A stretch of DNA of 36,524 nucleotides from a virus, in IMG/VR virus record IMGVR_UViG_3300025418_001413, positions 1 to 36,524 of that record. One strand, 5' to 3'. Shown one piece after another: positions 1 through 36,524 of this stretch. Both the position numbers and the translations under genes were made by a program. Numbering within the stretch: position 1 is the stretch's first letter; each line of letters opens with the position of its first letter. The notes under the pieces were generated by a model that saw nothing but the letters and a program-made list of their open reading frames with translations, was not told the DNA's origin and searched no databases.

Positions 1-417
1 TTTGGGATCCAGTACAGGTACCTCAACCAATTCTGCCAGGGGATCTTCCTCCTCCATTTCCAGCTCAAAGATATCCTGCAGCTTTTGTTTTTTGGCTTCG
101 GCCTTGGTGATCTTCTTGGGCGCCATGGGAATATGTTCCCAACAGGTTATTCTAAACACAAGATCAGTGTTGGCAATCTTTTTGGGATCCACAATGACTC
201 CTTCGCGTTTGAGTCTGTCTGCACGATTACGACGAGCTTCGGCCACAGTTTTTTGATTGATTTTGTTTACTGCTGGCAAAATAATATCGTACTGGTGATC
301 CAGTTTGGGATCACGAAATGAACAGTAGGTATTTTTGCTGAGATGAATTTCTTTGAGTATATCTCTATTGTTGAGATAGTTGACTTTGGCTGGGGTTCTA
401 GTGATAGTTTCTGCCAC
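1..417 (-). CDS. Conserved phage protein of unknown function (C-terminus off left edge)
   Basis: A frame of 139 codons stays open on the minus strand from a GTG at 415-417 to the window edge, so the C-terminus is missing. The GTG is chosen because AGGAG (reverse complement of 426-430) lies 8 nt upstream and no in-frame ATG lies near it. The protein begins VAETITRTPAKVNYLNNRD and is rich in Lys, Arg and Glu. It contains three Asp-Pro-Lys triplets and ends in an acidic stretch (ELEMEEEDPLAE). I see no signal peptide or membrane segment. The wording resembles a conserved hypothetical protein I recall from marine T4-like phages, but I know no function. It is transcribed divergently from the baseplate block, with an AATAAATA late-promoter-like box just upstream. 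That it is a real gene is well supported; its function is unknown. Confidence 0.8.
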   Translation of the reverse strand, partial: MAETITRTPAKVNYLNNRDILKEIHLSKNTYCSFRDPKLDHQYDIILPAVNKINQKTVAEARRNRADRLKREGVIVDPKKIANTDLVFRITCWEHIPMAPKKITKAEAKKQKLQDIFELEMEEEDPLAELVEVPVLDPK

Positions 418-437
418 TGGTGGTTCTCCTGAATGTA

Positions 438-444
438 TATTTAT
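438..444 (-). promoter_or_regulatory. Late-promoter-like ATAAATA box for the leftward gene
   Basis: Read on the minus strand this is ATAAATA, preceded by A, so it differs from the T4 late-promoter consensus TATAAATA at one base. It lies about 20 nt upstream of the GTG start, with a Shine-Dalgarno AGGAG between. Its place in the divergent gap fits a late promoter. This rests on motif match and position only. Confidence 0.45.
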
Positions 445-504
445 TGTAGCACAAAACCCACAATTGTCAACCTTGATCATTATGTAAGCCGATAATTTTC
501 CTGG

Positions 505-519
505 TAAATAGTATATAAA
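505..519 (+). promoter_or_regulatory. Late-promoter-like boxes upstream of the rightward block
   Basis: Two overlapping candidates lie just upstream of the ATG at 528: TAAATA at 505-510 and TATAAAT at 513-519. Both resemble the T4-type late consensus TATAAATA. The first would give a leader of about 10 nt. No clear Shine-Dalgarno is seen before the ATG. Which box is used, if either, cannot be told from sequence. Confidence 0.4.
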
Positions 520-527
520 TTACTATC

Positions 528-1940
528 ATGGCAGAACTTACCGCAGAACAAAAAGCATTTTACATAGCAGACCTTGCACAGGTCAATGCGACCATTGCTA
601 CTTTGGAACAAAATATTGCTGAGAATCAAGCGGCCATTCAGTCTGCACAAAATGAAATAGCAACTGCACAACAAACTATTGAAACGGATCAAGCCAATCT
701 AAACGATCCCAATCTTGATCCAGAGGCCGTACCGGGCATTGAAGCAAACATTGCAGAAGCCCAGGCCAGTATTGTGCAAAATCAACAAAACATACAACAG
801 GCTACCAATACCATTGGCGTGGATCAAAATCAACTGGGCGAGCAGCAACTGTATCAAGAACGAGATCAACAGGCTCTCACTGCAACCGCAACACCAGATC
901 CAGTGAATGCCAATGCCAATCCTCAGTTGGCAAATACTACTACCAGTGTGTCTGCTTCACAAATAAACACTACAAATTCAACTAATACCAATATTAATAA
1001 TGCATTTGGTCTCAATTCAGCACAACAATCTTTGACCAATGGCGGAGCTACTGCATTTTTTAACAGTGCACCAGTGAATTCTTCAGAACAAATTGCGGCC
1101 ATACAACAACAGGCCACACTGAATTTGGCGCAACAACAACAAACCATAGCTGCACAACAACGATCAGTCAACTACGGTGACTGGCGAGTAAAACTGAGTC
1201 TTGCACCAGGCGCTGATTATTTGTACAATTCATCTGTGCCTGGAATTTTGGCACCACTGGCTAGCCAAGGCGGCACCGGCGGTGTGATATTTCCTTACAT
1301 GCCCAGTATTGACACTTCTTACCGGGCCACCTACAGCAATTATGATCTAACACATTCAAACTATCGCGGATATTTTTATCAAAACAGCTATGTGGACCAA
1401 GTGGGCATGCGAGCACAATTTACTGCTCAAAATACCAACGAAGCCAATTATTTGCTAGCAGTGATACATTTTTTCCGATCTGTTACAAAAATGTTTTACG
1501 GTGCCAGTGATAGTTCAAGAGGATCGCCTCCGCCCTTGGTATTTCTTACAGGGCTAGGATCCTATCAATTTGCACAACATCCTTGTGTAGTAACCAGTTT
1601 CAATTACAACTTGCCTGCAGATGTGGACTATATTCGTGCACTCAGCAACAGTAATCTTGGAACCAATCAACAAAATCAACAGATCAGTCAAAGCACAGTT
1701 CCTACCAATGGTTCAACCAGTAATTATAGATTAACCAGCAACGGTTTGCCACCTGGGGCCATGGCAACATCAAATCCTGGACCCAACCGAGCAGACCTGT
1801 TGAATTCCCCCACATATGTACCAACCAAGATGGAAATATCAATATCACTATTGCCAATACAAAGTCGTCAGCAGGTCAGTCAAAACTTTAATCTGCGAGA
1901 TTTTGCCAGTGGCTCATTGTTGAATGGAGGATTTTGGTAA
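528..1940 (+). CDS. Coiled-coil virion structural protein, possibly baseplate/tube-cap
   Basis: A 470-residue protein in two parts. Residues about 10-115 are Gln-, Ala- and Asn-rich with heptad-like spacing, predicting a coiled-coil hairpin broken by a short Pro/Asp loop. A low-complexity Asn/Thr/Gln linker follows. From about residue 220 comes a folded domain with aromatic-rich segments such as ANYLLAVIHFFRS, ending in PTKMEISISLLP and a terminal GGFW. I recall this style of C-terminal domain and ending from tail-tube-cap or baseplate proteins of marine T4-like phages, so a gp48/gp54-type role is possible but is an inference. It is the first gene of the rightward block, and its TAA overlaps the next ATG (TAATG), linking it to gp53. 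The ATG at 528 is used because it opens the frame directly after promoter-like boxes. Confidence 0.6.
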   Translation: MAELTAEQKAFYIADLAQVNATIATLEQNIAENQAAIQSAQNEIATAQQTIETDQANLNDPNLDPEAVPGIEANIAEAQASIVQNQQNIQQATNTIGVDQNQLGEQQLYQERDQQALTATATPDPVNANANPQLANTTTSVSASQINTTNSTNTNINNAFGLNSAQQSLTNGGATAFFNSAPVNSSEQIAAIQQQATLNLAQQQQTIAAQQRSVNYGDWRVKLSLAPGADYLYNSSVPGILAPLASQGGTGGVIFPYMPSIDTSYRATYSNYDLTHSNYRGYFYQNSYVDQVGMRAQFTAQNTNEANYLLAVIHFFRSVTKMFYGASDSSRGSPPPLVFLTGLGSYQFAQHPCVVTSFNYNLPADVDYIRALSNSNLGTNQQNQQISQSTVPTNGSTSNYRLTSNGLPPGAMATSNPGPNRADLLNSPTYVPTKMEISISLLPIQSRQQVSQNFNLRDFASGSLLNGGFW

Positions 1941-2239
1941 TGGCTGCCTATGATTCAACCAGTCCTTACTATCTCACTGGCTACAGTCAGTTTTTCTTGG
2001 ATACCATGGTCAACAGACCCATACCCAAACAACCTGACGACATATTGTTCCAGCTCAATTTGACCTATCAGTATAGACCTGATCTGTTGGCATTTGATTT
2101 ATATGGTGACTCTAAACTGTGGTGGGTATTTTATCAACGCAATCCAAATACACTACAAGCGCCACCATTGGATTTTGCCGCTGGTGTTGCTATATACTTG
2201 CCAAAACTTTCTACTCTAAAATCAGCATTAGGATTCTGA
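1940..2239 (+). CDS. 53: Baseplate wedge protein gp53-like
   Basis: A 99-residue protein containing YRPDLLAFDLYGDSKLWWVF and, near the end, GVAIYLPKLSTL. This is the LysM-like core of the T4 gp53 baseplate wedge family: a Tyr-Arg-Pro-Asp lead, a Tyr-Gly-Asp turn, the Trp-Trp-Val strand and an Ile-Tyr-Leu-Pro end. In T4, gp53 joins wedges around the hub when the baseplate closes. The start is ATG 1940, which shares its A with the upstream TAA; a TTG at 1934 is in frame but less likely. The following gene begins one base after the stop. T4 gp53 is longer (about 196 residues), so this is a compact version. Confidence 0.85.
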   Translation: MAAYDSTSPYYLTGYSQFFLDTMVNRPIPKQPDDILFQLNLTYQYRPDLLAFDLYGDSKLWWVFYQRNPNTLQAPPLDFAAGVAIYLPKLSTLKSALGF

Positions 2240-2240
2240 T

Positions 2241-3713
2241 ATGCCCATTGATCAACTTGACAGTTCTGGCGACATAGTAGGTGCTCAACAAGCGGCCAAA
2301 GATGACGGTGCTCTTGATCAAGATCCCACACAACCACGCACACTTTTAACACTGGATGGTAGAATTATTCCAGCTGGAACACCTACTGCTCCTCCTGGGG
2401 CATCAAATACCACTGTGGTCAATGGCCAAACAATACCAGCTACAGAAGAGTCGGGCACGGATGCACCCTTAAAACCCATAACTCAAACACAGGCTACACC
2501 GCCCTATGATCCTAATCAAAATTTTGCCAATGGTACATTAGGCAGTGGCACGTTCACTGACACCGGAACGCTAGGTATACTAGGGCAAAATGGTAGTCAG
2601 TCGGGTCCTAATAGTACTCTAGGACAACAATATGCTGCCGGACAATTGCCTGGTGCAGGATCTGGCACTGGTATTAACAATCTAGCAAGACAAAGCGAGG
2701 ACAATCCATCAGCATCAAATAGTCCTACTACACAACAAGTTTTAACACAGACTTTTAATGGTGTCATACGTACCCAACAAAATCAATTGGATCAATATGC
2801 CAGTTATACCTATGCACTTTCTTGGTACCTGTTAACACCTCAGCAGTATACTGATTTTCAAAATGGATTAAAAAATTCAACACAGTGGTCGTTGTTGATG
2901 CAGAGCGGTGGTGCAGCCGCTACTCCTACAGCAGGATCAGATTTTTATGCAGACAATGTGGCAGCATCTGCTGCGTCAATCGGCGGTCGTAGTCAATTTT
3001 TTCCCTATGACTACTACATGGACGACCTGGAAATTACCACTCTTGTTCCACTAGGTGGCACAGGACTATGCCACAGTGCCACAGACATAAGATTCAAGGT
3101 GACTGAACCCAATGGCATCAGTTTGATCAACAATTTGTACAAAGCGGTGTCCACACTGTACAAACAACCGCAACCAACTGATACTAATACAACCAATGCT
3201 ACCACATCTATTCAAAATCCCAACTATCCAATGGCACACTACTGCATGGTCATACACTTTTACGGTTATGATCAACAGGGCAATTTGATTACACCTGCAG
3301 TGGGTGCTTATAGTCCTGACGGGGTGCCTTCCAAAAATGATCCTCAAGCAGTGATAGAAAAATACTATCCATTTGTGATAGCAAATTTAAAATATCGCAT
3401 GGCCAACAAGCAGATTGAATACGAAGTCACAGGCAAACCACAGGCTCACTACTACAATATTGGCACTGACCGTGGTAGTATTCCTTTTAACTTTAACCTA
3501 GCAGGCAGTACCATTGGACAGATGTTGGTTGGAACTCCGGTTACCTCACAAACCAGTACAGTTGATCCGGGTGCCAGAGTAGCACAACCAAAACCCACCA
3601 GTCAAACAGGAACATCTCCGGCTGCAGCTTCTGTCAACAACGTATTAAAAGATTTGACATTGGCAGTAACTAATGGAGTTGATACCAGCACAGGAATTAA
3701 TTTTAATTTTTAA
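2241..3713 (+). CDS. Baseplate/hub-type structural protein, N-terminal half of a two-gene pair
   Basis: A 490-residue protein. Residues 1-165 are Pro/Thr/Gly/Gln-rich and look disordered. The folded part starts near residue 180 with QYASYTYALSWYLLTP, continues with the strand MDDLEITT near 260 and FKVTEPNGISLINNLYKA near 285, and ends with DRGSIPFNFNLAG near 411. A polar tail finishes in DTSTGINFNF. I recall these motifs in this order from a large structural protein of marine T4-like phages, where the chain continues into what is here the next gene. The stop TAA (3711-3713) and the next ATG (3717) are in the same frame, one codon apart. Its position between gp53 and the gp5-like spike suggests a hub or baseplate component. 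The exact role is unknown. Confidence 0.65.
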   Translation: MPIDQLDSSGDIVGAQQAAKDDGALDQDPTQPRTLLTLDGRIIPAGTPTAPPGASNTTVVNGQTIPATEESGTDAPLKPITQTQATPPYDPNQNFANGTLGSGTFTDTGTLGILGQNGSQSGPNSTLGQQYAAGQLPGAGSGTGINNLARQSEDNPSASNSPTTQQVLTQTFNGVIRTQQNQLDQYASYTYALSWYLLTPQQYTDFQNGLKNSTQWSLLMQSGGAAATPTAGSDFYADNVAASAASIGGRSQFFPYDYYMDDLEITTLVPLGGTGLCHSATDIRFKVTEPNGISLINNLYKAVSTLYKQPQPTDTNTTNATTSIQNPNYPMAHYCMVIHFYGYDQQGNLITPAVGAYSPDGVPSKNDPQAVIEKYYPFVIANLKYRMANKQIEYEVTGKPQAHYYNIGTDRGSIPFNFNLAGSTIGQMLVGTPVTSQTSTVDPGARVAQPKPTSQTGTSPAAASVNNVLKDLTLAVTNGVDTSTGINFNF

Positions 3714-3716
3714 TCT

Positions 3717-5339
3717 ATGGCTACTACACTAAATTCTGGATTGTTATCAAGAGTTGTAGACAGGGCAACTGCGGCTGCCAGTGCCAATCCGTCCACGCCA
3801 CCGCCTAAGGCTCCTGCGGCTCTGATAAAAACTAATGAAATAACTGCTAGCCTGGTGAATGCACTAAATCAACATCAACAACAACTGGTAAAAGATAAAA
3901 AACAAGAATTTGCAGATGAATATGTAATAGAATTTGCACCACCTGATTTGGCAGCTGCTCAAATGAAAAAACAAGGGCAGGTAAATGATGCAACTACTCC
4001 TATGCAAAACAACAACACTGCGGCCAGCGTACTAAATTCGTCAACCAATTCTATAGACTACAACACACAAGGTTGGCAAATTACTGCAGGTACACAGATA
4101 GTACAACTGATTGATCAGGTGGTACGTAGCAGTACATACATAACCAATCAACAGTCTGTGATTGTTGATGCCGACGGCCAAACCAAGCCTAACCCTTCTT
4201 CTACCAACAGCACTGCCTGGTACAAAATATCAGTGTCTGCTACGCCACTGGGATATGATCATATTAGACACGACTATGCATACCGCATGAGATATGTCAT
4301 AAGTCCTTATGCAATCAATCAGGCTGCCAGTCAGTATTTTCCAGACAGTCAATATCGAGGCAGCCACAAAAGCTACAACTACTGGTTTACAGGACTCAAT
4401 ACGCAGATATTGAACTTTGAACAAGAATATAATAATCTTTATAGATTGGTTATCAGCGGCATCGGCGCAGCCAATTTTAGCAACAAGCAACTGGTAGATC
4501 ATAGAGATCAGTTCCGTAGAACCTACATGCCTACCAGTGCCCAGCATACACAAGGCGGTAATCCTGATTATACCAATGAAGCTGGAGACAATCTCATGGA
4601 TTTTTTGTGCAGCCCCACTGATCAAGCCAAATGCCATTTGAAAATAGTAGGAGACCCTGCCTGGATGCAACAAGGCGAGGCAGGCCCTGGCATTGGCCCT
4701 GCCAGCAATTTTAGTTTTCAGCCTTTTAATGCTGACGGCGGCATAAATTATGATAGCCAACAAATTGTTTTTGATATAAGTTGGAACCAACCCGCTGATT
4801 ACAATCTTGATACTGGCATCATGGATATCAAAAAAAATCAATACGGAGAACCCATCGAAAACATTACCTATACTGCGGTCAAATGTAAAAGTACATTTAG
4901 CAAGGGAAGATTTGAGCAAGAACTTGAAGGCCGTGCCTTGATTGAGTACAACAAAACTAATACTACTGCAGCTGCTGCCAACGGGCGACCACAAACAGGC
5001 AGTGTAGATTCTAATACCAACATCGCATCTACAGCAATCATTGGCAATGCAGTAATCAATAATTTGAGTTTGAACAATTTGAGTAGACAAGTAAATGCAT
5101 TGACCACGGATTCTAGCACCTGGGTCACCAGTTTGCAAAAGTTTCAAAATTCTAACCCCGCACCAAATTCAACCAGTCAAACTGCGCCAAGCAATCCAGG
5201 CACACAACCTGCAGCACCACCAGCGCCTCCTACCAGCAATGGAGGAATTGACAGTAACAATGGTGACACACCACAAGATCAAACTGTAGGACAAAATACT
5301 ACAGATACCTCACAACCAATAGCACAGGATGACGCATAA
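3717..5339 (+). CDS. Baseplate/hub-type structural protein, second half of a two-gene pair
   Basis: A 540-residue protein. After a low-complexity lead it has DEYVIEFAPPDL near residue 66 and GTQIVQLIDQVVRSSTYI near 125. These are followed by WYKISVSATPLGYD and IRHDYAYRMRYVISPY near 183, YWFTGLNTQILNFEQEYN near 222 and IVGDPAWM near 312. The last 110 residues are Thr/Asn/Pro/Gln-rich and probably flexible. The order matches the C-terminal part of the large structural protein family I recall from T4-like marine phages, consistent with a hub or baseplate protein beside the spike. It starts one codon after the upstream stop in the same frame and ends in a TAATG overlap with the gp5-like gene. Function is inferred from position and recalled motifs, not from a catalytic signature. 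Confidence 0.65.
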   Translation: MATTLNSGLLSRVVDRATAAASANPSTPPPKAPAALIKTNEITASLVNALNQHQQQLVKDKKQEFADEYVIEFAPPDLAAAQMKKQGQVNDATTPMQNNNTAASVLNSSTNSIDYNTQGWQITAGTQIVQLIDQVVRSSTYITNQQSVIVDADGQTKPNPSSTNSTAWYKISVSATPLGYDHIRHDYAYRMRYVISPYAINQAASQYFPDSQYRGSHKSYNYWFTGLNTQILNFEQEYNNLYRLVISGIGAANFSNKQLVDHRDQFRRTYMPTSAQHTQGGNPDYTNEAGDNLMDFLCSPTDQAKCHLKIVGDPAWMQQGEAGPGIGPASNFSFQPFNADGGINYDSQQIVFDISWNQPADYNLDTGIMDIKKNQYGEPIENITYTAVKCKSTFSKGRFEQELEGRALIEYNKTNTTAAAANGRPQTGSVDSNTNIASTAIIGNAVINNLSLNNLSRQVNALTTDSSTWVTSLQKFQNSNPAPNSTSQTAPSNPGTQPAAPPAPPTSNGGIDSNNGDTPQDQTVGQNTTDTSQPIAQDDA

Positions 5340-6913
5340 TGGCCGGAGAAAATCTACCACGAAGTACAGGCAGAGCAAGTAATTTTAAATTTGACCGTGG
5401 CGGCATGCCCACTGAAAACGGCCCTTACATAGGAGTGGTCAAAAATAACATTGATCCAACTCGACAAGGTCGACTGCAAGTATACATTAAACAGTTTGCT
5501 ACAGGCACTCCAGACAATCCCAATAGCTGGCGTACAGTCAGTTATCTGCCGCCTTTTTATGGAGTGACTCCGCAGTCTGGAACCAGCGCAGGTACCGGCG
5601 GCTATACCCCGGGCAATCAACAAAGTTATGGCATGTGGTTTACTCCACCAGACATTGGTGTCAGTGTGTTGTGTATGTTTGTCGAAGGCGACCCATCCAA
5701 GGGATACTATATAGGATGTATTCCAGAACCAGGACTCAACCACATGATTCCGGCTATTGGATCCGCGCCTAAATCACAGGCTACCACACAAAATTCTACA
5801 CAGGCCAGCTACTTTAATGGTAGTGCTAGTTTGCCGGTAACAGAAATTAATCCGGTTAACACACAGATTGCGGATAATCCTCAAGTTTTTAATCAACCTA
5901 AGCCAGTACACAGCTATGTGGCAGCTACACTGTTCCAACAAGGCCTAATCAATGATCCTATACGTGGACCTATTGCCAGCAGTAGCCAGCGAGAAAGTCC
6001 TAGTAACTGCTATGGAATATCAACTCCAGGTCGACCAATCTACCAAGGCGGAGTGGACGATGCTACGGCGGATAAAGATGTAGCAAAACTACAAGCTCAA
6101 GATGTCAATGTAATTGGACGACGGGGAGGACACACCTTTGTCATGGATGATGGTGATGTAGATGGCAACAACAATCTTGTGCGTATCCGAACAGCCAAAG
6201 GTCACCAAATTACCATGAGTGATGATGGAAATTGTTTTTATATTTGTCATGCTAACGGACAGACCTGGGTTGAACTGGGACAAGAAGGTACACTAGATGT
6301 ATATTCTACCAATAGTATAAATCTACGCACCGAAGGCACACTGAATTTTCATGCTGATCAGGACATAAACATGTATGCTGGAGGGTCATTGAATGTCAAA
6401 GGCAAAGGTTATGCCACAATTCAAAGCGATAGCAAACTAGACCTTGCCAGCAAAGGCAGCGTGACTTTGTATGCTACCAAAGCTATGGGGATCAAGGCAG
6501 GAACTAGTCTAGCATTGAGCAGTACACTAGGCAGTTGGGGTGCTGGAGCCACACTGAGTTTGAGTGGCGGTATCATGTTCTTGAATGGTGGCCCTACTCT
6601 GCCAGTTGACGCGCCCACAGGTATAACCAACTACATACAACCTGATGTACAGTTTAATGCTACCACAGGATGGACCGTGAATCCGTCGGGATTATCAAGT
6701 GCAGTTACCCGAGCACCCACACACGAACCTTATGCCTATCACAATCAAGGTGTACAAGCCAGTGTAAACTTAGGAACTGCACAACCAGCTTCGCCCCCTG
6801 ATGCGCCTGCTATGCCTGCCAATGTCAGTATATCTGCAGTCAATTCTGCAACCTCGGCAGTCAGCGATGCTATCAATCAGTTTGATACAAATTCTGGGAT
6901 AAATTTTCCATAA
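5339..6913 (+). CDS. 5: gp5-like baseplate hub spike (OB fold plus beta-helix, no lysozyme)
   Basis: A 524-residue protein. Residues about 27-142 match the gp5 N-terminal OB-fold domain: GPYIGVVKNNIDPTRQGRLQ, then WFTPPDIGVSVLCMFVEGDP and YYIGCIPE. From about residue 259 (GRRGGHTFVMDDGD) to about 420 it shows the spike beta-helix pattern of VgrG/gp5 proteins, with short repeats such as WVELGQEGTLDVYS, SINLRTEGTLNFHA and DINMYAGGSLNVKG. T4 gp5 carries a lysozyme domain between these parts; here only a linker of about 110 residues is present, without a recognisable lysozyme catalytic region. It should therefore act as the membrane-piercing spike only, with peptidoglycan cleavage supplied elsewhere. 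It is coupled by TAATG overlaps on both sides. The protein ends in DTNSGINFP, like the tail of the structural protein ending at 3713. Confidence 0.85.
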   Translation: MAGENLPRSTGRASNFKFDRGGMPTENGPYIGVVKNNIDPTRQGRLQVYIKQFATGTPDNPNSWRTVSYLPPFYGVTPQSGTSAGTGGYTPGNQQSYGMWFTPPDIGVSVLCMFVEGDPSKGYYIGCIPEPGLNHMIPAIGSAPKSQATTQNSTQASYFNGSASLPVTEINPVNTQIADNPQVFNQPKPVHSYVAATLFQQGLINDPIRGPIASSSQRESPSNCYGISTPGRPIYQGGVDDATADKDVAKLQAQDVNVIGRRGGHTFVMDDGDVDGNNNLVRIRTAKGHQITMSDDGNCFYICHANGQTWVELGQEGTLDVYSTNSINLRTEGTLNFHADQDINMYAGGSLNVKGKGYATIQSDSKLDLASKGSVTLYATKAMGIKAGTSLALSSTLGSWGAGATLSLSGGIMFLNGGPTLPVDAPTGITNYIQPDVQFNATTGWTVNPSGLSSAVTRAPTHEPYAYHNQGVQASVNLGTAQPASPPDAPAMPANVSISAVNSATSAVSDAINQFDTNSGINFP

Positions 6914-9531
6914 TGGCAATATTCAAATATACACTAGCGTCCGGCGATAACTTTGTTCTCAGAGCTCCTACTGGAACCACACAAGGTCAGGCTGATGCTG
7001 TATTTTATTCGCAAGTGGCAGCAGGCAGTCTAGTAGGTTACCTGCCTGGACAAACATTGACCAGTGGTCTATCGCAAATAACAAAATTTCAACTGAGTCG
7101 ATTGGATCGTGGTACTGCTGGAGTAGACGACATCGCACTGTTGTCAGTGATATCTGGACTGCCAGTTATCTCTGCCACACTACCATCATCTGTAAATACT
7201 GCACTGTCAAATCCTGTGAATGTGGGAAATGTGGTTGGTATTGTGTCAGACGGATCTGGTTACAACAACGGCAGTAATCTCAATGCTCCTGCTATCGGGC
7301 CACTAAGTTCTTCACAAGTACAAGCAGTTCAAGCACAAATTATAAATTTTGTCAATCAACCAGCCAATGCAGTTGTTGTACCAAACACATTTACTGCAAT
7401 TACTAATACCAATACATACCCTGGTGGACTAGGACAGTACGGTCTTGATGCTCCCCAATTAGAACAAGCAGGATATCTCAAACCTGGAATCAGTAATTTT
7501 ATAACTCCTGGCAACGAAAGTATAACAGGTCCTACCACTTTTCCTATTGGATATACTGCAAACTATTCAGTTACCGGTGTGCCTAAAACCACATTCGTCT
7601 GGCAAGCAGTAGGCGGCTGGTACAAGGCTCCTACTGCTCCCACATGGTGTTCTTTTATGGATAGCTATGCAGTATGGGTTGGTGGCGCACAAGATGTTAC
7701 TATAAATGTCTACAGATTCAATTTAACATTTCCTACAACAGGAACATATACTATTAAACTTAGTACAGACAACATTGGTGCAATTATCATTGATGGAGTA
7801 GGAACATTTTCCTATGATTCTTTCTTAGATTACAAAACTTTTACTACGTCTGTTACTGCGGGAACATACACAGTGACATTAAGCATTGACAATCTTGGCG
7901 GCCCTGCTGGTATTGCGGCACAGATACTCAAACCTGATTCTACCGAACTATGGAATTCCTTGAGTATAATAAGTGATAGTGTAAACCCCAATGGTTATAC
8001 CTATGGCGGCCCGTTTACGTTTGATGACAAAGGAACCATTCCTGTGATACCAGATGAGCAAGCCATTCCAGGTACCTATCAATATTATGGAATTTTTTCA
8101 ACTGGGCATACTTTTATTTGGACCAATTACATAACCTGGGACGGATCAGTTGGTGCTACTTATGTAGAAAGAACTCCTGGAAATTTTGTACAGGTGTTGA
8201 GCGCACCAGGAGTTTGGACTGGCAAAGATGGGATTAATTCACTGAATGATATGACATCAAGTCCTTTGATACAAAATATTGCTCAAACAACATTGATGCA
8301 AAATGCCTACAATCAGCTCACTGCCACTGGAGTTATAACACCTCCAGTAACACAACCGTCAATTAGTCAAGGGCAAATTTACACACAGTCTGGCTTACAA
8401 CAAGTGTCAGCAATAAGTTTGGCAGTTAATTCTGCACTGAGTGTACCTGGTGTGGTACAATCGGCTTTATCAAACTTTCCAGCAGTGGCACTCACATCTA
8501 CTGCTTTAGCAATAACAAATTCGTTAGTGAATGGTGCAGTCAATAACATAGATAGCGGAGCAGACTTTACTGTAGCAGATAACACTACCAGACAAGTAAA
8601 CAGTGCAATCACAGGAACCACTGCGGGATTAATATCCACTGCTAGTAAATTTGGCACAATAGCAGTAGATAATTACGTCACTTCAACATTAGGAAACAAT
8701 GTGGCATCGCAGGTAGTCAATGGTTATATTAATAAAACCATAAATCAAGTTACTAATTCTGTGACCAATAGTATTAACTCTGCTGTGACCAATATAATAA
8801 ATGGCAATACTACAGTTGGAGATCAAATTGCTAATCTTGGAAAAAGTTCTGACTTTGCAAGTTTGGTGTCGGATCCAGGTTCAGCTATTGATAATTTGAC
8901 CACTAACATCAGCGATAGTATCAGTGCTACTGCTGACAAAGTAACAAGTTTTGTTGAAAATGCAGGATCTAATCTCAGTGATGCAATCACAAACTTTGAT
9001 CCTAGTAGTCTATTATCTAATCCTGCAGTACTTGGTGTAGCAGAAAAAGCACTGGGTATCAGCGGTAACGATGCAAAAAATCTCAACACAGCCATACAAG
9101 TCGGAACTGCTATTTTCAGTGGTAGCACTTCTTTGGCTCCTACTGTGTTAAACAGTTTAGGAGGAATACTTGGCGGCGGATCATTGAGTTCGTTGAGTTC
9201 ACTAAGCAGTATACCAGGATTGGGTAGTGTGGTTGGAGCATTTATGGGAGGCGGTGGCCTAGCTGGGCAAACCAAACAAGCCGCAGGATTCAGTAATACT
9301 GTGAATCGTTCTACCGTGGATACCGCGGTAGTAAAAATTCTTGGCAACAACAAGATTCCTACGCCAATTTACTCATTGCCAACTGCTAAATCACAGTCAG
9401 CTGCTACAAATATTACTCAAGCACAGAACGTGCTGGCGGGCCTACAAGGTCAAGCTACATCTGCAATCAACTCTGCAATAAACACTGCGTCTACAGATAT
9501 TGGTAGTGCAGTGAGTAATTTCTTCGGGTAA
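6913..9531 (+). CDS. Virion structural protein with inserted PA14/lectin-like domain
   Basis: An 872-residue protein, start ATG overlapping the upstream stop (TAATG). The N-terminus (APTGTTQGQADAVFYSQVA) and the motif YGLDAPQLEQAGYLKPG near residue 175 resemble tail or baseplate proteins I recall from other phages. There a VWTGKDGINSL motif normally follows closely; here it appears only near residue 433. The 240 residues between hold a beta-rich domain (about 227-350) with GGWYKAP, alternating strands, LSTDNIGAIIIDG and LSIDNLGGPAGIAA. This resembles PA14-type or lectin-type carbohydrate-binding folds. Residues about 500-872 are Ala/Ser/Asn/Val/Thr-rich with repeated VTNSINSA-type helices and a Gly-rich patch near 755-780. 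A virion location is supported by neighbours; the inserted domain may bind glycans. No catalytic motif is seen. Confidence 0.6.
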   Translation: MAIFKYTLASGDNFVLRAPTGTTQGQADAVFYSQVAAGSLVGYLPGQTLTSGLSQITKFQLSRLDRGTAGVDDIALLSVISGLPVISATLPSSVNTALSNPVNVGNVVGIVSDGSGYNNGSNLNAPAIGPLSSSQVQAVQAQIINFVNQPANAVVVPNTFTAITNTNTYPGGLGQYGLDAPQLEQAGYLKPGISNFITPGNESITGPTTFPIGYTANYSVTGVPKTTFVWQAVGGWYKAPTAPTWCSFMDSYAVWVGGAQDVTINVYRFNLTFPTTGTYTIKLSTDNIGAIIIDGVGTFSYDSFLDYKTFTTSVTAGTYTVTLSIDNLGGPAGIAAQILKPDSTELWNSLSIISDSVNPNGYTYGGPFTFDDKGTIPVIPDEQAIPGTYQYYGIFSTGHTFIWTNYITWDGSVGATYVERTPGNFVQVLSAPGVWTGKDGINSLNDMTSSPLIQNIAQTTLMQNAYNQLTATGVITPPVTQPSISQGQIYTQSGLQQVSAISLAVNSALSVPGVVQSALSNFPAVALTSTALAITNSLVNGAVNNIDSGADFTVADNTTRQVNSAITGTTAGLISTASKFGTIAVDNYVTSTLGNNVASQVVNGYINKTINQVTNSVTNSINSAVTNIINGNTTVGDQIANLGKSSDFASLVSDPGSAIDNLTTNISDSISATADKVTSFVENAGSNLSDAITNFDPSSLLSNPAVLGVAEKALGISGNDAKNLNTAIQVGTAIFSGSTSLAPTVLNSLGGILGGGSLSSLSSLSSIPGLGSVVGAFMGGGGLAGQTKQAAGFSNTVNRSTVDTAVVKILGNNKIPTPIYSLPTAKSQSAATNITQAQNVLAGLQGQATSAINSAINTASTDIGSAVSNFFG

Positions 9532-9541
9532 ATACATCATG
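9527..9541 (+). promoter_or_regulatory. GGTAAATA-N-ATCATG start-proximal box, copy 1
   Basis: The 15-base string GGTAAATACATCATG ends on the gp25 start codon. Its TAAATA overlaps the stop of the preceding gene (TAA at 9529-9531). An almost identical string (one mismatch) ends on the start codon at 27638. No strong Shine-Dalgarno is present here. It could be a late promoter with a very short leader or a translation signal; the spacing from TAAATA to the ATG is short for a conventional promoter. Confidence 0.35.
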
Positions 9542-9913
9542 GCCACATTCATTGGATTCAACACTATCAATCAGTATAAAAAATTTACTGTGGTTGATTT
9601 TGACCTGATCAAAATAGACCTTCTGAATGCTTTTAACATCAGGCAAGGTCAGCTGGTGGGGCGTCCCAGTTTTGGTACCACACTCTGGAATAACTTGTTT
9701 GAAAATCAAACACAAGAAACATTGGCCAGTATCTATAACGAAATTCAACGAGTTGTTGCTGGAGATCCCAGAGTGTATGTTGACTCGCTACAGGTATTTC
9801 CGCAACAAAATGGTTTGTTGATACAACTCGCACTAAAAACAGTAGCTGGACAAGATGCTCAATTGCTGGCAATATTTTTTGATCAAGGTCAGGGTGTTGC
9901 CAGTTACGTTTAA
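9539..9913 (+). CDS. 25: Baseplate wedge subunit gp25-like
   Basis: A 124-residue protein, close to the 132 residues of T4 gp25. It shows the GPW/gp25 family layout: an N-terminal strand with DLIKIDLLNAFNIRQGQ, the motif VGRPSFGTTLWNNLFENQTQ, a helix (LASIYNEIQRVVAGDPRV) and a final strand pair ending LALKTVAGQDAQLLAIFF. In T4, gp25 is the wedge protein that contacts the sheath and starts its assembly together with gp6 and gp53. Gene order gp25-gp6 is as in T4-like phages. The start ATG 9539 lies 7 nt after the upstream stop, inside a motif shared with another start in this window. The ribosome-binding site is weak. Confidence 0.93.
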   Translation: MATFIGFNTINQYKKFTVVDFDLIKIDLLNAFNIRQGQLVGRPSFGTTLWNNLFENQTQETLASIYNEIQRVVAGDPRVYVDSLQVFPQQNGLLIQLALKTVAGQDAQLLAIFFDQGQGVASYV

Positions 9914-9933
9914 CTGCGCAGTTTATTTTTCCC

Positions 9934-9940
9934 ATAAATA
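9934..9940 (+). promoter_or_regulatory. Late-promoter-like ATAAATA box before gp6
   Basis: ATAAATA lies in the 45-bp gap between gp25 and gp6, 18 nt before the gp6 ATG. AGGAAG (9949-9954) lies between box and start as a good Shine-Dalgarno. The spacing would place a transcript start just before the ribosome-binding site, so this is one of the better late-promoter candidates here. Confidence 0.45.
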
Positions 9941-9958
9941 ATAAAAACAGGAAGAAGC

Positions 9959-12900
9959 ATGGCCACAACTACGAGACAGACAGCAATATTTGGAGTTGAA
10001 GATTGGAAACGAATCTATCAGACCTACCGAGAAGCTGACTTTCAAAGTTATGATTTTGAAACCTTACGCAAGAGTTTTGTGGACTATCTGCGTTTGTATT
10101 ATCCAGAAACATTTAATGACTACATTGAATCATCAGAATTTATTGCCTTGTTAGACGTCATGGCTTTTATGGGCCAAAGTCTTGCATTTAGATCTGACCT
10201 GAACACACGTGAAAACTATTTAGACACTGCAGAACGCCGAGACAGTGTGATCAAATTGGCCAATTTGGTCAGCTATTCGCCGTTGCGTAACACCGAAGCG
10301 TCAGGATACCTCAAAGTATTCAGCGTCAAAACTACAGAAAATGTGCAAGATTACAACGGGGTTAACCTGGCCAATATCACAGTAAACTGGGCTGATCCCA
10401 GTAATCTCAACTGGCAAGAACAATTTACCAGTATTGTGAATGCAGCATTAGTCAACACCCAGCGTTTCGGCAAGCCAGGAAATGATCAGGTTATACTGGG
10501 AGTTGACACTCAGGAGTACACTATAAATTTGGTGCCAGGCTATATTCCTGTGATACCTTATACCGCAACCATTGATGGCATCAACATGCCATTTGAAGCA
10601 GTTAATGCTACCAGCAGTGGTCAAAACTACATTTACGAACCGCCTCCTTTGCCCAATGGACAATTCAATGTGTTGTTTAGAAATGATCAATTGGGATTCT
10701 CAAGTGCTAACACAGGATTTTTCTTCTATTTTAAACAAGGTGTGTTGCAAAATCAAGACTTTAATCTGCCAGAACGCATTGCTAATCGTCAGGTTAATAT
10801 CAATATCGAAGGTATCAACAACACTGATGTATGGTTGTATCAGTTAGACAACGTAGGAAACATAACCAGTTACTGGCAAATTGTACAGAGTGTTTATGCA
10901 GCGGCCATTGAACAATTGGCACCGGGTACAAGAGACATCTACAGTATAACCAGTGCTACCAACGATCAAATTATATTAAACTTTGGTGATGGCATATTCA
11001 GCACCATACCAGTGGGCACATTCCGTACATATGTACGTGCCAGCAATGGATTGACTTATATCATCAACCCAGAGGAAATGCAAAGTGTCAGCATTCCAAT
11101 CAGTTATGTTAGCCGTACCAATCAGATTGAAACCATAACATTTACTTGTGGTATCACCACTCCTGTGACCAATGCACAGGCTCGTGAAACTCTACAACAA
11201 ATCAAACAACGGGCACCTGCACAGTACTACACACAAAATCGCATGGTCAACGGTGAAGACTACACAAATTTTCCGTTTACACAATACAACAGTATTTTAA
11301 AAAGCAAGGCACTAAATCGTGCAAGCATTGGTACCAGTCGGTATCTTGATCTTGTTGACGGTACTGGAAAATATTCCAGCACAAATATATTTGCGGCTGA
11401 TGGCGCACTATATGAAGCAAACACATTACCAGCATTTCAATTTTCGTGGTTGACTATTCCAGATATTTCCGACGTGGTTTATAATCAAATCAGTCCGTTG
11501 TTGCTAAAAGCTGGACTACAACAATTTTATTATGCCAACTTTACTCGTCCTGACTTGTCAGTATTAAATTATACCTGGCATCAAAGCACAGTAATTACAA
11601 ATGAAACCACTGGATATTTTCAAAATTCTGCAGGAGTTCCAGTACCCATTGGGACTTATGCCAGTAACAATGCCAAGTACATAACTGAAAGTAGTTTGGT
11701 TAAATTTGTTCCGCCCAGTGGTTATTACTTCAACGCTGAAAATCAGCTGGTGGTAGGTTCGCCAGGCCAAGCAGGAGATAAATTATCTATCTGGGCCAGT
11801 CCCACTGCTGTGTATCTTGCTGGCACTGCCAATGGCTACGGCAATTTACCATCGGGTGTGGGTCCAGTTGTGTTGAATAATTTTGTACCCACTGGTGCTA
11901 TACCTACTCAAGTTATTCCTGTTTTTGTAACAGATATCCCTGTAAGCGTTCGTCAAAGTATTGTGAATCAGATCTATCTAAATCAAAACTTTGGCATTGG
12001 TTACAACAACATAACTGCCACATGGTATATCATAACTGCCAACAATCTGGCTGCTAATGCTACATTCAGTTTGGCCAATCAACAGAGCACTGCCGGTACC
12101 AATAGTGACGCTTCTTGGCTGATACAATGCACTACTACTGCACCTGGTCTAGCCAACTACACAGTAGTTTCAAGAAGCCTGGATTATTATTTTGCCAGTG
12201 TTATAGACACAAGATTTTTCTTTTATACCAATCAACCAATCTATGATTCACGCACAGGCACTGTGGTAAGAGACTATGTGAATGTATTAAAGGTCAATAG
12301 TCAACCTGACAGCAATTATCCATTGGCAGGAGACAATATTTTGACCATCATTGATCAACCTGTGTTAAGTGATGGCCTAGTTGATGACTTTCAAGTACTG
12401 GTTAGTTTTGCTACCACACCCGGCGATCTGATACCAATTAACCCAGATTTCTTCAATGATATAGTTGCTCCTGCGGTTAACCCTAACCACAAATTGGTAT
12501 TCTTACAACAAACAGTTGATTTTGACAATCTACAAAGATATTTGTTGGTCGCGCCGGGCACAGTCAACAGTGATTATGCCACAGTTGGAGCGATTGAACT
12601 AGCTATGTCACAGTACAATCTTGGTCAAGTGTTTTATGCCTATCAAGATCAGGTATTTTACACGCTAACTGTTAACACTGCTGGTAACACTGTGTTAGTA
12701 GTAAATTCAACTTATATTGCCTATACTGGGCGTCAGAGTTTGTATTTCCAATACAGACACAATTCACCATTGACCAGCAGGATAGATCCTGGATCAACTA
12801 ATATCATTGACATATATATTGCTACCAATGCCTACTATACTGCCTATACCAATTGGTTGTATGATTCAACAGGTACAGTACCATTGCCGTCGGCCCCCAC

Positions 12901-13372
12901 AATTGATGATTTGACCACTGCTTATGTAGGATTGCAAAATTATAAAATGATATCTGACAACATGATATTAAATTCAGTGCAGTTCCAGCCCTTGTTTGGC
13001 AGCAAAGCAGACCCTGCATTGAGAGCCACTATCAAGGTCATACAGTCAATTCAAAGCACTGCCAGTATTAATGAAATTAAAAATTTGGTTGTAGCCAACA
13101 TGAATGCATATTTTGATATAGCAGTATGGGACTTTGGGCAAACATTCTATTTTTCAGAATTGGCTGCATACATACATCAGCAAATAGGCGATGTAGTCAG
13201 TTCAGTGGTATTAGTTCCACTGAACCCACAAAAGAGTTTTGGCGATCTATACGAAATAAGATGCGCACCAAATCAAATTTTTGTCAATGGAGCCACAGTC
13301 AATGACATACAGGTCATAACTGCATTGACCAGCACAAATCTACAGACTGCCCCTGGTAGCGGAGTAATTTAA
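9959..13372 (+). CDS. 6: Baseplate wedge subunit gp6-like (baseplate J-type), enlarged
   Basis: A 1137-residue protein. The N-terminus contains the gp6-type helical region (DFETLRKSFVDYLRLYYPE, FIALLDVMAFMGQSLAFRSD, NYLDTAERRDSVIKLANLVS). The baseplate-J core follows: a FGDGIFSTIPVGTFR motif near residue 342 and RAPAQYYTQNRMVNGEDYTN near 418. The C-terminal part (NAYFDIAVWDFGQTFYFSEL) matches the gp6 wedge end. In T4, gp6 dimers form the inner iris that holds the wedges together. T4 gp6 has 660 residues; the extra length here is mostly beta-rich Asn/Thr/Tyr-rich segments between about residues 510 and 1000. It starts after a Shine-Dalgarno AGGAAG and ends in a TAATG overlap with the giant gene, so gp6 and that gene are probably coupled. 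Confidence 0.9.
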   Translation: MATTTRQTAIFGVEDWKRIYQTYREADFQSYDFETLRKSFVDYLRLYYPETFNDYIESSEFIALLDVMAFMGQSLAFRSDLNTRENYLDTAERRDSVIKLANLVSYSPLRNTEASGYLKVFSVKTTENVQDYNGVNLANITVNWADPSNLNWQEQFTSIVNAALVNTQRFGKPGNDQVILGVDTQEYTINLVPGYIPVIPYTATIDGINMPFEAVNATSSGQNYIYEPPPLPNGQFNVLFRNDQLGFSSANTGFFFYFKQGVLQNQDFNLPERIANRQVNINIEGINNTDVWLYQLDNVGNITSYWQIVQSVYAAAIEQLAPGTRDIYSITSATNDQIILNFGDGIFSTIPVGTFRTYVRASNGLTYIINPEEMQSVSIPISYVSRTNQIETITFTCGITTPVTNAQARETLQQIKQRAPAQYYTQNRMVNGEDYTNFPFTQYNSILKSKALNRASIGTSRYLDLVDGTGKYSSTNIFAADGALYEANTLPAFQFSWLTIPDISDVVYNQISPLLLKAGLQQFYYANFTRPDLSVLNYTWHQSTVITNETTGYFQNSAGVPVPIGTYASNNAKYITESSLVKFVPPSGYYFNAENQLVVGSPGQAGDKLSIWASPTAVYLAGTANGYGNLPSGVGPVVLNNFVPTGAIPTQVIPVFVTDIPVSVRQSIVNQIYLNQNFGIGYNNITATWYIITANNLAANATFSLANQQSTAGTNSDASWLIQCTTTAPGLANYTVVSRSLDYYFASVIDTRFFFYTNQPIYDSRTGTVVRDYVNVLKVNSQPDSNYPLAGDNILTIIDQPVLSDGLVDDFQVLVSFATTPGDLIPINPDFFNDIVAPAVNPNHKLVFLQQTVDFDNLQRYLLVAPGTVNSDYATVGAIELAMSQYNLGQVFYAYQDQVFYTLTVNTAGNTVLVVNSTYIAYTGRQSLYFQYRHNSPLTSRIDPGSTNIIDIYIATNAYYTAYTNWLYDSTGTVPLPSAPTIDDLTTAYVGLQNYKMISDNMILNSVQFQPLFGSKADPALRATIKVIQSIQSTASINEIKNLVVANMNAYFDIAVWDFGQTFYFSELAAYIHQQIGDVVSSVVLVPLNPQKSFGDLYEIRCAPNQIFVNGATVNDIQVITALTSTNLQTAPGSGVI

Positions 13373-16300
13373 TGGCCACAGTTCGTTCAGTTGATTTTCT
13401 ACCAGAAATATTTCAAACACCAGTAAACAAACAGTTTTTGGCAGCTACCTTGGATCAATTGGTTCAAGAACCTCGATTCAAAAAATCACAAGGATTTATT
13501 GGACAAAAAGTTGGGCCTGGCGTCAATGCCAATGATCAATATGTAATTGAACCCACAAAAAGTCGCAATGACTATCAGCTTGAACCAGGTGTGGTTCAAA
13601 TTGACCCTACTGACTCAAAAACAGTTGTTGATGTTATAACCTATCCAGGATTAACAGATGCAATTACACTGCAAGGCGGTGTCACGGACAATGCAGATTA
13701 TTTGTATACCAGTGACTACTATACCTGGGATCCGTTTGTTGATTTTGACAAATTTGTAAACTATGCACAGTACTATTGGTTACCCAATGGTCCAATGCCT
13801 GTGGATGTGTCTGCCACTGGTGTACCAACCACTGATAACTTCACAGTAACACGTGCCAATGGTGTTTATACTTTCAGCACCTATGCTGGCAATAATCCCA
13901 CTTTAACTTTGGTCAAAGGCGGCAGTTACACATTTAATGTTGCACAAAATACCACAGAAACCATAACATATCGTGTGACCAACAACGGCACAAGTGCATA
14001 TGTAATTAATCAAGAATCAAACCCCACATTGACACTGGTTCGTGGCAACACCTACTATTTTAATCTTTCACTCACAGGCGCGTTTCCTTTCTACATTAAA
14101 ACTATTGCTAGCCTGGGAATTGTAAACATATATTCTGATGGAGTTATAAACAACGGTGCCAGCGACGGTCAGATCATATTCACGGTACCACAAGATGCAC
14201 CAGACACTTTGTACTATTGCAATCCTATAGAATTTAATCTGCAAGGACAGTTTAGTATCATTGGCGCAACACCGGGTACTGGCAATGATTTTTGGATTCA
14301 ATCCGATCCTGGTGTGAACGGGCAGATACCTGCTACTCCTAATATCAGCAGCAGAACTGTGCTGGGTGTGACCAACAACGGTATTGATCTTGGCACTGTG
14401 ACATTTGATGTGCCGCTCAGTGACGCACAGAGTTTTTATTACAACTTGACTCCACTTCCATTGAACAACGGTACAGTTGATCTTATTTCAACTACTCTGA
14501 AATTTGATCAAGTGAATAACCAATTTCTTGACAATTTTGTTCAGGCCAATCCTGATGGCATTGATGGCATAACAAATTTAAATGGTCGCACGGTTGTTTT
14601 TACTTCTACACAGGGATGGGATATTACGACTCCTTTTGATCCGTTACTGACTGGGCAAAATGAACAACCTGGTAGTTTTGACAGTTTACCATTTGATCAA
14701 ACTACTTTTATTACAGATACAGCACAACAATACAGCGTGTGGAGGATACAGTATCAAACTGATTCAGGTGGGCGTGTGTACTTGGCATTGACCAGCGTTG
14801 CACCTGTACCAGATTTAGACAAATTTACTATTTTGTTTGGCAATCAATGGGCAAGCACACAGTGGTACAAAGATGCCAACGGCTATTTTGAACAAATACC
14901 ACTGCTGACTGCGGCACGCAGTGTGTTATGGTACCAGGACGGAACAGATCCAAATATTTTTGGTCGCATTGATTTGATTGATCAAACATCTGCTAGCATA
15001 TTAGATATTAACAAGATTATTGGACAAAAAACATATACCAGTCCCAATGGTGTGACATTTACCAATGGTATGCAGGTGGTATTTCGTGGCACAACAAATC
15101 CATCCAGTTACGAAAACAACTACTACTATGTCGAAGGTGTCGGCACTGCAATTCAGTTGCTGCCAGTTACAAATTTCAGCACACCAGAGCCTCTGGTTCC
15201 TGACTATCTTACAATAAATCGAGCCAGTGGCGATTTGAATCCGTGGTCTCGTAGCAACAGTTGGTTCCAGGTCGATGTTATTACCCAATCAGCTGCTTAC
15301 AATAATACTGTGCCAGTGCTGGACAATAATTATCGCGCTCGCAGACCTATTTTGGAATTCCGTGCAGGAACAAGACTGTTTAATTTTGGTACTGAAGGTA
15401 AGCCGCCGGTGGATATCATCGACTTTTCACAAACAGATGCATTGAGAACTGTGAACGGTACTATTGGGTTTGGCACAGATGGTTATCAGCTGGTCAATGG
15501 TAGTAGAGTTATTTTTGCAGGCGATCTTGATCCAGTGGTTAGACGCACAGTTTATCAAGTCAGCTTCATAGTGCCAGACACTGTACCTCCGCTGATTCCA
15601 GAACCACTGATCAATTTGATTCCTACAACTGACAGCCCTGCACTGGTTGATCAAAGCGTGTTGTGCTTGAATGGTAACACTTTGAAAGGTCAAAGTTTTA
15701 GATACAACGGTGTCAATTGGATTGAAGAACAACAAAAAATCAGTGTAAATCAGCCGCCGCAATTTGATATCTATGATGCCAACGGCGTCAGTTTTGGTGA
15801 TTCGGCAACTTATCCCAGCACCAATTTCAATGGCAGCTCATTGTTCAGCTATGCAGTAGGATCTGGCCCTGCTGATTTGGTTCTTGGATTTCCGTTGACC
15901 TACTTGAGTCTGACCAACATTGGCGATATTGTTTTTGATAATAATTTGTACGCCGATTCGTTCAACTATACTATAAACAATGCTGGTCAAACAGTACCAT
16001 TGAGTTCTGGATTTGTAAGACAATACAATAGTCGACTAACCTATCAACGAGAAATTGGATGGCAAACTGCAATAACTCAGAGTTTGGTTCGCCAGCAATT
16101 TCAATTTACCTACACTGGCTCACCTGTGCAGTTGGACATTGCAGTTAGCACAAACACTGTGGTACCAGCAGTGCAAGTTTTTATCAATGCCACATTCCAG
16201 GAGTCATTCAACTATAGAGTCAGTGTGGGAACCAATACCACCACAATCACCTGGTTAACAGTGTACAATCCAGGAGATTTGATTGAAATACAAGTACTCA

Positions 16301-19300
16301 GTGATCAAGTCAGTTCGCAAGGATTTTTCCAAGTTCCAATCAATTTAGAAAACAATCCCTTAAACAACAACAGCACTCAATTTACATTAGGCACAGTGCG
16401 CAATCATTACAGTACTATTGCACAAAATCTAATTGGATTACAAGGCCCTGTAATTGGTGCCAACAACACTAGAGATCTTGGTAACATTGTTCCGTATGGT
16501 CTACAGATACTGCAACAAAGCTCGCCACTGACACTGGCTGGCTATTTCATGCGAGATCCCAATTATGATATATTTGCCAGTTTAGACTTTAACAGTCGCG
16601 AATATATCAAATTCAAATCGCAATTGTTGACCACAGTGATCAGCAATGACTACGGAACAATGACTATTCCTGAAATATTAGACTCAGCCATTGCACAGAT
16701 CACTGCAGGCAGAACCAGTTTAAATTCGTTCTACTGGTCAGACATGTTGCCCACTGGCACAACATTTGTTTCAAATTCTACAACAGTATCTCAAATAACA
16801 ACATCAGTGTTTAACACAGTACAGATGTATAATTTCACTGAGTCTAATTATTTAGGACTATTGGTATATGTCAACAATGTTTTATTAGTAAGAAATTATG
16901 ATTATGTAGTATCTACTGATAGTCCGGTGCTTACTATAACTGTACCGTTAAACGTTGGTGACGTTGTTACTATTAACGAATACAGCAACACTGTTGGAAA
17001 TTTTGTGCCTAATACTCCTACTAAATTAGGATTGTATCCAAAATTTAAGCCTGAAATTTTTTATGATCCTAACTATCTAAATCCAACCTTAGTAATACAA
17101 GGACATGATGGTAGCATTACTGTTTCATATGGCGATTTTAGAGATCAAATTTTATTAGAGTTTGAAAAAAGAATCTATGACAATTTAAAAAATGACGGCA
17201 ATCCTGTGCCACTAACTGCTGAAGATGTCATACCTGGATTTTTTAGAACCACAAATTACACACAAGCTCAAATAACTCAGATACTTGGTGAAAGTTTCTT
17301 AAGTTGGGTTGGACAAAACAAAGTAGATTACAAGACACAAAATTACATTGCGTCGAATCCTTTTACCTACAACTACAGCACATCTGGTAACAAGATCAAC
17401 GAAGAACCGTTGCTGGGTGCATGGCGTGGTATCTATCGATATTTTTATGATACAACAAGTCCCAATTTAACCCCTTGGGAAATGCTAGGACTCACTGAAC
17501 AACCCACATGGTGGACTGCACGTTATGGCCCTGTGCCTTATACCAGTGATAACTTGGTGCTTTGGGGCGATCTAGAAGCTGGGTACGTGGCAGACCCTGT
17601 GGCTCCTTATATAGATACTCGATATGCACGTCCAGGATTGACCACTGTTATTCCTGTGGACTCTCAAGGCGAGTTATTGGCGCCATTGGTCAGTGTGGTA
17701 GGACTTTACAATCCCAATGACTGGCGCAAGAGCTGGGTAGTCGGCGACGGCGGCCCAACAGAAGCTGCTTGGTGGTCAAGTTCTAGTTACCCTTTTGCAG
17801 TCATGAGACTGTTGGCACTTACCCGTCCGGCTGAATTTTTTAGCTTGTTTGTGGACAGAGATTTATACAGATACAATGTAGAATTTGATCAATATCTCTA
17901 CAACGGTCGTTATAGAATAAATGCCAATGAAGTGCAAGTATACGGAAACGGTGTTAGCAAAGCCAGCTATATCAACTGGATCATTGATTATAATCAACAG
18001 TTAGGGATGAATTCCTCTACAGCGCTTACACAAGATTTGTCCAATCTTGACGTGAGACTGTGTTATAGAATGGCGGCATTTACAGACAAAAAATATGCCA
18101 ATATCTATTTGGAAAAGTCTAGTCCAGAAAGTCAAAATGCCAGCTTGTTGTTGCCACCTGAAAGTTGGAATTTATTATTGTATGCTAATCAACCATTTAG
18201 TGAAATTGTTTATAGCTCACTGATCATTCAAAAACAAGAGACAGGATTCAGCGTGTATGGTTATAGCAATGTGCAACCGTACTTTCCAATTGTGGCTAGT
18301 GCAGTTAACGGTCCTACTCAAACGGTCAGTGCTGGTGGTGCAACAGTAACGGTACCTGCACAATATACCAATAACATAGTAAATGTTCCTTACGGATACA
18401 ATTTTAGTAATTCTACAATTGTTGTGGATTTTATTCTAAGTTATGGTGTATTTTTGACCAGCCAAGGCATGGTATTTGATGGCGTACAAAATGGTTATAC
18501 GTTGAATTGGGCACAGATGGCTCAAGAATTCTTGTACTGGAGTCAACAAGGTTGGGCACCCGGCACAATTATCAATTTAAATCCTGGTGCCACCAAAATC
18601 ACAGTGTACAAACCAGGCGCAGTGGTGGCCGCAGTCACTAGTTTGACACCAGAGAATCAGTTGACTGATCAAAACAAACAGGCAATACAATCGCGTGATT
18701 TGATCATACAAAGATATGGTGACTCTTTTACAATATCCAGCGCCACAAATCAAACCATTTCGTACTTGGATTTAAAATTCACTGACTATGAAAACATGGC
18801 AGTACTTGATAATGTAAGCATTTTCAATGACTTGATCTATGATCCTACCACCGCCGAACGTCAAAATCGTGTGGCCTGGAAAGCCAGCATCAGTAGTGAC
18901 TGGGATGGAACACTAAATGCACAAGGTTTTATTTTAAATCAAAACAATGTTATTCAGTGGCAACCCAACGTAAAATACACCAAAGGTGAAATAGTAATTT
19001 ACAAGAACAATTACTGGAGTGCGTTAAACGTTGTACAACCTGCCACAACATTTGATTACGCAAACTGGGTCAAAAGCAACTATGCCATGATTGATCAAGG
19101 CTTGTTGCCCAATATTCCTAACAAAGCAGACCAACAGGCTAATAGCTACAATATCTATGATGCTAACTTGGCCAGCGACAATGACTTGCTGGCATTTGGA
19201 CTTACTGGATTCAGGCCGAGACAGTACATGGTTGATTTGAATCTTGATGATGTCAGTCAGGTACAAATTTACCAAGGCTTCATTGGCAGCAAAGGAACAA

Positions 19301-22300
19301 GACTCAGTGCTGAATTGTTTACCAGAGCAAACTTGGGAAGAGAAACTGGTCAGTATGCCATATATGAAAATTGGGGAATCTTGGTAGGCACATACGGAGC
19401 CAACGCCAATCGCAGTTGGTTTGAAATAGTTCTTAATCAAGCATTGCTGACTGCTAATCCAAGCACAGTTCAAATTATTCAACCAGGCCAAACAAGCCCA
19501 GCTGACCAAACAATTTATTTGAGCAATTTGTGGAGTGAAAGTTACGCCATACCCACAACAGATATATTGCCAACCACATATGGAACAAATCTTGATACTG
19601 CATTGCCCTCAGCAGGATATGTCAATATCAATGATGTAGATATCACAGTATTCAACCTCAATAATCCTGCCAATCTTGATGCCAGTATCAATACCATTGG
19701 CAATGGCACAGTGGTCTGGGTGGCACAAATCAATAGCTACGACTGGGGAATTTACAAATGTGTTCAGGTCTCTGGACAAATGACATTGTTGAGTAACAAT
19801 TTGAACAGTACCAGTGTGGTGCAATTCAATCACACACACGGTCTGGCCATTGGCAATACAATTATTATAAAGTATTTCAATGATGGCGTAAACGGTGTGT
19901 ACCGAGTATTGAGTGTGCCGTCACCTACCACAGTGGTCATTGCATTTGCATTCACCAACACAAATCAAAGTCAGCTCACGGGTACTGGACTGGTATTTTA
20001 TTTACAAACCACTCGCGTATCACAGGCCAGCGACATTCAAAATTTGCCTTATGTAAATGATCTTGTTCCAGGTGCATTGGCTTGGGTAGACAACGACGGT
20101 GCAGGTCATTGGGAAGTTTTACAAAAAACTACACCATTTAACGTGGCTGATTTGCTGGAACCTTATGAACTATTTGCTAATTCTGGATTTGGTACCAGTG
20201 TGAGTCAAACACAAGATCACTACAGTGTTTTGGTAGGCAGTCCTGGGGCTAGTTCTGGTTCAGGGTTGATTTATACCTATCGAAGATCCAACATAGTGCC
20301 CTATACAGACAATGTTATGCTGTCTCTCAATGCCACTGGAACTGCTGGGTATGGAAACAGTGTGATGTTTGGCAGTAAAAATTGGGCAATAGCCGGTGCC
20401 AATGCCAGTAACAGCAATGCTGGATACGCAACTGTGATATATCAAATTCCAGGCACAAATGATTACTTGCAAACACAACTGTTAGTAGCACCTGATCAAA
20501 ATTTTACCAGCATTAGTTTTGGATCTGCAGTGGCTATCAGTCAAGACGAACATTGGATGTATATCAGTGCACCTGGAGCCAACACAGTGTATGCATTTGG
20601 ACGTGTTGATGTGCCCACAGATTCAATCACATATACTACCAATGGCGTGCAAACTGCATTCAATTGGGCAAACTCAATCCAGATCAATCCAGCTTATCCA
20701 GATCAATTAATAGTACTTGTCAACAATGTATTAGCTATACACAACATTGATTATTACATTAACTCAAATGTGGTACAATTCTATACTGCTCCGGCTGCCA
20801 ACCAGCCACTGACAATTGTACGCAGACAGGCTGCACAAATTGATCGACAAGTATATTACAACATCAAACAAAACAGTACATCTGGAGTGGGCACTGGTGC
20901 CGCATTTACCATAGTTGATACTCGTGGAGTATATAATCCTACACTCACTGCTGGTGGGTCTGCCTATGCGGTTGGTGATACATTGACAGTAAATTACACA
21001 CAGATTTGTCCCAACGGATCTAGTGCAAATAATTTGGTTATAACAGTGACTGCGGTTGTTGCAGGTGCTATTTCTACATTTACTTTTTCTGGCAGTGGAG
21101 TTACTACAAATAACAATTTTGCATTGGTCAACAGTTTGTACACAGTGAGCAACATATATTCATTTACAGTACGTGTTAATGCTGTGTTGCAAAGACCCTA
21201 TATTGATTACACATTTGGGTCAGGATTATTGACATTTGTTACCATTCCAGCCGCAGGTGCCGACATTGAAGTAACTGCTAGCACATATTGGCAATATATC
21301 TCTGCAATCACTGGCACTGGACTTAGCGGAGATGCTGAGTTTGGAACCAGTATATCCACATCCACTGATGGTAGACAACTGGTAGTGGGCTGCGTAAACG
21401 ACACCGCTGGTACAGTGACAGATGCAGGAGCAGTATACATATATGATCGCAGTGTTGTAAATTATCAAATTACCACGGTGTCTCAGACCACATATGTAAT
21501 TCCGGGATCATTCACGGCACCTGTTGCAGTGTTGTTGAACAACACATATTTGACCAACAGTGCTCAATATATCAATGGACAGTACACTATCAGTGGCAGC
21601 AATGTCGTGTTAAACTCAACAGTTACATTAACCATTGGGGACACACTGACCATTGAGACAAATCAATTTAGTTTGGTTGAAAAAATCACTGCAAAAATGC
21701 CAGTTGCTGCATCGGCATACGGAACCGCAGTAACAATATGCCCTAATAATTGTAGTGTGTACATTGGAGCACCGCAGAGTAGCCAGTCTGGATCACCAGG
21801 ATCAGGCATGGTTGAACGTCAAGTCAATCAAAGCAGAATTTACGGAGTAACTACCTCTACTGTAGCCAATCCTGCGCTGACCGCTGGTGACACTATTAGA
21901 ATTAACGGATTTGAAATTGCTATACCGTCTAGTCCTAACAATAATATAGCAGGACTGGTTGCGGCAATCAATGCTGCCAATGTACCAAATGTAATAGCAT
22001 CAACTACTCCTGATGTGATTTTTGTTGGAGACGGAGTTACTCAAGTATACAATGTAGGATCTGTGTATTCTGCTGCAGACTCTTATACCACAGTGGTGTA
22101 TGTGAATTCTGTGTTACAAACTTCAGGAGTAGATTACAGCTACAATAATACCACACAACAAATAATTTTTGCAGTGGCACCAGCTGCGAAATTTTCAATT
22201 GTTGTAACGTCAGGAAGAATCACTGTGTCTGTGATCAATTCTACAGCAGCAACACCGTTTAACAAACTCAGTGTATTGCCAGGACTAGTTAACAGTGCAT

Positions 22301-25300
22301 TTGACACCATTGGATTCAATACCTATGTATGGACACAAGATATTTTAAGCCCAAGCCCAACTGACTATGCGTATTTTGGTACCAGCATTGCTGTAAATTC
22401 TGGAGCAATAAATCTCATAGTTGGTGCACCCAATGGCAATGTATATGAACGAGAAATATTCGACGGTGGCACCACGTACTTTGATGAAAGAAGCACAGTA
22501 TTCTCCACAACCATAGTCAATAATGGCGTAGCATATACATTTGATTATTTGCCCAGTGCTTCCGTGTCTCTGTCAAATCCGGGAGCATTTGTATTTGGTC
22601 AACAAATCTATAACACTGGTATAGGCACCGACGATCAGTATGGTAATTCAGAGGCTGGTGTTGATGTTGATAAAAACTTTGGTTTTGCAGTAAACTATGT
22701 GAATGGCAGGCTGTTGATAGGTGCACCTGGTAGTGATACAAATGGGTATGGTGAAGCTTACGTGTTTGATAATCCCACTGGTGCACTAGCATGGGAAGTA
22801 AAATACTATCAACAACCAGTGGTAGACACAAACTTATTGGACTCTGTTTACAGCTACGATAAATTGTTGAATAGTACACAAACATATTATGATTTTATTG
22901 ACCCGCTTCAAGGAAAAATACTAGGTGCTGCAAGACAAAACATAGACTACATTGGTGCAGTAGATCCTGCAAATTACAATCAAGGATCAGTGCACAATGT
23001 GGGAACCAGTTGGGGCGCCACCCATGTGGGAGAAATTTGGTGGGATACCAACCGCGTGAGATTTATCAATCCCAATCAAGATGACATTGTGTATGCTAGT
23101 AAACGTTGGGGACAATTATTTCCAGGCAGTAATGTAGACGTTTATCAGTGGATAGAAAGTTCAGTGGCACCTGTAAATTACACAGGGCAAGGGACCCCAC
23201 TCAGCACAATCAGCTATACTGTGGCAACCACTGTGGATGTAAACGGAATTTTTGTTACAAATTATTACTTCTGGGTAAGAGGAATATCTACAATAAACAC
23301 CGCAGTAGGAAAAACTCTAAGTACTACAGGTATTGCTGGTTATATTTCAAACCCCATTGGTAGTGGTATTCCGTATATAGCTGGATTAAATGCCAGTACT
23401 ATTGCGATTTATAATGCCAACAGTTTATTGTCAGCTCAAGATACTATATTACATGTTGGATATGATCGGCAAGCAACCACGGCTGATGTGCACGTTGAGT
23501 ATGCTTTTATTGCCGACGGTCGCCCAGATAGTTTTTTAAATGCCAATTTGTATCGCAAATTACTAGACAGTTTTTGCGGAGTAGATACGCTAGGTAATCT
23601 TGTGCCGGACCCTGCACTAAGTCCTGGACAACAGTACGGAGTTCAATTTAGACCTCGTCAAAGCATGTTTTCTGACAGATTTGCGGCATTGCAAAATTAT
23701 TTGACACGAGCAAATAATGTGTTAGCACAATATCCTATCTCAGAAACTCGTAGTTTTAATTTACTCAATAGTTCTGAATCAAAACCAGCACCTAATACAG
23801 GAGCATGGAACATGCAGGTACCTGATCTCACTGTATTGGGCTATCAAAATCTTGCACAAGTACCGTTAGGCTATTTGTATCTGGTTGATTCAGATTCCAG
23901 TCAAAATGGTCGTTGGACCATCTATCAGGTCGCGCAAGGCTCTGCACCTGGACAACGAGTGTTAGATCTTGTACGCATACAAAATTACGATACTCCGTTG
24001 TATTGGAACTACATCACCTGGTATTTGCCAGGCTACAACAGCTCAACACAGATCACAGTCACGGTAGCAAATTATGCAGATCTCAGCACACTAACATTGG
24101 CAACTGCACCCATTGGTAGTAGTGTAAAAGTCACCACCAACAGTCAAGGTAAATTTGAAATATATCAAAGAACCATCACCGGATGGACACGCGTAGCTCT
24201 ACAAGACGGAACTATTGCATTTGATTCAGTGCTATGGAACTATGCATTAGGCCCATACGGATTTGATGCTGAAGTGTTTGATGCACAGTATTTTGACCAA
24301 GAACCAGTAATTGAAACTCGTCAAATTATTCGTGCGTTAAATGAAGAAATTTATGTTGGTGATCTGTTGATAGAGCGTAATCAATCATTGATCTTGATGT
24401 TTAACTTTGTTTACAGCGAATTTACTTCGCCAAATTGGTTGATAAAAACCAGCTACATTGATGTGGATCATAATCTACAAGCCTTGTTGCCATACCAGCT
24501 GTATCAACCACAAAATCAAACTTTTGTTGAAGATTATATACAAGAAGTCAAACCGTATCACACGCAGATACTAAACTTCAATCTCATTTATGACGGCATG
24601 GATACCTATGCAGGGTCGTTAACAGATTATGATGTGCCAGCCTACTGGGATACTGATTTAGAAATTCCGCAGTTTGTCAGCCCTGTGTTGACTCCTTACA
24701 CTTCATCATTGAGCACCGTGGAAAATTTCAACAGTGATGCAGCTGCAAATGCTGCCATTTGGATGAAGTTTCCTTGGAATCAATGGTACAACAACTACTT
24801 GTTAGAAATTCAAAATGTGGTAGTGGTCAACGGAGGCTCTGGGTATGATTATAACAATCCTCCTACAGTAACTGTGTCTGGTACGTGTATTACGCCTGCC
24901 ACAATGACTGCTACAGTAAACAGTTCAGGAATAATCACGGCCATAAACATTATCACTCCGGGAGCAGGATACAGTACAACAGCACAAATTACATTGACAT
25001 CTACTACAGGATCTGGTGCAGTTATTGTGGCTCAAATGGGCAATGGATTAGTAAGATCAATTCGCACAGTGATAAAATATGATAGATATGAATACCAATC
25101 TTCTGTGGTGGCATGGCAACCAAATGTAGTCTACTCAGAAGGCACACTGGTAAGGTATGTAAATGTGGTTTGGAGCGCCAACGCTACTCAATCATCTGCA
25201 CAATTTCTACCCAATGAATGGACATTGGTAAATGCGGATTCTCTCAGTGGTGTTAACAGGACCATGGGATTCTATACTCCTACTGCTAATCAGCCTGGAT

Positions 25301-27621
25301 TAAGTTTGCCATTATTGATTTCTGGAGTAGAATATCCTGGAGTACAATTAACTGCTCCTAGTTACAGACAGAACACTGGATTTGATGTTGGTAATTTTGA
25401 TATCAACCCCTGGGACAACTATTTTATCAGTCCTGCAGGATTTATCACTTACGATCCTGGTATTTTGGATGTTGAATATAGTAGTTCTTATTTGGATCTA
25501 TATCTTGGTACAAGACCCAGTGATATTAATGTGGCTGGCGGAGCCTATGTTGATGCATGGAGCAGCTATGCGCCAGAAGAATTGGTACCTGGGGCAGAAT
25601 TTGACACATTGGATTTCAGAGTTTATACCACTCCCGGAGCAGATTGGATAGGACAAGGATTTGGTTTTCCGATCTATAGTTTAAAATACACTTACGATCC
25701 TGCCACGCCCACACAGTCGTTCCAGGGATTGTTGCCATACCCTATGGTACTGCTTACATTTAATGCAACTACCGGACTAGGAGTAGAGCCAGATTCTTAT
25801 GACTGGGTCAACTATACTTTTACATTGACTCAGGGTGTTAACGCAGGTGATACCATACAGGTTGCAGTTGTTGCCACTGGCGGCGGCAATCAGTTGTACT
25901 CTAATACCTATGTGGGATCTGACATTGGCAACAGCATACTGATACCTTTTAACATAGATTTAATCAGTGAATTTGTTATCTATGACGGCGAACTTGGGCC
26001 ATTGGTCTTAGGAGTTGATTATACCTATGCTGCATATTCGTTGACTCAAACTCAGATAACTTTTACTACTACCTACGGTACCACCGACAGAATTAATTTG
26101 ACTTGTTTGGGATATGCACCAGTTGGTGCAACCCACAGTTGGAGTTTGCCAGTTTTTGAAACCATCATAATCACTGATTCCTCACAACTCACATACTCAT
26201 TGACCAACAGTTTGCAAGGCACTAATCCTGCCAATCTTGTAGTACTAAGAAATGGTGCCAGAGCCCGCCCAGCAGCAGGTATCAGCTATGTGAGTGATGG
26301 CGCACAAACAGTATACAATTTACCCAATCCAGGCGACTACAGTCAAGCTGCAATAACAGACGAAGATGTGGCTGTTTACGCAAACAGCACTGCGTTGGTT
26401 GTGAATGTTGACTTCGTGATTGATTCTTATGTTGCAGGTACCCCTCGTACTATAACATTAACATCGTCAACTGCATTTGGTACAGTGATATTAATTTCAG
26501 TAAGAAACAATGCACAATATTATGTGGTAGGAGATCAACTAACCTTCCAACCATCAGCAGGACTAAGTCCTCAAGTAGGAGATATCATTGAAATCATTAC
26601 CTGGAATGATACCTCTGAACAACAATTACTCACGCAGGTATTTGTAGGACCAACCACTGAAGGTGTACAAGTTGGAGAAGGCTTTGATTCCACTGAATTT
26701 GATTCTGGTACTACCAATTTTGAATCTGGCAGTTTTGATTATGGTGCCAGTGTGTTAGTACAAACAAACACATTTGATACTGGTCGCGAAATCTTAAATC
26801 CTGAACGAATTTTGGTAACATTGAATGGACGATGGTTATTCAATGGCAATGGATACACAGTTTCTGGATCAACAGTGACACTAACTGGTTCAATCATTGG
26901 CACAACAGATGTAGTTGTGATCACTGATTTTACACAGTATGTTGTGCCAGAAGCCATGTCATTCCGTATATTCCAGGACATGCGTGGAGCACAAGCCACA
27001 TACAGAATAACTCCTAATACCACTACAACACTAGCACAACCTTTGGCTGTCACTGACGATATTGTTTATGTGACTGATGCCACTGCATTGATTGAACCAG
27101 ATTTAGCAGCTAATATATGGGGAGCATTAACAATAGACGGCGAAAGAATCATGTATCGAGTTAGAAATACCTCAGACAACACTGTAAGCAGTTTGTTGAG
27201 AGGTACTGCTGGTACTGCAACTGCAGCTCACAGTGTAGGAGCCACAGTTTACAACATTGGTCCTGGCAACTTATTACCTGTGGAATACCAAAATTATATA
27301 GTTGCTAACAACATTTTGGCTGACGGATCTAACACAGTTTTTGTAGCTACTCAAATTGATATTTCTCAAGAACCCAGTGATATCAAAGATCGCACAGTTG
27401 AAGTGTATGTTGGCGGCACTTTACAAACTGCTGGTTATAGCATAACCAATGATAATCCTGTAACAGTGACATTTACTACTGCTCCTATTGCTGGTGCAGA
27501 AGTAACTATTTTGGTGCGCAGAGGGGTAACTTGGTATGCGCCCGGAGCAGGAACTGCCAGCAACGGTGTACCGTTACAAGAAACCAACACACCAGCCGCA
27601 AGATTCCTGCGTGGGTTATAA
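13372..27621 (+). CDS. Giant baseplate/virion protein in the gp7 position, multi-modular (4749 aa)
   Basis: One uninterrupted frame of 4749 residues, starting in a TAATG overlap with gp6. Conserved blocks recalled from the long post-gp6 protein of marine T4-like phages appear in order. They are an N-terminal block (VNKQFLAATLDQLVQEPRFK, residues 18-37), HDGSITVSYGDFRDQILLEF near 1244, and PWEMLGL with WWTARYGPVPYTSDNLVLW near 1370-1400. LDDVSQVQIYQGFIGSKGT follows near 1954, then YDFIDPLQGKILGAARQN near 3172 and GEIWWDTNRVRF near 3220. Inserted modules are a cupredoxin-like domain (217-297), two carbohydrate-binding-like modules (about 1861-1900 and 3912-3952), FG-GAP-type blades (2273-3135), and repeated modules of the form 'V-x-VN-x-VL...DY'. 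Its place suggests the outer wedge (gp7 role) with surface-binding decoration. T4 gp7 is about 1032 residues. The frame is certain; the gp7 assignment is by position. Confidence 0.75.
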   Translation: MATVRSVDFLPEIFQTPVNKQFLAATLDQLVQEPRFKKSQGFIGQKVGPGVNANDQYVIEPTKSRNDYQLEPGVVQIDPTDSKTVVDVITYPGLTDAITLQGGVTDNADYLYTSDYYTWDPFVDFDKFVNYAQYYWLPNGPMPVDVSATGVPTTDNFTVTRANGVYTFSTYAGNNPTLTLVKGGSYTFNVAQNTTETITYRVTNNGTSAYVINQESNPTLTLVRGNTYYFNLSLTGAFPFYIKTIASLGIVNIYSDGVINNGASDGQIIFTVPQDAPDTLYYCNPIEFNLQGQFSIIGATPGTGNDFWIQSDPGVNGQIPATPNISSRTVLGVTNNGIDLGTVTFDVPLSDAQSFYYNLTPLPLNNGTVDLISTTLKFDQVNNQFLDNFVQANPDGIDGITNLNGRTVVFTSTQGWDITTPFDPLLTGQNEQPGSFDSLPFDQTTFITDTAQQYSVWRIQYQTDSGGRVYLALTSVAPVPDLDKFTILFGNQWASTQWYKDANGYFEQIPLLTAARSVLWYQDGTDPNIFGRIDLIDQTSASILDINKIIGQKTYTSPNGVTFTNGMQVVFRGTTNPSSYENNYYYVEGVGTAIQLLPVTNFSTPEPLVPDYLTINRASGDLNPWSRSNSWFQVDVITQSAAYNNTVPVLDNNYRARRPILEFRAGTRLFNFGTEGKPPVDIIDFSQTDALRTVNGTIGFGTDGYQLVNGSRVIFAGDLDPVVRRTVYQVSFIVPDTVPPLIPEPLINLIPTTDSPALVDQSVLCLNGNTLKGQSFRYNGVNWIEEQQKISVNQPPQFDIYDANGVSFGDSATYPSTNFNGSSLFSYAVGSGPADLVLGFPLTYLSLTNIGDIVFDNNLYADSFNYTINNAGQTVPLSSGFVRQYNSRLTYQREIGWQTAITQSLVRQQFQFTYTGSPVQLDIAVSTNTVVPAVQVFINATFQESFNYRVSVGTNTTTITWLTVYNPGDLIEIQVLSDQVSSQGFFQVPINLENNPLNNNSTQFTLGTVRNHYSTIAQNLIGLQGPVIGANNTRDLGNIVPYGLQILQQSSPLTLAGYFMRDPNYDIFASLDFNSREYIKFKSQLLTTVISNDYGTMTIPEILDSAIAQITAGRTSLNSFYWSDMLPTGTTFVSNSTTVSQITTSVFNTVQMYNFTESNYLGLLVYVNNVLLVRNYDYVVSTDSPVLTITVPLNVGDVVTINEYSNTVGNFVPNTPTKLGLYPKFKPEIFYDPNYLNPTLVIQGHDGSITVSYGDFRDQILLEFEKRIYDNLKNDGNPVPLTAEDVIPGFFRTTNYTQAQITQILGESFLSWVGQNKVDYKTQNYIASNPFTYNYSTSGNKINEEPLLGAWRGIYRYFYDTTSPNLTPWEMLGLTEQPTWWTARYGPVPYTSDNLVLWGDLEAGYVADPVAPYIDTRYARPGLTTVIPVDSQGELLAPLVSVVGLYNPNDWRKSWVVGDGGPTEAAWWSSSSYPFAVMRLLALTRPAEFFSLFVDRDLYRYNVEFDQYLYNGRYRINANEVQVYGNGVSKASYINWIIDYNQQLGMNSSTALTQDLSNLDVRLCYRMAAFTDKKYANIYLEKSSPESQNASLLLPPESWNLLLYANQPFSEIVYSSLIIQKQETGFSVYGYSNVQPYFPIVASAVNGPTQTVSAGGATVTVPAQYTNNIVNVPYGYNFSNSTIVVDFILSYGVFLTSQGMVFDGVQNGYTLNWAQMAQEFLYWSQQGWAPGTIINLNPGATKITVYKPGAVVAAVTSLTPENQLTDQNKQAIQSRDLIIQRYGDSFTISSATNQTISYLDLKFTDYENMAVLDNVSIFNDLIYDPTTAERQNRVAWKASISSDWDGTLNAQGFILNQNNVIQWQPNVKYTKGEIVIYKNNYWSALNVVQPATTFDYANWVKSNYAMIDQGLLPNIPNKADQQANSYNIYDANLASDNDLLAFGLTGFRPRQYMVDLNLDDVSQVQIYQGFIGSKGTRLSAELFTRANLGRETGQYAIYENWGILVGTYGANANRSWFEIVLNQALLTANPSTVQIIQPGQTSPADQTIYLSNLWSESYAIPTTDILPTTYGTNLDTALPSAGYVNINDVDITVFNLNNPANLDASINTIGNGTVVWVAQINSYDWGIYKCVQVSGQMTLLSNNLNSTSVVQFNHTHGLAIGNTIIIKYFNDGVNGVYRVLSVPSPTTVVIAFAFTNTNQSQLTGTGLVFYLQTTRVSQASDIQNLPYVNDLVPGALAWVDNDGAGHWEVLQKTTPFNVADLLEPYELFANSGFGTSVSQTQDHYSVLVGSPGASSGSGLIYTYRRSNIVPYTDNVMLSLNATGTAGYGNSVMFGSKNWAIAGANASNSNAGYATVIYQIPGTNDYLQTQLLVAPDQNFTSISFGSAVAISQDEHWMYISAPGANTVYAFGRVDVPTDSITYTTNGVQTAFNWANSIQINPAYPDQLIVLVNNVLAIHNIDYYINSNVVQFYTAPAANQPLTIVRRQAAQIDRQVYYNIKQNSTSGVGTGAAFTIVDTRGVYNPTLTAGGSAYAVGDTLTVNYTQICPNGSSANNLVITVTAVVAGAISTFTFSGSGVTTNNNFALVNSLYTVSNIYSFTVRVNAVLQRPYIDYTFGSGLLTFVTIPAAGADIEVTASTYWQYISAITGTGLSGDAEFGTSISTSTDGRQLVVGCVNDTAGTVTDAGAVYIYDRSVVNYQITTVSQTTYVIPGSFTAPVAVLLNNTYLTNSAQYINGQYTISGSNVVLNSTVTLTIGDTLTIETNQFSLVEKITAKMPVAASAYGTAVTICPNNCSVYIGAPQSSQSGSPGSGMVERQVNQSRIYGVTTSTVANPALTAGDTIRINGFEIAIPSSPNNNIAGLVAAINAANVPNVIASTTPDVIFVGDGVTQVYNVGSVYSAADSYTTVVYVNSVLQTSGVDYSYNNTTQQIIFAVAPAAKFSIVVTSGRITVSVINSTAATPFNKLSVLPGLVNSAFDTIGFNTYVWTQDILSPSPTDYAYFGTSIAVNSGAINLIVGAPNGNVYEREIFDGGTTYFDERSTVFSTTIVNNGVAYTFDYLPSASVSLSNPGAFVFGQQIYNTGIGTDDQYGNSEAGVDVDKNFGFAVNYVNGRLLIGAPGSDTNGYGEAYVFDNPTGALAWEVKYYQQPVVDTNLLDSVYSYDKLLNSTQTYYDFIDPLQGKILGAARQNIDYIGAVDPANYNQGSVHNVGTSWGATHVGEIWWDTNRVRFINPNQDDIVYASKRWGQLFPGSNVDVYQWIESSVAPVNYTGQGTPLSTISYTVATTVDVNGIFVTNYYFWVRGISTINTAVGKTLSTTGIAGYISNPIGSGIPYIAGLNASTIAIYNANSLLSAQDTILHVGYDRQATTADVHVEYAFIADGRPDSFLNANLYRKLLDSFCGVDTLGNLVPDPALSPGQQYGVQFRPRQSMFSDRFAALQNYLTRANNVLAQYPISETRSFNLLNSSESKPAPNTGAWNMQVPDLTVLGYQNLAQVPLGYLYLVDSDSSQNGRWTIYQVAQGSAPGQRVLDLVRIQNYDTPLYWNYITWYLPGYNSSTQITVTVANYADLSTLTLATAPIGSSVKVTTNSQGKFEIYQRTITGWTRVALQDGTIAFDSVLWNYALGPYGFDAEVFDAQYFDQEPVIETRQIIRALNEEIYVGDLLIERNQSLILMFNFVYSEFTSPNWLIKTSYIDVDHNLQALLPYQLYQPQNQTFVEDYIQEVKPYHTQILNFNLIYDGMDTYAGSLTDYDVPAYWDTDLEIPQFVSPVLTPYTSSLSTVENFNSDAAANAAIWMKFPWNQWYNNYLLEIQNVVVVNGGSGYDYNNPPTVTVSGTCITPATMTATVNSSGIITAINIITPGAGYSTTAQITLTSTTGSGAVIVAQMGNGLVRSIRTVIKYDRYEYQSSVVAWQPNVVYSEGTLVRYVNVVWSANATQSSAQFLPNEWTLVNADSLSGVNRTMGFYTPTANQPGLSLPLLISGVEYPGVQLTAPSYRQNTGFDVGNFDINPWDNYFISPAGFITYDPGILDVEYSSSYLDLYLGTRPSDINVAGGAYVDAWSSYAPEELVPGAEFDTLDFRVYTTPGADWIGQGFGFPIYSLKYTYDPATPTQSFQGLLPYPMVLLTFNATTGLGVEPDSYDWVNYTFTLTQGVNAGDTIQVAVVATGGGNQLYSNTYVGSDIGNSILIPFNIDLISEFVIYDGELGPLVLGVDYTYAAYSLTQTQITFTTTYGTTDRINLTCLGYAPVGATHSWSLPVFETIIITDSSQLTYSLTNSLQGTNPANLVVLRNGARARPAAGISYVSDGAQTVYNLPNPGDYSQAAITDEDVAVYANSTALVVNVDFVIDSYVAGTPRTITLTSSTAFGTVILISVRNNAQYYVVGDQLTFQPSAGLSPQVGDIIEIITWNDTSEQQLLTQVFVGPTTEGVQVGEGFDSTEFDSGTTNFESGSFDYGASVLVQTNTFDTGREILNPERILVTLNGRWLFNGNGYTVSGSTVTLTGSIIGTTDVVVITDFTQYVVPEAMSFRIFQDMRGAQATYRITPNTTTTLAQPLAVTDDIVYVTDATALIEPDLAANIWGALTIDGERIMYRVRNTSDNTVSSLLRGTAGTATAAHSVGATVYNIGPGNLLPVEYQNYIVANNILADGSNTVFVATQIDISQEPSDIKDRTVEVYVGGTLQTAGYSITNDNPVTVTFTTAPIAGAEVTILVRRGVTWYAPGAGTASNGVPLQETNTPAARFLRGL
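20188..22780 (+). repeat. Seven FG-GAP-like propeller blades inside the giant protein
   Basis: Seven segments share the pattern [FY]-G-x-[AS]-[VI] followed by a strand ending in a Gly-Ala/Ser-Pro-type turn and a Tyr-rich strand. They start near 20188 (FGTSVSQ...VLVGSPGAS), 20350 (YGNSVMF...AIAGANAS), 20518 (FGSAVAI...MYISAPGAN), 21340 (FGTSIST...LVVGCVND), 21718 (YGTAVTI...VYIGAPQ), 22375 (FGTSIAV...LIVGAPNGN) and 22678 (FGFAVNY...LLIGAPGSD). Seven is the usual blade number of an integrin-type propeller. Other modules interrupt the series between blades 3-4, 4-5 and 5-6. Confidence 0.6.
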
Positions 27622-27625
27622 TCAA

Positions 27626-27640
27626 GGTAAATATATCATG
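27626..27640 (+). promoter_or_regulatory. GGTAAATA-N-ATCATG start-proximal box, copy 2
   Basis: GGTAAATATATCATG ends on the start codon at 27638 and matches the string before gp25 at 14 of 15 positions. AAGG at 27624-27627 may serve as a Shine-Dalgarno with 10-nt spacing. A TATAAT lies just upstream (27617-27622), overlapping the stop of the giant gene, but without a convincing -35. Confidence 0.35.
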
Positions 27641-27787
27641 ACTGAAAATAAAACGCCAACACAACCTATATCAGACACAAAAACCACTGCTAAACGTCCA
27701 GACGAACAAGGAACTATTTCGGTTGAAGGCTTTGTGAAGATTTTTGATCCCAACACAAAGGAAAAATTTGTGGAGAAAAGAGCATGA
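27638..27787 (+). CDS. 49-residue protein sharing the N-terminal motif of the next gene
   Basis: MTENKTPTQPISDTKTTAKR is a polar, probably disordered lead. It is followed by VEGFVKIFDPNTKEKFVEKR and the stop. The second half matches the N-terminus of the next protein, IEGFVKIHDPNSGEILLDKK, so the two share an EGFVKI-x-DPN module. The ATG at 27638 is chosen over an in-frame upstream TTG that would overlap the giant gene. The stop overlaps the next ATG (ATGA), linking the two in translation. It may be a small structural or assembly protein, or a remnant of a duplication. I know no function for it. Confidence 0.7.
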   Translation: MTENKTPTQPISDTKTTAKRPDEQGTISVEGFVKIFDPNTKEKFVEKRA

Positions 27788-28392
27788 TTATTCAACCAGG
27801 CTTGGCCAAAATAGAAGGTTTTGTCAAAATACATGATCCCAACTCTGGGGAAATCTTACTTGATAAGAAAAATGCTATTCACTACGAAAACATCAGTATT
27901 TGTATGGCCAACATGTTGAGTGATAAAAATTTAGGCTATATATATCAAATGGCATTTGGCAACGGCGGAAGTGCAGTGGACCCTACAGGTGTTATCACTT
28001 ACCTGCCACCAAATACCACCGGACAAAATGCTGATCTTTACAACGAAACCTATTACAAAGTAGTAGATAACAATTCAGCTGCTGATACTGATCCTGCCAA
28101 TAATTATATAACTGTGTTGCACACATCAGGAAATGTATACACTGATATTGTGGTAACTTGTTTATTGGATTACGGTGAGCCGGCTGGACAACAGGCCTTT
28201 GACAACTCAACCAATTTTAATGGTGAATATGTTTTTGATGAACTGGGATTAAAGTGTTGGTTTGGAAGCTCGACTAATTTGCTACTGATTACTCATGTAA
28301 TATTCCATCCTGTGCAAAAAAGTCTAAATCGTCAAATACAAATTGATTATACCTTGCGTATCCAAACTTTGACTAATCTCAGCGCAGCATAA
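27784..28392 (+). CDS. Virion structural protein, baseplate/fibre-associated
   Basis: A 202-residue protein. It begins with the EGFVKIHDPN module and KNAIHYENISICMANMLSD. Then follow YIYQMAFGNGGSAVDPTG (a Gly-rich turn typical of fibre- and collar-associated phage proteins), ADLYNETYYKV, VVTCLLDYGEPAGQQAFDN, YVFDELGL, and a last strand set ending LITHVIFHPVQKS and IQIDYTLRIQT. I recall similar proteins between the giant post-gp6 gene and the tail fibres in marine T4-like phages. By gene order it occupies the place of T4 gp8/gp9, so a role as wedge or fibre connector is plausible, but I see no sequence match to either. It overlaps the upstream small gene by four bases. Confidence 0.6.
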   Translation: MIIQPGLAKIEGFVKIHDPNSGEILLDKKNAIHYENISICMANMLSDKNLGYIYQMAFGNGGSAVDPTGVITYLPPNTTGQNADLYNETYYKVVDNNSAADTDPANNYITVLHTSGNVYTDIVVTCLLDYGEPAGQQAFDNSTNFNGEYVFDELGLKCWFGSSTNLLLITHVIFHPVQKSLNRQIQIDYTLRIQTLTNLSAA

Positions 28393-28420
28393 ATATGTGT
28401 ATATTAATCTGCACTAAATA
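28389..28420 (+). promoter_or_regulatory. Two late-promoter-like boxes before the first fibre gene
   Basis: ATAAATA at 28389-28395 overlaps the upstream stop, and CTAAATA (TAAATA at 28415-28420) lies 10 nt before GGAG (28430-28433), the ribosome-binding site of the gene at 28445. The second box has the better spacing. A 7-bp inverted repeat (TGTGTAT at 28396-28402, ATACACA at 28418-28424) overlaps it. Confidence 0.45.
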
Positions 28421-28444
28421 CACAATGACGGAGTAAATGAAAAG

Positions 28445-29725
28445 ATGTCGTATACAATTACCTTAACTGATGGCGCTGTTTTTGCTACTGTACCCGACGG
28501 TACCATAAACACAACCAGTTCTATGACCTTGGTAGGCAAAAATTATGCTGGCTACGGTCAATTTATCAATGATGATATCATACGTTTGTTAGAGTCAGGA
28601 TCCAATACCACTCCGCCTGGCGCTCCATTAACTGGTCAACTTTGGTGGGATAAAACTGATAATGTGCTTAAAATTTACAACGGTACAGTTTTTAAAACAA
28701 TTAGTGCGGCTACTGCTAGTGCAACTGCACCTTCTAGCAATAGTACAGGTGACTTATGGTTTGATACTACCAACCAACAACTTAATGTCTGGACAGGTAC
28801 TACATGGTTGTTGATTGGTCCACAGTTCACTGCCGGTCAGGGTATCACAGGAGCTATTCCTGCAACCATAGTTGATAACAGCAGTGTAAGTCATTACTGT
28901 ATTGAGCTCTATTGCGGCAATGACATTGTGGGTATCATAAGTCAAGATGCAGCTTTTACTCCTCAAAATGCTATCAGTGGGTTTACAACCATACGACCTG
29001 GTATCACTCTGGCCACCATAGTAGGAGCTAATGTTCCTTTGTTTCAGGGAACCGCTACAAATTCACAAGCTTTGAATGGATTGGCCAGTACAGAGTTTAT
29101 GCGCAGTGATGCTAATACATCTACTACTGGTACTGTAAGCGTATTAAATAACACAGGTTTAAGTGTAGGCGTCAATAGTAGTTTCAGAGTAACCAGCGAC
29201 AATACTAATGTACAACTTGCCAATCAAACCACAAATGGAAATATTACTTTTAGCGTAAATGAAGGTGGCACTCCTACAGTGGTTATGACAATTTTTGGTG
29301 CCAATGGTACCATAAGTGGCAATCAAATTGACGCTAATTACGCTGACATGGCAGAACGTTTTGCAGCAGACACAGAATACGAACCCGGAACAGTAGTAGA
29401 ATTAGGCGGGTCAGCAGAAATTACCATGGCTCAAACTGATCTTAGCAACACTGTGTTTGGTGTTATCAGTACCAAGGCAGCTTACTTGATGAATGGCAGA
29501 GCAGGAACGGATGCAACACATCCTCCAGTGGCCATGACTGGCCGAGTTCCTGTCAAATGTGTTGGAATAGTGCACAAAGGCGATCGCCTGGTATCTGCCG
29601 GTAACGGGCATGCTAGAGCAGCTACCCCAGGAGAAGCCAGTTCTTTCAATGTAATTGGCAGATCCTTGCAAGATAAATTAAATACAGAAGAAGGCTTGGT
29701 AGAAGCCATAGTAACAATAACGTGA
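28445..29725 (+). CDS. Tail-fibre-like structural protein
   Basis: A 426-residue protein with marine-phage fibre architecture. The N-terminus has LVGKNYAGYGQFINDDIIRL and two copies of a short motif: GQLWWDKTDNVLKIYNG near residue 64 and GDLWFDTTNQQLNVWTG near 101. A beta-rich middle follows (ALNGLASTEFMRSD; SVLNNTGLSVGVNSSFRV). The C-terminal domain begins YADMAERFAADTEYEPGTVV and contains GVISTKAAYLMN, VAMTGRVPVKCVG and KGDRLVSAGNGHARA. I recall this C-terminal domain from many marine phage fibres; it has some likeness to the Peptidase_G2-type self-cleaving ends, but I cannot assign catalytic residues. It likely forms or caps a trimeric receptor-binding fibre. It has a Shine-Dalgarno GGAG with 11-nt spacing and its own promoter candidates. 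Confidence 0.75.
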   Translation: MSYTITLTDGAVFATVPDGTINTTSSMTLVGKNYAGYGQFINDDIIRLLESGSNTTPPGAPLTGQLWWDKTDNVLKIYNGTVFKTISAATASATAPSSNSTGDLWFDTTNQQLNVWTGTTWLLIGPQFTAGQGITGAIPATIVDNSSVSHYCIELYCGNDIVGIISQDAAFTPQNAISGFTTIRPGITLATIVGANVPLFQGTATNSQALNGLASTEFMRSDANTSTTGTVSVLNNTGLSVGVNSSFRVTSDNTNVQLANQTTNGNITFSVNEGGTPTVVMTIFGANGTISGNQIDANYADMAERFAADTEYEPGTVVELGGSAEITMAQTDLSNTVFGVISTKAAYLMNGRAGTDATHPPVAMTGRVPVKCVGIVHKGDRLVSAGNGHARAATPGEASSFNVIGRSLQDKLNTEEGLVEAIVTIT

Positions 29726-29738
29726 TTGGAAAAAGAAA

Positions 29739-30731
29739 ATGACATATTCATCAGGTGGGCTGATTCAGGCAACAGATTATAACGGATTTGCAAGTACTAC
29801 GTCCGGCGCAAATATCAATGCAGTCTGGGGTACAGCTACCAGTGCTGGCGGATACGGGCAAGGTAACATTGCTACTGTATCCGGCGGCGGCACAGTGAGT
29901 GCTACTCAATGGGCAACATTAAATAATACCATAACTTCTGTAGCAAATCACCAAGGCACAACAATAACTTCAAGATCCAATCCCACTGCTGGACAAACCA
30001 TTACTACATTATCCAATATCAACACCGATATTTCAACATTAAATAACAATAAAAATAATGCATATGCAGTAGGATCACAATATACAGGATGGACTGGTAC
30101 AACTTCTAAAAACACTTCTACAGGGTCTGGTTCTTCGTCTTGGACAATAACATTTACCCACACAGTGACGTTTGCCAACACCACTGCTTTATACAGTTTT
30201 TTCAATGCCGGAGGCTATATACAATTTCAATTTGGTAAAACATCTACTGGTACAGTTGCTGACACAGAATGGAATAATTTTATTGGAAACGGAACCGCTA
30301 ACAAAGTGGTAGGCACAATTATACAAACTGGTGCAGCTGCAAGCAAAACTATTGCCAGTACTAGTTATACAGGAACTACTAAATCTGGTGGATCTGGTAC
30401 ACCAACTACCCTGGCAACCTCTACTGGTGTTTATGCACTAACTGGTACACCTGTTACCATTTATAAACAATTTGATTCAGGCACTGCATATTCTAGCAAC
30501 TATGTACAGATCAATGCCAGTATTTCTGGTTCAACACTGACTTACACCACTACATGGTACGACAACGGAGATACTAATCCAGGATCTACTGCACAGATAT
30601 CTGGTGGTACGGCACCAGTGGGCGCATCATTTGGAACTGCACCAGCAGTTTTGTGCACATATTATCCGCCAGAAACAACTTACTTGACCAACACCTGGGG
30701 AACACCTACTGTGGCAGCCACTGTGGCATAA
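29739..30731 (+). CDS. Tail-fibre/virion structural protein, Thr/Gly/Ser-rich
   Basis: A 330-residue protein beginning MTYSSGGLIQATDYNGFAST, with INAVWGTATSAGGYGQ soon after. I recall this opening from structural proteins near the tail fibres of marine phages. It is highly enriched in Thr, Ser, Gly, Ala and Asn. A short helical section (ISTLNNNKNNAYAV) separates the head from a beta-rich body containing TITFTHTVTFANTTALYSFF, GGYIQFQFGKTSTGTVADTE and SSNYVQINASISGSTLTYTT. There is no signal peptide and no enzyme motif. It follows the fibre gene by 13 nt with GGAAAAAG as ribosome-binding site. It is the last structural gene before the terminator-like hairpin. Probably a fibre or adhesin subunit. 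Confidence 0.65.
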   Translation: MTYSSGGLIQATDYNGFASTTSGANINAVWGTATSAGGYGQGNIATVSGGGTVSATQWATLNNTITSVANHQGTTITSRSNPTAGQTITTLSNINTDISTLNNNKNNAYAVGSQYTGWTGTTSKNTSTGSGSSSWTITFTHTVTFANTTALYSFFNAGGYIQFQFGKTSTGTVADTEWNNFIGNGTANKVVGTIIQTGAAASKTIASTSYTGTTKSGGSGTPTTLATSTGVYALTGTPVTIYKQFDSGTAYSSNYVQINASISGSTLTYTTTWYDNGDTNPGSTAQISGGTAPVGASFGTAPAVLCTYYPPETTYLTNTWGTPTVAATVA

Positions 30732-30740
30732 TACTACTCA

Positions 30741-30747
30741 ATAAATA
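30741..30747 (+). promoter_or_regulatory. ATAAATA box in the 74-bp gap before the modification cassette
   Basis: ATAAATA lies 10 nt after the stop of the last structural gene and 6 nt before a terminator-like hairpin. If used as a plus-strand late promoter its transcript would start with the hairpin, possibly as a 5' stem-loop. It may also be chance in an AT-rich gap. Confidence 0.25.
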
Positions 30748-30753
30748 TTACCA

Positions 30754-30773
30754 AAAGGACCTTCGGGTCCTTT
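30754..30773 (+). terminator. Hairpin terminator after the fibre genes (8-bp stem, TTCG loop)
   Basis: AAAGGACC and GGTCCTTT form a perfect 8-bp stem around a TTCG tetraloop, a very stable RNA loop. After the stem comes ACCTTTG rather than a long T tract, so intrinsic termination may be partial. It separates the structural block from the cassette starting at 30806. Because the stem is symmetric, it could act in either direction. Confidence 0.7.
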
Positions 30774-30805
30774 ACCTTTGATCAATTTTAGTATACAATT
30801 TAATA

Positions 30806-31114
30806 ATGAACACAGATGAACTTATTGCACACAGTCGTAGTCGATTTGACCATGCGGCTGCCAAACGGGTACTGCAAGAAAAATATCAAGCCAAAATGAC
30901 ATTTGCTCATGCAGGAGGGCTCTGGCAAACAGATCCTGCACTGTTGACACTTTTATACGCAGTCAAAGAAAATGAATCGGTAGTGTTGTTAGATCTTTAC
31001 AAAAATCCTGTAAAGATAGTACCACAAGAATTATTTGCACTTGCGCAAGCTCGCTGGCAAGAGCAAATGAATGCCTGGCTAGTTGAATATACAGAACTTA
31101 ATAAAAATAGATGA
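30806..31114 (+). CDS. Small protein of unknown function
   Basis: A 102-residue soluble protein, MNTDELIAHSRSRFDHAAAK at the N-terminus. It is mostly helical by composition, with a Trp-containing middle (FAHAGGLWQTDPALLTLL) and a strand-like VVLLDLYKNPVKIVP, then a long helix to the end. It resembles conserved hypothetical proteins that I recall beside tail-fibre genes in marine T4-like phages, but I know no role. It is the first gene after the terminator-like hairpin. The stop overlaps the next start (ATGA at 31111), so it is translationally coupled to the first glycosyltransferase-like gene. No clear Shine-Dalgarno precedes the ATG. Confidence 0.7.
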   Translation: MNTDELIAHSRSRFDHAAAKRVLQEKYQAKMTFAHAGGLWQTDPALLTLLYAVKENESVVLLDLYKNPVKIVPQELFALAQARWQEQMNAWLVEYTELNKNR

Positions 31115-31911
31115 CCACTGGTGTACTAATCTTTGCCTATAATAACGAACACATAGATTATTTGGCCATGGCCAATTGGTCAGCAAAAAATATTCAAAGA
31201 CATTTAAATCTTCCAGTTTGCGTTGTAACCAATCATCCAGTTCCAACAAATTATGAATTTGAACAAGTGGTGTATGCAACTACTGATAGTCATAATTCAC
31301 GTTGGTTTGCTGATATAAATGCCACAGTTACCTGGTACAACGGTAATAGATCAAACGCTTACGAACTAAGTCCCTGGGATAAAACTCTAGTGCTTGATGC
31401 AGATTACGTGGTAGCTAGTGATCAACTAACCCAGTTATTATATATAAATCAAAGTTTTCTTTGTCATCGCTGGGCATATGATGTCACAGGATTGCAACCA
31501 TTTGATGATAACAATTTCTTTGGCCAGCATCAAATGCCAATGAGCTGGGCAACTGTTATGTTATTTGATCGTAGTAAATCTAGTGAATTAATTTTTGAAT
31601 CCATGCAGATGATTAGAGACAATTGGCAACATTATAGAAATTTGTACGGAATTGCAAAATCTACTTATCGTAACGATTTTGCGTTGAGTATTGCTATGAA
31701 CATTGTTGACGGGCACGCACTGAGCACACCCGCAATACCTTGGCAGCTGGCATCAGTTACTCCAGACCATAAATTAACACAAACTGCTGCTGATTCTTAT
31801 CGTGTTGATTTTATTACCGCTGACAAAAAAAATCGATGGATAACATTAACAAATGATTTTCATGCCATGGGCAAACAACATCTTGGAGAAATAATTGCCA
31901 ATAACTCATGA
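31111..31911 (+). CDS. GT-A-type glycosyltransferase-like protein 1 (DAD motif)
   Basis: A 266-residue protein. The opening MTTGVLIFAYNNEHIDYLAM and NLPVCVVTNHPVP have the alternating strand/helix look of a nucleotide-sugar-binding Rossmann-like half. Residues 91-99 read KTLVLDADY: Asp96-Ala-Asp98 sits after a hydrophobic strand exactly as the metal-binding DxD of GT-A glycosyltransferases. A conserved-looking acceptor side follows (CHRWAYDVTGLQPFDDNNFF; SWATVMLFDRSKSSELIF). I cannot assign a CAZy family or a sugar. There is no membrane segment. It overlaps neighbours at both ends: ATGA with the previous gene, and 17 nt with the next, which uses a TTG start. It likely acts in the cytoplasm during infection on a glycan, virion or surface target. 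Confidence 0.65.
   Translation: MTTGVLIFAYNNEHIDYLAMANWSAKNIQRHLNLPVCVVTNHPVPTNYEFEQVVYATTDSHNSRWFADINATVTWYNGNRSNAYELSPWDKTLVLDADYVVASDQLTQLLYINQSFLCHRWAYDVTGLQPFDDNNFFGQHQMPMSWATVMLFDRSKSSELIFESMQMIRDNWQHYRNLYGIAKSTYRNDFALSIAMNIVDGHALSTPAIPWQLASVTPDHKLTQTAADSYRVDFITADKKNRWITLTNDFHAMGKQHLGEIIANNS
31885..31897 (+). promoter_or_regulatory. Shine-Dalgarno deciding a TTG start
   Basis: GGAG at 31885-31888 lies 6 nt before the TTG at 31895-31897. The nearby ATG at 31908 is in a different frame. The conserved-looking N-terminus RGYLIPAIDSDTTDYV needs an upstream start, and this TTG is the only one with a well-placed ribosome-binding site. Confidence 0.6.
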
Positions 31912-32638
31912 ACGTGGATACTTGATTCCAGCTATAGATTCTGATACAACTGATTACGTGGCGTGTGCAACTCAATTGGCTAACAGTATACGAGAGTGGC
32001 ACCCGGACGCAAATATAACAATATTGACCCGAGAACAATTGCCTTTTGGTGATCTGGGCGGATATGCCAATGACTGTCAGGTATTTCGTGCAAGCCCGTA
32101 CAGACAAACCATTAAACTAGAAGCCGACATGATTTTAGCAAGCCCTATTGATCATTGGTGGACACTGTTTGAAAATCGTGATGTTGTAATCAGTCAAGGT
32201 GCAAGAGATTTTTATGATAACCCAGCAAAATCTAGATACTACAGAAAAATATTTGACAACAATAATCTACCAGATGTGTACAATGCCATAACTTATTGGC
32301 GTGTGAGTTCTACTGCAAAAGAATTTTTTAATCTAGTGCAAACTATTTTTATGCACTGGGAAAACTACAAAAAGTTATTGAAAATGCCAGACGATGAAGC
32401 CACCACTGATGTTGTATATGCAGTGGCCGCAGTTATAATGGGACCAGAGCGTGTAACATTGCCTGTAGGACTAGGGCCAACTGTCGTGCATATGAAAAAA
32501 TACATTAATCCCATTGCCACTGAAGACTGGACACAAGAACTAGTCTGGGAAAATACTCGTCCTGGGCTCAGAATAAACACTGTTGCCCAGTGGGGATTAT
32601 TTCATTACCATGTCAAAGATTGGAAATTCTGTGAATGA
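31895..32638 (+). CDS. GT-A-type glycosyltransferase-like protein 2 (EAD motif, TTG start)
   Basis: A 247-residue protein beginning (M)PITHERGYLIPA, then DYVACATQLANSIREWHPDA and ITILTREQLP. This is the pattern of a nucleotide-sugar transferase N-terminal half that I recall from phage and bacterial sugar-transfer proteins. Residues 73-79 are IKLEADM, so Glu76-Ala-Asp78 takes the place of the usual DxD after the beta strand. It is followed by ILASPIDHWWTLFENRDVVI. The middle contains NAITYWRVSSTAKEFFNLVQ and the end NTVAQWGLFHYHVKDW. It overlaps the previous gene by 17 nt and uses TTG with GGAG 6 nt upstream. It may be a partner or paralogue-like relative of the preceding protein. Sugar and acceptor are unknown. 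Confidence 0.62.
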   Translation: MPITHERGYLIPAIDSDTTDYVACATQLANSIREWHPDANITILTREQLPFGDLGGYANDCQVFRASPYRQTIKLEADMILASPIDHWWTLFENRDVVISQGARDFYDNPAKSRYYRKIFDNNNLPDVYNAITYWRVSSTAKEFFNLVQTIFMHWENYKKLLKMPDDEATTDVVYAVAAVIMGPERVTLPVGLGPTVVHMKKYINPIATEDWTQELVWENTRPGLRINTVAQWGLFHYHVKDWKFCE

Positions 32639-32975
32639 AACTACAGAAAATTTTTGGGCTGCCTGGGCATTACCACAAGACCCACCACGGCCTGCATTCT
32701 ATCGACTGTACCATGATAGCAACGGTAAATTTTTATTTTACAGCATGGAAGATGTTCCAGGTAATTACATAGAGATTGATCATGAAACATTTGCAGCAGG
32801 ATCTCCGAGAGTACAAGTTATTAATGGGTGTTTACACCATTTGAAATCAGTTAGTGTACAAAAATTAGTACCAGGTGATCAAGGACATGCTTGTGACCCT
32901 AATGATGTTGCGGTTATATCTAATACCACACACAAACAATATTGGAAATTGAAAGCCACAGATGAAACACATTGA
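32610..32975 (+). CDS. Small conserved phage protein of unknown function
   Basis: A 121-residue protein from ATG 32610 (MSKIGNSVNETTENFWAAWA). A GTG at 32631 giving a shorter N-terminus is the main alternative; an upstream TTG at 32583 is less likely. The core reads PAFYRLYHDSNGKFLFYSME, then DVPGNYIEIDHETFAAGSP, HLKSVSVQKLVPGDQGHACD and PNDVAVI. I recall this FYRLYYD...YSMEDLPG...YIEID layout from marine phage hypothetical proteins encoded beside sugar-transfer genes, with no known function. It is soluble and beta-rich. It overlaps the gene before by 29 nt and the gene after by 14 nt, so it belongs to the same translational unit. It could be a small binding or regulatory partner of the GT-like proteins. 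Confidence 0.65.
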   Translation: MSKIGNSVNETTENFWAAWALPQDPPRPAFYRLYHDSNGKFLFYSMEDVPGNYIEIDHETFAAGSPRVQVINGCLHHLKSVSVQKLVPGDQGHACDPNDVAVISNTTHKQYWKLKATDETH

Positions 32976-33891
32976 CGTAGCAGATTTAGACTGCATTTAT
33001 CTATCATATGACGAACCGGGCCGTGAAGAATTTTGGGTAAAAATACGCAACATGATTCCTTGGGCTCGTCGTGTTGACGGAATAAAAGGATCAGACGCAG
33101 CACATAAAGCAGCTGCAGATGCCAGCAACACCGAACGATTTATTATAATCGACGGTGATAACATGCCAGACGAAAAGTTTTTTAATCTAACACTAGAACT
33201 GCCAGACGACCAATGGGAAAAAGCAGTTTTCAGATGGCGTGCTCGTAATCATATCAATGGCCTTATGTATGGTAATGGAGGCATAAGTTCGTGGACACGA
33301 GAATTTGTGTGGAACATGCGTACTCATGAAGCCTCCGATGGCAGATCAGAAACTGAAGTAGAATTTTGTTTTGATCCTATGTATTGGCCCATGCATGACT
33401 GCTATAGTGTTACATACCCCAATGGATCAGCATTTCATGCATGGAGGGCTGGATTCCGTGAAGGGGTAAAAATGTGCCTAGATCGCGGAAGCAGGCCCAG
33501 TATCAACAATTTCAAAGATCGTGTACACAGTAGAAATTTAGATCATCTGACCATATGGCACAATGTAGGACGCGATATCGAATATGGCATTTGGGCCATT
33601 GCTGGCGCCAGAATGGGCACATATATGACCATGATTACTCCACAATGGGATTATAGATCAGTACAAGATTTTGACGAACTAGCAAAATTATGGGAAACAG
33701 TAAAAAACAGTGATCCTGAATTACTGGCAGGAAGAGTAGCCGAAGATTTGGCCACACAACTTGATTTACCCATCAATAGATTAGATGCCAACGAAAGTCA
33801 ATTTTTTAAACATCACTATAGATCAAATTGGCACAATCAAGGAATCATGATACGAGAAATTGATGTAATTAGAAATCAGGAAGGATGGTAA
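32962..33891 (+). CDS. GT-A-type glycosyltransferase-like protein 3 (DGD motif)
   Basis: A 309-residue protein. It opens with DLDCIYLSYDEPGREEFWVK, then PWARRVDGIKGSDAAHKAAA and RFIIIDGDNMP. Asp64-Gly-Asp66 after a hydrophobic strand resembles a GT-A DxD motif. This opening, followed by RWRARNHINGLMYGNGGISS, recalls a family seen in cyanophages and other marine T4-like phages that is often annotated as glycosyltransferase-like. The later part (HAWRAGFREGVKMCLD; WHNVGRDIEYGIWAIAGARM) is conserved-looking and helical. No membrane segment is seen. It overlaps the preceding small gene by 14 nt and ends in a TAATG overlap with the sulfotransferase-like gene. Substrate and product are unknown; the fold call is an inference from motif order. 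Confidence 0.65.
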   Translation: MKHIDVADLDCIYLSYDEPGREEFWVKIRNMIPWARRVDGIKGSDAAHKAAADASNTERFIIIDGDNMPDEKFFNLTLELPDDQWEKAVFRWRARNHINGLMYGNGGISSWTREFVWNMRTHEASDGRSETEVEFCFDPMYWPMHDCYSVTYPNGSAFHAWRAGFREGVKMCLDRGSRPSINNFKDRVHSRNLDHLTIWHNVGRDIEYGIWAIAGARMGTYMTMITPQWDYRSVQDFDELAKLWETVKNSDPELLAGRVAEDLATQLDLPINRLDANESQFFKHHYRSNWHNQGIMIREIDVIRNQEGW

Positions 33892-34484
33892 TGGATATAG
33901 ATTTTGCTGATAAAAATATTCTCATACTAGGATCTCCACGGTCAGGCACGCATGCACTTGCCTCAGTGATACACCAACAAAATCCACAGGTAAAATATTT
34001 TGGTGAAATAGGTATGCATCAACGACGCGACGAATGTTGGAAAGATTTTGAATTATTTTATAGCAAACATCCAAGAAAATTAGCGCACGCAGTTCAATCA
34101 CATGGTAAACTTTTTGCACTATCAAAAACTCAACAAATAAAAAAACACACAATAATTATATCACTGCGCCGTAGAAATAAAATTAAACAATTTGCCAGTT
34201 GGATGTTTTTTAAACACATTGGTGCAATTTATAATTTTCAACATGATGGGCAAGATTATATAGAACCTGGATCACTGACAGTGACACTAGATGATATTGA
34301 GTCGTTTATCAATGACCAAATCATTGACACATCATTCAATGTTGATCATACTTTATACTACGAAGATTTAATTTTGTCGCAAAGTGGTATTAAAAAAAAT
34401 AATTATGTATATCCTATTGAGCAGATATTTGCTAATCTTGAACTAGTCAATGAACATTTGGGTAATTGGCAATACAATGACTAA
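33891..34484 (+). CDS. Sulfotransferase-like P-loop protein
   Basis: A 197-residue protein starting at ATG 33891, with AGGAAGG (33878-33884) 6 nt upstream; an ATG at 33885 is in frame but sits on that site. Residues 10-20 read ILILGSPRSGT, the 5'-phosphosulfate-binding loop of PAPS-dependent sulfotransferases. The segment HTIIISLRRRNKIKQFASW near residue 84 fits the 3'-phosphate-binding strand and helix, with Arg followed by a helix. The family transfers a sulfuryl group from PAPS to a hydroxyl or amine, often on a sugar. It is short for the family (often 250-300 residues), so it may lack a C-terminal part. It is coupled to the upstream GT-like gene by TAATG and overlaps the next gene by 8 nt. 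Sulfation of a glycan made by its neighbours is a reasonable inference. A kinase-type P-loop is the alternative. Confidence 0.72.
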   Translation: MDIDFADKNILILGSPRSGTHALASVIHQQNPQVKYFGEIGMHQRRDECWKDFELFYSKHPRKLAHAVQSHGKLFALSKTQQIKKHTIIISLRRRNKIKQFASWMFFKHIGAIYNFQHDGQDYIEPGSLTVTLDDIESFINDQIIDTSFNVDHTLYYEDLILSQSGIKKNNYVYPIEQIFANLELVNEHLGNWQYND

Positions 34485-35862
34485 ATCAACTTTTTTAAAT
34501 TCTGCAGAACAAATGAAAGACCAGTTAGGTCCCGCATTGTGTTTGGCTAAATGGAAACAAGTTAGTCTGCATTTGCCCACTGGACTCAACAACAGCTGTT
34601 ACCATCCGCCTCTGCACACAATAGATCCAGAGTCCATTGAGATCAATCCGTCAGCATTGCACAATACCTGGCATAAAAAAGTACAACGCAAGATCATGCT
34701 AAAACAAGAGAGGCCCGCCGAATGCCATTATTGTTGGAGTATGGAAGACAATGGTAAACTCAGTGACCGGCATTACCGCTCTGGTGAGCCCTGGGCCGCA
34801 GCGGATTTTGAAAGTATTAAATACAGCTCAGGAGATGAAGATGTCGTTCCCAGTTATGTTGAAGTCAATTTTAATCATGCTTGTAATTTGGCATGCAGTT
34901 ACTGTAGTCCGCAGTTTAGTTCAACCTGGCAGTCTGAAGTCGATCGGCACGGTGGATATCCTACTAGTATTCCTCACAATGATCCTGAGCATTTTACAGG
35001 GCGCAATCGTCCTATCCCTGTAAAAGAACACAATCCTTATGTAGAAGCATTTTGGCGTTGGTGGCCCACATTGTATCCAGAACTCAAACATTTTCGCATG
35101 ACCGGCGGCGAGCCACTCATGGACAAAAACACATATCGTGTGTTCGACTATGTGCTGGCCAATCCCAAACCAGACTTGCACTTAAATGTGACCAGTAACT
35201 TTAGCGTAGAAGAAAGTCTGTGGCAAAAATATAAAGAGTCAGTCAAGCAATTGTGCGAAGGTGAACGGATTGAACACTTCATGCAGTTCGTGAGTCTTGA
35301 TTCTTGGATGGAGCAAGCAGAGTACATTCGTCACGGTTTGAATTTTGATTTGCTATGGGATCGTGTGAATCAATTCTTAACCGAAATACCTGGACGTAAT
35401 AGCATAACATTTATCATAACCATGAACAATCTTTCAGTCACAGGGTTTCCTAAACTCATGGCTGGCATACTGGGATTGAGAAAAATTTACAGTAAGACGT
35501 ATCAACGCATATGGTTTGACACTCCGTTGCTTAAACAACCCACTTGGCAAAGCCTTCAATTGTTACCAGAAAGCTACGCTGATCAACTGGAGCATCTATG
35601 GGGATGCATGTTGGGACAACTAGAAACTGAGGAAGATCCATTTCACGGATTCAAAGACTTTGAACTGCAACGATTAGACAGAGATATTGCGTGGATGAGA
35701 GACGGACAACAATTAGATGTAGAATATATTAAAAAGAATAAAGCAGATTTTTACAGATTTTTTGCAGAACATGATCGTAGACGCGGAACTGACTTCTTAG
35801 AGACATTTCCAGAAATGAACGAATTTTGGAACGAGTGCAAATACTATGCAGAAAAATTTTAA
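34477..35862 (+). CDS. Radical SAM protein with N-terminal auxiliary-cluster-like cysteines
   Basis: A 461-residue protein from ATG 34477; ATG 34450 is in frame but deep inside the previous gene. Residues 136-143 are CNLACSYC, the CxxxCxxC that binds the [4Fe-4S] cluster of radical SAM enzymes, in the strand context VEVNFNHACNLACSYCSPQF. Residues 208-213 are MTGGEP, the SAM-binding GGE motif. Before the core, Cys22, Cys41, Cys83 and Cys86 (AECHYCWSMEDNGKLSDRHY) could bind a second cluster, like twitch/SPASM-type proteins but at the N-terminus. I recall 'twitch domain' radical SAM proteins of this form in large marine phages. Such enzymes modify peptides, sugars or nucleotides; the substrate is unknown. 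It overlaps the sulfotransferase-like gene by 8 nt and the next gene by 17 nt, so it belongs to the cassette. Confidence 0.85.
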   Translation: MTKSTFLNSAEQMKDQLGPALCLAKWKQVSLHLPTGLNNSCYHPPLHTIDPESIEINPSALHNTWHKKVQRKIMLKQERPAECHYCWSMEDNGKLSDRHYRSGEPWAAADFESIKYSSGDEDVVPSYVEVNFNHACNLACSYCSPQFSSTWQSEVDRHGGYPTSIPHNDPEHFTGRNRPIPVKEHNPYVEAFWRWWPTLYPELKHFRMTGGEPLMDKNTYRVFDYVLANPKPDLHLNVTSNFSVEESLWQKYKESVKQLCEGERIEHFMQFVSLDSWMEQAEYIRHGLNFDLLWDRVNQFLTEIPGRNSITFIITMNNLSVTGFPKLMAGILGLRKIYSKTYQRIWFDTPLLKQPTWQSLQLLPESYADQLEHLWGCMLGQLETEEDPFHGFKDFELQRLDRDIAWMRDGQQLDVEYIKKNKADFYRFFAEHDRRRGTDFLETFPEMNEFWNECKYYAEKF

Positions 35863-36524
35863 ACTAGTGTTAGATACACACTGTGAAGTGTACGATCAGT
35901 TAAAACCCTGGATGGATGAATTATTTTGGAATTTTTCAAAACATCTAGCTGATGGAAAATTGGTACCAGGTGCAGTATATGTAATAGGCAGGGAACAATT
36001 TACTTTAAATTCTAAAAAAATAATTGAATTAGTTACAGAAGACATAATAAAAGTAATCTTTAGCAACCCTTCAGAAGGATCCGAAACACAACATAATCAC
36101 TGCCTACAGGCTAATATATTAAATTTGGTACAACAAAAAAAGATATTGGTTCTAACCGGCGGTGATTGGGCCTCTGACTATTCGTATGCATCGTTGCAAT
36201 ACGACATATTTTTACCTAAGGTACTTGATTATACTGATAATTTAACTGCAATACAAACCTACCAAGAACAATACAATACTATTCGTCCTTATAAGTTTTT
36301 ATTTTTGAATGGCCGAGCAAGAGAACATAGAAAATATTTAATATCTAGTTTAAGCACGGAACTCAACAACGCCATATGGTCAAATTTGGATGCTGGCAAT
36401 GGACCATTTAAACTGTTAGAAGCACAGTATGAAATTAACAATGCCAATAAAAATATAACTGATAACAATCAAAGATATATCAAAAATCAGTTATTTGAAA
36501 AATGCGGTTGGGGCGAAATTTATC
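35846..36524 (+). CDS. Unknown protein with NGR-x-R-x-HR motif (C-terminus off right edge)
   Basis: An open frame of 226 codons from ATG 35846 (MQKNFKLVLDTHCEVYDQLK) to the window end, without a stop. It overlaps the radical SAM gene by 17 nt. It contains KKILVLTGGDWASDYSY, a Rossmann-like strand and loop, then YKFLFLNGRAREHRKYLISS and ends LFEKCGWGEIY. The LNGR-x-R-x-HR-x-x-L motif recalls a group of uncharacterised phage and bacterial proteins found in polysaccharide or glycosyltransferase clusters. In those, a C-terminal segment (here missing) carries a TEK-x-x-KP motif like that of fucosyltransferase- or exostosin-type enzymes. That link is from memory and tentative. There is no signal peptide. 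The ribosome-binding site is weak. It probably continues the modification cassette. Confidence 0.65.
   Translation, partial: MQKNFKLVLDTHCEVYDQLKPWMDELFWNFSKHLADGKLVPGAVYVIGREQFTLNSKKIIELVTEDIIKVIFSNPSEGSETQHNHCLQANILNLVQQKKILVLTGGDWASDYSYASLQYDIFLPKVLDYTDNLTAIQTYQEQYNTIRPYKFLFLNGRAREHRKYLISSLSTELNNAIWSNLDAGNGPFKLLEAQYEINNANKNITDNNQRYIKNQLFEKCGWGEIY

Follow-up and report, generated by a model that had tools for sequence, protein, structure and literature searches.

The giant gene, its neighbours and its relatives

We analyzed the whole of a 36.5-kb virus record (IMG/VR record IMGVR_UViG_3300025418_001413; 36,524 nucleotides, right end open), referred to here as the window, in which one open reading frame on the plus strand (13372..27621) encodes a protein of 4749 aa. 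The frame begins with ATG, is free of internal stops and occupies 39.0% of the window, confirming the initial annotation, which had described a single 4749-codon frame filling about 39 percent; the probability that one random frame stays open over 4749 codons at the local base composition is ~10^-133. The product matches phrog_10938, a family of virion structural proteins, over four stretches in PHROGs (E = 4.8e-301). The PHROGs category of this family is head and packaging rather than tail; among the jumbo-phage homologues, the family match was obtained for the window protein.

Directly upstream, also on the plus strand, are genes for a gp25-like (9539..9913) and then a gp6-like (9959..13372) baseplate wedge subunit, each matching a baseplate wedge family in PHROGs, with base 13372 common to the gp6 stop and the start of the giant gene. 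A gp53-like gene and a hub-like gene also lie upstream, and a 202-aa protein of phrog_11259 is encoded downstream (27784..28392, plus strand). The hub/spike-like protein (5339-6913) matched Phage_base_V at 1.7e-5, and a lysozyme domain was not found in it by Pfam at E 0.01, unlike in T4 gp5. Between the hub-like and gp25-like genes, an 872-aa ORF (6913-9531) matches phrog_773, annotated as major head protein, over residues 235-338 (4.7e-12), probably through a shared domain.

When 983 aa of framework sequence (aa 1155-2137) were used as a query, 60 of 50,697 phage records matched at E 0.01, and 58 of these 60 exceed 280 kb. A scan of viral contigs returned at least 583 relatives. We retained the 80 best loci, of which 54 carry a complete frame, running to 3371-5356 codons from stop to stop. 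In the shortest relative (L045) the frame terminates within framework block 4 although the contig continues, and the gene may be broken or split. gp6 lies directly upstream of the giant gene in all 54 complete loci from the best 80 of at least 583 and, by tblastn with the window gp6, in nine of ten named jumbo phages, including Vibrio 2.275 and RAS14; seven of the named phages have a baseplate wedge annotation on the gene immediately before the giant one. The gp7 position assigned initially, directly after gp6, therefore holds in the window and across these relatives, the exception being Salicola phage SCTP-2, in which the giant gene is ~92 kb away from gp6 and on the opposite strand. A homologue of the 202-aa protein immediately follows the giant gene in 53 of the same 54 environmental loci and in six of the ten named jumbo loci as fetched, and in SCTP-2 it stays with the giant gene, placing the pair away from gp6. 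We consider the 202-aa protein a likely partner of the giant protein; PHROGs lists phrog_11259 as of unknown function, and the protein had no match in the PDB at E 5.

The great size of the protein is already usual for jumbo phages of the RaK2/Atu_ph07/PA5oct type and hence is not new. Homologues sharing the framework follow gp6 in RaK2 (ORF070), 121Q (gp582), GAP32 (GAP32_230), CBB (CBB_236, 3340 aa), Atu_ph07 (gp180, 4449 aa), PA5oct (gp355, 3857 aa) and Phosso (294, 4555 aa); these seven span 3323-4555 aa and differ from the window protein in carrying other or fewer inserts, with no FG-GAP repeat found in them. Two cyanophages likewise encode giants after gp6, P-HM1 (4446 aa, annotated gp7) and P-SSM2 (gene 114, 5195 aa), which give weak BLAST matches to G modules of the window protein (P-HM1 down to E 3e-4) but whose framework is not recognizably homologous to it. 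The proteins at the same place measure 1032 aa in T4, 767 aa in Cr30 and 1016 aa in HTVC008M, and the window protein is 4.60 times the length of T4 gp7, as had been estimated. With a giant protein beside gp6 in nine of the ten named jumbo phages and in both cyanophages checked, the initial description of a gp7-position protein "turned into" a giant misleads where novelty is concerned.

The virion assignment agrees with the detection of homologues in particles. Mass spectrometry of CBB virions is reported to have recovered 21 unique peptides of CBB_236 at 7.72% coverage (PMC5259590), a protein that we identified as the 3340-aa homologue by its gene number and place after gp6, and the record note "ESI-MS/MS" accompanies both PA5oct gp355 and the PA5oct homologue of the 202-aa neighbour. 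In the main texts on RaK2 and Atu_ph07 we found no mass spectrometry result for this protein. Presence of the window protein itself in the virion would be predicted from these homologues. That the frame encodes a non-virion protein or arose as an assembly artefact is highly improbable given the detections in CBB and PA5oct virions; an artefact of assembly was rejected on the 54 relatives (from the best 80 of at least 583) that carry a complete frame on other contigs, mostly of like length.

Conserved framework blocks and variable inserts

We derived the anatomy of the protein from an alignment of 65 sequences comprising the window protein, the 54 complete environmental relatives and the ten named jumbo phages. 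Common to these is a framework of block 1 (aa 1-150; 13372..13821), block 2 (aa 550-1125; 15019..16746), block 3 (aa 1210 to ~1844; 16999..18903), block 3b, which contains a KG motif (aa 1915-2100; 19114..19671), and block 4 (aa 3150-3760; 22819..24651), all, like every other feature of the protein, on the plus strand. Variable stretches occupy aa 151-549 (13822..15018), ~1126-1209, 1845-1915, 2140-3150 and most of 3760-4749. Profiles trained here recognized ten A modules of ~65 aa, seven FG-GAP blades, two G modules and two CBM5/12-like modules, and gave no matches in nine other window proteins or in 30 shuffled copies. A modules are found at aa 906-976 (16087..16299) and aa 1140-1205 (16789..16986), and four occupy the C-terminal part (aa 4201-4716; 25972..27519); a G module of the GGxGY type lies at aa 3815-3883 (24814..25020). 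Two further PHROGs matches, one of aa 3812-3880 with phrog_460 (annotated head closure; 4.1e-9) and one of aa 2417-2513 with phrog_10330 (5.7e-5), we take to reflect the shared G and A modules.

The proposal that conserved blocks are spaced by modules of several types is borne out by this comparison, in which the framework is kept across the 54 relatives and ten named phages while the inserts vary by lineage. The junction at aa 151-549 measures only 2-8 aa in six of the ten named phages (121Q, RaK2, GAP32, CBB, SCTP-2 and Vibrio 2.275). The junction at aa 2140-3150 measures 1011 aa here, 114-116 aa in 121Q, RaK2, GAP32 and CBB, 141-164 aa in the environmental relatives L082, L085 and L086, and 1425 and 1432 aa in Phosso and Atu_ph07, respectively; in Phosso it includes seven G modules and in Atu_ph07 eight, together with other sequence. 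At the level of sequence, the protein is thus a framework with inserts whose modules turn over. One relative (L077) carries ten G modules compared to zero to two in the other 53, all from the best 80 of at least 583.

Structure prediction in segments, suggested initially as a check, was successful for one insert (see below) and poor for framework block 3, whose model reached a pLDDT of 61.3 and a pTM of 0.36. Among the structural matches listed for this model, neither a wedge chain nor a gp7 chain was prominent, a result that means little at pLDDT 61, and a phiKZ baseplate chain appeared at Z 4.6 among pilins in the same matches. The sole row returned by the block 3 profile against PDB sequences, an enolase at E 0.52, was taken as chance.

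A predicted integrin-like propeller and CBM5/12-like modules

Within the variable junction before block 4, aa 2254-3144 (20131..22803) are confidently predicted to form an integrin-alpha-like, seven-bladed propeller with inserts (model of aa 2240-3420 from an alignment of 45 sequences; pLDDT 84.4, pTM 0.73). Seven FG-GAP blade motifs span aa 2272 to 3134 and were placed by our trained profile at 20185..20286, 20347..20445, 20518..20604, 21337..21450, 21718..21813, 22375..22491 and 22675..22773, the fourth also being recognized by Pfam; Pfam FG-GAP_2 matched above its cut-off over two stretches (3.8e-11). Profiles identified modules A-G-A between blades 3 and 4 (aa 2412-2655; 20605..21336), a single A module between blades 4 and 5 (21451..21717) and an A module plus unclassified sequence between blades 5 and 6 (21814..22374). 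When the model was compared with known structures by VIA-align, integrin entries made up all 50 matches listed, the best being alphaM/beta2 (Z 38.8, rmsd 2.5 A, 354 aligned, model residues 15-905). Global TM-scores in Foldseek were low, probably because of the inserts between blades, and the first Foldseek row was a portal-tail chain of cyanophage A4 (9k09_U, E 3.5e-9, TM ~0.1); the profile of this region gave no match to PDB sequences at E 0.1.

Among the 54 complete relatives from the best 80 of at least 583, seven blades were recognized in 35, six in 14, five in two and none in three, so that 51 of 54 carry at least five. Longer gaps in the six-blade relatives suggest that one blade was missed by the profile. 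Between blades 3 and 4, these relatives carry either A-A or A-G-A. The calcium motif DxDxDG, which stabilizes integrin blades, occurs in none of the seven blades here and in one of 339 blades in the same relatives. A slightly loosened pattern for the Cage motif was found in five of the seven blades here, with two blades lacking the motif proline, and in 303 of 339 blades in the relatives compared to 255 of 1695 shuffles.

A close parallel is the N-terminal propeller of integrin alpha, which has a like fold by the model and seven FG-GAP repeats; the fold is known from animals and bacteria, and some integrins also carry an extra domain, the I domain, inserted between propeller blades (PMC3192720). 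In contrast to integrin alpha, the window propeller has its inserts between blades 3-4, 4-5 and 5-6 and not 2-3, is without DxDxDG and sits inside a phage virion protein. Searches of the open-access PMC library brought up no description of such a propeller inside a phage virion protein, and the plugging of an integrin-type propeller into a virion protein of a jumbo phage looks new.

None of the ten named jumbo phages had a recognizable FG-GAP blade in its giant protein. Such repeats are nevertheless encoded elsewhere in Phosso, with 55 matches that fall mostly in two genes (3162 and 3692 aa), and in Atu_ph07, where gp320 has four matches; the whole records of the eight other named phages contained none. 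Their presence in other Phosso and Atu_ph07 proteins, and not in the gp6-adjacent giants, suggests that the propeller is a mobile domain. The two FG-GAP-rich Phosso giants are genes 107 and 108 (L242 2339-22979), and the remaining Phosso matches fall in smaller genes. The conserved framework is present without the propeller in some relatives, from which it would follow that the framework works without it.

Two CBM5/12-like modules were recognized by profile at aa 1862-1902 (18955..19077) and aa 3915-3953 (25114..25230). The match to CBM5/12 in Pfam scored 20.2 bits, below the 26.2 cut-off. A model of aa 1858-1905 (model residues ~664-711) gave structural matches at Z 3.6-7.6 and rmsd 1.0-4.6, mostly to chitin-binding domains and phage modules, where a Z below 8 can mean only a common arrangement; the best Foldseek E was 0.049, with none under 0.04. 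Among the phage modules that this model resembles are those of the Milano baseplate/receptor complex and of 7-7-1 tail fibres. By alignment, CBM-like modules occupy different framework sites in different lineages, at aa 1862 here, at the equivalent of aa 1658 in Phosso, Atu_ph07 and PA5oct, and at that of aa 1623 in SCTP-2.

These observations bear on whether the modules are purely structural, spacing or bracing a large tail tip and binding nothing outside the virion. Most close relatives (best 80 of at least 583) retain the modules and the blades are missing their calcium sites, both of which would fit such a function; however, FG-GAP blades go unrecognized in three of the 54 relatives from that set and in the giant proteins of all ten named phages, and receptor-binding complexes of phages repeatedly include CBM-like folds. 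On balance, we regard a purely structural function as unlikely.

Relation to T4 gp7 and a proposed role in the virion

In the T4 wedge, gp7 connects gp6 to gp8, gp9 and gp10. It is described as a peripheral wedge protein with one monomer per wedge and six per tail (PMC3004832). Although the window protein holds the same gene position, sequence homology to T4 gp7 was not detectable. The five framework blocks reached hhalign probabilities of at most 4.2% against T4-type gp7, and other T4 proteins (gp6, gp8-gp13, wac and gp53) none above 1.1%; this comparison is not very sensitive, as the positive control gp6 picked the right T4 protein of ten at only 29.6%. BLASTP, profile-profile comparison, shuffles and reciprocal hmmsearch yielded no reliable match to T4 gp7.

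The giant protein could still be a true, much enlarged homologue of T4 gp7, a possibility that we view as doubtful. It would accord with the gene order gp25-gp6-giant and with the gp7 annotation of the P-HM1 protein at the same place, and T4 gp7 can be linked to the N-termini of small-phage and cyanophage proteins, its match to Caulobacter phage Cr30 covering aa 646-830 (80.8%), that to P-SSM2 aa 721-813 (70.9%) and that to cyanophages aa 731-808 (53.6%). Block 3b alone is matched at the KG motif by cyanophage, pelagiphage and combined profiles, each scoring above 100 of 100 column-shuffled versions, at probabilities of just 4.6-7.0% and with cyanophage and pelagiphage leading by half a point. 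Against such descent stand the low probabilities of the five blocks, the 68 of 100 shuffles that score as well as T4 gp7 itself at block 3b, and the match of pelagiphage HTVC008M to T4 gp7 at only 8.2%. In addition, the combined profile preferred another place when given the whole of block 3, the expected pairs at the KG site failed to emerge from reciprocal hmmsearch across sets of 265 and 580 ORFs, and block 3b was picked after the KG motif had been seen. The KG signal, which failed the hmmsearch specificity test, is suggestive of gp7 descent at most. The homology implied in the initial annotation is not supported.

We favor, at a probability of roughly 0.58, a reading in which the giant protein is a conserved virion scaffold, probably located beside the wedge, that carries exchangeable binding or docking modules. 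The framework and its near-constant 202-aa neighbour would most likely form a part of the virion adjoining the baseplate wedge, with framework loops taking up whole domains. The FG-GAP propeller would be the largest plug-in in this lineage, itself holding small modules between its blades, and the CBM5/12-like and repeated A and G modules would be further plug-ins. These modules most likely extend outward at the tail tip, where they would bind glycans of the host surface or serve as docking points for tail fibres; module exchange would then alter what is bound. The surface character and binding domains proposed initially are thus plausible. We infer the baseplate location, exposure, binding and copy number of the giant protein, and a wedge role with six copies per tail, as in T4 gp7, would likewise be an extrapolation.

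This reading is weakened by the head and packaging category of phrog_10938, which is a category and not a test but speaks in no way for the baseplate, by the separation of the giant gene from gp6 in SCTP-2, and by the poor block 3 model, in which no wedge protein appeared. Absence of DxDxDG and the CBM match, which falls below the Pfam cut-off and has no Foldseek E under 0.04, likewise count against it. That the giant protein is a fixed baseplate receptor-binding head, in which a wedge-built propeller presents exchangeable modules between its blades, seems to us unlikely; if it were so, host recognition would evolve by module swapping within one polypeptide and not through separate tail-fibre genes.

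Many jumbo phages encode a giant virion protein behind gp6, and the anatomy seen here, a conserved framework whose defined loops take up whole domains, provides a testable logic for these proteins. An integrin-type propeller with inter-blade inserts in a phage virion protein would also widen the range of this fold. The predicted propeller (aa 2254-3144) offers a foldable fragment for ligand or structure work, and natural relatives with and without the propeller form a ready comparison.

Further downstream in the window (31111-35862), two genes appear glycosyltransferase-like by eye, with nothing returned for them by Pfam, one other is weakly sulfotransferase-like and another weakly radical SAM-like, both under the Pfam cut-off. 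A radical SAM gene is also present soon after the giant gene in Phosso.
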